This document shows, piece after piece, positions 1 through 64,000 of a stretch of DNA of 64,000 bases. The translations under genes were made by a program, and so were the position numbers. The stretch is from Craspedostauros australis (Eukaryota > Bacillariophyta > Bacillariophyceae > Mastogloiales > Achnanthaceae). The notes beneath the pieces were generated by a model. The model was not told where the DNA came from, ran no database searches, and saw only the letters and a list, made by a program, of their open reading frames with translations. The stretch is taken from positions 1,922,001 through 1,986,000 of the forward strand of contig JAMXDE010000011.1 of the NCBI GenBank assembly GCA_026770025.1, read 5' to 3'. The stretch's first letter is position 1, and every line of letters begins with the position of its first letter.

Positions 1-930
1 TCAATAACATTCTCCGAGCCTTCCGCAACCCACTGGCTCGTGTCGAGATTGAAATTGTATCCCGACGATCGCAAATCTTCGGCCGCCACCATGGCATTGA
101 AGTATCCGAACACCAAGATTCCCACGTGGGAGGCGAAGCATTCATTGACGGTTCCGACCATCTGCGTCGGGCGTCGCGATTGTTGTTTATGGATGAAGGG
201 GGAATGGCAATTCGCAGAGAGGTTATTCGTCAGATCGGAATGGAACGAGAGCCGCAGCAACCTGCGTGGCGCTTTGCCGCAGTGGATGGCATATCTTGTA
301 TGCGTGCAATACTCTTCCGTGACTTTCTTCCTCTCCTGCTTCCCATCTGTATTGTCCAATTAGAGACCAGTCACATCCATGACGACAATCTCATCCAATC
401 CAATTGACCAAGTCAACGTAACCTACCTTGGATCCAACCTTCGGACAGAAGAGACACGCATCGAGCGCCACATCGTAATGGATGTAAGGCAGCTCGTTGA
501 GTATCCATCCCGTCCCTTTGGCATGATCCTTCTTGAGCGTCCGGACGTTCTCGTAGGCCATGAGGACGCCGTCCATCCCATCCGAGTACTTCATGAGGTA
601 CTGCCGCATGGAATTCTCGACATGCAGCTGCACATTCTTGAGCGCGTGCGGCAGCAAGGAGATGACGACGTTGACCTTCTTGTGCACGAGGACGGAGTCG
701 ATATCGTCGCTTGCCATTCTGCGCTGTGGCGTGATGGCCGCCGCCGGAGTCGGCTGCGCCTTGGCCGGGACGACATTGGTGCTGGTCGTCGAGGCTGATT
801 TCTTCTTGTCTTTCTTGTCCTTCTTGGCGATCTTCTTCTTTGCTTTCTTTGCTTCCTTCTTTGCTTCCTTCTTGGCTCGTTTGCGTTCGGCACGCTCCTC
901 CTCCGTTTCGTTGCGATCTCGTTTGGCCAT
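1..930 (-). CDS. POLR1F: RNA polymerase I subunit RPA43 (partial at window edge)
   Basis: Subunit of the Pol I stalk (RPA43/RPA14), which bridges the enzyme to Rrn3/TIF-IA for nucleolar rRNA transcription. Two exons are visible: 930-427 (168 codons) and 161-1, joined over a 265-bp intron with donor GTAGGT and acceptor GCAG. The phase-0 junction reads CPKVGSK/MVGTVNECF. The first exon starts with a Lys/Ala-rich low-complexity tail (residues about 5-50), then the SHS2-like tip-associated segment with VVISLLPHALKN, a YSDGMDGVLMAYENV stretch, and IHYDVALDACLFCPKVG. The second exon carries the OB-fold start GILVFGYFNAMV, and its C-terminus lies beyond position 1. The start at 930 (MAKRDR) was chosen. 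An in-frame Met at 1011 would only add a Thr/Gln-rich leader. The gene is divergent from PRP8. Confidence 0.85.
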
Positions 931-1918
931 TGTCGTTTGTGTTGTTTGTGTTGTTTGTACGAGTACGAGTATTGCCGATATTGCCTGTATTGCCTGTATT
1001 GTCTCGTTCAACTTGCTTCTGTCACACTATTCCAGAGTCGATGATGTTGATGTTGATGCCGATGATGTTGTTCGTTCAGGACGCCTGGGCAGAGTATTCT
1101 TGGATGCATCCACTCTCCCCAGGGTTCGGTTGGACATGTCATCGATCATTCACAAGAGAGGCGGATGGCAATCTCGGTTGATGCTTCCCGCCGCGACAAA
1201 AAGCGATCATTTTTGTTGGATCCACGAAAATGGTTGGTCGTGGATGATTGGAATCAACAGACTCGTTTGGGCGGATCCAGCGATGGGAATGGCCGTAGGG
1301 AACATGAACAGTCATACTCAGCGTTGACCGTATAGCGTACGGTCGATTCAAGAAACAATGATTCCTTACAAGTTACGCGTCGAATTCAATTCTGCGACAG
1401 TTCAGAGGTTCAAACAGTCGTTTCAACAACAAAACGGGCAGCAGCTTGATGTGGGGCTGACCGTACGCGCAGCAACTGTGCACCAACCAACCAAATTCGG
1501 AACAAAGAAGCGGCGTTTGAGACACGAACATCAACGCGAGACAAAGAGCCGTACATCCACAGAAGCGGTTTGCAGCTCGTCAAACACCACCAACATCATC
1601 CATCCATCCACCCATCCATCCATCCACTTGGTTTGCCTGTTCCCACAACTTGCTCGAGACCAACAGATCACCGATCAAGTCAAAGCCAGCAAGGCAAGGC
1701 AAGGCAAGGACAGGAAGAAACGATCACCGATCGATTAACACATCCAGTTAAGGTTGTTGATCGTTGGCAGTGATTGGATCGACTGACTGTCATTGACCAT
1801 TGCTATTATTATAAGTGCGAGCAGAAGTAGTGTGTTCACTGTAGAGTAGATACTCCACATCAGCCACTCAGCCACTCAGCTACTCAGGTAGTCGGCACTC
1901 AACAGCAGCGAGAGAAGG
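931..1918. other. Divergent intergenic region RPA43/PRP8
   Basis: About 1 kb between two divergent genes, so it must hold both promoters and 5' UTRs. Open frames here (for example 1358-1738 on the plus strand) are compositionally biased and resemble nothing known to me. A CATC tetranucleotide run lies at about 1594-1626. I see no TATA box that I would defend. Confidence 0.5.
1594..1626. repeat. (CATC)n microsatellite
   Basis: Interrupted run of CATC units in the PRP8 upstream region, seen directly in the sequence. Confidence 0.85.
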
Positions 1919-4255
1919 ATGGTCCCTCCTCCACCTCCACCGCCAGGCATGGCACCGCCTGGAATGGCACCGCCTGGAATGGCCCCACCGGGAATGGCGC
2001 CGCCTGGGATGGCCCCTCCGCCACCACCGCCGCCTCCACCAGGCATGACGCCGTCCATGCCCCCCAGCGCGGTGTACTCCGGTGCATCCTACGGTGGAAT
2101 CCCTCCTCCACCCGACAAGGTCCCCTTCGAGGCCACCTCCATGTCCGACCTGGACAGGGACGCCATCAAGGCGGCCGATGGAAAGATGCACCACCAGGTC
2201 AAGCAGGAGAACGCCGCTCCAGCGAAGAACCAGGTCTTCTCGGCTCCGCAGAAGGAGGTCATGCCGGCAGACTTCCTGCGCAAGATCCTGCAGGATCACG
2301 GAGACATGTCGTCCAAGAGGTTCCAGACGGAGCGCCGCCTCTACATCGGAGCGCTCAAGTACCTGCCGCACTCCCTCTACAAGCTCATGGAGAACATGCC
2401 CATGCCCTGGGAGTCCTACAAGGAAGTACCCATCCTCTTCCACATCACGGGAGCCATCAGCTTCGTGGACGAGGTGCCCAAGGTCATCGAGCCCGTCTAC
2501 CGCGCGCAGTGGGGAACGGCATGGCTCATGATGCGCCGCGAGAAGCGCGATCGTCGCCACTTCAAGCGCATCCGCTTCCCGCCCTTCGACGACGAGGAGC
2601 CGCCGCTGGACTACGTAGACCATCTCCTCAACGTCGAGCCCGGTGAGGCCGTGCAGCTCGATCTCGAAGATGATCAGTACGACCTCATCCGCGATTGGTT
2701 CTACGATCCGCAGCCATTGAGCGACATCGCGACGTACCGCGGCACGCCCTTGGCGCAGCACGTCCACCTCAACGGGCCCAGCTACAAGGAGTGGCGTCTC
2801 AGCACCCCCGTCATGGCGCAGCTCCACGAGCTCGCCGGGCCCCTCCTCAACAACAACCCAGACAGGAACGTCCACTACCTCTTCGATCTGCCGCACTTCC
2901 TCACGGCGAAGGCCCTCAACCTCGCCATCCCGGGAGGACCCAAGTTCGATCCCCTCTTCCGTGACGTTGAGAACGACGAGGATTGGAACGACTTCAACGA
3001 CATCTCCAAGATCATCATCCGCCAGCCCATCCGCACGGAGTACCGCATTGCCTTCCCGCACGTCTACAACTCGCGTCCGCGCAAGGTACACCTGGCGCCC
3101 TACCACCACGTGCAGTCCAACTACGTGCGCGGCGACGACGACGAGGATGACGACGATGAGGACACCTTCTGTCTGCGCACCTTCCCCTCCTCCCTCAACC
3201 CCATCATGCGCGTCGAGAAGCACAACTGGTCCGCCCATCCCGGCGACGAGTTCGCCGAGGACAGCTTCCTGCCCCTCGTCGGCGACGTCGATGAGGACTT
3301 TGAGGAGGACAACGTCTGGTCGCAGTTCGATGAGCACGACACGTACTGGGAGGAGGATGACGAGGTCATGTCGTCCGCCACCTTCGAACCGCTCCTGGTC
3401 CACACCCCGTTGGCGACGCCCAACACGTCGGCCGGTATCTCCCTCCTCGCCGCGCCGCATCCCTTCAACATGCGATCTGGCACGACGCGACGCACCATCG
3501 ACGTGCCGTTGATCGGCCACTGGTACCGCGACCGCGTCTCGCGCGAACTCAACTACCCCACCAAGGTCCGCGTCTCCTACCAGAAGCTCCTCAAGGCATG
3601 GGTCCTCAACCAGCTCAAGTGCAAGCCCGACAAGCCAAAGACCAAGCGCGATCTGTTCCGCAGCCTCAAGAGCACCAAGTTCTTCCAGCGCACGGAACTC
3701 GACTGGGTCGAGGCTGGTCTGCAGGTGTGCCGCCAAGGACACAACATCCTCAACCTCCTCATCAGCCGCAAGCAGCTCAAGTACCTGCACCTCGACTACA
3801 ACTTCAACCTCAAGCCGACCAAGACCTTGACGACCAAGGAACGTAAGAAGTCGCGATTCGGAAACGCCTTCCATCTCGTGCGAGAAATCTTGCGTCTCAC
3901 CAAGCTCGTCGTCGACGCGCACGTGCAGTTCCGCCTCGCCAACATCGACTCCTACCAGCTTGCCGACGGTCTGCAGTACGCATTCAACCACGTCGGTCAG
4001 CTCACGGGCATGTACCGTTACAAGTACGGTGTCATGCGCCAGATCCGCACATGCAAGGACCTCAAGCATCTCATCTACTACCGCTTCAACACCGGGCCCG
4101 TCGGAAAGGGACCCGGCGTCGGATTCTGGGCACCAAGCTGGCGCGTCTGGATCTTCTTCATGCGCGGCATCGTCCCGCTCCTCGAGCGCTGGCTGGGCAA
4201 TCTCCTCGCGCGTCAGTTCGAGGGCCGTCTCTCCAAGTCCTTCGCCAAGAACGTC

Positions 4256-4287
<32 letters not shown>

Positions 4288-5248
4288 CGAGCTGCGCGCC
4301 TCTGTCATGCATGACATCCTCGACATGATGCCCGCCGGCGTCAAGCAGAACAAGTCGCGCGTCATCCTGAGTCATCTCAGCGAAGCTTTCCGCTGCTGGA
4401 AGGCCAACATCCCGTGGAAGGTCCCAGGCATGCCCGCGCCGATCGAGAACATGATCCTGCGCTACGTCAAGTCCAAGGCTGACTGGTGGACCAACATCGC
4501 CCACTACAACCGAGAGCGCATCAAGCGCGGCGGTACGGTCGACAAGACCGTCGTGCGCAAGAATTTGGGCCGTCTCACGCGACTTTGGCTCAAGGCGGAG
4601 CAGGAGCGTCAGCACAACTACCTCAAGGACGGACCGTACGTCTCGGCAGAAGAGGCCGTCGCCATCTACACCACCACCGTGCACTGGTTGGAGAGCAGGA
4701 AGTTCACGCCCATTCCTTTCCCGCCCCTGTCCTACAAGCACGACACCAAGCTTCTCATCCTCGCGCTCGAGCGCCTCAAGGAGGGATACGGACTTCAGAT
4801 GCGTCTCAACAGCACGGCTCGCGAAGAGCTGGCGTTGGTTGAGCAGGCCTACGACAACCCGCACGAGGCACTCAGCCGCATCAAGCGCCATTTGCTGACG
4901 CAACGCACGTTCAAGGAGGTCGAGATCGAGTTCATGGACATGTACGAGTACCTCTCGCCCGTCTACACCATCGAACCGCTCGAGAAGATCACCGACGCCT
5001 ACCTCGATCAGTACCTCTGGTACGAAGCCGACAAGCGCCACCTCTTCCCCAACTGGGTCAAGCCGGCCGACTCCGAACCACCGCCGCTCCTCGTGTACAA
5101 GTGGTGCCAGGGCATCAACAACCTGGAGAATGTCTGGGACGCCGAAGACGGAGAGAGCGTGGTCCTCGTCCAATCGAAGTTCGAGAAATTCTACGAGAAG
5201 CTCGACTTCACCTTGCTCAATCGTCTCCTGCGCCTCATCGTGGATCAC

Positions 5249-5283
<35 letters not shown>

Positions 5284-7113
5284 CAGCATCTCCTTCAAGG
5301 ACATGATGCATACCAACAGCTACGGTCTCGTTCGTGGCCTTCAGTTCGCATCCTTCCTCACGCAGTACTACGGTCTCATTCTGGATCTGCTGGTGTTGGG
5401 ACTCACGCGCGCCAGCGAGATCGCCGGGCCACCACAGCGTCCCAACGAATACCTCGCCTACGCGGATGTCGAGACCGAAGTTAACCACCCGATCCGCATG
5501 TACACGCGTTACCTCGACAAGGTCTACATGGTGTTCAAATTCGACTCCAACGAAGGCAAGGACCTCATCCAGCGTTACCTCATCGAGCATCCCGACCCCA
5601 ACAACGAGAACGCCGTGGGGTACAGGAACAAGAAGTGCTGGCCACGTGACTGCCGCATGCGTCTGCTGAAGCGAGATGTCAACCTCGGCCGCGCCGTCTT
5701 CTGGGACATGAAGAACCGTCTGCCACGCAGCCTCACCACTTTGGATTGGGACAACTCCTTCGTCAGCGTGTACAGCGCCGACAATCCAAACCTGCTCTTC
5801 GACATGAACGGCTTCGAGATCCGCATCAAGCCGCTGCGAACCAGCAGCAGAGGAGCGCTGCAGCCAGGCTTCGCCGATCAGGCCGCCACCACCTACCGCG
5901 ACGGTGTGTGGAACCTCCAAAACGACACCACGAAGGAAATGACGGCGCAGGCTCATCTGCGCGTCGAAGAGATCGCCGTGCAAGCCTTCGACAACCGCAT
6001 CCGTCAAATCTTGATGAGCAGCGGTGCGACGACCTTCACCAAGATCGCCAACAAATGGAACACTGCCGTCATTGGCCTCATGACGTACTACCGTGAGGCC
6101 GTGCTCAACACTCAGGAGCTGCTCGACTTGCTGGTGAAGAACGAGAACAAGATTCAGACCAGAATCAAGATCGGGCTGAACAGTAAGATGCCAAGCCGTT
6201 TCCCACCGGTGGTGTTCTACTGCCCGAAGGAACTCGGAGGACTGGGCATGCTGTCGATGGGACACGTTCTCATCCCACAGAGCGACCTGCGCTACAGCAA
6301 GCAGACCGACATGGGCGTGACGCACTTCCGTTCCGGATTGAGCCACGATGCCGATCAGCTCATCCCCAACTTGTTCCGTTACATCCAGTCCTGGGAAAGT
6401 GAGTTCGTGGACTCTCAGCGTGTCTGGGCCGAGTACGCTCTGAAGCGACAGGAGGCCAACGCTCAGAACAGGCGTCTGACGCTGGAGGATCTTGAGGATT
6501 CCTGGGACAGAGGTATCCCACGTATCAACACCCTCTTCAGCAAGGACCGTCACACCCTCGCGTACGACCGCGGTTGGCGTGTGCGAACGGAGATGAAGAT
6601 GTTCCAAGTCCTGCGCGTGAATCCATTCTGGTGGACGCATGCGCGCCACGACGGAAAGCTGTGGAACTTGAACTCCTACCGTACGGATATGATCCAGGCT
6701 CTTGGAGGAGTCGAGGGCATCCTGGAGCACAGTCTCTTCAAGGGCACCTACTTCCCAACTTGGGAGGGTCTGTTCTGGGAGAAAGCATCTGGTTTCGAGG
6801 AGAGCATGAAATTGTAAGTGGACAATGGCTACGCCAAATGTGATGGATTGCTGCGTTGCTGCTTCACTTGGTCTGATTGTTGTTTGATCGCATGCCAATA
6901 TTTCACAGCACTTCGAACACGCCTGTCACAGCCAACTCAACTCACCTCTGCGTCTTCCTTGCTTCCTCCTTTTCTTGTCCTCCTCGTTTGCCATCCTCCG
7001 CAATCTCTCATTGCTTCTCCCACCACAGCAAAAAACTGACAAACGCCCAGCGTTCCGGTTTGACGCAGATTCCGAACCGTCGTTTCACGCTCTGGTGGTC
7101 ACCCACCATCAAC

Positions 7114-7154
<41 letters not shown>

Positions 7155-9525
7155 CACCGGTATCTTCATGCACGGTAAGATCCCCACGCTGAAGATCTCT
7201 CTCATCCAGATCTTCCGTGCTCACTTGTGGCAGAAGATCCACGAGAGTGTGGTGATGGACATCGTGCAGGTGTTCGATCAAGAATTGGATGCCCTCGAGA
7301 TCGAGACCGTCCAGAAGGAGACGATCCATCCAAGAAAGTCGTACAAGATGAACAGCAGCTGTGCCGATTTGGTGCTGTTCGCCGCCTACAAGTGGCCGGT
7401 GTCGAAGCCAAGTCTGCTCCACGACACCCGCGACGACTACGATGGCAGCACCTCCAACAAGTACTGGCTGGACATCCAGCTCCGATGGGGCGACTTCGAC
7501 TCCCATGACATCGAGCGTTACTCGCGTGCCAAGTACCTCGACTACACCACGGACAACATGAGCATCTACCCATCGCCAACAGGATGTCTCATCGCGTTCG
7601 ACCTTGCGTACTCGCTGTACAGCGGATTCGGTAACTACATCCCAGGAGGCAAGCCGCTCATGCAGCAGGCTCTCGCCAAGATCATGAAGGCCAATCCAGC
7701 CTTGTACGTGCTGCGCGAGCGCATCCGCAAGGGATTGCAGCTGTACTCCAGTGAGCCAACTGAGCCATACCTCAGTTCGCAGAACTACGGTGAGCTGTTC
7801 AGCAACCAGGTGATCTGGTTCGTGGATGACACGAACGTGTACCGTGTCACCATTCACAAGACCTTCGAGGGTAACCTGACCACCAAGCCGATCAACGGAG
7901 CCATCTTCATCTTCAACCCACGAACAGGACAGCTCTTCCTCAAGATCATCCACACGAGCGTGTGGGCAGGACAGAAGCGATTGTCCCAGCTCGCCAAGTG
8001 GAAGACGGCAGAAGAAGTTGCCGCCCTCATCCGTTCGTTGCCGATCGAAGAACAGCCGAAGCAGATCATCGTGACGCGCAAGGGCATGCTCGATCCGCTC
8101 GAAGTGCATACCCTTGACTTCCCCAACATCGTCCTCAAGGGTTCCGAGCTGCAGCTGCCGTTCCAGGCCGCGCTCAAGGTCGAGAAGTTCGGTGACCTCA
8201 TCCTGCGTGCCACCGAGCCGCAGATGGTGCTATTCAACATCTACGATGACTGGCTCAAGACCATCTCGTCGTACACCGCGTTCTCCCGACTGATCCTGAT
8301 CCTGCGCGGACTCCACGTCCATGTCGATAAGGTGAAGCAGATCCTGCGTCCAGACCGAAGCGTCGTGACGGAACCTCATCACGTGTGGCCGTCGCTGACG
8401 GACGAGCAGTGGATGAAGGTGGAGGTTGCGCTCAAGGACCTCATCCTGGCCGACTACGGAAAGAAGAACAACGTGAACGTTTCCAGCTTGACGCAGAGTG
8501 AGATTCGTGACATCATTCTGGGCATGGAAATTGCGCCACCATCCGTGCAGCGCCAGCAGGTCGCCGAGATCGAGGCCCAGACTCGCGAGCAGTCGCAGAT
8601 GACGGCCACGACGACCAAGACAACAAACGTGCACGGCGAGCAGATCGTCGTGACGACCACCACGCAGTACGAGGCCGCCACCTTCCAGAGCAAGACCGAT
8701 TGGCGCGTGCGTGCCATCAGCGCCGCCAATCTGCACCTCCGTACCAAGCACATCTACGTCTCGTCCGAGGACATTTCGGAGGACGGCCTCACGTACGTGC
8801 TGCCCAAGAACATCCTGTCGAAGTTCATCACCATCGCAGATCTGCGAACCCAGATCGCGGGTTACCTGTACGGTGTGACGCCAGAGGACAACGACCAGGT
8901 CCGCGAGATCCGGTGCATCGTGTTGGTGCCACAGGTCGGAAATCACCAGAGCGTGACCATGCCGCAGAAGCTGCCGGATGACGAGATGCTGAAGGATCTG
9001 GAGCCGCTGGGTTGGATCCACACGCAGCCCAACGAGATCGTGCAGAATGGCACGCAAGTGCTGCCAGCTCCAGACGTCATTACCCACTCCAGCATCATGG
9101 GCGACAATCCAAACGCCTGGAACGGCAAGAACGAGATCATCATCACGACGTCGTTCACGCAAGGTTCGTGCTCCCTCACGGCGTACCGCGTCACAGACGC
9201 CGGAATGCAATGGGGCGAGAAGAGCAAGAACGTTGCCGGCGGCGTTGCCAACGCCCAGGACTACTCCTCCAGCTGCTTCGAGAAGGTGCAGATGCTCCTC
9301 AGCGACCGTTTCCGTGGTTTCTTCATGGTGCCGCGCGACGGTCTGGGTTGGAACTACAACTTCCAGGGCGTGAAGCACAACGTCCGCATGGACTACGGGC
9401 TGAAGGTGGACATCCCGGAGAACTTCTACGCCGAATGCCATCGCCCCCAGCACTTCCTCACATTCGCACAGATGGAGGAGGACGACAACGAGGATGGTGC
9501 CGACCTCGAGAACTTCCTTGACTAG
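1919..9525 (+). CDS. PRPF8: Pre-mRNA-processing-splicing factor 8 (PRP8)
   Basis: Central scaffold of the U5 snRNP and of the spliceosome active site. Two exons, 1919-6813 and 7029-9525, give 2463 residues (human: 2335). The 215-bp intron has donor GTAAGT and acceptor CACAG. The phase-2 junction restores [17 protein letters not shown], which matches family sequence. Order: Pro/Gly/Met-rich N-terminus (residues 1-45); PRO8NT-type block with [20 protein letters not shown] and [19 protein letters not shown] and reverse-transcriptase-like core with [17 protein letters not shown] and [15 protein letters not shown]5- and U6-contacting regions; RNase H-like domain ([14 protein letters not shown] onward); C-terminal Jab/MPN domain ending [18 protein letters not shown]. 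An acidic stretch at about residues 404-417 and acidic residues beyond it lengthen a loop that is shorter in the human protein. The C-terminus is acidic. There is no intein. Confidence 0.98.
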
Positions 9526-10198
9526 AGAGAGCAACGGCGTTTGCTTGCACAACATCTTTAGAGGGACGAGTGTTGAGTAAGAGACGGACACTGCGATACG
9601 GGTCACCAACACCATCAAACCTACCCTATTACACTCGAATTTAGATCAATCTAAAATGACTTATTCTATTATCCAAGCCAGACTATAATGAGTATAATAC
9701 CTACAATACATAGCACACAGCATACCGTCCGAAGCATCTCTCCCCAAGAGCGCAACATCCATCTCGTTCTTCTCCTCGCAACTGTGGGAATTGATCAAGG
9801 AGATGGAGGTCTTGTGGTCATCGCGCTTTCGTGGGGATTCGTTGCAAAATAGGAACATGTTTCAGCGCAGATGCTGGATTACTTGTTGGGAAGAGTATTT
9901 GAGTGGTGTGGGCACAAACTTGTACCGCTAACACGCTATGATTGGGCGAACTACACTTAATCAGGCTTCATTCCCGACAGAACGAAGAGGACTGTCGCAC
10001 AGTACGTGGCTTGATTAAATACTGATCATGCGCATGACACTTCCATCGGCAGAACCATTTTTGGATCATGAATTCAGGACGTGGAAAGGACACATCGGAC
10101 ACCGGCTGCTGCTTCAGTTGTTTATGAACTGCGTATCAAGGCACAAATCGAGGTGACCAACAATTAGGCGGTGGCATACAAGGCCGGAGGCCCAACCA

Positions 10199-10208
10199 TT
10201 TTGGCGCG
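10199..10208 (+). promoter_or_regulatory. E2F-like element TTTTGGCGCG
   Basis: Matches the TTTSSCGC-type core bound by E2F/DP factors in animals, plants and many protists. It lies about 960 bp upstream of the receptor-PARP start, which is far for a compact genome. A chance match is possible. Confidence 0.2.
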
Positions 10209-10528
10209 TGGCACACAGCGAATGCACGTGACACCATGCAACACGTCGCCTTCGTTGCATGTCGTGTGTGTGCATCACAACCAACACGGAGCAGAGAGTT
10301 TGACAAGACGCTACCGTGATCTTCGCCTCATCGTGGCGGAGCGCGTTGATGCATTCTGCCTGTACCAAGAGCACCAGCGACAAGAACAAGAGCAAGAAGA
10401 ACAAGAAACAACCAAAAGAGCAAGAGGGAAACAAGCAACCAGAATCGACACAACCACAGGCTCTATGCCGGCACTGCGTCTTCGCGTTTCATAGATCATA
10501 TTGTAGATCGTAGCACACCCACCACAAC

Positions 10529-10570
10529 ACAAAGCACAAGCACAAAGCACAAGCACAAAGCACAAAGCGC
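10529..10570. repeat. CACAAAG/CACAAG short tandem repeat
   Basis: Alternating CACAAAG and CACAAG units seen directly, in the region upstream of the receptor-PARP gene. Confidence 0.8.
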
Positions 10571-11164
10571 AGGGCAGAGAGAAGAGAGCATTGAAGGGAG
10601 CATTGAAGACAGCCATTGTATCAAACACGCGACAGACAGAGAAGAACATCCGAGAGAGGAAGGGTCGCCTGGTCTCTGTGCCAACTCCGCAGCATTCGCA
10701 GCATTCTCTTCCTGTCTTTCTGTCTCTGCCTCTCTCTCTCTCTTCTGCTGGTGGACGAAAACGACGAGAGACTGTACGTCAATCACCAGAGAGGAGATAG
10801 TTCGAGCCCAAGTCCCGAGTGATTTCTGTGGGTCACCACTGTCTCAGGACTATTGAGGCGCTCTCTCGACACCCTCTCGACACTCGCTGTTGAGACGCAG
10901 AAGAAGAGTAGAAGAAGAGAGCAAGCAGGAAGAGAGACTTTCATCTCCATTCCTCATTCTCATCACTCTCATCACTCTGCGTGATTTCTTTCATCCGCGG
11001 CTCCTCCGTCGCTACCACCAAGAGAGGCTGATCCAAGATCATTCATTCAGCGATCATTGCGTTCATCCCAGCGCGATTATCAGCAGTGACAACATCAAAG
11101 ACAACGGAGACGGCCAGTTCCGCAACAGCCACACTCCACAACGCACTGCACAACGCACTCCACA

Positions 11165-14100
11165 ATGATGCGCACATCGCTCACCACGCTGACGGCCTTT
11201 TCGGCCCTCTTCCAGATTATCCATCTCACACGAGCGCTGACGATACACAGAGTGCGGTATGGGTACTTCACAGAGGCCCGGCCGCCGCATGTGGCATGTG
11301 CTCGCGGCTGGTTCGATCTGCACATTCCGGAAGAGGACGTGCTGTACCAGGTGGAATGCTACCCGCAGTCGTCCGGCAACTTTGCATCATCGAGGTTGGA
11401 CAATCTGCAGCTCGATCTTGCCAATTTGGGGTCCACGCCGTGGGCGCAAGGTGCGTGTCGATGCGACTCTTCTATTCCATTCCATTCAGTTCAGTTCTAT
11501 TCGTTGTGATTGCAAGTTGTGCCACTCGACATTGACAACATGCAGAGCAGCATTGGGCTGGGTTGGACTGGGTTGCACTGGGTTGCACTGGGTTGAGTGT
11601 TGTCCAAGCTTTGCCATTGCATATCGTTCTCCATAGATGCACATACTTGCACACCATTGGAGGGTCTACCGAAACAGCAACACAGAGTCTCACCAACGCA
11701 CTTCCTCCCAACGTGTTCTACGCTTCATCTCGTTTCGCTGCCCTAATCCATTCCAATCTACTCCACCACCCAATCCAATGCACTTCCAAATCAAAATTGC
11801 TCTGCGCCAATCCTACCTCGCAACAGCTGCGGCACGTGGTGTGGATGCCAAGGTCGTCTACATCTCGCAGTACCAGGGTGATGCCCAGGGCATCTACGTC
11901 CGCCCGGACCATCCGCAGTCCGGATACAAGGGCGTCGAAACACCATTCGACCTCAAGGGCAGCACGGTGGCGGTGCCATTCGGTTCCACGATGCACTACC
12001 AGATCCTCTTCCTCATAGAGCTCTTCGGATTGGAGGGCGTCAACGTCATCAACATGTCACCGTCCGCCATCCAGACAGCCTGGAGGAACGACACCACGGA
12101 ACTGCCCTTCATCGATGCGGCGGGCATCTGGGGATCCGCCAAGGAGTTCATCCTCAGCGGGAAGGAAGGCATGCAGGCAGCCAGGCCGCTCATGTCGGCG
12201 CGCGTTCTGTCCGACTGGGGCCGACCCACCTTCGTGGTCATCGTAGCCACGAGAACCTTCGAACGCAACCACCCCGTCTTCCTCAAGCACTTCGTCGGCA
12301 TGCTGTCCAAGCTCAACGACTCCTTCCTGGACGAGCTGGGCGAGGTAGACGAGGCCAACAGCCACAGGTGGGAGGCATCCGAAACGACGCCGCGCTCCTT
12401 CATCTCATCCATGGTCGACACGCTCATGAAGAGCGGATCCATCGCCGGCCAGCCCAGCAGCGAGGAGAAGTTCGCGCAGCGCACCAACTTGGGACTCTTC
12501 GTGCAGCAAACGGCACAGCAGCAGGTCTCCTGCGACTACCTCGGACCGCGACCTGGCAACTGCACCGCGCCCTCGCTGCAGCACATCGCGACGAGGCAGA
12601 CGGCGGAGTTCCTGGTCGATCAGAAGATCTTGGCCCAGCTGGGACCGTTGGATCTGCTGCAGGACGAGTCCGGCACGTGCAGAGACGCGGCGTCCGTGTG
12701 CGGTGGCGACATCTTCGATGGTTCCCTCCTGTACGCTGCGATTCAACCGTGCGACGCTTGCCTGCCTGTTGGGAGCTACGCCAACGTAACGCCGCCCGTG
12801 CGGATGGAACTCGACGGCCCGGATCATCTCATCGCGGCGCTCGAGAGGATGGATAACCAGACAGGCCGAGGCTTATTCGCCACGGACGAGATTGGCCGGG
12901 CACCGGCCGGCAAGTCCTCCATCGGCAATTCCACCTGCCTCAACATGACCGTCCTGGCGGATATGGTCGGCACGTTCGGTGACGGAGCCAACGGCGAAGA
13001 TCACAAGAGCTACTCCGACGATCTGCATTGCAGATGGGTCGTGGTCAGCGCCGCATGCCAGGACGACTGGGCGGCGCGTCGGTCCAACGGCACCTGCAAA
13101 GGGTTGGTCGAGATCAGCTTCGACACGTTCCGCGTTTGGTCCGGCGACTTCGTGCGGATCTACGAGCACCCCGATCTCGACTCCTGCAGGTCGGGACAGC
13201 GCGGCGTCCTTCTCGGCCAGCTGTCCGGCGTCTACGACGACGGCGCATTGACGCTTCCCAAATTCCGCGGCCACCGATGCATCTCCGTCCATTTCGATAC
13301 CGACAGCAACCAGGACCGAGTCTACAGCGGCAGGGTCGGCGACGGCTTCCTCGCCTCGTACGACCGGGACGCGATCGGCTGTTCCAATTCCGCAGACTGC
13401 AACCAGCACCGCTGTTTCGACAGCAAATGCGAATGCGGCGGCTTGGGTTGGGGTGCCGATTGTTCCGAAACCAAGACGTGCCTCGGCATGAACATGATCC
13501 GATTCAGCGAGCCCAACACGCCCTACACGCTGCGGAGCTCCGATATGGTGGACCCCGTGGCGCTGCGCAATGGAACCATCCTGTCGGCCGCGCCCGTCGA
13601 TCCCGCCATCGCTTACCCCAACGACCTCGATTGCACCTTCATGCTCATCGCGCAGGAGCCCAGCACCATCCGCGTCAGCATCATGTACGATTTGGAACCG
13701 ACGCACGACTTGATCTGGCTGCAGACCGGCAGTCCGGAGACTTCCACGGAACCCTACATGGTGCTGACCGGAACCCACAAGGAGATCAGCAAGTCCGAGA
13801 CGTACTACCTGCCAACCGACAACGGCGTCGCGAGCATGCGTCTGATGACCGATGCACGAGGTCGCCGACGGGGTTTCATTGCCACCGTGCAGATGCAAAA
13901 CATCGACATCAAGGATGCGCCGTGTCCCGAGCTTGGGTCGATGGGTCAGAATTGCGAGATTCCGCATTGCGCATTCACAAGCCCCTTGGCACCTGCGACG
14001 ACGCTCATGACGCCCGAATACACCGTCGGCCGCGTGCTGAGCCAGTCCAAATCGTACGGACGCGTCCGCGCGATGCCTTGGTCGTCTACTGGAGGTTGCA

Positions 14101-16166
14101 GGTGGACGTTGGAGGACAAGACCATTCCAGCCGACACGGTCGCCGTCCGCCTCATCTTCAACTCCCCGCTCGATCTCGAAGCGCATGCGTCCAGCGATAC
14201 TGGCGACACGCTCTCCATCCATTCGACATCCATGCAGCAAGAATTCTTCCTCGAGGCATGCACCAACGACGAGGCGTGCTCATCGTCTTGGCAGACCGGC
14301 AAGTGCACAAACAGCTCCTGCGCCGTCAAGGATATCATCGAGCTCGACTTTGAGGGCATACGAGAGGAACTGCCGGAACTGAAGATGTCCCTTATCACAG
14401 ATCGCAACGATGGCAACATGACGTACAAGGGATTGGACTTTGACGTGCTCCTAGTTGCGGAATGCCCCACAGTGGAAGGTATGCAGCATTGCGAGGCGTA
14501 CGGCGTTGGTACGTGCGTGGGAGAGGACCGATCCTTCTGCATCTGTCAGGGGAACATCCCGTGCGGTTGTCCGTGCGAAGGTTCACCACCGGTCATCGAT
14601 CGGCGCGAGATCAACGTCGCATTGATCGTTGGCATCGTCGTCCCGGTCGCCTGTATCATCATCGCGCTGTTCTTTGTGTACCGGCATCAAAAGAAGAAGA
14701 AATCACGAGCATTGAAGAAGCGCATCAACCATCTCGACGCCGAGGTGAAGAAGTTCCAAGACTCCGTCGTTGGTATGCGCGCCGTCATCCGGGCCTACAT
14801 GCCAAAGCAAAGCAGCGCAACGGAGGATGACCCAGCCGACAGGCCAGGCAGAATTGAGAAGGCCATTTGGTGCTGGGAGGAGAACAGGGCCTGCATGGAG
14901 CAGCACAACACCAAGGATATCTACGGTGACATCGATGACTGCTGGATCAAGTATGGCGAGCTGAGCAACATGGAGCTGGAGAAGTGCTACCAGGAGGGAC
15001 TGACATCGTGCAGCCCTCTGCCAGGCTACGACGTGGACTTTGAGCAAATGACCCAGCTGAACGCCAAGACGAACTACAAGCGCAATGTTTCACGGCAGAT
15101 CGAAGTCATCGACGTCCAACCGCAGATGGAGGACGTCGACCTGTCCGATGTTCTGATCGGCGACGGCACGATACCTGACGACATCAAGGACGAGCCGCAG
15201 ATGATTGTCGTCGGTGGTGATATCATCCAAATATCGAAAACGCACAGCGGCGGCGAGTGGGCCTTCGGAACGAAATTGCATCACGCCGACGACATGCTAG
15301 CGCGCAGCCTGTTGCACATGGCGATCCGAGGCACGGGAGAGGAAAGCAGCATCTACACGGACACTGGTTGGTTCCCAATCCAAGAGACGACGCGCGTTCC
15401 CACATCCGAGGACCTGAAGGCTCTGCAGTCCAACGTCGGAGACTCCGATGTGCTGGCCCCGCCCAAGTACTGGGACAGGATCAACAACCGAAGCAGCGCA
15501 GAACGGTACGAGCTGGGACCCAACGAACCCGAAGGCCAGAAGGTGGGCAAGGCCTTCTTCGAGTCGTTGCACTCGCAGAATTTCCGTCATCCTGTCGAAA
15601 TTCTTGGCGTGGAACGCATTCAGAATCTTGCCATGTGGCAATCCTACGTCGTGAAGCGCCAAACCATGTGCCATCGAGAGATCCAGGACAGCGAGGTGAT
15701 GGAGCAATCCAACCCCGACCGGCTCATGCGCAACGCCGTCGATCGATTCGAACGATGCTGGCTCTGGCACTCGACGAATGTGGAGTCCATCGAAAAGATT
15801 CTGCAGCAAGGCTTCAACCGTTCCTTCTGTGGCAAGAATGCCACCATGTACGGCAAGGGCGTTTACTTCGCTAGAGACGCAGCCTATAGTGCGCATCAGG
15901 CCTATGCCGTTGCTGACTCCGCCGGCCGACGTTATATGATTGCATGCAGGGTGATGGTGGGAGAGTACTGTCCAGGACGGCTGGACATGCTGACGCCCGA
16001 TGTGCGCGACCACGAGAAGAACATCCTCTACGATTCCACCGTAGGTCTTGCGGCTGGCGACACGATGGACAACCCAAGCATCTACGTGACGTACCATGAC
16101 GCACAGGCTTACCCCGAATATCTCATCACCTTCCGATACGTCAACAGTGGCCAGGACAATGTGTGA
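11165..16166 (+). CDS. Receptor-like TauA/CUB/EGF-WWE-PARP transmembrane protein
   Basis: Two exons, 11165-11450 and 11827-16166, give 1541 residues. The donor is GTGCGT and the acceptor ACAG. The phase-1 junction reads NLGSTPWAQ/AAARGVDAKVV, restoring the TauA-family 'NLGSSP..AAA' region. Order: signal peptide (1-25); taurine/sulfonate-type solute-binding domain (about 28-315, with DLKGSTVAVPFGSTMHY and WGRPTFVV); a Cys-rich link; CUB-like module (about 464-610); EGF-like module (about 614-643); two further Cys-rich, CUB-like stretches; membrane helix (about 1024-1046) followed by a KKKK stop-transfer; WWE-like segment (about 1100-1150, WCWEEN...CWIKYGELSNMELEKCYQ); PARP catalytic domain (about 1330-1541). 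The catalytic domain has LWHST (His), GKNATMYGKGVYFAR (Tyr) and AYPEYLITF. The H-Y-L pattern and 'ERIQN..MWQSY' are PARP14/12-like, predicting mono-ADP-ribosylation. Topology places ligand binding outside and the enzyme inside. The ligand is unknown. Confidence 0.85.
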
Positions 16167-16380
16167 AGTACGAGAACACTCCCCATGGACATGTACGGTA
16201 CCATAGCGATACTACTATCAAGACGAAACACCATCTTTCTTTTTCCAATTGCACTAAAACTGAACTGGAGCAATCCTTTTGCCTCCCTCATTACATGTGA
16301 GCACGATGTAGTGCTCCATTTTCCTCATCACAATCAGGCGGATGCTCGTGGCTGGGAGGTTGGTCTGAACCACTCCATGA

Positions 16381-18741
16381 TCAGGAACGCTCCTTCAAGT
16401 ACTTGTAGGCTAGGCACCACCTTGACGAAGCCGCGCACGTCATCGCAGTGTGACCAGCGTCGTTCAGAATATCTACATCTGCATTGCAGACTTCCACCAA
16501 GTGCTTGACGGTATTCAAGAGATCTTTTTGACTGGCCAGATGTAGCGGAGTTTCGCCCGCGTCGTTCTGGCAATTGACATCTGCATCTGTTGATTCCAAG
16601 ATATATTTGACAACCCGCCATTTGTTGCCGTCACATGCCTTGTGAAGTGGGGTATCGCCCTTGTGATTCCTTGCATGAATGTCTGCGTTTCTTGATTCCA
16701 CCAAGAATTTCACGGGGGAATATTTGTCCGCGAACCCAGCCACAAAATGAAGTGGAGTGTCACCTCGGCTGTTCTGCACGTTGACATTTGCTTGCGTTGC
16801 TTCCAACACGTATTGTACAGCATCCGCACAACCAGAGTAACATGCGTGAAGTAGTGGAGTGCTACTGAAGTCATCTTGGGCGTTGATGTCTGCGTTGATT
16901 GAGTTCAAAATGTACTCCATCATGAGATCATATCCCGAGAAACACGCAGCATGGAGTAAAGTTCTCCCATAGTTGTCTTTGACATCCGTGTTTGCGTTGC
17001 ACGATTCCATCAAGTACTTCGCAATCTCGACACGGCCGTGCCAACATGCGGTGTGAAGTGGAGTGGCGCCTCCATTGTCTGTTGCTTCGATATCAACGTT
17101 GTACGATTCAATCAACCATTTGACGATATCAAATCTTCTGTCCTTACATGCGATATGAAGCATGGATGCGCCTCTGTCATCTCGGACGTTGAAGTCTACA
17201 TCGGTTGATTCCAAGATATACTTGACGACATCTGTCTTCCTGCGCTTCATTGCAATATAGAGTGGTGGAGTGCTTTGACCTTGGCTGCATTGATTGATAT
17301 CCAGCTTGCCCGACTCCAGCAAGGCCTTCACCATGTCCAAACTCTCTCCGGAGCATGCATAGTGAAGTGCAGTCCAACCATTTTCACCTGTAGCATTGAT
17401 GTTTGCATTCGTTGATTCAATCATGTACATGGCAGCATCCTGCCGGCAGGACCTACATGCCAGGCAGAGCACAGATATGCCATCGCTATCACACGCATTG
17501 ACATCTGCGTCCCAAGTTTCCACCAAATACTTCACCATCTCCAAGGTTAGAGACCGAGCTGCATAAACGAGTGGTGTGGAGCCCTTCTCAGTTTGGAGAG
17601 TGACGTCGACATTTGCATCGGGTGATCTCAAGAGGTAATCAACCACGTCGATGTGGTTGTTCGAACATGCACGGTGAAGTGGGGTCCCACCATAGGTGTT
17701 AATGGCAGTCAAGTCCGATCTGCCTGACTCTACCAAACACTTCACCATGCCCAAGTCACCTTTCATACATGCTTGGTGAAGCGGGGTCTGCATGTCATGG
17801 GATCTGCTTTGAATGTTGATGTCTGCATTCGTCGATTCCACAATGTACTTCACAACATCCATGTGACTGTTCGAACACGCGAGATAGAGTGGAGTGCGAC
17901 CGCTGTTGTCTTGTGCGTTGATGTTTGAATTCCCTGCTTCCACCAGTAACTTCACAGTGGCCAAGTCACCGGCGATGCATGCGTGATGCAGGAGGGTCAT
18001 GCCGTCTTTTCCTTGCCTATTGATGTCGACCTTGCCTGACTCCGCAAAGCATTTCACAATCTCCGAGCGGCCACCCATGCATGCCCAATCAAGTAGAGCG
18101 AACTCTCCCTTCATGGTAGTGTGGACATTTACCTTGGCAGACTGCACCATGTATCTGATGACATCCACATGGCCATTGGAACATGCACAAGCCAATGGAG
18201 TATCGCGAGTGCAATTTTTGGCGTTTACGTTCACGATGCCTGTTTCCACCAAGTACGTCACAACATCCACATGGCCATTGGAACATGCACAAATCAATGG
18301 AGTATCGCGATTGCAATTTTTGGCGTTTACGTTCGCGTTGCCTGATTCCACCAAGTACCTCACGACATCCACATGGCCATTGGAACATGCACGATGCAGT
18401 GATGTCTCGCCATTCTCATCCTTCACTTGGACAGTCCGTTTGTGTGACTTCACCACTTGCTTGACCATCTCCAGATCTCCTTTCGAAGATGCAAGATGGA
18501 GCGCGGCCACGATGGAAGGATTTGAAGAGCCCATGCTTGGTTCGCATGACTCTAACAAACGCTTGACGATCTCCATGCGACCATGTCTGGCCGCAAGCTG
18601 CATCGCGGTATTGCCATCCTGATCTTGGATGCTTCCATCCGCGGCGCCAGTCTCACGGAAGAGATCCCGGTCGGTCATTGCTGGCTCGTTGGAGTTGTCA
18701 CGTGTTGATTCAAGGGGGCGAAGAGACGGCCGTCTTGTCAT
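16381..18741 (-). CDS. Ankyrin-repeat protein, copy 1 (shortened)
   Basis: 786 residues, almost entirely ankyrin repeats of about 33-37 residues, roughly 20 of them. The helix pattern is TPLHxACxxGHxDVVKYLVES followed by NADVNAxD. It has no signal peptide, membrane helix or catalytic domain, so a cytoplasmic protein-binding scaffold is likely and the partner is unknown. Against copy 2 (25491-28409) it lacks 186 residues, about five to six repeats, by an in-frame deletion just after residue 28: the shared start MTRRPSLR...MTDRDLF runs straight into ETGAADGS. The start at 18741 was chosen because the upstream reading frame is not kept between the copies. It converges on the receptor-PARP gene, with 214 bp between the stops. 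Confidence 0.85.
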   Translation of the reverse strand: MTRRPSLRPLESTRDNSNEPAMTDRDLFRETGAADGSIQDQDGNTAMQLAARHGRMEIVKRLLESCEPSMGSSNPSIVAALHLASSKGDLEMVKQVVKSHKRTVQVKDENGETSLHRACSNGHVDVVRYLVESGNANVNAKNCNRDTPLICACSNGHVDVVTYLVETGIVNVNAKNCTRDTPLACACSNGHVDVIRYMVQSAKVNVHTTMKGEFALLDWACMGGRSEIVKCFAESGKVDINRQGKDGMTLLHHACIAGDLATVKLLVEAGNSNINAQDNSGRTPLYLACSNSHMDVVKYIVESTNADINIQSRSHDMQTPLHQACMKGDLGMVKCLVESGRSDLTAINTYGGTPLHRACSNNHIDVVDYLLRSPDANVDVTLQTEKGSTPLVYAARSLTLEMVKYLVETWDADVNACDSDGISVLCLACRSCRQDAAMYMIESTNANINATGENGWTALHYACSGESLDMVKALLESGKLDINQCSQGQSTPPLYIAMKRRKTDVVKYILESTDVDFNVRDDRGASMLHIACKDRRFDIVKWLIESYNVDIEATDNGGATPLHTACWHGRVEIAKYLMESCNANTDVKDNYGRTLLHAACFSGYDLMMEYILNSINADINAQDDFSSTPLLHACYSGCADAVQYVLEATQANVNVQNSRGDTPLHFVAGFADKYSPVKFLVESRNADIHARNHKGDTPLHKACDGNKWRVVKYILESTDADVNCQNDAGETPLHLASQKDLLNTVKHLVEVCNADVDILNDAGHTAMTCAASSRWCLAYKYLKERS

Positions 18742-19615
18742 TCGCGTCCATCCAACCCTATGGGACTGCTGCTAGCGATGGCTGGTATGGCGCACTGAAG
18801 AAGCGAACAAGGGAAAGAGCGGAGGCAAGATGAAGACCGTGGCCGAAGGTGACTCGGATCTGTTTGCAGTTGGAACTTTATGGTGGCAATGGCCGTTGCT
18901 TCTTTTGTGGCAATCGGCTGAGTGTGCTGGTATGGTAACAGATCACAGGCGTCGGTGATGCTTGGGCGATTCTTCTGATGCCACCCAACAAGCAAACACC
19001 GTGACATCTCGTGGTGCAGGTAACACGATCGAGTCTCTCGCAACATTCTCAGGTTTTGCGGCAAACCTGAAATTGGGCTGGCTCGGCACTCCCACACGAT
19101 CCGTTGTATCGGTGTCAACCTCCGAGTATGTACTATGTCCATAGACTGAAAGATGCGACGGAGACGAGGCCATTCGCACGTACAACGCCCACGGGAGGAA
19201 ATGTCACAAGAGAGGCAGCCCAAAGTAAGATGGAACGATCGGAGACACTTCAATTCGTAGATGGAGTCCATGCCGCTCTGCCCTGGAAGTCCACTCGGAA
19301 TCAAGGTCATGGTGTCAGTATGCAGTCGTCGGATTGTGCTTCAGAAAGTGAGAAGGAAAGACTAGAGTACTCCTACTCTGCAATATTATGTTTCGTGTGA
19401 TTGCAGCAACATGCAGGCAAGCATACAGGTGAAGAGTATTGCGCAACGGCAGAAAACACACACGCACACACGATTGCATGTACGTACGTGGATGAATGCT
19501 GTCTAAGCGTCATGATGGAATACGTAAGTAGTTGGTCGTTGTCGTCGTCTTTCGTTCGTTCGAGAGAGAGAGTGCACGTAGTGTGCACTTCATTCTACCC
19601 ATTTGAGTATGCCGT
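18742..19615. other. Intergenic, ankyrin copy 1 to HflX copy 1
   Basis: 874 bp presumed to contain the ankyrin promoter and the HflX 3' end. The minus-strand open frame at 18738-19310 is broken relative to copy 2 by a 10-bp indel (GAGCTTTATG, present only in copy 2), so it is unlikely to be coding. Confidence 0.6.
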
Positions 19616-21586
19616 CTAGCTTCGCTGCTTGTGCCTGCCACGTCCAAGGGCCACCCAGTCGATCCCATCGTCATTATCGTTGTCACCACCACCCGTCGCA
19701 ACAGCCGATGCTTGTCCCATCCCCTCATCGGAGGCCACGCTGTACTGCTGCAAACGGTTGGCGATTGACTGGGGAACTCTGCCCATCACGTAGGTTCCCT
19801 GCGGTCGGTAATCGATCGTCTCGACGTTGCCTTGTTCGTGGATGAGATTGAGCTCATCGCCCAGACTGTACGGCAGCTCCAGCTCGATTGGCACCAGCAA
19901 ATCAGCCAACGCATCTTCGACGACCGCCACGAAGTCCTGCAAACCGTCTCCGCGCAGGGACGACACGGCCACCGTGTTTTCCGCCATGGCGGCTTCGTAC
20001 CTCAGGTACTCGGCGTCATCTTCGTCGAGCAGGTCGATCTTGTTGAAGACGCGCACCATGGGCTTGTCGCTGGCATCGATGTCTGCCAGAACCTTGCGCA
20101 CGGCCCGTTCCTGCTTGTCCCACGCCGGGTTGGACACGTCGATGACATGGACGAGGACATCGGCCTCCCGGACTTCCTCCAAGGTGGCGCGGAAGGCCGC
20201 GACGAGATGGGTGGGGAGCTTCTGGATGAACCCGACGGTGTCCGTGAGCAGCACCTCCGGATGTGTCTTGTATCCCGGCAGCTTGACCTTGCGCGTCGTG
20301 GGGTCGAGGGTGGCGAAGAGCATGGATTCGGCCATGACACCGGCTCGCGTGAGGTAGTTGAGCATCGTCGACTTGCCGGCGTTCGTGTAGCCCACGAGGG
20401 AGAGGATTGGCAGGCCCGTTCGCGATCGACCTCTGCGATGCATGGCACGCTGCTTCTGGACGTTGTTGATCTTCTCCTTGAGGACGATGATGCGGTCGCG
20501 CACGAGACGCTTGTCGATCTCGAGCTGCGATTCTCCAGGTCCTCGCAGACCGACGCCGCCGGCGCCGGATTGGCGTTCCAAATGCGTCCACATCTTGGTG
20601 AGCCTTGGCTTGCGGTACTCGTGCAGTGCGAGGTCGACCTGCAGCTTACCTTCCTTCGTCTTGGCGTGCTGTGCGAAGATGTCTAGAATGAGCGCGGTGC
20701 GGTCGACGACCTTGATCTCACGCTCGGAGACGAGAAAATCATTCTGCAGCAGCTTGCGATTGAAGGTGTTCTCGAGGGTCTTTTGCTGGCCAGGGCTGAG
20801 TTCCGCATCGAAGACGATCGTGCAACATCCTTGCTCCTCCATCAGCGCCTTGGCCTCCTGCACCTTGCCTGTGCCGACGTATGTCTTGGGATTGATCTCC
20901 TGCAGTCGCTGCGTGATCTCGGCGCCGATCTCCATACCGGCCGTGCGGATTAACTCCCGCATCTCGATCAGGGACTCCTCCAGTGTGAAGACTGGCGCAT
21001 CCTGCCCATTCTCCAACGGGTTGTAGTAGCGTTCCGACCGCTTCGCTTTGCGCTGCAGTCCCAAGTCTTCGACGCCGATCAGAATGCAGCGTTCCACCTT
21101 GCGTCGGATGCCTTTTTCATCGACGTAGAGACGATCTTCGCGTTCTGTGAGGATGTCGTCCTCATCACGTGTGAATGCGGTGAACTCTCCATCACCCTCC
21201 ACGTCGGTGTCGCCGTCCATCATGAGGTTCGCCTCATCGCCATCCTCTTCAAAGAAGGACATGCCAGCCATGTCATCATCCGCCGTGTTGGCGAATTCCA
21301 TCATGGCATCGATGGGTCGTTGCTGCGGCTGCGCGGAATGTCCATCGTCCGCATCATCGCTGGAATGATCTCCCACCTGAAAGACAGGGTCGTTGTCATT
21401 CGTCTGCAGCGAAAGTGCCGTCTGATGGTTGGCTGCGGCCGGTTCGAGACCGTTTCTGCTGAGTAAGTGCTGCGGAGGAGATCTCGGGAGGAAAGCCACC
21501 GACGATGTGATCATCGAAAGCATCGCAGCGGATCTCATGATCGACTGCGTTGTGCACCATGAGGTGCTGCTCGTTTGCCTCGTCAT
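19616..21586 (-). CDS. hflX: HflX/GTPBP6-family GTPase, copy 1
   Basis: 656 residues. HflX GTPases bind the large ribosomal subunit and rescue or recycle stalled ribosomes. In eukaryotes they are organellar (mitochondrial GTPBP6, plastid HflX). After an acidic linker (about 60-130) comes the HflX N-terminal domain, with [23 protein letters not shown] and the Gly-rich [16 protein letters not shown] loop. A coiled helix pair follows, then the G domain: G1 GYTNAGKST (about 398), G3 DTVGF (about 448), G4 NKID (about 513). The N-terminus [20 protein letters not shown] (from residue 17) is hydrophobic, then has SVAFLP, compatible with an organelle-targeting leader. The start at 21586 (MTRQT) is shared with copy 2. 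The open frame continues to 21922 only in this copy and that extension is not duplicated. Confidence 0.92.
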
Positions 21587-22628
21587 GGTGGATCTAAGTG
21601 GAATGGTATCGTCTATCGTCTGCCGTCTGCCTGAGATTGTTGGCGCAGAAGCCGAAATGTGGGGGCAGATGGCACGAAACCAAAGAAAGCCAATGACGTC
21701 ATTCGCTGATACAACACACAGCCGAAAGTCACCACAGTTGGGACAGACTTGATCCGGGACTGTTCCAGGACTCATCTGATCGTGTCGCGTACGTGGTACC
21801 CGGTATCCCAACCCAGTATTGTGATGAAAGCCTACCGCACACATGGTGTGTAGTTGGACCACAATCCATGCTCTGCTCATCCTCCAGCTCATGCACTCCT
21901 GCCACCTGTCCAAACTCGCCATCTTTCAGAACCTGTGCTTGTCTTGAAGCATATCCATATTATGGATCAGGCACTACCCTGCGGATGGCGTGCATGGACA
22001 ACTGTGTGTGTGCGGGATCACCACGACATGTTGTTGCTCAACAAGAACGGCTGGAGCACGACAGCATGACCCTACCTTTTTACTCGAGTGCCCTATCAAT
22101 AGCAAGCTTAACACATAAGAACAAGCAATCAGAAACAATCATCACAGCTTACATCCGAGTCTACTACAGTTACATCATTGTCTGGCATAGCTTTGTTCTC
22201 AATACCAAACGGCGTCAAAACCGGTTGAAGGACAGATCATCCTCCTGACAACGTGCAAAAGACATGGAATACCAACTGGCAGCTGCGATCTGCAATCAAC
22301 TACATCCACCTTCCTAACCCTCCAAGAGACTTCCTCAGCGCGCAGATCGCTGTGTCTATCGACACCGAGCCCCAAGGCTCCCAACCCTTCATGACCAACC
22401 GGCCTGACTAGCGATACATGAGCTAGCCCGAAGGCAACTCAACCAACCAAGCCCTTGCCAAGCAGAGGCTACCGCCAGCACCTGCAGACCAGGTGCTTGT
22501 TTTCAAATCACTCCTGCCAGTACCTCCGTGCACACCTTTGCAAGCAAAGGGAGGTCGAGCAGCAAACTCCAAGACGACCGTCGACACCAAGCGAAGCCCA
22601 ACGACTTCGACACCTCCACGACCTCACC

Positions 22629-22738
22629 ATGAGCAATCACGGGGAAGACACGGGCATCAGCAGCGGGGAACGCAGGCTGGAGAGCATCGTGGAATGGCTC
22701 AACGAACAATCCGCGCAAGCCCTCCGTTGTCGAGATGT
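22629..22738 (+). other. Possible isolated first exon
   Basis: An ATG in a favourable context (ACCATGAG) opens MSNHGEDTGISSGERRLES, followed by an amphipathic, Leu/Glu-rich stretch to about QSAQALRC. The composition differs from the surrounding frames, and upstream DNA is pyrimidine/AC-rich like other 5' UTRs here. No continuation was found. It could be a relic of a gene broken by the duplication, or chance. The end is approximate. Confidence 0.15.
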
Positions 22739-24515
22739 ACATGTATATGTGCATCGTTCACCCGTTATTCTCTTATACATGTTTGGACGGAACAACTACA
22801 TTCGTGTCGATAGTATGCTGTGATTCGTCAGAATTACAGTAGAAATGGAACACACGAAAATGAGCAGAATCTTTGGAGGAAATTTGCAAACAACGATTTC
22901 TGAGAGAATTAGAAATCTCGTCCGTCCATCCATCAATGGAGACGTATGGTACCAAGAGAATCTCGAGGTACCTCCCAACTAAACCTCAGATGACGATATC
23001 ATCTGACAGATCACTGCATCACCAATGGAATGTGACATCTGGAGAGCAGAAGGACGCCTACTGACGTCGACAGGATGTCATCATGTCACCACGTGGACAT
23101 CTGTCTCGATGTCAGAGCAGGAGGCGAAGATCCGATGACCAAAGGACATCAGGATCATGGATACAGGAGGTGAAGTTCAAATGGTAAGTACTCATGGAGT
23201 AGGAGCCAGTACTGAATGAACAGAGTGTTGAATGCGGAGTACGCATCGAACGTGAAGTATCGTGTAGCACGAGTACATGATATTGAGAGAGAGAGAGAGA
23301 ATACGAAGAGTGGCGAGAGAGCATCTCACGTACTGACTCATAGTCGGGTCAGGAGATCGAATCTACAAGACAGATTGAAGCGCCGAGAGCATCAGGCAAG
23401 ACAACTGGTGTACACCAAGAGGATCGGAGTAACCAACTAATAAAATAGCAAACAAACGACTATCAACCAACACCATCTTCCACGATCGTAGGTTACCGTG
23501 AGCGGAACTTGCCAACAACTGTGTGCTACTGTGGATTATGCATGCTATGGCAAATGAAATTGAAAGAGATGGAGATGTTGAGCTCACAGTTCCAACAATG
23601 CAACAATAGGAATAGGAGATAACCAGAGACTATGAGAGACTGGGTTCCCCTGGATTTCCAACAATTATATACATCAATGTATTCCATGCACAAGAGACTT
23701 GCATGGATGGCTGTAGCATAACAGTAGAGAAAGACAATAAAATGCAGAGTAGAGTCAGTTTTTATCACTGTTTTGTAGGGATGGAGAGAGTATTTGTGGA
23801 AGGGAAGAATGAAGGAGGTTCGTCTCAGTGCAAAATCGCTGTCCACAAGTTTACACGGAAGTTGGATTTTCGTGTAACACTGTGACACGATCCGGAAGGG
23901 AAGGCCTTGCCGACTGCCAGTTTGGATGAAACTGGGGATGCAGTTGGCGAGGGATGGCCATCTGGGAAGATTGTAGTAGGTGACAATGAGTAGATTAGTA
24001 TGGTTGTTCTGATCTTAAGTTGTGCTATTTGTTTTATTGAATAGTCTGCATTGTGAGTCGATCAGTTTGCGACGAAGGATGAAGAAACGATATTCAGTTG
24101 GATAGTGCAGCTCTGCACTGACCTTCAGAGGTTCAGTGCTGAAGGCGGACGAGTCCTCTCTTTCTCTCTTTCTCCAGTATCTCATCGTAGTCGTTCTACG
24201 TTCGAGTACTAAGCCTTGACACCTTGATTGAGGTTGAGATCGAGAACACAGGTTGTCAGGCCGAGGGAATTGATGTAGGATTCCCTGCATGTGTTGAAGC
24301 GGGGAAAATATCTTGGCTGTTGTCGTGCAGGGTTGTCAGGTTGTGTAGCTGACACCGGAATTCAGGTTGGCTGCATTGCAATAGTTCAGGAGAGCATAGT
24401 TCCCAGGGTGTCTTGATCCCATTGACTCGGATAGTATTTGAGTCAGCAGTGATTCATGAGTGAGAGTGGGAGAAAGAGGGAAAGGAGGTATTGTTCCGTA
24501 TTTGTTGGTGGGAGG

Positions 24516-24540
24516 TTTCGCGCCAAAATTGACGCGCCAA
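24516..24540. promoter_or_regulatory. Paired E2F-like elements
   Basis: TTTCGCGCCAAA at 24516-24527 is followed at once by a second GCGCC core ending in AA (24531-24540). This matches the E2F/DP consensus TTTSSCGC on both strands. No gene start lies close by, so the function is doubtful. Confidence 0.2.
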
Positions 24541-25490
24541 TAACAATTTCATGGTGCGACACTGGACACACTAAGAGGAAAGTAGTCTGTTCTTTAGATG
24601 AACTTCAACTGTTCGTATGAAACCAGAACTCACTGATTTGCATGAAACACTCAACAAGGACACAATGGATAATGAATCCAGGCGAGGTGCAAGATCAGAC
24701 ACCTATTGAGCGTTCATGACGATCCGATCTTGCATCTCAATCACCATCACTTGCTCTGATGCAATCAATCCTCCATTTGCAAGTGCATTACATCCTTCTG
24801 CTTCCTGACAATGCAACCAATCAGATTGCAGGTCTACACAAGAACAGCGCGGCTCTTCCTTGTTCTGAATCCGAAGATTCGGATCAGACTTCCATGCCAA
24901 AGATATGCATCAATCTCAACCACAAGAGAAAGAGCTGTGTTGCTTGTTCTCATCAAAGTGGCTCATCCCATGGCTTTGCAAGCTTACTTTTCTATGATTT
25001 CTTCAGCTGACGAGTGCCTACCATAATCCACCCGATAGCAATCTACAACCTACCCAAATTACTATCAGTTCACATCGATCACTCTCTCTAGTTTTTCCTG
25101 CTTGAGTCTCAACAGCAAGTGGTTCATCAACCAGTTGAGAACAGGCCCTTGCTGGGAATGTGCCTCGAAAAGCACGGAACATTCACTAACACGAAGTAGA
25201 TGTAAATATTCAATCAACACTTCTCCCGACAGCAAGCAAACCAGCGGCAACAAGGGGCCAAAACTCTACAACTAGCGTTATCGTGTAATGCATTTTCCGT
25301 TCTCTGCAGGTAGTAGCGATACTACTATCAAGACGAAACACCATCTCTCTTTTTCCAATTGCACTAAAACTGAACTGGAGTAATCCTTTTGCCTCCCTCA
25401 TTACATGTGAGCACGATGTAGCGCTCCATTTTCCTCATCACAATCAGGCGGATGCTCGTAGTTGGGAGGTTGGTCTGCACCACTCCATGA

Positions 25491-28409
25491 TCAGGAACGC
25501 TCCTTCAAGTACTTGTAGGCTAGGCGCCACCATGACGAAGCCGCGCACGTCATCGCAGTGTCACCAGCGTCGTTCAGAATATCAACATCTGCATTGCGGA
25601 CTTCCACCAAGTGCTTGACGGTATCCAAGTTATCGCGTTGACTGGCCAGATGCAGCGGAGTTTGGCCCGCATCGTTCTGGCAATTGACATCTGCATCTGT
25701 TGATTCCAAGATGTATTTGACAACCCGCCATTTGTTGCCGGCACATGCCTTGTGAAGTGGGGTATCGCCCTTGTTATTCCTTGCATGGATGTCTGCGTTT
25801 CTTGATTCCACCAAGAATTTCACGGGGGAATATTTGTCCGCGAGCCCAGCCACAAGATGGAGTGGAGTGTCACCTCGCCTGTCCTGTACGTTGACATTTG
25901 CTTGCGTTGTTTCCAACATGTATTGCACAGCGTTCGCACGACCAGAGTAACATGCGTGAAGTAGCGGAGTGCTGCCGAAGTCATCTTGGGCGTTGATGTC
26001 TGCGTTGATTGAGTTCAAAATGCACTCCAGCATGGGAACATGTCCCGAGAAACACGCAGCATGGAGTAAAGTTCTCCCATAGTTGTCTTTGGCATCCGCG
26101 TTTGCGTTGCACGATTCCATCAAGTACTTCGCAATCTTCAAATAGCCGTACTCACATGCAGTGTAAAGTGGAGTGGCGCCTCCATTGTCTGTTGCTTCGA
26201 TAGCAACGTTGTACGATTCAATCAACCATTCGACGATATCAAACCTCCCGTCCTTACATGCGATATGAAGCATGGATGCGCCTCTGTCATCTCGGACGTT
26301 GAAGTCTACATCGGTCGATTCCAAGATATACTTGACGACATCTGTCTCCCTGTGCTCCATTGCAAGATAGAGTGGTGGGGTGCTTTGGGCACGGTTGCAG
26401 TGATTGATATCCATCTTGCCCGACTCCAGCAAGGCCTTCACCATGTTCAAACTCCCTCCGGCGCATCCATAGTGAAGTGCAGTCCAACCATTTTCATCTG
26501 TAGCATTGATGTTTGCATTCGTTGATTCAATCATGTACATGGCAGCATCCTGCCGGCAGGACCTACATGCCAGGCAGAGCACAGATATGCCATCGCTATC
26601 ACACGCATTGACATCTGCGTCCCATGTCTCCACCAAATACTTCACCATCTCCAACTCCAGATTCTGAGCTGCATAAACGAGTGGTGTGGAACCCTTCTTA
26701 GTTTGGAGAGTGACGTCGACATTTGCATCGGGTGATCTCAAGAGGTAATCAACCACGTCGATGTGGTTGTTCAAGCATGCAATGTGAAGTGGGGTCCCAC
26801 CACAGGTGGTAATGGTAGTCAAGTCCGATCTGCCTGACTCTACCAAACACTTCACCACGCCCAAGTCGCCTTTCATACATGCTTCGTGAAGCGGGGTCTG
26901 CATGTCATGGGAACTGCTTTGAATGTTGATGTCTGCATTCGTCGATTCCACAATGTACTTGACAACATCCATGTGGCTGTTCGAACACGCGAGATGGAGT
27001 GGACTGAGATCGCTGTTGTCTTGTGCGTTGATGTTTGAATTCCCTGCTTCCACCAGTAACTTCACAGTGGCCAAGTCACCCGCGGCGCATGCGTGATGCA
27101 AGAGGGTCATGCCGTCCTTTCCTTGCCTATTGATGTCGACCTTGCCTGACTCCACAAGGCACTTCACAACATCCGAGAGGCCGCCCATGCATGCCCAATC
27201 AAGTAGAGTGGACTCTCCCTTCATGGTAGTGTCGACATCTACCTTGGCAGACTGCACCATGTATCTGATGACATCCACATGGCCGTTGGAACATGCACAA
27301 GCCAATGGAGCATCGTGATTGCAATTTTTGGCATTTACGTTCACGATGCCTGTTTCCACCAAGTACGTCACAACATCCACATGGCCATTGGAACATGCAC
27401 AAATCAATGGAGTATCGCGATTGCAATTTTTGGCGTTTACGTTCGCGTTGCCTGATTCCACCAAGTACCTCACGACATCCACATGGCCATTGGAACATGC
27501 ACGATGCAGTGATGTCTCGCCATTCTCATCCTTCACTTGGACAGTCCGTTTGTGTGACTTCACCACTTGCTTGACCATCTCCAGATCTCCTTTCGAAGAT
27601 GCAAGATGGAGCGCGGCTACGATGGAAGGATTTGAAGAGCCCATGCTTGGTTCGCATGACTCTAACAAACGCTTGACGATCTCCATGCGACCATGTCTGG
27701 CCGCAAGCTGCATCGCGGTATTGCCATCCTGATTTCGGATGCTTCCATCCGCGGCGCCAGTCTCCATCCAATAATCCACAATCTCGAGATGACCTTTCAT
27801 GCATGCGTAATGGAACGCGGTGTTGCCGAAGCTATCTTGAATGTTGATATCCGCTTCGCATGATTCTGCCAGGTATTTGACAATTGCCAAATGACCATGA
27901 AGGCATGCTGTATGGAGCACGGTCTCGCCAGCCTTGTCCTGCTTGGTGGTATCTGCTGAGTAAGATCCCACCAGGCTCTTCAAGATGTCCAAATGACCCT
28001 CAAGACATGCATAGTGGAGCGCAGTCTTGCCAAGGTTATCTCGGGAGGCGACATCTGCTGCGTGTGACTCGATCAGGTATTGCATGATGTCGGTACTACC
28101 TCGTGCACATGCGGCATGGAGTGCGGTCTCTCCGTCCTCGGATCGAACGTTGGGATCTGCTTTACATGTTTCCAAAAGGTGCTTGACCATATCCAGTTGA
28201 CCACTAGAGCATGCGGCTTGGAGGAGACCCTTGCCAGATCCATCCTTGATGGTGTCAATGGGGGTACGAGGAGACGGAGTTCTCCATGCGTCGAATGCAC
28301 CCAGATCTCCCTGTTCGACGGCATGGAAGAGATTCCGGTCGGTCATTGCTGGCTCGTTGGAGTTGTTACGTGTTGATTCAAGGGAGCGAAGAGACGGCCG
28401 TCTTGTCAT
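25491..28409 (-). CDS. Ankyrin-repeat protein, copy 2 (full length)
   Basis: 972 residues with roughly 26 ankyrin repeats and nothing else recognisable. The N-terminus MTDRNLFHAVEQGDLGAFDAW looks like a natural capping repeat, which argues that this copy is ancestral and copy 1 was deleted. Repeats in the N-terminal fifth (for example GETVLHTACLHGHLAIVKYL) have no counterpart in copy 1. Otherwise the two proteins align with scattered substitutions, some clustered in single repeats. An open frame continues upstream to 28988, but it is frameshifted in copy 1, so the start was placed at 28409. Predicted soluble scaffold; partner unknown. Confidence 0.87.
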   Translation of the reverse strand: MTRRPSLRSLESTRNNSNEPAMTDRNLFHAVEQGDLGAFDAWRTPSPRTPIDTIKDGSGKGLLQAACSSGQLDMVKHLLETCKADPNVRSEDGETALHAACARGSTDIMQYLIESHAADVASRDNLGKTALHYACLEGHLDILKSLVGSYSADTTKQDKAGETVLHTACLHGHLAIVKYLAESCEADINIQDSFGNTAFHYACMKGHLEIVDYWMETGAADGSIRNQDGNTAMQLAARHGRMEIVKRLLESCEPSMGSSNPSIVAALHLASSKGDLEMVKQVVKSHKRTVQVKDENGETSLHRACSNGHVDVVRYLVESGNANVNAKNCNRDTPLICACSNGHVDVVTYLVETGIVNVNAKNCNHDAPLACACSNGHVDVIRYMVQSAKVDVDTTMKGESTLLDWACMGGLSDVVKCLVESGKVDINRQGKDGMTLLHHACAAGDLATVKLLVEAGNSNINAQDNSDLSPLHLACSNSHMDVVKYIVESTNADINIQSSSHDMQTPLHEACMKGDLGVVKCLVESGRSDLTTITTCGGTPLHIACLNNHIDVVDYLLRSPDANVDVTLQTKKGSTPLVYAAQNLELEMVKYLVETWDADVNACDSDGISVLCLACRSCRQDAAMYMIESTNANINATDENGWTALHYGCAGGSLNMVKALLESGKMDINHCNRAQSTPPLYLAMEHRETDVVKYILESTDVDFNVRDDRGASMLHIACKDGRFDIVEWLIESYNVAIEATDNGGATPLYTACEYGYLKIAKYLMESCNANADAKDNYGRTLLHAACFSGHVPMLECILNSINADINAQDDFGSTPLLHACYSGRANAVQYMLETTQANVNVQDRRGDTPLHLVAGLADKYSPVKFLVESRNADIHARNNKGDTPLHKACAGNKWRVVKYILESTDADVNCQNDAGQTPLHLASQRDNLDTVKHLVEVRNADVDILNDAGDTAMTCAASSWWRLAYKYLKERS

Positions 28410-29313
28410 TCGCGTCCATCCAACCCTATGGGACTGCTGCTGGTGATGGCTGGTATGGCGCACTGGAGAAGTGAACAAGAGAAAGAGTGGAGGCAAGATG
28501 AAGACCATGGCTGAAGGTGACTCGGATCTGTTTGCAGTTGGAACTTTATGGAGCTTTATGGTGGCAATGGCCGTTGCTTCTTTTGTGGCAATCGGCTGAG
28601 TGTGCTGGTATGGTAACAGATCACAGGCGTTGGTGATGCTTGGGCGATTCTTCTGATGCCACCCAACAAGCAAACACCGTGACATCTCTTGGTGCAGGTA
28701 ACACGATCGAGTCTCTCGCAACATTCTCAGGTTTTGCGGCAAACCTGAAATTGGGCTGGCTCGGCACTCCCACACGATCCGTTGTATCGGTGTCAACCTC
28801 CGAGTATGTACTATGTCCATAGACTGAAAGATGCGACGGAGACGAGGCCATTCGCACGTACAACGCCCACGGGAGGAAATGTCACAAGAGAGGCAGCCCA
28901 AAGTAAGATGGAACGATCGGAGACACTTCAATTCGTAGATGGAGTGCATGCCGCTCTGCCCTGGAAGTCCACTCCGAATCAAGGTCATAGTGTCAGTATG
29001 CAGTCGTCGGATTGTGGTTCAGAAAGTGAGAAGGAAAGACTAGAGTACTCTTACTCTGCAATATTTTGTTTCGTGTGATTGCAACAACATGCAGGCAAGC
29101 ATACAGATGAAGAGTATTGCGCAACGGCAGAAAACACACACGCACACACGATTGCATGTACGTACGTGGATGAATGCTGTCTAAGCGCCATGATGGAATA
29201 CGTAAGTAGGTGGTCGTCGTCGTCGTCGCTCTCTCTCTCTCTCTGTCTCTCTCTAGAGAGAGATGTAGAGTGCACATAGTGTGCACTTCATTCTACCCAT
29301 TTGAGTATGCCGT
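28410..29313. other. Intergenic, ankyrin copy 2 to HflX copy 2
   Basis: Counterpart of 18742-19615. It differs by point changes, a 10-bp insertion near 28548 and an expanded CT/GA microsatellite near 29228-29263. No gene is supported. Confidence 0.6.
29228..29263. repeat. (CT)n/(GA)n microsatellite
   Basis: A CT run turning into AGAGAGAGA, present in copy 2 of the duplication. Copy 1 has only a short GAGAGAGAG at the matching place (about 19560-19572), so the array changed after duplication. Confidence 0.85.
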
Positions 29314-31284
29314 CTAGCTTCGTTGCTTGTGCCTGCCACGTCCAAGGGCCACCCAGTCGATCCCATCGTCATTATCGTTGTCACCACCACCCGTCGCAAC
29401 AGCCGATGCTTGTCCCATCCCCTCATCGGAGGCCACGCTGTACTGCTGCAGACGGTTGGCGATCGACTGGGGAACTCTGCCCATCACGTAGGTCCCCTGC
29501 GGTCGGTAATCGATCGTCTCGACGTTGCCTTGTTCGTGGATGAGATTGAGCTCATCGCCCAGACTGTACGGCAGCTCCAGCTCGATTGGCACCAGCAAAT
29601 CGGCCAACGCATCTTCGACGACCGCCACGAAGTCCTGCAAACCGTCTCCGTGCAGGGACGACACGGCCACCGTGTTTTCCGCCATGGCGGCTTCGTACCT
29701 CAGGTACTCGGCGTCATCTTCGTCGAGCAGGTCGATCTTGTTGAAGACGCGCACCATGGGCTTGTCGCTGGCATCGATGTCTGCCAGAACCTTGCGCACG
29801 GCCCGTTCCTGCTTGTCCCACGCCGGGTTGGACACGTCGATGACATGGACGAGGACATCGGCCTCCCGGACTTCCTCCAAGGTGGCGCGGAAGGCCGCGA
29901 CGAGATGGGTGGGGAGCTTCTGGATGAACCCGACGGTGTCCGTGAGCAGCACCTCCGGATGTGTCTTGTATCCCGGAAGCTTGACCTTGCGCGTCGTGGG
30001 GTCGAGGGTGGCGAAGAGCATGGATTCGGCCATGACACCGGCTCGCGTGAGGTAGTTGAGCATCGTCGACTTGCCGGCGTTCGTGTAGCCCACGAGGGAG
30101 AGGATTGGCAGGCCCGTTCGCGATCGACCTCTGCGATGCATGGCACGCTGCTTCTGGACGTTGTTGATCTTCTCCTTGAGGACGATGATGCGGTCGCGCA
30201 CGAGACGCTTGTCGATCTCGAGCTGCGATTCTCCAGGTCCTCGCAGACCGACGCCGCCGGCGCCGGATTGGCGTTCCAAATGCGTCCACATCTTGGTGAG
30301 CCTTGGCTTGCGGTACTCGTGCAGTGCGAGGTCGACCTGCAGCTTACCTTCCTTCGTCTTGGCGTGCTGTGCGAAGATGTCTAGAATGAGCGCGGTGCGG
30401 TCGACGACCTTGATCTCACGCTCGGAGACGAGAAAATCATTCTGCAGCAGCTTGCGATTGAAGGTGTTCTCGAGGGTCTTTTGCTGGCCAGGGCTGAGTT
30501 CCGCATCGAAGACGATCGTGCAACATCCTTGCTCCTCCATCAGCGCCTTGGCCTCCTGCACCTTGCCTGTGCCGACGTATGTCTTGGGATTGATCTCCTG
30601 CAGTCGCTGCGTGATCTCGGCGCCGATCTCCATACCGGCCGTGCGGATTAACTCCCGCATCTCGATCAGGGACTCCTCCAGTGTGAAGACTGGCGCATCC
30701 TGCCCATTCTCCAACGGGTTGTAGTAGCGTTCCGACCGCTTCGCTTTGCGCTGCAGTCCCAAGTCTTCGACGCCGATCAGAATGCAGCGTTCCACCTTGC
30801 GTCGGATGCCTTTTTCATCGACGTAGAGACGATCTTCGCGTTCTGTGAGGATGTCGTCCTCATCACGTGTGAATGCGGTGAACTCTCCATCACCCTCCAC
30901 GTCGGTGTCGCCGTCCATCATGAGGCTCGCCTCATCGCCATCCTCTTCAAAGAAGGACATGCTAGCCATGTCATCATCCGCCGTGTTGGCGAATTCCATC
31001 ATGGCATCGATGGGTCGTTGCTGCGGCTGCGCGGAATGTCCATCGTCCGCATCATCGCTGGAATGATCTCCCACCTGAAAGACAGGGTCATTGCCATTCG
31101 TCTGCTGAGAAAGCGTCGTCTGATGGTTGGCTGCGGCCGGTTCGAGACCGTTTCTGCTGAGTAAGTGCTGCGGAGGAGATCTCGGGAGGAAAGCCACCGA
31201 CGATGTGATCATCGAAAGCATCGCAGCGGATCTCATGATCGACCGCGTTGTGCACCATGAGGTGCTGCTCGTTTGTCTCGTCAT
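29314..31284 (-). CDS. hflX: HflX/GTPBP6-family GTPase, copy 2
   Basis: 656 residues, the same length as copy 1 (19616-21586). It has identical G1 (GYTNAGKST), G3 (DTVGF) and G4 (NKID) motifs and the same leader [20 protein letters not shown]. By eye the residue differences are confined to the leader and linker (for example ALSLQTNDN versus [16 protein letters not shown] versus MASMSFF, NLMMDG versus SLMMDG) plus one Arg/His change (SSLRGDG versus SSLHGDG). The GTPase core is otherwise unchanged. Homology with copy 1 ends 51 bp upstream of the ATG, so this copy has its own promoter, shared divergently with the EGF-protein gene. Role as for copy 1: ribosome rescue or assembly, probably in an organelle. 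Confidence 0.92.
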
Positions 31285-31335
31285 GGTGGGTCTGAGTGGA
31301 ATGGTATCGTCTATCGTCTATCGTCTGGCTGAGAT

Positions 31336-32245
31336 CTTGTGTCTTGTATGATGGGATTGGATTGGATTGGATGTGTGGCTCCGTTTTCTGCTAGCTATCG
31401 CAATCGCTGCGATTGTTGATGCACTAATACGAGAAGGCTGTGAGTCGAATGCTGTTGTTGGTCTCTCTTGATGTTGCACGATTGGAGGTATGCATCAGCA
31501 GATGAGTGGTAGACAGACGGAGAGAGATGACAAGCGGCCACCACAACCATCTCCGGATGAGGTGGTGTTCGTTTTTTCTGTTGATGTGTTGTTGTTGTTG
31601 ATGTTGATGTTTTGGCACACTTCCACGTTCTCTTTTTTCTGTGTTGGCCATCATGCTGTCGAATTGATTGGCGTCAGAAAAGTCAAGTTGTAGCATACCC
31701 TCTTATTGGTATTCAGAAGCTGTTCTCTTTGATACTATTTAAAGTGTACATTCAAATCGCGACCGTTTGATTCCTTTTTTGCATTGTTTTCGAAATGTCT
31801 GATCAATGTCTCATACATGTCTCGCAAGACTTGTTGATGCGATGAATCACGTCCACATTTTCGGCCTCATGTTTTGTTCAACAAAATCGCAGAGGCGATG
31901 AAATCGAACAACAGAGCAGTTGTTGCAGACGACGATGGGATCGGCGATGATGCATGCAACAGAGCACATCACATCACATCATACGCCGAGTACGAGTACA
32001 TACTTCGCAACAACAGAACAAGAGGCAAATCGGGAAGATCTATCACAACAACGGGAAGCAAAGCAGAGCACACACACAATCATCAGTCATACTCACACTG
32101 CCACCAGCAACACCTGAACAGAGTCATCAGTCGCATTCAGCAACAATCGCAAGCGCAGGAGCCAAACATGAAAGCATCCTCACACCAACAAAAGCGACTG
32201 CGACTGCAATCACGGCAGGCGTCAAAGACACTATCATCCAGCAAG
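31336..32245. other. Divergent intergenic region HflX copy 2/EGF protein
   Basis: About 0.9 kb with promoters for both neighbours. The plus-strand frame is open from 31874 but is Gln/His/Ser-rich and precedes the signal peptide, so it was treated as 5' UTR. Confidence 0.5.
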
Positions 32246-33223
32246 ATGGCACTGCATTCCGCAACGACGCTGCAGCTGGTCGTGTCCCTCTTCCTTCTTC
32301 TTCAATGCACCATCATCTCAACGTCCGCTCAATACACCGACTCCTTTGCCTATCACGATGTTTGCATAACGGACGACGAATGCGCCAACGGCGGCACATG
32401 CCGGGACGCCAACGTCTCCAAGATGGGATACAGGCACTGCCATTGCAAACCGGAATACTCCGGCTCCCATTGCACCATCCATTGCCCATTGACATGCCAC
32501 AACGGAGGTCGATGCCAAAAGACGCCGGAAGCCGAAACCGAGTCGTTGGTCGATTCCGATACGGACGGCGAACTGTACAACTGCAAGTGCTTCGGTCATT
32601 TCACCGGCAAATTCTGCGAAGTTCCTTATATCAACTGCGGAGATGCCGAGCGGTGCTTCAACGGCGGGACCTGCGTCGTGCGGGATGGTGTTGCGGAAGA
32701 TACCAAGAGCACGAGCCAGCATCACTGCTCCTGTCCCGAGGGATGGACTGGAAATTCGTGCGAGGAACGTGCGCAGACGACGACACAACCGAAGGAAGAC
32801 GCAGATACGGACAGCAGCAACAGCACATCTACGAATACAGCCACGGACACAACAGCCAAAGATGATACTGAGGCATCCACGGTGCTTGACGACATCGCCA
32901 CAACTGCAACGCCACCGCCATCAACGGCTGCAGCGACGCCAAAAGGCGATACCCACAGTGATGTGGTTCGATCTATGTGGAAGAAGGTTTCTTGGGCCAT
33001 GATGGGAACCGGCGTCGTGGGATTGACGTTCGTGGCGGTTGCGTGGGTGAGTCACAGTCGACGCACGCAGCGCATCACCAGGCAGCATCAACGCCTTTCG
33101 CAGAAGGAGTGGCGAGTGGACTCGGATCATGACGAAGACTTTGATGACGAATTCACCATTCATGGTGTGGAGGACATGAGCAAGATTCACATCAGTCGCG
33201 GGTTGATGTTGAATGTGATTTAG
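32246..33223 (+). CDS. EGF-like single-pass membrane protein
   Basis: 325 residues. Signal peptide (1 to about 29, MALHSATTLQLVVSLFLLLQ then TSA/Q). Three EGF-like modules with six-Cys spacing follow: about 37-72 (CITDDECANGGTC), about 74-117 (CPLTCHNGGRC with a longer acidic loop) and about 130-175 (CGDAERCFNGGTC...CSCPEGWTGNSC). Then a Thr/Ser/Asp-rich, probably glycosylated stalk (about 178-245), a membrane helix (about 250-270) and a short cytoplasmic tail with an acidic DHDEDFDDEF patch. Likely a cell-surface adhesion or ligand-binding protein; no catalytic domain. The start at 32246 was chosen for its context (AAGATGG) and direct lead into the hydrophobic core. Met at 32168 is an alternative adding 26 basic/polar residues. 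Confidence 0.75.
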   Translation: MALHSATTLQLVVSLFLLLQCTIISTSAQYTDSFAYHDVCITDDECANGGTCRDANVSKMGYRHCHCKPEYSGSHCTIHCPLTCHNGGRCQKTPEAETESLVDSDTDGELYNCKCFGHFTGKFCEVPYINCGDAERCFNGGTCVVRDGVAEDTKSTSQHHCSCPEGWTGNSCEERAQTTTQPKEDADTDSSNSTSTNTATDTTAKDDTEASTVLDDIATTATPPPSTAAATPKGDTHSDVVRSMWKKVSWAMMGTGVVGLTFVAVAWVSHSRRTQRITRQHQRLSQKEWRVDSDHDEDFDDEFTIHGVEDMSKIHISRGLMLNVI

Positions 33224-33487
33224 AGCGCTTGCCTCGGCAGCACTGGGGGAGTGGGAGTCGTGCCACAGAAAAGTAGAAGATTGTTACTATGCCATGACAT
33301 GGTACACATCAATAATCACAGTGTTGGTAGCAACACGTTGGCTTTCAGTTTTGACAATACTCTATTTCACTCCACGTTGCTCTCTTCAGCGCTGTTGTCA
33401 TATTGTTGCCATTCCTACCCTATTTGTTCTACTCTACCATACGTACTGACTACGAGAACTGCCACTACACGCATTCTACGATCTCCC

Positions 33488-35215
33488 CTAATCATCCGTG
33501 AAGTTGGGATCCAGCATGAAGGTGAAATCCGCGCCCATGTAGGCCGTTGCCGTTTTGAGCCGTCCGTTGAGATAGTGCTCCTCAAGCTTGATATTGCCGT
33601 GATAGCCTGCCTTGAGCGCGGACTTGCCCAACGAGAGTCTGTTCATGTTGCGTGGCACGTCGTAAATGACGACGCGCGAGCATGTGGCCTCGGCGGCGAT
33701 CTGGATGAGATCGGCCCCGTTGATGAATTCGCCGCTGTCGTTGTCATCGCGCTTGTTGAAGTTGGCCTTGCGCGCTTCGGCGGACAGTTGCTGTTCATGG
33801 CTGTTGCTGCGCGAACGCGATGTTTGATTTTTGGTGGTGGAGTTGGAGATGGTGTCGAAGAAGTCGTTGCTGACGTAGTCACCAGCATCCAAATCGTCCT
33901 TCTTGTTGTTGATGGTGGAGCTCTGGCCTTGGCTGCTGGCGCTGGTATTGTTGCTACCGCTCTTGTTGTTGTTGGAGGGATCATCCGGCGAGACCTTGAT
34001 TTTCATGTGCTTCTCGAGACAGTATCCATTCTTGCCGACGACTTCGTAGTCAACTCCACCCCACGGCGGGTCCATGAAGATGGCATCGATGTGACGTGGC
34101 AGTAGCTCGAGGCCTCCGATCTTGTATCCGGAGTAGGTGGCTTGCTCCACGGGCGGTGGCATGTAGGGCGGCATGGCAGCGCGGGGCTGATCCAGCATGA
34201 ACATGCCATTCTTGTAGATATGTCGCATGGCGAAGATGGCGTTGCATTCCACGAAGACGAGCTTGTTGGTTGGGATGCCGTAGATGGCGGCGTTGTGCGC
34301 GGCCTTGATGAGCTTGGAACGATCCGTGTCGAGGCACACGACCTGCTTGATGAGGTGCGGCGGTATCTTTCCAAACGCGATGGAGTTGCCGCCGCATCCG
34401 CAGAAGGCGTCGAGCAAGGTGATGCCGCCGTGGCAGGTGGATGCGAGCTGCGCAATGCGCTTCGCGACGTGGTCGGCGATGATTTCTGGCGTGACAGAGT
34501 ACCAGCCCTGCGGATCCATCCAGATGCCGTCGTCGTAGCGAGAGAAGAGTCGCCTGCGCTGCGCCCAGTACTTGTCTTTGACAACGTCCGGAGGGTAAGG
34601 ATTCGGGGTGATGGTGTCGATGATCTCCAAGTTGGATTGCTCCTTGACTTTGTCCAGGAAGTTTGCATCGTACTTGATTCTGTGCGTGACGTGCGTAGTG
34701 GCAACAAGGTGCCTATGCTGATGCTGGTGTTGATGAGGCTGTTGCGACTGTTGCTGCTGCTGTTGAGAGGGCAGCGCATCCTGCTGCACGAATCGGTACT
34801 GATTGATGGGCATGTCCTGATCGTGCTTGGGGAGGAAGTCTGGATTGATCTCGTCCGGAATGAACTGAGCCGCAGCATCCCAGAGATCCGTCCGATTGAC
34901 GATGACCGTCATCTTCGCTGGCTTCCGATTCCTGGTTCTGTTTCGGTTGGGAGATTTGGTGTTGCCCCTGCGCCGGTTGCCGTTGTGATTGTGTCCATCG
35001 CGCGTGGGAGACCGCGACTTGCTCTTGTGGCGGTTGTTGCGCCCATCGCGATGGTGAGGGCCACCTCGCGTGGGAGACTTGGAGCCCCCTCGGTGCGGTG
35101 GCCTGGTGGCCAATGACGAGAACGGTCCGAGCGGCATCGTGGATTCAGTCCCGGGACTGCCATTCTGATGATGGAGGCGTTCGAGGTTGCCGTGCTGCTG
35201 CGCTGGCGAACTCAT
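33488..35215 (-). CDS. TGS1: Trimethylguanosine synthase (cap hypermethylase)
   Basis: 575 residues. TGS1 converts the m7G cap of snRNAs and snoRNAs to m2,2,7G in the nucleus or Cajal body. The N-terminus (about 25-100) is Arg/Ser/His/Asn-rich, followed by a Gln/His-rich stretch. The catalytic domain starts at KYWAQRRRLFSRYDDGI (about 212), with WYSVTPEIIADHVAKR, SAM motif I LLDAFCGCGGNS (about 265-277), motif II VVCLDTD, and catalytic MDPPWGGVDYE (about 380-390, whose Trp stacks the guanine in the family). It ends with VIYDVPRNMN and LKTATAYMG. A Ser/Asn/Lys-rich insertion of about 100 residues sits between PPWGG and the next helix (GADLIQIAAE). Start at 35215 (MSSPAQQ); the frame is open further upstream to 35665 without family resemblance. 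Confidence 0.92.
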   Translation of the reverse strand: MSSPAQQHGNLERLHHQNGSPGTESTMPLGPFSSLATRPPHRGGSKSPTRGGPHHRDGRNNRHKSKSRSPTRDGHNHNGNRRRGNTKSPNRNRTRNRKPAKMTVIVNRTDLWDAAAQFIPDEINPDFLPKHDQDMPINQYRFVQQDALPSQQQQQQSQQPHQHQHQHRHLVATTHVTHRIKYDANFLDKVKEQSNLEIIDTITPNPYPPDVVKDKYWAQRRRLFSRYDDGIWMDPQGWYSVTPEIIADHVAKRIAQLASTCHGGITLLDAFCGCGGNSIAFGKIPPHLIKQVVCLDTDRSKLIKAAHNAAIYGIPTNKLVFVECNAIFAMRHIYKNGMFMLDQPRAAMPPYMPPPVEQATYSGYKIGGLELLPRHIDAIFMDPPWGGVDYEVVGKNGYCLEKHMKIKVSPDDPSNNNKSGSNNTSASSQGQSSTINNKKDDLDAGDYVSNDFFDTISNSTTKNQTSRSRSNSHEQQLSAEARKANFNKRDDNDSGEFINGADLIQIAAEATCSRVVIYDVPRNMNRLSLGKSALKAGYHGNIKLEEHYLNGRLKTATAYMGADFTFMLDPNFTDD

Positions 35216-36019
35216 CGTCGATCCGCTCAATGTATGCGATGTGATGCTGTTGTTGGGCGACGTTCCTTTCCTTGCGCACTCGACGGCCTCGACGCTGTCG
35301 CCTCCACCCGCAATCGCAGTGGATATGGGCGAACGCTTCGCAAGCCGTCTCGCGGGTTTCAACTCGTCCTCTGCCGTCCAACGACAACCCAACCAAGCGG
35401 GCGATTCCTTGCAACGTCTCTCTTTCTCCGACCTTCGCCTGTCTATCCGTACTGCTCCCGCCTCTTCTGGTAGTGTGAGCACAGTGCTGGTGAGGAATTG
35501 CAATAGAATAGAATACGATCTGGAGCAGGCTGGAGCTGCAATGCAAGGATCAGCGGGTGGAGCAATTCCTCTCGAAAGTCTGTCTCTGGTGTTGTGTTGC
35601 GTCCACTCTTCCTTGTTGTGTGCTGAGTGGTGCCACTGTTTTCGTGATGTGTGTGCTCTGCGCAAAGCACGGTTTGAAGCGAAGCCAGAGAGAACGGCGA
35701 CGATGCGGTCATTGCGGATACGTTCGAAGCGTTCGCAATGTCACCAACAATTTGTTCTTTTCGTGACTCGAATGGATCAAGGACATGTTCGATGGAGTCT
35801 GATGTGTCTGTCCAACGTCCGTGTGGTTGTTCTTCGTTTCACCAACGAATCGTCGTGTTGGCGCCTTTTTCCGCAAACGAGCAACACCAACTCTTTCACG
35901 CGATGTGATGCGATGTGATGGGTTGCAATGCAATTGAGATGTCCATGTTGCCACTCGAAGATCATTTGTTGTGAATCAACGACACAACCCAACTCATCAA
36001 TCTAATATAATAGGATACA
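35216..36019. other. Divergent intergenic region TGS1/TPR protein
   Basis: About 0.8 kb; open frames on both strands look random. A short GCGATGTGAT repeat lies near 35898-35920. No defensible promoter element. Confidence 0.5.
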
Positions 36020-37618
36020 ATGGGCAAGAAAGGAAAGGCGTCATCCGCCACGACCGGCGGCGGCAAGAAACGCGGCAGAGATGGCGGTGGCAACAACGTT
36101 TCATCGACGAGCTTGTGGTCCTCGACGGATCATGCCATCCGCAAGGCCAAGCGGCAGATCAACAGCACGAAGAAGACGTCGGAGGAGAAGCTCATCGAAC
36201 GCCAACGACGATCGGCCATCCTCACGCGCGGATCCAAGGAGAAGCGTCAGGCCGGTGTCTTGCGATTGCAGATCAAGCAGATCCAACGCAAGCTCGACAA
36301 GCAGCGGCAGCGGTTGGAACGATGGGACGATGTCGAAGAGCAGCTGCGGCAGCGCAAGGCGGCGGCCGAGGCGGAACGCAAAAGGTTGGAAGAGAAGGAG
36401 ATCATGGAAAATGGAGGCAAGAAGAAGAGGAAGGGCCGCAAGGGACCCGAGACGTGGAAATTGAGGGGTGCCGCACGACCTGCCTGGGAGGTCTACGATT
36501 TCGATACGCGGTACGTCGATCCGCACATCAAGGCGTTGGAGGAAGACAATGCCAAGCGGAAGCGCATGCGCAATATCATCGCAACGTGCAAAGGGAAGTT
36601 CGGTGATATCGACGACGGCGACGACGGCGACGATGGCAACGATGGCGACGACGATGAAGAAAACACCAATACCGCCGCCGCCACCCCCGCAACCACCACC
36701 AAAAAGAAGAACAAGAAAGGCAAAACCAACCATGGCAGTGTCCCGCAACCAGCATGCCGCGAATTCTTGGCCTCCCTCATGCAGTACGGCTTGCTCAGCC
36801 TGCAGGCCAAGCAATTCAAATCAGCAAGACAGGCATTCCTGGAATGCATGGAGTTGGATTCACCCACGCACCCCATTACGCCGGCACGATGCCATCTGAT
36901 GCGATTGTACCTCGAAGCGAACCGTCCCGATTCGGCACGCAGGCTGTGGGAGAAGCTGTCGCCGACCGACCCATCCGTTTGGATTCGCTATTCGGCAGTC
37001 CTCGTGGAGTACGTGAGCTGGAAGCTGCTCGAAGAGGCCGGCAGTACGCAGGCGACGACCGAACAGCTGCTGGTGCAGGCCGTCAAGGCGAACATCTTTT
37101 GCGCGTACAACCTGGCCTTCGCGGAGACTTTCCAATCCGTCATGGATTACACGGAAGAAATCGAGGAGGCTCACGAAGGCCAACCTCTGGAGGAGGCGAT
37201 CGAGTACTGCAACAGCGAGCAGATGGGAGCGTGGTACGGGACGGACGATGCGTTGGAGTGGTTGCAGGCAGAGATTGTGAAGGCCGTCCATGGACAATCA
37301 TCGATTCTCACTGTAGAGGATATGGAGTGGCGTGGGCCGTTGGAGAGGATAAAGCAAGAAGATGCGGAGGATGACGCCGATGGAGACGGAAATGAGCAAG
37401 TGGACAAAACTGCACGTGACAAGCCACGCAATCACGAAAGCAAGAGCGAAACACCCGCCGATCATGATGATGACGACGATGATGCTGACGGCAACAGAGA
37501 CGACAATGGACATGACGATGATGGCGACGTTGAGACTGTCGATGTCACCATGTTCGCAGGCATGTTCGAAACTGCCATGGAGATGTTGGAGGAGGAGGGC
37601 AAGATTAACAAAATATAA
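36020..37618 (+). CDS. Basic coiled-coil/TPR-like protein, function unknown
   Basis: 532 residues. Lys/Gly-rich N-terminus (GKKGKASS, KKRGRDGG), then a charged coiled coil (about 50-135, RLQIKQIQRKLDKQRQRLERW) ending in KKKRKGRKG, a likely nuclear or nucleolar signal. After an Asp/Gly-Thr/Lys linker (about 200-240) a helical TPR-like segment follows (about 245-320: EFLASLMQYGLLSLQAKQF, ARQAFLECMELD, CHLMRLYLEANRPDSARRLWEKL). A further conserved-looking segment (about 320-425) contains NIFCAYNLAFAETF, a hydrophobic/acidic helix, and EAIEYCNSEQMGAWYGTDDALEWL. The tail is very acidic (about 455-505), and a short helix ends the protein. I recall similar TPR plus 'EYC..EQ...W' arrangements in uncharacterised proteins but cannot name the family. 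Confidence 0.75.
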   Translation: MGKKGKASSATTGGGKKRGRDGGGNNVSSTSLWSSTDHAIRKAKRQINSTKKTSEEKLIERQRRSAILTRGSKEKRQAGVLRLQIKQIQRKLDKQRQRLERWDDVEEQLRQRKAAAEAERKRLEEKEIMENGGKKKRKGRKGPETWKLRGAARPAWEVYDFDTRYVDPHIKALEEDNAKRKRMRNIIATCKGKFGDIDDGDDGDDGNDGDDDEENTNTAAATPATTTKKKNKKGKTNHGSVPQPACREFLASLMQYGLLSLQAKQFKSARQAFLECMELDSPTHPITPARCHLMRLYLEANRPDSARRLWEKLSPTDPSVWIRYSAVLVEYVSWKLLEEAGSTQATTEQLLVQAVKANIFCAYNLAFAETFQSVMDYTEEIEEAHEGQPLEEAIEYCNSEQMGAWYGTDDALEWLQAEIVKAVHGQSSILTVEDMEWRGPLERIKQEDAEDDADGDGNEQVDKTARDKPRNHESKSETPADHDDDDDDADGNRDDNGHDDDGDVETVDVTMFAGMFETAMEMLEEEGKINKI

Positions 37619-38002
37619 GTGTTGGATTTTGCTGTATGGACGAAATTCACCAAATGCCATTGTGAATCAAAAACTGAAAAGGGGGTTGCTCGCCTATTGC
37701 ATTTCGTGAGGTCCGATGATACATGCTCGCATCGAACGACCATTCCGAATAGTAGTTGTATCAGTTCAGAAGTGAGTATTGTGAATATGAAATGTTCAGG
37801 TTATGCATTATTGTCTTCTACTATTGCAGTGGTTGCTGTCGTCATCGTCGTCGTGGTTGGTTTCCATCTCTCGTTAAGTGCATGGTACATACGTGCATAC
37901 AAACTACCCGTATCGTGTGTACGAGTATGCATGTATGTATGTACCGCTCAATAGATGCAGATATGGCATACGTCCACAGAGTATACGTATCCATCCATCC
38001 AT
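37619..38002. other. Convergent intergenic region
   Basis: 3' ends of the TPR gene and ABC1/lactamase copy A face each other. The outer edge of the inverted duplication falls at about 37830, and a CCAT run lies near 37989-38002. No gene. Confidence 0.6.
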
Positions 38003-41000
38003 CTATCGGAGAACACTGGCTGGAGGCTTCAACTCGAACTCATCAAACACGATCTTCAGGACGCGCTTGCGGACCATGGAGTTGTACGACAGCTGGTTGA
38101 TCGTCAGGGCGACCGTCAGCTTCACATCGGGGATGCAGATCACCAGGCTTCCACCCAAGCCTGGATGACCGAACGACTGCACCTTGCGACCTTCGTATTC
38201 GAACTCGTGGACGACAAGTCCGAGGCCGAAGAAGGCGGAAGAATCATTCAGCAAGGCGTGGACTGCCGTCTGGGCATCTCCCTGCTGCTGCTGGGCCATG
38301 GCGATGGTCTCGTTGGTGAGGGATCGCTCCTTCATGATGATGTCGTCCATGACCTTCGCCAGAGACGATGCGGATGCGTGCATGTTGGCGGATGGGAGCT
38401 TGGCGCTCCTCACCTTCCTCATGTTGTACATGGTGGGTGTCATGAGCTGCTTGCGCCCGGCGTACTTGGCGAGGATCTTCTTGTGGTTGATGCTGGGCTT
38501 GGTTGGTGTCGAGGCTGCTGCTGATGGTGCGGCGACTGCCTTCGTTGGCGATGAGGCTGCTGCTGCTGGCTTGATTGGTGCGGTGGCGGCCTCCATCGCC
38601 TTCTTGCGCTCGGCCTCCTGCTTGAGCTTCATCTGCTTCATCTTCTCTCGCTTGGCGGCTTCGGCTGCGGCGTTGTTCAGCTGGGCCAAGTCGGCATGGT
38701 GGACAGACAGGACCGCCAGCTCGTCGTTGTCGATGTCCTCCGGCAGTCCTCCAGCGTGGAGGTTGAACTCCTCGTCGCTGTCGGGATCGGCGAGGACGCT
38801 CTTGAGGTACTGGTCGTACGGCTGCTTCGTCACCGCCTCGATGAGGCCTCCGCACAGCCATGCGAGGGACAGGTAGTGGTACTTGGTCTGCTGACCGCAT
38901 GGGTACTGGGTGCCCGTGCTCTCCATGAACTTCTTCATGCTGTCCCAGTCCAGCATCTCATCCAGACTGCCGTCGCGTGGCATGGCGTTGGGCATTCCGC
39001 TCTGGTGAGACAGGACGTATCGGACCGTGATGTCCTTCTTGCCGAACTCTGGCCAGTACGTGGCGACTGGCTCATCCAGATCGATCTTGCCATCCTGGAC
39101 GAGCCGCAGGACGCCGATGGCCAGGTAGGCCTTGCCGACGGAGAAGACGTTGAAGAGGGTGGATGGGGTGACGGGGCGTGGGTTGGCGGTTCCCAACACA
39201 CCTGCGGCGACGTTCACGCGCTCCTCCCCACCCACGCGGACGTTGAGCTGGAGGCCCACCATGCTGCCTTCCTTCTGGACGTCCGCGATCGCACCCTCCA
39301 GCTTCTCGCGCAGGGCGTCGCTGGAGACGGATGATCGATCGTGGACCAGGGACTTGGCGCGATCCTGGGTGGGGACCGACTCGCAGATGGTGGTTCGGGC
39401 GGCCTTGGCCATGGTGTTCAGGTACGGGTACTTGACGTCGAGGTAGGAGCAGAGTCCGCGGAGGAGGTTGCTCACTCGGGCGAAGAAGATGAGCTCCGCT
39501 GGCCATGCGTCGATGGGGTTGCGCAGGCTGTCGTGCTCACCCAGACCCTGCTCCTTCTTCATGGCGGCGACGCGCGCCTGGTACTCGTGGGAGAGTCGCT
39601 TCTGGACCTTCTTGGCCTTGGACTGGGGGATGGTCGTGTGGAAGGTCTGCTGCAGGGTCACGAGATCCTCGAATGGATCGTGTCTGTTCATCTTCACTCC
39701 CATCTCATCGAAGCTTCGCGTCAGCTCATCGGCATCGCCGACATCGGTCGCGTGCATGAGACGGGACAGACCGAGCTTCATCTTGTGATCGAAGCGCTTG
39801 GTGAGTCCAAAGTCCAGCAGGACCGGCACGGAGCCGTCCTTGCCTGGCGCGGTCGAGACGAGGATGTTCCCGGCGTGCGGATCCGTGTTGAAGACACCTC
39901 CGACGTGCATCTGGACTGCCCATGCTGTGCAGATGCGCTCCAGCAGCAGCTTGCGGTCGACGTTGTGCTTCTTCATGGCCTTGATGTTGCGGACGGAGAA
40001 TCCGTCGCAGAACTCCATCACCAGGACGCGCTCCGTGACGAGGCCTGGGATGGCCCTTGGCACGATGACATCGACCTTGTTCTCTGCCATCAGCAGTCGG
40101 ACCTCGTTCATGTTGACGGCCTCTGCGCGGAAGTCGAGCTCCTTCTCCACCTCCATCGAGTACTCCTTGACGACGGACTCGAAGTCGAGGTCTGGCTCGA
40201 AGCGGGCGAGGAACTCCATGATGATGTGAAGGTTCTCAACATCCTGTCTCATCAACGAGGCCACGCCTCGGTGCTGCACCTTGATGGCGACCTCCTGTCC
40301 GTTGGTGAGCTTGGCGCGGTGTACCTGCGCCAGCGACGCTGTGGACAGGGAGACGGGGTCGATGGATTCGATGGACTTGAACTGGACGGGCGTGAGCTCT
40401 TCATGGAGCGTGGCCATGATGTCGTTGTCGAAGCTGCGTTCCGGCAGATCATCCTGCAGGGCCGACAGCTCCTGGACGAACTCGAGGGGCATGACATCGG
40501 CGCGGGAGCTGAGGTATTGTCCGACCTTGATCCAGAATCCTTCGAGGGTCTTGATCTGGTCTGTGAGGCGCTGTGCGGTCTTGCGGTTGGCGAGGCTCCA
40601 GAAGTGGACGATGTCTGGATGTTCCTCGGCCTGGGCGTCGGTGAGGTTGAGGGATTGCTGGATGCGGGATGCTTCGCGCTTGGCGAATTGGTACTCGATG
40701 AAGGTCTGGATGGCCATGCGGTAGACGCTGATGCGGCGGAGCTGCTTGGCGAGGAAGCTTGGCTCATCGTGTGTCGAGTTGTTGTTGATTTTGTTGTTGG
40801 CGTTGCTGCTGCTGCTGCTGCCGTTGTCGATGATGGAGAGGATGGCATCGTCCGACTTGGTGTTTCCGTTGGCCACTTGTCGATCGGCGGTGAGGACGAC
40901 GAGGATGACGGCGAGGAGTGTTGAGACGAAGAAGATGAGCATGGCATCAAGCATGTCCTTGAGGTTGGCGAGCATGTTGGGGAGCTCATCGGAGTATTCT

Positions 41001-41137
41001 TGCAGCTTGGCCTTGAGAGTTGGGGGCGAAGTTGTCTTCATGATGGATACCGTCTTCGAGCAGCATGCGGATGAGGAAGGGCAGCATGAGGAAGCGGCGC
41101 ATGAAGGGGAGGAGGAGGAGGAGGTATAGTCTTGCAT
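38003..41137 (-). CDS. ABC1/UbiB-kinase-beta-lactamase fusion, copy A
   Basis: 1044 residues. Ser/Cys-rich N-terminus, membrane helix (about 66-84, LIFFVSTLLAVILVVL), Asn/Ser linker, then an ABC1/UbiB atypical kinase (about 150-520): KVGQYLSSRADVMPLE (KxGQ, about 203), SLAQVHRAKL, VAIKVQHRG, KELDFRAEA (ExD-type), DPHAGNILVS, and VLLDFGLTKR (DFG, about 441). A class-C beta-lactamase/serine-hydrolase domain follows (about 600-1040): SVGK (SxxK nucleophile, about 664), LSHQSGMPN, YHYLSLAWLCGG (YxN position, about 751), and the late GHPGLGGS motif. The kinase part resembles ADCK/COQ8-like proteins linked to quinone and lipid metabolism. The same fusion is known in plants (Arabidopsis At5g24810). 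An Ala/Lys-rich linker (about 835-910) interrupts the hydrolase domain. Substrate unknown. Confidence 0.92.
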   Translation of the reverse strand: MQDYTSSSSSPSCAASSCCPSSSACCSKTVSIMKTTSPPTLKAKLQEYSDELPNMLANLKDMLDAMLIFFVSTLLAVILVVLTADRQVANGNTKSDDAILSIIDNGSSSSSNANNKINNNSTHDEPSFLAKQLRRISVYRMAIQTFIEYQFAKREASRIQQSLNLTDAQAEEHPDIVHFWSLANRKTAQRLTDQIKTLEGFWIKVGQYLSSRADVMPLEFVQELSALQDDLPERSFDNDIMATLHEELTPVQFKSIESIDPVSLSTASLAQVHRAKLTNGQEVAIKVQHRGVASLMRQDVENLHIIMEFLARFEPDLDFESVVKEYSMEVEKELDFRAEAVNMNEVRLLMAENKVDVIVPRAIPGLVTERVLVMEFCDGFSVRNIKAMKKHNVDRKLLLERICTAWAVQMHVGGVFNTDPHAGNILVSTAPGKDGSVPVLLDFGLTKRFDHKMKLGLSRLMHATDVGDADELTRSFDEMGVKMNRHDPFEDLVTLQQTFHTTIPQSKAKKVQKRLSHEYQARVAAMKKEQGLGEHDSLRNPIDAWPAELIFFARVSNLLRGLCSYLDVKYPYLNTMAKAARTTICESVPTQDRAKSLVHDRSSVSSDALREKLEGAIADVQKEGSMVGLQLNVRVGGEERVNVAAGVLGTANPRPVTPSTLFNVFSVGKAYLAIGVLRLVQDGKIDLDEPVATYWPEFGKKDITVRYVLSHQSGMPNAMPRDGSLDEMLDWDSMKKFMESTGTQYPCGQQTKYHYLSLAWLCGGLIEAVTKQPYDQYLKSVLADPDSDEEFNLHAGGLPEDIDNDELAVLSVHHADLAQLNNAAAEAAKREKMKQMKLKQEAERKKAMEAATAPIKPAAAASSPTKAVAAPSAAASTPTKPSINHKKILAKYAGRKQLMTPTMYNMRKVRSAKLPSANMHASASSLAKVMDDIIMKERSLTNETIAMAQQQQGDAQTAVHALLNDSSAFFGLGLVVHEFEYEGRKVQSFGHPGLGGSLVICIPDVKLTVALTINQLSYNSMVRKRVLKIVFDEFELKPPASVLR

Positions 41138-41299
41138 CTTGGATGTTCGATGTTCGATGTTAATTGTTGATTATGGTATTGGATGGTGTGAATGTTTGTG
41201 AATGCGCCAAGTATTGCACTTTCGAATGGAGACGAGGAGACTGGAGACGGTGTCTGATGGTGAATGGTGTGAATGGCGATGAATGGTGCGAAAGTATGT

Positions 41300-41385
41300 C
41301 TGTATTTGTGTCTGTATTTGTGTTTGTGTCTGCGCTTGTTGTGTTGTGTGTTGTGTGTTGTGTGTTGTGTATTGTGTGTGGACAA
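41300..41385. repeat. TG-rich simple repeat
   Basis: GTCTGTATTTGT units running into TGTGTTG units. The mirror site in the right arm (about 58825-58880) is shorter, so the array length differs between arms. Confidence 0.8.
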
Positions 41386-42076
41386 ACAGAGTAGTTTGTG
41401 TGAGAGGTTATGCGTTTGTTGTGGATTGCGGTTGTCGCTGAATCGAATTTATGAGGAATTTATGAGCAGATGGACGTCAGACAAGTTGTTTCGCTCGTTT
41501 GTCCAATGGCCCTCTGTGAAACAACCAAAGTGTTTGACGGTTGTTGTCATGAACCGATCCCGATCACATCATAACTTTCTGTCTAATCTTGTCGTGACAT
41601 TACTGTGTGCAACGAGAAGCAGGGCCAACAAGTTGGATGAAAGCTTCGCGTGGACAGAAGAGCATGAGCTCTTTTGTCCATCTTTGTCCGTGTCGTTGTG
41701 AATGAATGGCTGAGATGGACCGAACAAGTAGCCGCCACCGAAACATGCAGTCCGTGATGATTCGCTTGTTACAATGGGGATTCATTGAACGTGCCCACTT
41801 CGGCGAATTGGATGTTGTTCAGATTTATTGGCGCACTATGAGGCGTATATCCTGGAGCTTTTTGTGCCGTTTGTCACGATGTTTGTAGTGACGTTATGTG
41901 AGAGGCGAGAATGGATGTTTTGTGCGTGAAGCGAAGAAGGAGACAAGTGCCCTCGCACCACCAACAAGACAAAGGCGACAGAGACGACGAGCAACGACGA
42001 ACAAGGGCACAAACGAGGTGAACACAACATCGCGCACTGACCATGGCGAAATCGTAACATGCGCAAAGAGGTCACG

Positions 42077-42098
42077 CTATGATCGTGAACAATCATAG
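42077..42098. other. Short hairpin conserved in both arms
   Basis: CTATGAT and its reverse complement ATCATAG, separated by 8 bases. The same 22 bases occur at 58100-58121 in the right arm. It may be a palindromic protein-binding site; no function is known. Confidence 0.35.
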
Positions 42099-44125
42099 TA
42101 CACGAATACGTTGGGCAGAGCACAGAAGAGTCCCCTGCTTCGTTGTGTTGTGGTAGCTCTTGCAACACATGGACGGACACGCAATGCCTCACAAGTGTAA
42201 TACCATTCTCTAGTCGCAACCACGAGTAGTCACAAGGCAACGTTGCGCGACATGAACATTGCACACAGTGCTGTGTAACGTTTGATAACATCAAACGAGA
42301 TCGAGAGCGATTGGACCAGATCGAGAGCGATTGGATGAGATTGCTCACAACATCACACAAGTCAACAAAAGGAACCATCATCACGAACTGCAAAACGCAT
42401 TTGCTGCCTAACCTTGTTCCCTGGCGCCCAGTTCGACTGATCCTGAAACGCCAACGCAATCACAGTCCACACGATCAGCATCTCAATTGGATTCTGGCTG
42501 ACTCCGGCAGATGGTTGTACTGGCACCAACACTCACACATTCGCAATTTAATACATCCACGCATTCACTCACTCGCGAGTGCAACATACCAGCCCATTGG
42601 AGGGAAACATTGGATTATGCGAGTAAAATACTTGCAAATACTCTCACATAGAGCAACATGTATGTTTGGAGTCATTGATACCATCTTCAAAAAGTCGAAT
42701 CGTTGCATTTGCACTCCGTGCTGACCATGCTGACCATGATGCCAGTACCCGTACTCACGCACGTCACACACATCACGCGCGTCGTACACATCACACCCAT
42801 CACACACGTCACACCTGAATCACACGAACCTCATCAACAAAATCCAACCTTCTTGATCTGCGAGTCCGATCATCCATCCAACTGGCGAGGGATGTGATTG
42901 CTCCTGTTCGTGATGCCGATGTGGCGGAGGCAACGGAAGCAACAGTGACGGTGATACAACAGTCCGCAGGTATACTCCACTCTCACTTCTGCTCGCACCA
43001 TGCTCTGTTCTGCCCCGTTCTGTTCTGCTTTATCGCATCATCATGGTCATACAAGCCCCTGTTTCAGCTCCATTCCGGAGGAACATGTCAGTGATGCCAG
43101 AGGTGTCTGCCTGCTGTTCCGGTGCCGTGAATTCCGCCGTGTATGTGGATTGGCGACTGCGTGGGAAGGATGGAGGAATGAGAGGAAAGTAATGAAGATC
43201 AGGGAGGTAGGGAGGGTGAGACAAGGAGGAAAGTGGGAAGGAAGACGGATGCAGCTGCCTGATACCATCGGCAGGCAACGAAGGGCGTAAAGAAGCCAGG
43301 AAGTATGTTTGACCAGAAAGATGCATTCTCCCGGGAAAGTGGATGTGATGCCGCTCCATGCGGAGTTATTGGACGGCGCAACTGCAGACACGAAGATGAT
43401 GATGCCAAAATGTGAGAGGATGATTCTGTGCGATGGTACCACACAACTCTACTCTACACTGCTCTGCTCTGTGCTCCTCTGCTTTGTTCTTTGTCAGAGT
43501 TCGTATCCATGGTGCGGGAATTGTGTTGATAGCATGGGGACAGGGGGACAGAACCACAGAAGTACAGAACAGAGAACAAGGAAGTGGCCGATGAACAACG
43601 GCTGATGGTGCTGAACACGCTTTCGACTGACAATTCTGTCGGTTTGTGGCCTCCACCGCTTACCTTGTTGGTTTCTGGTTCTGAAAGTTCGCCGATTCCG
43701 CCACCATGAGTTTAACTCCGCTTCGTGATAACAGGACAATTTCGTTTCGTTGTTGTGACTGTCGCGGTTCTCATTGATGGACACATTGAAACATGAAACG
43801 ACGTGGACATTCCCAGTATACAGAATAGTTCGATTCTGTCGTATTTGTGACAGAAAGGTTGTCCCACTTAGCCTGTCACGTCAACTGACAAGTTTCGCTG
43901 TGGATACCAGCATAATCGTAGCCAATTGGCCTGGCTGAATTGTGTTGTTGTTTTTGGGAAGTGTTGATTTGTGATTTGTGATGTATAAGTACCGCACCTT
44001 CCGATGTTGCTGTTTTCGAATAATTTCCAATTCGTGTAATAGTGTATACTCTCCTCTCTTCTACTCTGCTCTACTCTACGCTAGTCTACTCCCTGTACAA
44101 CACGCCATGATTTGTCTTGATTCGG

Positions 44126-44146
44126 AGTGAGTGAGTGAGTGAGTAG
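44126..44146. repeat. (GAGT)n microsatellite
   Basis: Four to five GAGT units near the inner edge of the left arm. The mirror copy near 56070-56097 has a CTCT interruption. Confidence 0.75.
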
Positions 44147-44893
44147 TGAATGGAGGGTGTCAGAGGAGGCGCATGGGATTGGGGTGAAGTGATAGGTGGA
44201 AGCAACTCATTGAAGTCATGCGCCGTACTGGAACGAAGCACCTGCTGGTGTGGAGAGCGCAGGAGGGTCCATCACCATGGCCAAGCACGGGTGCATTAGC
44301 AGGTCTTCCTGCTTCATCAATCCTTTGCCCTCCTCCTTCGATTGCCTCAGCTCCATTCTCATGAGCCAGTTTACCGAATGGAGTGCTCTGCTTTCTTCAT
44401 TGTTCTCATTCTACTTGTTGAATCGCGACTAATAGCATGCTGCTCTCCTATTCTGGCCGCAGGAAAGCGCCAGCCAATATGGGATGCGAGAATTGGAGGT
44501 GGGCATCTGTGCTGTTCGTCGTCTGAGTGTTCCGGACGCACGGTCTATCTGCCCACCTTCCTTCTCTGTGGATACGTGAAATCCTCGCGTTGTCTGCGTG
44601 ACTGTGTGCTGGACTGTCTGTTCAAACGTTGTATGTTTATTCGTCGATATGTCTGTCTGTTTATCGTCGTGTTCGAGAACATTGACGAATTTGAAGACTG
44701 CCGTTGTAGTCGATGTAGTCAGTTATCTCGAATCACAACACGAAACAGAACGGCCAAACCAAAACCACACAAACCCCCATGGCCACAAAACAACAAGGAA
44801 CAGCACGCACAAAAGCAGCAGCGCATTTTCGTAATTACATCAAGTGTCGCAGCACCATCCTCATACTCCGAAGTGGAGAGGACAGGATCGACG

Positions 44894-47800
44894 ATGGGGA
44901 GGCTCAGGACGGGTCACCAGGAAGCGGAGGGATCATCCTCCTCGGAGGATGAAGATGCCTTCAGTTCCATGTCCAGAAAGAAGAAGCAGAAGCAGAAGCA
45001 GAAGAACAAGAACAAGAGGAAACGGTCAGAAAATGGGATCGAGCAATCGAAACCCGCCAAAGGAGCACCAGGAGGTGATGGCCATGGTGATGCTGCTACT
45101 GCTACTGCCGACACGCACAAGCAGCAGAAGACCGAGGAAGTTGGAAAGCCAACAGATAGCGCCAAACTGCCAACATCCAACACATCTTCCACGAAACGAC
45201 ACCACAACATCAATGACCAACGCAAAGCCAAGATGGATGCGTTGCTGTTGGAATTGAACTCTGACAAGCAGCAGCAGCAGAGCCATTACGGTCGGGCATC
45301 GACATCGCGTGACAACGCAAAGGGATCGTACGTGGAACGCGGGCAAGAGCATGCGACCACCAACATCTTCGTTGGAAATTTGGATCCAAGCATCACGGAA
45401 GAGCAACTCAGCGAATTGTTTGTCCAATTTGGTAAGAAATCCAAAACCCGTGTTGCGCAACGTTCCCGACGCTGCTGCTTGTATCGATCTCCATGTGCAA
45501 CGGATGGATGGAGATTGGAACTGAGACTTCTGTTGGATTTACGTCGGTAGATAGACAGATGGATCGGTGGATAGATAGGTGGATTGGTCAATGAAACGAA
45601 GCCTTGAATGACTTCGGATTGTGATGCAACATTGGGACGGACGGGAACGAAATTGAACAGTCACAAGCGTGTGGAAGATGTAATGTGGTGTGTCGTATTG
45701 TGCTGAGAGCTGGCATCTCAGTCAGATGGATGATACTGCCTGGATCTGCCACAAAATCGCTTGGAGACATGCAACGAAGGTGACACAGTTTTGGAATTGC
45801 ATTTCAAAACAATTGATGGAACGGAGGGCGGGACCACCCCGGCAGCATCCACGCATCTCGTCGCAACCATTGTCGTCATATCTGCTCAACTCTCATCATC
45901 GTTTTGAACACCCAATCAGGCGAATTGCATTCTGTCAAGATCATGTGGCCAAGAACTGAAGCGGAGAGAATGAGGCAACGAAATACCGGTATGTGCATGT
46001 TGGTTGGGCAGATTGCGGGAGAGTTCTGAACATAAGTGGTATACTCGTCGTATGTATGATGTGAGCCATTCGCAGCGTTCGGAGCAAGGGTGGTGACTTG
46101 TGTGCAACACTGAAACAGCCAGCAGAGGGTGTCATTCGTCATTCAGACAACGGACGAGAAATTGATCAAGAAACTGAGTATCTGGGCACTTTGTCGGCTG
46201 AGGACGAGGTCGCCGCCGTTGCGTGAAACACTGACAGCCTCATCCGATGCAAAACGACCAACTACACAAAACACACATACACACACATACCCGCGTGCTC
46301 CTCTCTTCCCGATTGACGTCCATCTCCCCGGGACCGCAAATGGATAGGATTCGTTTGCTTCAACAAGCGGTCAGACGCAGAAGAGGCTTTGGACGCATGC
46401 AGTGAGACGGATCCCTTCCGAGTAGGGCGACGTCTCATGTTGCGTTGGGGCAAGGATATCCGACACAAGGTGCGGAAGGGCGCAGGCGCGAGCAACCATT
46501 TGGATGTCAGACGAAGAGACCGCAAGGATTCCACGTCGAGTCAAGGCGGTGCCGATGCAGAAGACAAGCATGCGAGTAAGCATGGAGGAGACACGCACGC
46601 GGCGAAGCCCGCAGGGATGCCTACCATCAAGACCGAAGCAAACGATCCAGGCCAGCAACATATTAGCAACCATCGCTCTTCCGCAAACGATCCCAGACCG
46701 CCGATCAAAGTTGTCGCTCCAGCCGACCCTGCCCGGTGCCGTTTCATCACGACGGTGGCACGATTTGTTGCAGGCGACGGGTCTCAGTTGGAGAATCGTC
46801 TGATCGAGAAGCACAGGGCTGACGATCGTTACGCCTTCCTCAAGCCGTCCATGAGCGATGCACAGTCCCTGGAAGAACACATCTTCTACCGCTGGCGTGT
46901 CTACTCGTTCTGCCAAAATGACTCCGTTTCTGCATGGCGGCCCGAGCCATTTGTCATGCTGCACTCCGTCGGCGGGTCATGGGCTCCACCAGCCGTCGAT
47001 TCTGTGGGTGGATTAGTCGAACCAAAGACAGTCATCGAGAAGCCCACTGTGCAGCGCGTACAGTACGCGACAGGACGGCAGCGTGAACGCGCCCGCGCAA
47101 AGCGCGGCTACGGGCGTCACCACAAGACGGACGGCAGCGAGGATCTGGACAAGGAAGACAAGGAGGAATTTCACAAACTCACCAGAATCCATCTTTCCAA
47201 CTCGAGGCGGAGCATCTGCGAGGCCATGGCATTCTGCTTCGAACGAGGTTACGCCGCACGCTCCATCGCGGAGCTCCTCCGCATCCTGGTCATGGACAAC
47301 GGTGCTGGCGTCGATGTCGGCACCAAAATCGCACGATTGTTCCTCATCTCCGACATTCTCTTCAATTCCCAGCAGCCGGGCGTCCGCAATGCATTCTTGT
47401 ACAGGGACGCAATTGCAAAGATGGCGCCGGATGTGTTCACCAATTTGGGCCAGTACGGCGGTCCAGAAATTGGTCGTCTGTCCAAACACAAGCTCCGCAC
47501 GGCCGTTCGGGGTGTGCTAGGAGCATGGACGGAATGGAGTGTGTACAGCCCTACCTTCATGGAGGAGCTTCAGGGCCGATTTGAAGGTCGGCCTGTCGAA
47601 GAGAAAGGTAAGCCGAAGGCTGGCTCCAACTCGCAGTCAACTTCTTCGTCTCCTCCGTCTGCATCAGGCCAACTTAGGCTGAGGCAGGAAGATGATAACA
47701 GCAATGCACGACAGCAGCAGGCATCACCCACGCAGTCGCATGATGCTGGCAACAAGCGCGAAGAGGATCACAGCATTCTAGCAAAGCCCAACCATGCGCC

Positions 47801-48038
47801 ACGGCCATTCGTCTTCGAGCAAAAGCAAGCGGACCTGAACACGAGTCTCAGCCATTACGGCAGAGACGCAAGTGCAGATGCTGTGAATGGTAGAACGAAC
47901 CATCAGGATGACGACACAATTTCCATTGACAGCATTGATGGCGAGCCCCTTGGCGAGGATGATGTGATCGCAGGACCTGATGACGATTTCGAAATGAGCA
48001 ACGGCGAAGCAATAATAATGGAGGGCATCTCATCGTAA
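44894..48038 (+). CDS. U2SURP: U2 snRNP-associated SURP protein SR140
   Basis: A U2 snRNP-associated splicing factor with RRM, SURP and CID domains. Three exons, 44894-45431, 45920-45988 (69 bp) and 46348-48038, give 765 residues. Donors are GTAAGA and GTATGT, acceptors TCAG and ATAG, all phase 1. Low-complexity N-terminus (acidic SSEDEDAF, then a KQKQKNKNKRKR basic run). RRM (about 154-235): RNP2 IFVGNL, exon 2 SVKIMWPRTEAERMRQRN, RNP1 GFVCF. SURP (about 332-392, FITTVARFVAGDG ... AFLKPS ... FYRWRVYSF). CID-like helical domain (about 476-614, ICEAMAFCFERGYAARSIAELL, KIARLFLISDILFNS). The tail is acidic. Exon 2 was located by the exact fit of VKIMWPR between QFG and GFVCF. The gene starts about 630 bp inside the spacer of the inverted repeat. 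An upstream extension to 44342 is open but unlikely. Confidence 0.92.
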
Positions 48039-48225
48039 AGCATTTAATTCAATTCAATTCATCTTCTGTGCCTTACTAAAACTCAGTTTTGCATGACGAG
48101 GCATGCTTCATCATTCCCACGGACGTACTCGCAGTCTAGCTGCATGCCGATCATCAAAAGGATGCGACGGATAGCTGTTTGGTTCGCACCTACCATGATA
48201 GTACATACCACACTTCACGTTCGTG

Positions 48226-51200
48226 TCAGCCGCTCTTCCTCTTCTTCGTGCTTGCATTGAGCAGCGCCATTAGCGCGGACCTCCCACGAGCACTCGAGGC
48301 TGTGCTCATTGCATCGTGGTCCATGGTGCTGATCGTTTCGGAAACAGATTCATGATCGGACGATTCCGCTTGCCCTGGTATTGGTGATTCTGCCACTTCT
48401 ACATCAGGAGCAATGACCCTGCTGTCCGATGTTTTGGGCTGCTGCTTTGTTGCGCTCAGATCTGTGCCTGGCGTTTGCTTTTTCTTGCGTTTGTTCCGTC
48501 CTGCAGTTGCATCTGCAGAAATGCCCTCTTGGCCTTTGTTGGATTCATCAGCCTTCTTTCGCTTCGCTGTCTTCCGCTTTGGTGGCAATTTCTGGTTTTG
48601 AACACGTTCGAGTAGCGCGGAAAGTGCTCGCTTACCATGAGCGGTAGATTGCGAACCAACCGACTGGCCATCGCTGAGATCAAAGTTCTGCGGCGACAGA
48701 CGAGCAACCGCCCTCCTTGCTCTCAGCGATCGACGCCGAGAAACTGGGAGGGGCGATTCTGCATCTGCTGGCGATGATTCGGTCGGCTTGGATCGGGCCT
48801 TGTTCTGTGATCGAGTTCCAGTTCGAGTTCTTGCGGGGAGCCGAGCCTGGCTATCTTTTTCAACAACTCCAGATAGCAATGTTGCGAGCGCATCCTTACC
48901 GGCTCCAGCGGACCTTGATCCGACTGAGCGCGCATCGCCATTGGTATCATCTTTGTGTTCGGCGGGTGGCTTTGCTCGAGATGATCTCGTCCTGCGGCGA
49001 GCTGGGTGTCCCGTTTGACGTGCCGAAGCTTGTCGCAACAATGATGCCAATGCGTCATTGCCAACTGTAGTGGATTTCGACCCAACGGAGTGCTCGTCGT
49101 CAGCACCGTCCAGATCAGCGCTTGGATCATTTCTACGTTTTGCGGGTGCCGTTGCCCGGGACGGCCGCGCCTTCCGCCTGATCGGCTGCTTGGCTGGCCT
49201 CTGCGCGGCCTGCTGCAACAAAGAAGCTATTGCATTCTTCCCAACTGCGGTCGATTTTGTTCCAATGGATTCAGCATCATCCCTTTGCTTGCTGCCAATA
49301 TAGTCTTCGGTCGTGCTCTGCTGAGGCCGTGCGACGCGGCTTCTCTTTGCTCTTGTGGGACGTTCGCCACGAGCGTCGTCGCGCCGCTTGCGAACCGATC
49401 TTCGGTGTTGGCTGCTTGCTTCCGCAAGAAGAAGCTTCAACGCATAGTCTCCCGCAGCTGTGGATGCTACCGAGACGCTGTCATCGACAACGTCATTGAC
49501 TTCGTTCAAATCATCGTCGCTGTCTTGCTCGCCACGATCCATCCCCAATCCAGTGAAAACATCATCTTCGTCGCTGTCATTTTCTTCGATCTCACGGAGG
49601 AGGATGTCTTCATCATCACCGACATCGGCACTGCCATGATCATCTCCCAAGGAAGAGGCCGACGATAAGTCAGATGCACTGCTGCCGTCATCCTGGCGGT
49701 GATGAGCTATGAGCAATGGAAAGACACTCTTTTTGTTCGCCTTTGGCCGTGCTCTCCTACGTGCCGTCAACTCCTGATTATCGTTCGATGCTTTGGCTTT
49801 GGTAGTACGAGTTGACATGAGAAGACGCCGCAGCGCTTGTTGACCGTCGCCGGTGGCTCTTGATTCATTCTCGGCTGCCATTGTATCGTGATCTGTCCTC
49901 CGGCTGTTCTCATCACTCCCGTCAACCTCTTCAGATTCGATGGATACGTTCCCTTTTCTTCTCGCCGCCTTCTGCGCAATGGCGTCCGTTGGGGATCTCC
50001 GCTGACTACCCCTCCGTTTCCGTCTCTGCACGTTCGCGCTATTTTGCTTCGGCTCTTCAGCATCTGCCAAGTGCGCCATGAGCAAACGGCGCAGGGCTCT
50101 CTGACCATCCCCAGTCGCATGAGAGAGATCGTCGTTGTCGACGGCATTGGTGTTTCGTTTCCTCCCACCTGCGCTTTTCGTTGCGGTTGCATCGCCTCCA
50201 GAGTTCCCCTGCATCGCATCGCTCGAGTCTTTTCCACGATGAATGACCTTCACCACTTTCTTCTTTTTTGCCTGCTGCTCTTTCTTCTTCTTTTGCTTGG
50301 CTTCCTTGCTGCGTTGCTTGTCGGCGATCTGTTCTTGCAATTCTCTTCGTTCTTGCTCCGCCCACTGCTTCTGCCTGCGTTGATGCATCTGACGTTGAAC
50401 GTGCGGCAACACCGATACCTTGAGCATACTGAGAACGGCAGGGTTGATACGTTTCGGCAACTTGAAATTGACCCCAGTTGTTTTGTCTCCATCGCATGTC
50501 ACTTTCAACACAGCGCTTTGCATTTCTGTCGAGGTTTGGGCTGCCTGGGCGGTAACCTGACCCGTGATTTTGGCGCCCTGTTCCAAATTGGCGGATGCTT
50601 CGTTTGGCGTCGATCGGTCGGAGGCTCCAGCATGACGATCATGAGTCGTGGTTGCAATATCATCTTCGCGCCTGGCGTTCTGGTCCACATCCATTGCGCT
50701 CGCGTTTGAAGTGTCATCACTAGCATCATCGTGATCGCTGTCGTCATCTACATCATGTTTCTGTTCGCCATTACTGCCGACGACCGCAGCATCATCCCGA
50801 AAGAGGCCAGCCAAATGTTTCCGCACTCTCGCCATCTTTTTCGTTTGCCCTTGTCTCAATGGGAAGCGAATCGCGCGAAGCTGCGATTGATATGAATCTA
50901 TGGCAGCATTGGAGTTCAATAATAGCTCGTCGATGCTCTTCCTCGATGCAGCTTGATCGTCTGCAGTGATATCCTCCTCTACAGAAGCATGCGGCGGTGG
51001 GTCGGAGCGAACAGCACCGGTGTTCTGCTGTCCATCTGTCTTCTTCGCCTTCTCTTGCGACAGCAACCTTTTGTTCCAGCATTTGGATTCGTAGTCGGCA
51101 TGCCCAACGAGTCCTTCCAATGATGCGGGACCTGTGTACTCGCATAGATCAAGGCTCGGCTTCAGCCGATCAAACACGCATGTGAAATCTCTTGCAATTC

Positions 51201-51939
51201 CACAAGTGCAGATGTGCGAAAGTGTTTGATGCTGAGGACCACCCACCGCTTGCGCAGGTTTTTGCGATGCTGTTTGACGCTCCGCTTCCCTGCATACAAT
51301 CTCCAGCATCTTCCAATAGCCCATGCGACATTTGTTCGTCTCGGCGATCGCTTTCTCTTGCCATTCCTGAATGCGGAGGTAGCATTCTCGATCGATGCGA
51401 ATGCGCTGATTGAAGGGCCGCCGATACATCATCTTGTAATTCTCCAACGACATCAATCGTGTTGGGAGCAATCCTTTTGGTTCGAGATGCGTTGTCATGG
51501 GATGAGTCTCCTTGAGCGTGTACAGCAAGAATACGACGGCGGCAGCTTCCTCCACCGAACTCGCTTCGCGCAGCAATGAGAAGCACGATGCGTACACCAG
51601 CTGCGAGAAAGCTTGATGGCTGGATCGTGATGGAATGGTCTGGAACACTTTTGCGACGTCGCCATCGCGGAATAATTCACCGAATGCACGGAACGCGGCG
51701 CCGAGTGCAGCGTGCGGAGCATCCCCCAACGATGAGTCCTCTTTTGCTGCTGCGGCGGTGGCGGAGGCGTTGTTGGATCCTTCCGCACGATAGCTCTGCA
51801 GGAAGAGCTTCAAGATCTGCCTCATGTCCTTCTCCATCGCGCGCTGCAGTGGCCCGCCACGCGTCAAGCCGCCCTCCTTTGTGGCTGCGCTGACTTTGGT
51901 CCTGCCATACGCCGCGGGTCTCAGCTTGTACGACAGCAT
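48226..51939 (-). CDS. Large nuclear-type protein with eight-copy ALxxLL repeat
   Basis: 1237 residues, family not recognised. The N-terminal part (1 to about 270) is the only folded-looking region: helical, with AAFRAFGELFRDGDVAKVFQ, AVVFLLYTLKETHP, ENYKMMYRRPFNQR and a later Cys/His-containing HICTCGIARDFTCVF (about 250). It faintly recalls SNAPC1/SNAP43 N-termini, unproven. The middle is charged and disordered, with QRRQKQWAEQERRELQ and KKKKEQQAKKKKVVKV, probably nuclear signals. The C-terminal half holds eight copies of a peptide of about 20 residues, consensus S-[VI]-G-S-x-S-T-A-x-G-x-x-A-L-x-x-L-L, lying in turn near 50090, 49840, 49450, 49240, 49055, 48885, 48630 and 48275. They are separated by Arg/Lys/Pro-rich linkers. 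Start at 51939 (MLSYKLRP); the frame is open to 52149. Confidence 0.8.
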   Translation of the reverse strand: MLSYKLRPAAYGRTKVSAATKEGGLTRGGPLQRAMEKDMRQILKLFLQSYRAEGSNNASATAAAAKEDSSLGDAPHAALGAAFRAFGELFRDGDVAKVFQTIPSRSSHQAFSQLVYASCFSLLREASSVEEAAAVVFLLYTLKETHPMTTHLEPKGLLPTRLMSLENYKMMYRRPFNQRIRIDRECYLRIQEWQEKAIAETNKCRMGYWKMLEIVCREAERQTASQKPAQAVGGPQHQTLSHICTCGIARDFTCVFDRLKPSLDLCEYTGPASLEGLVGHADYESKCWNKRLLSQEKAKKTDGQQNTGAVRSDPPPHASVEEDITADDQAASRKSIDELLLNSNAAIDSYQSQLRAIRFPLRQGQTKKMARVRKHLAGLFRDDAAVVGSNGEQKHDVDDDSDHDDASDDTSNASAMDVDQNARREDDIATTTHDRHAGASDRSTPNEASANLEQGAKITGQVTAQAAQTSTEMQSAVLKVTCDGDKTTGVNFKLPKRINPAVLSMLKVSVLPHVQRQMHQRRQKQWAEQERRELQEQIADKQRSKEAKQKKKKEQQAKKKKVVKVIHRGKDSSDAMQGNSGGDATATKSAGGRKRNTNAVDNDDLSHATGDGQRALRRLLMAHLADAEEPKQNSANVQRRKRRGSQRRSPTDAIAQKAARRKGNVSIESEEVDGSDENSRRTDHDTMAAENESRATGDGQQALRRLLMSTRTTKAKASNDNQELTARRRARPKANKKSVFPLLIAHHRQDDGSSASDLSSASSLGDDHGSADVGDDEDILLREIEENDSDEDDVFTGLGMDRGEQDSDDDLNEVNDVVDDSVSVASTAAGDYALKLLLAEASSQHRRSVRKRRDDARGERPTRAKRSRVARPQQSTTEDYIGSKQRDDAESIGTKSTAVGKNAIASLLQQAAQRPAKQPIRRKARPSRATAPAKRRNDPSADLDGADDEHSVGSKSTTVGNDALASLLRQASARQTGHPARRRTRSSRAKPPAEHKDDTNGDARSVGSRSAGAGKDALATLLSGVVEKDSQARLPARTRTGTRSQNKARSKPTESSPADAESPLPVSRRRSLRARRAVARLSPQNFDLSDGQSVGSQSTAHGKRALSALLERVQNQKLPPKRKTAKRKKADESNKGQEGISADATAGRNKRKKKQTPGTDLSATKQQPKTSDSRVIAPDVEVAESPIPGQAESSDHESVSETISTMDHDAMSTASSARGRSALMALLNASTKKRKSG
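48246..50125 (-). repeat. Eight-copy S(V/I)GSxSTAxGxxALxxLL peptide repeat (coding)
   Basis: Protein-level repeats inside the 48226-51939 gene: ATGDGQRALRRLL, ATGDGQQALRRLL, ASTAAGDYALKLLL, TKSTAVGKNAIASLL, SKSTTVGNDALASLL, SRSAGAGKDALATLL, SQSTAHGKRALSALL, STASSARGRSALMALL. The middle copies also share a downstream Arg-rich linker, giving a unit of about 55-60 residues. Acidic residues usually precede each copy. Confidence 0.85.
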
Positions 51940-52732
51940 GATGTCCGCAACTCTGAGGCATGAACATGGAAGATGCTGCGTCGGAGTCAGCCTCGGGTGC
52001 GCGAGGATGACGCAATGTCCGCACGCCCCAGATTTCGGTGCGCATACAACCGAATGGGCGACCTGCGTCCTCGCGAGAGTTTGTCTCGAAGCTCCGCAGT
52101 CTCTGTGTGTTGCCTGTGTTACTACTATTATGGTTGTTGTGGTTGTCACCGTTGTTGTTGTTGGTGGGAGAACAAGGAAGATCCATCACGATTCAGTTTT
52201 GGCGCCAAACCATGACAATAGACTCATTGGACCAATGGACGTTTACTGACTCACTGGATCGCAAGATTGTCTCGTGTCATTTTGGCAGAACTTGGCTCGG
52301 AAGATCGCAAGTGCGACACAGATTCGACACGATTGCCATTAAGTATTGAGGAGATGGGAGGTAAGAACACCAATGAACAAAGTTCTTCGTCATTCTTGAT
52401 GCTTCCCACGTCATCGCCTCCGAAACAACCAAAATGATGCCGAAAACAACGAACAACACACGAGAGAAACGCACTACTGCCACCGCGGACACCAACGACG
52501 AACAACGATCCTCATCCATTCCAACTGCTTCATGCATCTCCCTCCTCTCACAATTTCATCTCAAGAGAGGAGAGATCCAGCAACATCAGCACGAAACAGT
52601 AGCACGAAACAAAGACCACAAGACGCGTCTCATCCATCTTCGAAGGTGAAGAACCCATCAAACCACACGTACGACAACGGCAGCAAATACCCGTCATTCG
52701 TCATTCGTCATTCTCAGTCGAAGTCTTCCGCG
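51940..52732. other. Divergent promoter region with E2F-type palindrome
   Basis: 0.8 kb between the repeat protein (minus) and ABC1/lactamase copy C (plus). It contains TTTGGCGCCAAA and AC-rich 5'-UTR-like DNA. Frames open on both sides are extensions of the two genes without family support. Confidence 0.5.
52198..52209. promoter_or_regulatory. Perfect E2F palindrome TTTGGCGCCAAA
   Basis: A 12-base perfect palindrome containing the E2F/DP consensus on both strands. It lies 259 bp upstream of the repeat-protein start and 524 bp upstream of the copy C start. E2F/DP factors are widespread in eukaryotes and drive S-phase genes. That it acts here is inference. Confidence 0.4.
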
Positions 52733-55700
52733 ATGGACAAGTTGGGCAACTCGGTGATCTTCTTCGTCGCAACCGTCCTTGCCGTAGCAGCGGCCATCGT
52801 CACCACAGACAGTCCAGCATCTCGCAGCAGCGTGCAACCGGGAACGTCGATTCCCAACGTCATCCGAAACAGCAACAGGAACAACACTGGCAACGTCGAC
52901 GGCGTGACCAACGACACATCTGCCAGCACGAGCGCCAACATCGACATTAATATCAACAGCAACAACATCGGTGGCTTTGGCATCAAGCAACGCCGTCGCA
53001 AAGACCAAGAGGAGACGTCAAACACGCGGACCATGCTGTGCGGTAACAACGACGCAGTCGACAGCGGCAATACTGGTGCGGCCACCAGACGCGACGAGCC
53101 AAGCTTCTTCGTCAAGCAACGCCGTCGCATCACCGTCTTCCGCATGGCAATCCAGATCTACATCGAGTACCAATTTGCGAAGCGCAAGGCGAAGCGCATG
53201 CAACGCAATCTCCAATTGACCGACGCGCAAGCCGAGGATCATCCGGATATCATCCAATTCTGGAGCCATGTGAACCGCAAGGTGGCGCAGCGCCTCACGG
53301 GCCAGATCAAGGCGCTAGAAGGGTTCTGGGTCAAGGTCGGGCAGTACCTCAGCTCCCGCGCCGACGTGATGCCGCTCGAATATATCCAGGAACTATCGGC
53401 GTTGCAGGACAGCATGCCGGAGCGTAACTTCGAGAAGGATATCATGACCACGCTTCGAGAGGAGCTCACGCCTGCCCAGTTTGAGGCCCTCGAATCCATC
53501 GATCCCAATTCCCTCTCGACTGCATCATTGGCGCAGGTGCACCGTGCCAAGCTGACGAATGGGCAGGATGTGGTGATCAAGGTGCAGCACCGCGGCGTGG
53601 CTTCATTGATGAGGCAGGACATTGAAAATCTCCGCGTCATCATGAAAGTTCTGGCCCGTTTCGAACCTGATTTCGATTATGAGCCCGTCGTCAAGGAGTA
53701 CTCCACGGAGGTGGAGAAGGAGCTGGATTTCCGCACGGAAGCCGTCAACATGAACGAGGTCCGGCTACTGCTGGCGGAGAACAAGGTCGATGCGATCGTA
53801 CCGCGGGCCATTCCAGACCTGGTCACGGAACGCGTGCTGGTGATGGAGTTCTGCCACGGATTCGCGGTTCGCGACCTCAAGGCGATGGATGAGCACAACG
53901 TGGACAGGAGGCTGCTGCTGGAGCGCATCTGCGCGGCTTGGGCAGTCCAGATGCACGTTGGTGGCGTTTTCAACGCAGACCCCCACTACGGCAACATCCT
54001 CGTCTCGACGGCACCGGGAAAAGATAGCTCCGTCCCCGTCTTGCTGGATTTTGGACTGACCAAGCGCCTCGATGACAACATGAAGGTAGCATTCTCTCGT
54101 CTCATGCATGCATCGGATGTGGGTGACGTCGATGAGATGCTTCGGAGCTTCGATGAGATGGGGCTCAAGATGAACGATCATGATCCCTTTGAGGACATGG
54201 CATCCATGCAGCGCTCATTCAAGGAGACCGTGCCACAGACAGAAGCCAAGGAAGTTCAGAAGCAGCGCTCTCAAGACTACAGAGCGCGCGTCGATGCAAT
54301 GAAGAAGGACCAGGGCCTGGGTGAGAAACAGAAGCTCCGCAACCCCGTCGAAGCATGGCCGTCCGAACTGGTCTTCTTCGGTCGGGTCAGCGGTCTGCTC
54401 CGAGGACTGTGTTCCTACCTCGATGTCAAGTATCCGTACCTCAACACCATGGCGAACGCGGCTCGTGTCACGATCTGCGAAACCGTCCCGATCGATGACC
54501 AAGCCAAGTCTTTGGTCCACCGCGAGTCATCCATTACCGATGTCACTCTGCGTGAGAAGTTGGAGAGTGCGATCGGGGACATGCAGAAGCAAGGCAACAT
54601 GGTGGGTCTTCAACTGAACGTTCGTGTCGCTGGCGAGGAGCTCATAAACGTTGCAGCCGGCGTGCTAGGATCTGCCAATCCGCGCCCGGTCACTCCTTCG
54701 ACGCTGTTCAACATCTTCTCCGTCGGCAAGGCGTACCTGACGATCGGCATCCTCCGACTGGTCCAGGACGGCAAGGTCCGTCTGGATGAGCCAGTCGCGA
54801 CATACTGGCCAGAATTCGGAAAGAAAGATATCACCGTCCGACACGTCTTGTCGCATCAAAGTGGATTGGCGAATGCGATGCCACGAGAAGGTACGCTCGA
54901 CACCATGCTGGATTGGAACGGCATGAAGAAATTCATGGAGACAACAGACGCTGAGCACCCGGCTGGGCAACAGACAAAGTACCATTACCTATCGTTCGCG
55001 TGGCTATGCGGAGGCATCATCGAGGCAGTGACGAAGCAACCGTACGATCAGTATCTGAAGAGCATCCTTACCCAGAGCGACGGCGACGATGTCCTGCACT
55101 TGCATACGGGAGGACTGCCGGAGGAAATTGAGAGCGATGCGTTGGCGGTTTTATCCATCGTTCGAAGTGACTTGGAAGGGTCAATGGATGCGGCAGCCGA
55201 AGCCGCGAAGCGAGAGAAGATGGAGAAGATGAAGCAGCTGAAGGCCAAGCAAGAAGCTCAAAGCAAAGAGATCGAATCCGTCGAGAGCAAGGATGACAAA
55301 AAAGAAGGCGAGGAACACAAGCAGGTGCTGCAGAAGTACAAAGGTCGCGAGCAGCTCATGAATCCGTCGGTGTTTAACATGAGGAAGGTGCGAGACGCCA
55401 AGCTCCCATCGGCCAACATGCACGCATCCGCGTCATCGCTGGCGAAGGTGATGGATGACATCATTACGAAAGAGCATGCCCTCACGACTGACACCATTGC
55501 GATGGCCCAAAAGCAACAGGGCGAAGTTCAGGGAGCAGAGAACGCCCTGCTGGATGACTCGTCCGCTTTCTTTGGGCTTGGTTTCCAGGTCCACGAATTC
55601 GAGCATGAAGGCCGCAAAGTCTTCTCTTTTGGCCATGCTGGATTGGGCGGCAGCTTGGTGATCTGCATCCCGGATGCCAAGTTGTCAGTCGCTTTCACCA

Positions 55701-55798
55701 CCAACCAGCTTTCCCAGAATCCAGCGACCCGCAATACTCTGCTGAAGATCGTGTTTGAAGAATTCAACTTGAAGGCCCCGGACAGCGTTCTGCGATAA
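52733..55798 (+). CDS. ABC1/UbiB-kinase-beta-lactamase fusion, diverged paralogue C
   Basis: 1021 residues from MDKLGNSVIFFVATVLAVAA, a membrane anchor (about 5-25), through an Asn/Ser/Thr-rich linker. ABC1/UbiB kinase: KVGQYLSSRADVMPLE, SLAQVHRAKL, VVIKVQHRG, KELDFRTEA, DPHYGNILVS (Ala to Tyr against copies A/B), and VLLDFGLTKR. Serine-hydrolase domain: SVGK nucleophile motif, LSHQSGLAN, YHYLSFAWLCGG and GHAGLGGS. Core motifs are intact, so it is probably active. The N-terminal linker and the late internal linker (KAKQEAQSKE ... EEHKQ) are unlike copies A/B, while the domains remain closely similar. It lies head-to-tail with copy B and so is probably the older tandem duplicate. The frame is open upstream to 52532, but the hydrophobic anchor follows the 52733 ATG directly. 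Confidence 0.9.
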   Translation: MDKLGNSVIFFVATVLAVAAAIVTTDSPASRSSVQPGTSIPNVIRNSNRNNTGNVDGVTNDTSASTSANIDININSNNIGGFGIKQRRRKDQEETSNTRTMLCGNNDAVDSGNTGAATRRDEPSFFVKQRRRITVFRMAIQIYIEYQFAKRKAKRMQRNLQLTDAQAEDHPDIIQFWSHVNRKVAQRLTGQIKALEGFWVKVGQYLSSRADVMPLEYIQELSALQDSMPERNFEKDIMTTLREELTPAQFEALESIDPNSLSTASLAQVHRAKLTNGQDVVIKVQHRGVASLMRQDIENLRVIMKVLARFEPDFDYEPVVKEYSTEVEKELDFRTEAVNMNEVRLLLAENKVDAIVPRAIPDLVTERVLVMEFCHGFAVRDLKAMDEHNVDRRLLLERICAAWAVQMHVGGVFNADPHYGNILVSTAPGKDSSVPVLLDFGLTKRLDDNMKVAFSRLMHASDVGDVDEMLRSFDEMGLKMNDHDPFEDMASMQRSFKETVPQTEAKEVQKQRSQDYRARVDAMKKDQGLGEKQKLRNPVEAWPSELVFFGRVSGLLRGLCSYLDVKYPYLNTMANAARVTICETVPIDDQAKSLVHRESSITDVTLREKLESAIGDMQKQGNMVGLQLNVRVAGEELINVAAGVLGSANPRPVTPSTLFNIFSVGKAYLTIGILRLVQDGKVRLDEPVATYWPEFGKKDITVRHVLSHQSGLANAMPREGTLDTMLDWNGMKKFMETTDAEHPAGQQTKYHYLSFAWLCGGIIEAVTKQPYDQYLKSILTQSDGDDVLHLHTGGLPEEIESDALAVLSIVRSDLEGSMDAAAEAAKREKMEKMKQLKAKQEAQSKEIESVESKDDKKEGEEHKQVLQKYKGREQLMNPSVFNMRKVRDAKLPSANMHASASSLAKVMDDIITKEHALTTDTIAMAQKQQGEVQGAENALLDDSSAFFGLGFQVHEFEHEGRKVFSFGHAGLGGSLVICIPDAKLSVAFTTNQLSQNPATRNTLLKIVFEEFNLKAPDSVLR

Positions 55799-57670
55799 TT
55801 GAAAATAGCAGGCATGTTCCGAATGAATGCACATCCATCGTTTGCCCTGCATATCGTGCTGACTCAGTGAGCAAGTCTAGAGAGTGTAGCGTAGAGGAGC
55901 CGCTGAGCATCTGCTGGGTAACCCGTGGTTGGCCAAGGTGACGAGCTCTCCCGCGCTCTCCACACCAGCAGGTGCTTCATTCCAGTACGGTGGATGATTT
56001 CAATGAGTTGCTTCCACCTATCACTTCACCCCACTCCAATGCGCCTCCTCTGACACCCTCCATTCACTACTCACTCACTCACTCACTCTCTCACTCCGAA
56101 TCAAGACAAATCATGGCGTGTTGTACATGGAGTAGACTAGCGTAGAGTAGAGCAGAGCAGAAGAGAGGAGAGTATACGCTATTACACGAATTGGAAATGA
56201 TTCGAAAACAGCAACATCGAAAGGTGCGGTACTTATATATCACATATCACAAATCAACACTTCCCAAAAACAAACAACACAATTCAGCCAGACCAATTGG
56301 CTACGATTATGCTGGTATCCATAGCCAAACTTGTCAGTTGACATGACACGCTAAGTGGGACAACCTTTCTATCACAAATACGACAGAATCGAACTATTCT
56401 GTACACTGGAAATGTCCACGTCGTTTCACGTTTCAATGTGTCCATCAATGAGAACCGCGACAGTCACAACAACGAAACGAAATTGTCCTGTTATCACGAA
56501 GCGGAGTTAAACTCTTGGTGGCGGAATCGGCGAACTTTCAGAACCAGAAACCAACAAAGTAAGCGGTGGAGGCCACCAACCGACAGAATTGTCAGTCGAA
56601 AGCGTGTTCAGCACCATCAGCCTTTGTTCATCGGCCACTTCCTTGTTCTCTGTTCTGTACTTCTGTGGTTCTGTCCCCCTGTCCCCATGCTATCACTACA
56701 AATTCCGTGCCATGGATACGAACCATGACAAAGAACAAAGCAGGGTGGAGCAGAGCAGAGTCGTGTAGAGTAGAGTTGTGTGGTACCATCGCACAGAATC
56801 CTCCTCTCACATTTTGGCATCCTCATCTTGGTGTCTGCAGTTGCACCGTCCAATAACTCCGCATGGAGCGGCATCACATCCACTTTCCTGGGAGAATGCA
56901 TCTTTCTGGTCAAACATACTTCCTGGCTTCTTTACGCCCTTCGTTGTCTGCCGATGGTATCAGGCAGCTGCGTCCGTCTTCCTTCCCACTTTCCTCCTTG
57001 TCTCACCCTCCCTACCTTCCTGATCCTCACCACTTTCCTCTCATTCCTCCATCCTTCCCACGCAGTCGCCAATCCACATACACGACGGAATTCACGGCAC
57101 CGGAACAGCAGGCAGACACTTCTGGCATCACTGACATGTTCCTCCGGAATGGAGCTGAAACAGGGGCTTGTATGACCATGATGATGCGATAAAGCAGAAC
57201 AGAACGGGGCAGAACAGAACATGGTGCGAGCAGAAGTGAGAGTGGAGTATACCTGCGGACTGTTGTATCACCGTCACTGTTGCTTCCGTTGCCTCCGCCA
57301 CATCGGCTTCACGAACAGGAGCAATCACGTCCCTCGCCAGTTGGATGGATGATCGGACTCGCTGATCAAGATGGTTGGACTTGGTCGACGAGGTTCGTGT
57401 GATTCAGGTGTGACGTGTGTGATGTGCGTGACTACGGGTACTGGCATTATGGTCAGCATGGTCAGCACGGAGCGCAAATGCAACGATTCGACTTTTTGAA
57501 GATGGTATCAATGACTCCAAACATACATGTTGCTCTATGTGAGAGTATTTGCAAGCATTGTACCCGCATAATCCAACGTTTCCCTCCAATGGGCCGGTAT
57601 GTTGCACTCGCGAGTGAGTGGATGTGTGGATGTGTGAATGTGTGAGCGTTGGTGCCAGTACAACCATCTG

Positions 57671-57703
57671 CCGGAGTCAGCCGGAGTCAGCCGGAGTCAG
57701 CCA
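57671..57703. repeat. CCGGAGTCAG tandem triplication
   Basis: Three consecutive 10-bp units in the right arm. The corresponding left-arm site (about 42495-42515) has one unit, so the expansion arose after the inverted duplication or was lost from the left arm. Confidence 0.8.
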
Positions 57704-58099
57704 GAATCCAATTGAGATGTTGATCGTGTGGATTGTGATTGCGTTGGCGTTTCAGGATCAGTCGAACTGGGCGCCAGGGAACAAGGTTAGGCAGCAAATG
57801 CGTTTTGCGGTTCGTGATGATGGTTCCTTTTGTTGACTTGTGTGATGTTGTGAGCAATCTCATCCAATCGCTCTCGATCTGGTCCAATCGCTCTTGATCT
57901 CGTTTGATGTTCTCAAACATTACACAGCACTGTGTGCAATATTCATGTCGCGCAACGTTGCCTTGTGACTACTCGTGGTTGCGACTAGAGAATAGTGTTA
58001 CACTTGTGAGGCATTGCGTGTCCGTCCATGTGTTACCAGAACTACCACAACACAACGAAGCAGGGGACTCTTCTGTGCTCTGCCCAACGTATTCGTGTA

Positions 58100-58121
58100 C
58101 TATGATTGTTCACGATCATAG
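58100..58121. other. Short hairpin, right-arm copy
   Basis: Mirror of 42077-42098: CTATGAT, 8 bases, ATCATAG. Confidence 0.35.
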
Positions 58122-59060
58122 CGCGACCTCTGCGCACATGTTACGATTTCGCCTTGGTCAGTGCGCGATGTTGTGTTCACCTCGCTTGTGCCCTTGTTCG
58201 TCGTTGCTCGTCGTCTCTGTCGCCTTTGTCTTGTTGGTGGTGCGAGGGCACTTGTCTCCTTCTTCGCTTCACGCACAAAACATCCATTCTCGCCTCCCAC
58301 ATAACGTCACTACAAACATCGTGACAAACGGCACAAAAAGCTCCAGGATATACGCCTCATAGTGCGCCAATAAATCTGAACAACATCCAATTCGCCGAAG
58401 TGGACGCGTTCAACGAATCCCCATTGTAACAAGCGAATCATCACGGACTGCATGTTTCGGTGGCGGCTACTTGTTCGGTCCATCTCAGCCATTCATTCAC
58501 AACGCCACGGACAAAGATGGACAAAAGAGCTCATGCTCTTCTGTCCACGCGAAGCTTTCATCCAACTTGTTGGCCCTGCTTCTCGTTGCACACAGTAATG
58601 TCACGACAAGATTAGACAGAAAGTTATGATGTGATCGGGATCGGTTCATGACAACAACCGTCAAACACTTTGGTTGTTTCACAGAGGGCCATTGGACAAA
58701 CGAGCGAAACAACTTGTCTGACGTCCATCTGCTCATAAATTCCTCATAAATTCGATTCAGCGACAACCGCAATCCACAACAAACGCATAACCTCTCACAC
58801 AAACTACTCTGTTTGTCCACACACAATACACAACACAATACACAACAAGCGTAGACACAAACACAAATACAGACATACTTTCGCACCATTCATCGCCATT
58901 CACACCATTCATCACCATTCACACCATTCACCATCAGACACCGTCTCCAGTCTCCTCGTCTCCATTCGAAAGTGCAATACTTGGCGCATTCACAAACATT
59001 CACACCATCCAATACCATAATCAACAATCAACAATTAACATCGAACATCGAACATCCAAG

Positions 59061-62000
59061 ATGAAAGACTATACCTCCTCCTCCTTCCCTTCATGCGCCG
59101 CTTCGTCATGCTGCCCTTCCTCATCCGCATGCTGCTCGAAGACGGTATCCATCATGAAGACAACTTCGCCCCCAACTCTCAAGGCCAAGCTGCAAGAATA
59201 CTCCGATGAGCTCCCCAACATGCTCGCCAACCTCAAGGACATGCTTGATGCCATGCTCATCTTCTTCGTCTCAACACTCCTCGCCGTCATCCTCGTCGTC
59301 CTCACCGCCGATCGACAAGTGGCCAACGGAAACACCAAGTCGGACGATGCCATCCTCTCCATCATCGACAACGGCAGCAGCAGCAGCAGCAACGCCAACA
59401 ACAAAATCAACAACAACTCGACACACGATGAGCCAAGCTTCCTCGCCAAGCAGCTCCGCCGCATCAGCGTCTACCGCATGGCCATCCAGACCTTCATCGA
59501 GTACCAATTCGCCAAGCGCGAAGCATCCCGCATCCAGCAATCCCTCAACCTCACCGACGCCCAGGCCGAGGAACATCCAGACATCGTCCACTTCTGGAGC
59601 CTCGCCAACCGCAAGACCGCACAGCGCCTCACAGACCAGATCAAGACCCTCGAAGGATTCTGGATCAAGGTCGGACAATACCTCAGCTCCCGCGCCGATG
59701 TCATGCCCCTCGAGTTCGTCCAGGAGCTGTCGGCCCTGCAGGATGATCTGCCGGAACGCAGCTTCGACAACGACATCATGGCCACGCTCCATGAAGAGCT
59801 CACGCCCGTCCAGTTCAAGTCCATCGAATCCATCGACCCCGTCTCCCTGTCCACAGCGTCGCTGGCGCAGGTACACCGCGCCAAGCTCACCAACGGACAG
59901 GAGGTCGCCATCAAGGTGCAGCACCGAGGCGTGGCCTCGTTGATGAGACAGGATGTTGAGAACCTTCACATCATCATGGAGTTCCTCGCCCGCTTCGAGC
60001 CAGACCTCGACTTCGAGTCCGTCGTCAAGGAGTACTCGATGGAGGTGGAGAAGGAGCTCGACTTCCGCGCAGAGGCCGTCAACATGAACGAGGTCCGACT
60101 GCTGATGGCAGAGAACAAGGTCGATGTCATCGTGCCAAGGGCCATCCCAGGCCTCGTCACGGAGCGCGTCCTGGTGATGGAGTTCTGCGACGGATTCTCC
60201 GTCCGCAACATCAAGGCCATGAAGAAGCACAACGTCGACCGCAAGCTGCTGCTGGAGCGCATCTGCACAGCATGGGCAGTCCAGATGCACGTCGGAGGTG
60301 TCTTCAACACGGATCCGCACGCCGGGAACATCCTCGTCTCGACCGCGCCAGGCAAGGACGGCTCCGTGCCGGTCCTGCTGGACTTTGGACTCACCAAGCG
60401 CTTCGATCACAAGATGAAGCTCGGTCTGTCCCGTCTCATGCACGCGACCGATGTCGGCGATGCCGATGAGCTGACGCGAAGCTTCGATGAGATGGGAGTG
60501 AAGATGAACAGACACGATCCATTCGAGGATCTCGTGACCCTGCAGCAGACCTTCCACACGACCATCCCCCAGTCCAAGGCCAAGAAGGTCCAGAAGCGAC
60601 TCTCCCACGAGTACCAGGCGCGCGTCGCCGCCATGAAGAAGGAGCAGGGTCTGGGTGAGCACGACAGCCTGCGCAACCCCATCGACGCATGGCCAGCGGA
60701 GCTCATCTTCTTCGCCCGAGTGAGCAACCTCCTCCGCGGACTCTGCTCCTACCTCGACGTCAAGTACCCGTACCTGAACACCATGGCCAAGGCCGCCCGA
60801 ACCACCATCTGCGAGTCGGTCCCCACCCAGGATCGCGCCAAGTCCCTGGTCCACGATCGATCATCCGTCTCCAGCGACGCCCTGCGCGAGAAGCTGGAGG
60901 GTGCGATCGCGGACGTCCAGAAGGAAGGCAGCATGGTGGGCCTCCAGCTCAACGTCCGCGTGGGTGGGGAGGAGCGCGTGAACGTCGCCGCAGGTGTGTT
61001 GGGAACCGCCAACCCACGCCCCGTCACCCCATCCACCCTCTTCAACGTCTTCTCCGTCGGCAAGGCCTACCTGGCCATCGGCGTCCTGCGGCTCGTCCAG
61101 GATGGCAAGATCGATCTGGATGAGCCAGTCGCCACGTACTGGCCAGAGTTCGGCAAGAAGGACATCACGGTCCGATACGTCCTGTCTCACCAGAGCGGAA
61201 TGCCCAACGCCATGCCACGCGACGGCAGTCTGGATGAGATGCTGGACTGGGACAGCATGAAGAAGTTCATGGAGAGCACGGGCACCCAGTACCCATGCGG
61301 TCAGCAGACCAAGTACCACTACCTGTCCCTCGCATGGCTGTGCGGAGGCCTCATCGAGGCGGTGACGAAGCAGCCGTACGACCAGTACCTCAAGAGCGTC
61401 CTCGCCGATCCCGACAGCGACGAGGAGTTCAACCTCCACGCTGGAGGACTGCCGGAGGACATCGACAACGACGAGCTGGCGGTCCTGTCTGTCCACCATG
61501 CCGACTTGGCCCAGCTGAACAACGCCGCAGCCGAAGCCGCCAAGCGAGAGAAGATGAAGCAGATGAAGCTCAAGCAGGAGGCCGAGCGCAAGAAGGCGAT
61601 GGAGGCCGCCACCGCACCAATCAAGCCAGCAGCAGCAGCCTCATCGCCAACGAAGGCAGTCGCCGCACCATCAGCAGCAGCCTCGACACCAACCAAGCCC
61701 AGCATCAACCACAAGAAGATCCTCGCCAAGTACGCCGGGCGCAAGCAGCTCATGACACCCACCATGTACAACATGAGGAAGGTGAGGAGCGCCAAACTCC
61801 CATCCGCCAACATGCACGCATCCGCATCGTCTCTGGCGAAGGTCATGGACGACATCATCATGAAGGAGCGATCCCTCACCAACGAGACCATCGCCATGGC
61901 CCAGCAGCAGCAGGGAGATGCCCAGACGGCAGTCCACGCCTTGCTGAATGATTCTTCCGCCTTCTTCGGCCTCGGACTTGTCGTCCACGAGTTCGAGTAC

Positions 62001-62192
62001 GAAGGCCGCAAGGTGCAGTCGTTCGGTCATCCAGGCTTGGGTGGAAGCCTGGTGATCTGCATCCCCGATGTGAAGCTGACGGTCGCCCTGACGATCAACC
62101 AGCTGTCGTACAACTCCATGGTCCGCAAGCGCGTCCTGAAGATCGTGTTTGATGAGTTCGAGTTGAAGCCTCCAGCCAGTGTTCTCCGATAG
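59061..62192 (+). CDS. ABC1/UbiB-kinase-beta-lactamase fusion, copy B
   Basis: 1043 residues. Identical by eye to copy A (38003-41137) except within the first dozen residues (MKDYTSSSFPSC versus MQDYTSSSSSPSC, an in-frame 3-bp indel plus substitutions). It has the same membrane anchor, KxGQ, VAIK, DPHAGN and DFG kinase motifs, and the same SVGK, YHY and GHPGLGGS hydrolase motifs. At the DNA level a few synonymous changes are visible, for example GAATACGAAGGT versus GAGTACGAAGGC. Head-to-tail with diverged copy C. The ATG at 59061 has a good context (CCAAGATGA), and the same position is used in copy A. Substrate and location are unproven; the family in plants is organelle-associated. Confidence 0.92.
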   Translation: MKDYTSSSFPSCAASSCCPSSSACCSKTVSIMKTTSPPTLKAKLQEYSDELPNMLANLKDMLDAMLIFFVSTLLAVILVVLTADRQVANGNTKSDDAILSIIDNGSSSSSNANNKINNNSTHDEPSFLAKQLRRISVYRMAIQTFIEYQFAKREASRIQQSLNLTDAQAEEHPDIVHFWSLANRKTAQRLTDQIKTLEGFWIKVGQYLSSRADVMPLEFVQELSALQDDLPERSFDNDIMATLHEELTPVQFKSIESIDPVSLSTASLAQVHRAKLTNGQEVAIKVQHRGVASLMRQDVENLHIIMEFLARFEPDLDFESVVKEYSMEVEKELDFRAEAVNMNEVRLLMAENKVDVIVPRAIPGLVTERVLVMEFCDGFSVRNIKAMKKHNVDRKLLLERICTAWAVQMHVGGVFNTDPHAGNILVSTAPGKDGSVPVLLDFGLTKRFDHKMKLGLSRLMHATDVGDADELTRSFDEMGVKMNRHDPFEDLVTLQQTFHTTIPQSKAKKVQKRLSHEYQARVAAMKKEQGLGEHDSLRNPIDAWPAELIFFARVSNLLRGLCSYLDVKYPYLNTMAKAARTTICESVPTQDRAKSLVHDRSSVSSDALREKLEGAIADVQKEGSMVGLQLNVRVGGEERVNVAAGVLGTANPRPVTPSTLFNVFSVGKAYLAIGVLRLVQDGKIDLDEPVATYWPEFGKKDITVRYVLSHQSGMPNAMPRDGSLDEMLDWDSMKKFMESTGTQYPCGQQTKYHYLSLAWLCGGLIEAVTKQPYDQYLKSVLADPDSDEEFNLHAGGLPEDIDNDELAVLSVHHADLAQLNNAAAEAAKREKMKQMKLKQEAERKKAMEAATAPIKPAAAASSPTKAVAAPSAAASTPTKPSINHKKILAKYAGRKQLMTPTMYNMRKVRSAKLPSANMHASASSLAKVMDDIIMKERSLTNETIAMAQQQQGDAQTAVHALLNDSSAFFGLGLVVHEFEYEGRKVQSFGHPGLGGSLVICIPDVKLTVALTINQLSYNSMVRKRVLKIVFDEFELKPPASVLR

Positions 62193-62749
62193 ATGGATGG
62201 ATGGATACGTATACTCTATGTACGTATACCATATCTGCATCTATTGAGCGGTACATACATACATGCATACTCGTACACACGATACGGGTAGTTTGTATGC
62301 ACGTATGTACCATGCACTTAACGAGAGATGGAAACCAACCACGACGACGATGACGACAGTAATCACCGCTACCTTAGACATAACAGTATAATGCTGTAAC
62401 ACAATAACACAATACTTATTTAGCTGAACATTTCATTCGCACTGATGCTGATCGGCACACTTGGCCGTCGATGACGAGTGCAGTCGAGAGCACTAGTAGA
62501 CATCCTCCGTGTAGTAGACTGCTTGCGATCTGGAGACAAGGGGGAATTCGACATCACGTAAAATACATTTAATGTCGTAAAATTATATTTCACACGTAAA
62601 CCCCGAAATCTTACTTCTTCGCGCTTGGCGACCACAAAGCAAACACGCAACGTTTGGTTTGCCCATTTCCATTGCTGGTGTTGTTGCGACGTGCTCTATC
62701 CCCTCCGACCCATCATACTCCTGTACACCGCAGACGGTCGACATTCGTC
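62193..62749. other. Intergenic, copy B to last gene
   Basis: 0.56 kb. The outer arm edge is at about 62375, then unique AT-richer DNA leads to the next gene's 5' UTR. No gene. Confidence 0.6.
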
Positions 62750-64000
62750 ATGAGTCTCCCACCCACCGTGAAGAAGCTGTCCGCTGCTGATCAGGAGCGG
62801 TTCAATTTGATCTCAGTTCCAGAAGGCTTCGAGCCAACGAAGGAAGAGCAGAATCTTTTGGGCATGTACGAGACCATCAAGAGGTAAGTGATTGCAAGGG
62901 TGTTCGTTTGATCTTGCTGCTTCAAGGCGTTGTCCAGTGATGATGGTGTTATCATGCATTCGTCTGAAGCTGTGAATCGCCATGCAAACCCCCGTCATGG
63001 ATGCTGCTTGCCGGAACAAGTGGACTCATCAGTACCGTGCTTGCAATGTCACCCTCGAAACACGTTGATGCACGTACCAACATGGTGTCAATTATCTCAC
63101 AACGTGGACCTCCCTTTCCTCACGGCCATGGCTACGACCACCACGGCTACGACAAGAACAACAGATACGAACGAGAAAACGCGAGACTGAGAGAACAGAG
63201 GGCGAGAGAGAAACTGGCGGAACGCGAGGCAGAGTTCAAGCAAAAGACGGCCCCGAAGCGCAAGCGCAACAGAGCGAAGGCAGCAGCTGGCGTCGATGGT
63301 GCCGATGGCAGCGATTCCGATGACCTGGGAGATGATAGCGATGATATGGACGACAACGAAGACGAAGACGACATCGCCCGTCGCCGTGCCGCCAAACTCG
63401 AGGCGTTGCGCGATGAGGTCGACGAGGCACGCATGCAATCGGCCGAAACGAAGGTCCGCAACGAGGAGACGTTGCGTGAGAAGTTCCTCGAATCGAATGC
63501 GGATGGTGTGGATCTGGCACCGCTGCTGAAGAGGAAGAAGGTCAGCAACGAGGCTACAGGACAGTCGTTGCTCACCACGATGATGAAGGCCAAGACGCCG
63601 CCACACGACTTTTCGGAAACCTTGGGGATCAAACAGTACAAAGGCAAGGTTCTGTTTCCTGCCTCCAAGGAGGAAACATCTTGGGTGCCACCGAGCGTCG
63701 CCGACAATCCCAACGATGGTGCATTCCTGGTGGAGCTTCCAGACTTTCAGATTTCAAAGGCCCAGAGCGGAATTGGCAACAACACGATCGCGATCAAGTT
63801 TTCCGCTCCGTCAGATTCCAAACGATTCAGGTTCGTTCAAATCGAGATGTTCGATGGATTTATTCTTCTTTTGGTACTGCTGGCATCAGCTTCGTATGAT
63901 GATGGACAATGCTCTCGTCTTCATTGCTTTCATTCTATCCCGTCATATCTCGCGTTCATATCTCACATTCTTATCTCACGATCATATTTCGGTTTCTTCC
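62750..64000 (+). CDS. Acidic coiled-coil protein, function unknown (partial)
   Basis: Exon 1 is 62750-62883 (MSLPPTVKKLSAADQERFNL...YETIKR). Exon 2 starts at 63165 after a 281-bp intron (donor GTAAGT, acceptor ACAG, phase 2), restoring IKR-YERENARLREQRAREKLA. It has a long basic coiled coil, KRKRNRAKA, an acidic run (DSDDLGDDSDDMDDNEDEDD), a second coiled coil (RRRAAKLEALRDEVDEARM) and LLKRKKV. Then comes a probably folded part with FSETLGIKQYKGKVLFPAS, WVPPSV, FLVELPDFQIS and NNTIAIKFSAPSDSKRF. After about 63830 the frame stays open, but composition changes, and a donor-like GTTCGT at 63831 may begin a second intron. The gene runs off the window. I do not recognise the family. Confidence 0.7.

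Follow-up and report, generated by a model that had tools for sequence, protein, structure and literature searches.

Receptor enzymes with a kinase, phosphatase, or cyclase output are textbook systems, and to our knowledge none is known with an ADP-ribosyltransferase output. The WWE domain accompanies the PARP domain in PARP14. In the available part of PMC12377720, PARP16 is described as the sole transmembrane (TM) mono-ART of the family, a single-pass ER enzyme with a C-terminal TM helix and a 23-residue lumenal tail needed for activation. The available part of PMC4245714 assigns PARP16 to clade 6 and reports TM clade-3 PARPs from Rhizaria and, as a PARP12-like protein, from a sponge. The premise of the initial annotation of the present locus, that PARPs are normally soluble, leaves PARP16 (PMC12377720) and the TM clade-3 PARPs (PMC4245714) out of account. 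A PARP with a sensor ectodomain is not named in the available parts of PMC2964712, PMC4245714, and PMC12377720, or in the literature searched.

Gene structure and domain order

The window, a stretch of 64,000 nucleotides from Craspedostauros australis, carries a two-exon gene on its forward strand.

11165..11450, + strand: exon 1, with the N-terminal hydrophobic (signal-peptide-like) stretch and the start of the TauA-like domain; joins exon 2 in frame
11165..11239, + strand: signal-peptide-like N-terminus, aa 1-25 (hydropathy)
11451..11826, + strand: intron of 376 bp, GTGCGT...CAACAG (GT-AG), predicted from the sequence
11827..16166, + strand: exon 2, within the ORF 11637-16166

The spliced product was 1541 aa long without an internal stop, and its parts were arranged in the order N-terminal hydrophobic stretch, TauA-like domain, cysteine-rich stretch, TM helix, WWE domain, SH3-like segment, and PARP domain. 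The ORF 11637-16166 (1509 codons) by itself already covers the greater part of the TauA-like domain together with the TM helix and the WWE and PARP domains, and thus the fusion is independent of the intron call. Two neighboring genes or a chimeric contig might have been taken as one, and the intron was indeed deduced from the sequence; however, this ORF crosses the joint with an even GC3 (0.72-0.84 in seven 600-base steps), and the same kind of fusion was found at four other loci. An assembly or gene-model artefact is therefore very improbable. The central claim of the initial annotation, that one protein joins a bacterial-type solute-binding ectodomain, a single TM helix, and an intracellular PARP, was supported by the profile and PDB-sequence matches, the single ORF, and, independently, the four further genes in the genome. 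The proposed signal peptide was borne out as far as hydropathy goes (1.35 at residues 9-27), and hence it is termed signal-peptide-like here.

Ectodomain

Two parts were distinguished between the N-terminus and the TM helix.

11261..12626, + strand: TauA/sulfonate-type substrate-binding domain, aa 33-362, split by the intron (TIGR01729, 6ssy, and alignment A3 with E. coli TauA)
12627..14609, + strand: cysteine-rich, putatively extracellular stretch, aa 363-1023 (Cys count)

Residues 33-362 matched TIGR01729 with an E-value of 1.5e-24 and 86.9 bits, and PRK11480 (3e-18) and SsuA_fam (1e-13) also matched. These are equivalog or subfamily models, and the domain scored below the curated cut-off of each; as that of TIGR01729 is 304.25 bits, the domain is a homologue and not an equivalog of TauA. 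A PDB sequence search returned TauA (6ssy, E = 1.4e-15), and OpuAC was the only Pfam match (E = 0.1, under its cut-off). The periplasmic-binding family relationship on which the initial annotation had staked its reading is consequently supported at the sequence level by TIGR01729 and 6ssy.

Among the side chains of TauA that contact taurine (Gln30, Glu106, Thr132, and Asp205), one of four was kept (Thr132, T150 in the window protein), and Gln30, Glu106, and Asp205 were replaced by F35, Q116, and V232, respectively. In the bacterial rows of the alignment, Gln30 and Glu106 were kept in four of four and Asp205 in two of four. The pocket residues retained in the window protein were Ser60, Gly61, Gly79, Thr132, and Trp176. 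The three replacements argue against taurine itself, which appears disfavored as the ligand.

Scanned with the TauA-like domain as the sole query, the genome-contig collection gave 28 pattern matches and zero relatives. When alignment A3, with E. coli TauA at its head, served as the query, at least 551 relatives were obtained among at least 594 stretches; the best 80 of them were 73-99% identical to E. coli TauA, and these relatives are uninformative as to where the algal domain came from. In addition, 302 of 72,556 plasmid records matched, by genus count mostly Rhizobium and Sinorhizobium, and with 26-32% identity among the matches listed they were too distant for a donor to be named.

The CUB/EGF modules previously proposed in the cysteine-rich stretch were not confirmed: in Pfam, none of five sub-segments matched a CUB or EGF family even with the threshold relaxed to E ≤ 10, and two PDB sequence searches yielded no CUB protein. 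A search of the stretch against its own genome gave no match at E ≤ 0.01 besides itself (one candidate was scored). Structure prediction of a part of it (12918-13938) from the window sequence alone was uninformative (pLDDT 40.0).

Membrane helix and orientation

14610..14684, + strand: single TM helix, aa 1024-1048, whose last residue is R, with HQKKKKSRALKKR next (hydropathy)
14703..14798, + strand: juxtamembrane heptad (coiled-coil-like) helix (heptad a/d test; weaker in paralogues)

The single membrane helix of the initial annotation was recovered as one strong TM segment, with a best 19-residue mean hydropathy of 3.2 against 1.53 for the next best segment in the protein. Its inner flank, RHQKKKK, was strongly positive. 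The 998 residues N-terminal of the helix contained 38 Cys (3.8 per 100) and 12 N-X-S/T sequons, and the 493 C-terminal residues contained 10 Cys (2.0 per 100) and four sequons. These counts weakly support a topology with the PARP inside, the sequon excess being hardly above the length expectation. The inverse arrangement would place the PARP outside the cell and make the protein an ecto-ADP-ribosyltransferase comparable to the GPI-anchored ARTCs. Ecto-mono-ARTs do exist, and the sequon density was only marginally higher N-terminal of the helix; nevertheless, the nearly doubled Cys density on that side and RHQKKKKSRALKKR immediately after the helix make this orientation barely credible. We infer a surface location with the PARP domain in the cytosol. 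In the juxtamembrane heptad, all six a/d positions of the best 22-residue stretch were hydrophobic, which was equaled by 3 of 1000 shuffles; the heptad was not convincing in three TM paralogues (54, 66, and 95 of 1000 shuffles, respectively).

WWE, SH3-like, and PARP parts

14922..15095, + strand: WWE domain (PF02825)
15195..15398, + strand: SH3-like segment, G..I...H....WA.G..L ... GWFP (paralogue columns and weak SH3 matches)
15465..16163, + strand: PARP (ARTD) catalytic domain, PARP14/15-like (PF00644 and PARP15)
15768..15770, + strand: catalytic His1410 in WLWHST (alignment; HGT in four cassette paralogues)
15864..15866, + strand: catalytic Tyr1442 in GKGVYF (alignment)

The WWE segment, about which the initial annotation was doubtful, proved significant: PF02825 matched at 6.9e-11 (6.2e-10 in the genome search) with 42.8 bits, above the Pfam cut-off of 21.1. 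The segment between the WWE and PARP domains had been missed and may be SH3-like. Twelve columns were invariant across five paralogues, and two of the five segments gave weak SH3 matches in Pfam, all under the cut-off (SH3_2 at 0.024 and 0.1, and SH3_9 at 0.061); the window segment gave no SH3 match in Pfam. A profile of the segments matched intersectin-1, intersectin 2, myosin-5, and Vav in the PDB, each singly non-significant (E 0.25-2.4).

The PARP domain matched PF00644 at 6.2e-23 with 81.8 bits, well above the cut-off of 26.7, and its best PDB relatives were PARP15 and PARP14 (2.1e-32, for PARP15, to 2.5e-30). The pair of His1410 and Tyr1442 was invariant in the five paralogues, and the reading as a PARP14-type catalytic domain with an intact H-Y pair was corroborated. 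The domain terminates in QAYPEYLITF, the same end that PARP15 shows in the top PDB alignment; an end of this type is a mark of mono-ARTs. For the cytosolic part (14835-16163), a structure prediction that used no sequence other than that of the window was uninformative (pLDDT 33.8).

Of the five cassette proteins, the window enzyme is the only one with HST, the others having HGT, and this substitution would count against its full activity. The layout could thus be real with the PARP acting as a pseudoenzyme, which would bind NAD+ or partners without transfer and signal through recruitment by the WWE and SH3-like parts or through dimerization with an active paralogue. Inactive PARPs such as PARP13 exist (PMC12377720, available part), and HGT is also present in a further relative, L039. 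Given the retained catalytic His and Tyr, a C-terminal end equal to that of PARP15, and a score well above the Pfam cut-off, we regard a pseudoenzyme as unlikely.

Related genes in the genome

In the same genome, two ANF_receptor ectodomains and a single Cache ectodomain are likewise followed by the TM-WWE-SH3-like-PARP unit. L018 matched ANF_receptor (9.4e-37), PARP (1.6e-27), and WWE (0.0029, under the Pfam cut-off); L020 matched ANF_receptor (1.8e-36), WWE (1.8e-6), and PARP (4.7e-26); and L022 matched dCache_2 (1.8e-21), WWE (1.6e-5), and PARP (4.8e-20). Each has one TM-like stretch ahead of the cassette. The L018 and L020 ORFs showed no signal peptide, and therefore an upstream exon would be required. 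In a spliced model, L039 showed the order ANF-TM-PARP-WWE (ANF 1.8e-28, PARP 1.5e-10, and WWE 7e-12), and its ectodomain-TM part was 31-35% identical to those of L020 and L018. A sixth gene contained the WWE-SH3-like-PARP unit without a TM helix.

The cassette PARPs shared 42-63% identity pairwise, and their catalytic His and Tyr were invariant. In a FastTree analysis of 10 PARP catalytic domains of the genome, too few for further reading, the five cassette PARPs were separated from L039, which was on a long branch, and from four PARP1/WGR types with a support of 0.903. A scan of viral contigs in which the cassette alignment was the query produced 57 pattern matches, with no relative among them. 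The genome also encodes at least two class C GPCRs (L043 and L044).

As five genes pair a PARP with different ectodomains (TauA, ANF/class-C-GPCR, and Cache types), different sensors seem to have been exchanged ahead of a common TM-enzyme unit. These ectodomains also bear on the location of the proteins. A signal peptide in a secondary-plastid alga can also lead to other endomembranes. The window protein might hence be an internal-membrane PARP (ER, Golgi, vacuole, or outer plastid membrane) that reports lumenal solutes or stress, as PARP16 exemplifies (PMC12377720, available part), rather than a surface receptor. However, three family members have ANF_receptor ectodomains, and the one compared with the PDB, that of L018, matched cell-surface receptors such as the metabotropic glutamate receptors (best 4.1e-15). 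We consider an internal location decidedly improbable.

Discussion

The window gene has a fused reading frame with recognizable domains, a TM helix, and a cassette shared with other genes, and it probably encodes a ligand-gated single-pass cell-surface receptor with a cytosolic mono-ADP-ribosylation output. As we infer its ligand binding, gating, enzyme activity, and targets, the signal peptide would route the N-terminal portion to the secretory pathway, and the two-lobed TauA-type domain would bind a small solute outside the cell. Closure of this domain would be relayed first through the cysteine-rich stalk and then through the TM helix and the juxtamembrane coiled-coil-like helix to the WWE-SH3-like-PARP unit, which would then mono-ADP-ribosylate the receptor itself or cytosolic partners, and the WWE and SH3-like parts may help to recruit such partners. 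PARP16 (PMC12377720, available part) is a precedent for a lumenal segment that controls a cytosolic TM PARP, and it counts in favor of the receptor reading.

We see an even chance that these genes, whose sensor-TM-PARP layout is known here from one genome, represent a new class of receptors that may be termed receptor ADP-ribosyltransferases, in which at least three sensor families precede a shared TM-WWE-SH3-like-PARP unit and outside chemistry is directly written as ADP-ribose marks on cytosolic proteins, as receptor kinases write phosphate. If the proteins act as the layout suggests, this would be an undescribed kind of receptor: ADP-ribosylation would be a first-line environmental signal, the NAD+ status would be coupled directly to sensing, and silicified phytoplankton would have a candidate system with which to sense dissolved solutes. 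The five genes in a single genome make the receptor reading testable.

Compared with the periplasmic substrate-binding proteins TauA and SsuA, the window protein belongs to the same sequence family and keeps some of the pocket residues, whereas its domain is eukaryotic and membrane-tethered and has Gln30, Glu106, and Asp205 replaced. The clade-3 mono-ARTs PARP14, PARP15, and PARP10 include the best matches of its catalytic domain; the available parts of PMC12377720 and PMC4245714 name no TM helix or ectodomain for them, while the window protein has both. With PARP16, it shares a single TM helix and, by its predicted topology, a cytosolic ART domain, and the lumenal segment of PARP16 is needed for activation (PMC12377720, available part). 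Unlike the C-terminal TM helix of PARP16, that of the window protein precedes the PARP domain and follows an N-terminal ectodomain of approximately 1000 residues. The TM clade-3 PARPs of Rhizaria and the sponge likewise combine a TM helix with a PARP, and a solute-binding, ANF, or Cache ectodomain is not mentioned for them in the available part of PMC4245714. Finally, receptor guanylyl cyclases and class C GPCRs place an ANF-type ectodomain outside and the output inside, as L018, L020, and L039 may do by analogy; in contrast to both, the output enzyme here would be a PARP, behind a single TM helix rather than the seven of class C GPCRs.

Structure and predicted outer part of the window protein

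The genome searched comprised 74.8 Mb in 90 contigs, and the window is G000:C9:1922001-1986000. The gene model is as follows.

11165-11450: exon 1, 286 bp
between exon 1 and exon 2: intron, 376 bp, GT-AG
ending at 16166: exon 2

The spliced product is 1541 residues long, and the frame is kept across the splice. The joint between the solute-binding domain and the PARP domain lies inside a single ORF of 1509 codons (11637-16166); therefore, the initial annotation was right to place both in one protein, independently of the intron call. GC3 over this frame was 0.72 to 0.84 in seven steps of 600 bases.

Residues 33-362 matched the taurine-binding-protein family TIGR01729 of NCBIfam (1.5e-24), with a score of 86.9 bits that did not reach the equivalog cut-off of 304.25. 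PRK11480 (3e-18) and SsuA_fam (1e-13) were also matched, both below their own cut-offs, and Pfam gave OpuAC alone (E=0.1, below cut-off). The sole PDB sequence match at E<=0.1 was TauA (6ssy, 1.4e-15), which together with the TIGR01729 match bears out the proposed TauA-like domain. In the genome, TIGR01729 matched the window gene and nothing else. Using tblastn, the domain was matched in 302 of 72,556 plasmid records; the matches listed were 26-32% identical to it, and the annotated genes beneath them are tauA. The CUB/EGF modules proposed initially were not confirmed: Pfam found neither in five sub-segments of the protein at E<=10, yielding DUF5108 (0.015) and EB (0.38), both below cut-off, and of two PDB sequence searches for CUB, the first gave no match and the second two weak, unrelated ones.

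A signal peptide is predicted from hydropathy. By eye, a signal-peptide-like start was seen in the window gene and in two further receptor-like PARP genes, L022 (MVQPTR...LLALLTLSCLSLYHC) and L039 (MHKAGIKWVGSVALCCLLCTISAAA), and was not seen in the ORFs of two others, L018 and L020. As annotated, there is one strong transmembrane (TM) helix, at residues 1024-1048, leading into RHQKKKKSRALKKR. The outer part (998 residues) carries 12 sequons versus 4 in the inner part (493 residues), an excess hardly above expectation from length alone. In a 22-residue stretch just after the helix, the heptad a/d positions are hydrophobic in 6/6 cases; 3 of 1000 shuffles did as well. The corresponding numbers for the three TM paralogues tested were 54, 66, and 95 per 1000; hence, a juxtamembrane coil is convincing in the window protein only.

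Putative ligand pocket

According to the available text of PMC6906117, TauA contacts the sulfonate through the Gln30 side chain and the main-chain amides of Gly61, Gly79, and Thr132, and the amine through Glu106, Thr132, and Asp205. The window domain was aligned with the TauAs of E. coli, Azospirillum, and two Sinorhizobium. It retains Ser60, Gly61, Gly79, Thr132, and Trp176, whereas Gln30, Ser32, Glu106, and Asp205 are replaced by Phe35, Glu37, Gln116, and Val232, respectively. Gln30 and Glu106 are conserved in all four bacterial rows and Asp205 in two. Judging from the residues kept and replaced, a main-chain oxyanion site is plausible, and the domain is unlikely to bind taurine with nanomolar affinity as TauA does. 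Our guess is that the ligand is another anionic or sulfonate solute.

Predicted cytosolic half

The cytosolic half matched WWE (42.8 bits, 6.9e-11) and PARP (81.8 bits, 6.2e-23), both above the Pfam cut-offs, so that the segment previously called WWE-like is confirmed. The best 18 of its 42 PDB sequence matches were PARP15, 14, 10, and 12 (2.1e-32 to 9.3e-22), consistent with the PARP14-type assignment, and the C-terminal QAYPEYLITF is identical to PARP15. A WWE–SH3-like–PARP cassette is shared by the window protein, L018, L019, L020, and L022, with pairwise identities of 42-63% (PARP), 22-45% (SH3-like), and 19-37% (WWE). The catalytic His and Tyr, noted earlier as an intact pair, are invariant in these five proteins. 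The window protein alone has HST in place of HGT, which is the main ground for the rival, less likely reading of its PARP domain as a pseudoenzyme. Since the glycine of HGT touches nicotinamide via its main chain, the substitution may reduce activity. On the sequence evidence, the architecture is best read as that of a putative receptor ADP-ribosyltransferase that would be gated by a ligand.

Between WWE and PARP, all five cassette proteins agree in 12 columns, including WA.G and GWFP. Pfam SH3 families gave weak matches, below cut-off, to two of the five segments (0.024, 0.061, and 0.1) and none to that of the window protein. A five-segment profile gave four weak PDB matches (E 0.25 to 2.4): intersectin-1, intersectin 2, myosin-5, and Vav. 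The SH3-like assignment is thus unproven.

PARP family of the genome

PF00644 was found at 12 places in the genome, and L039, hidden by introns, makes 13. Five of these loci are receptor-like (the window gene, L018, L020, L022, and L039); the sensor-TM-PARP architecture is real and recurrent within this genome. The ectodomains are ANF_receptor in L018 (9.4e-37) and L020 (1.8e-36) and dCache_2 in L022 (1.8e-21), its only occurrence in the genome; each of the three has one TM-like stretch ahead of the cassette. The WWE of L018 (0.0029) fell below the Pfam cut-off. At E<=0.01, the L018 ectodomain had 149 different sequences of the PDB as matches, metabotropic glutamate receptors being the best (4.1e-15) among the best 60 of the 149. 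ANF_receptor had 14 matches in the genome, 13 above cut-off. Five ORFs with this domain (L043-L046 and L049) have at least five TM-like stretches, and the two scanned, L043 and L044, are class C GPCRs.

L039 was modelled with three exons, one of four donor pairs for exons 1-2 giving an open frame. The spliced product reads ANF-TM-PARP-WWE, with matches to ANF (1.8e-28), WWE (7e-12), and PARP (1.5e-10; 41.4 bits against a cut-off of 26.7). Over the ectodomain and TM, L039 shares 35% identity with L018 and 31% with L020, versus 21% and 23% for PARP; the inner half of L039 has therefore been replaced or rearranged.

L019 (ORF of 486 aa) has the cassette without a TM, and L021, L023, and L024 are copies of this type broken by stops or frame; L021 additionally carries a copia-like gag-pol ORF. 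Four loci are conventional: the PARP1-like L014 and L015 (zf-PARP, WGR, regulatory domain, and C-terminal Macro domain), L016 (two WGR, WWE, regulatory, and PARP domains), and L017 (ankyrin-WGR-regulatory-PARP). L014 and L015 thus combine a writer and a possible reader in one chain. WWE also occurs in the adjacent, near-identical L040 and L041 (C30:472000-489000), which have a GRDP-like domain and two WWE stretches (L041 by eye) and no PARP (L040 by domain scan, L041 by eye), and at the end of a right-handed beta-helix protein (L042, C31:122500-131500).

Other genes of the window and genome

One block occurs twice in the window and, by eye, comprises two ORFs, a long one with ankyrin repeats and one for an HflX-like GTPase. 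Three long ORFs appear by eye to join an ABC1-type kinase to a beta-lactamase-like part behind it; of these, the first is almost the same as the third, which lies in the opposite orientation.

16381-21922, minus strand: repeated block
25491-31284, minus strand: repeated block
38003-41137: kinase/beta-lactamase-like ORF
52532-55798: kinase/beta-lactamase-like ORF
59061-62192: kinase/beta-lactamase-like ORF

The genome has 61 chlorophyll a/b-binding-family matches and 88 to the silicon-transporter family Silic_transp, which suggests that its source is a photosynthetic, silicified alga, most probably a diatom. At least 480 of 513 positions are covered in 32 of the 88, a few of which have internal stops. 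To our knowledge, this silicon-transporter family is unusually large compared with those of other diatoms.

Comparison with known PARPs

No receptor-like PARP was found in a literature search of titles and abstract starts, with most subscription journals outside its scope; priority is not established, and the layout is known here from one genome. The available text of PMC2964712 describes PARP as absent from the diatoms and 'brown algae' searched there, and the term transmembrane does not occur in it. In that of PMC4245714, at least two PARPs are reported in Thalassiosira oceanica, and transmembrane regions are noted for clade-3 PARPs from Rhizaria and a sponge.
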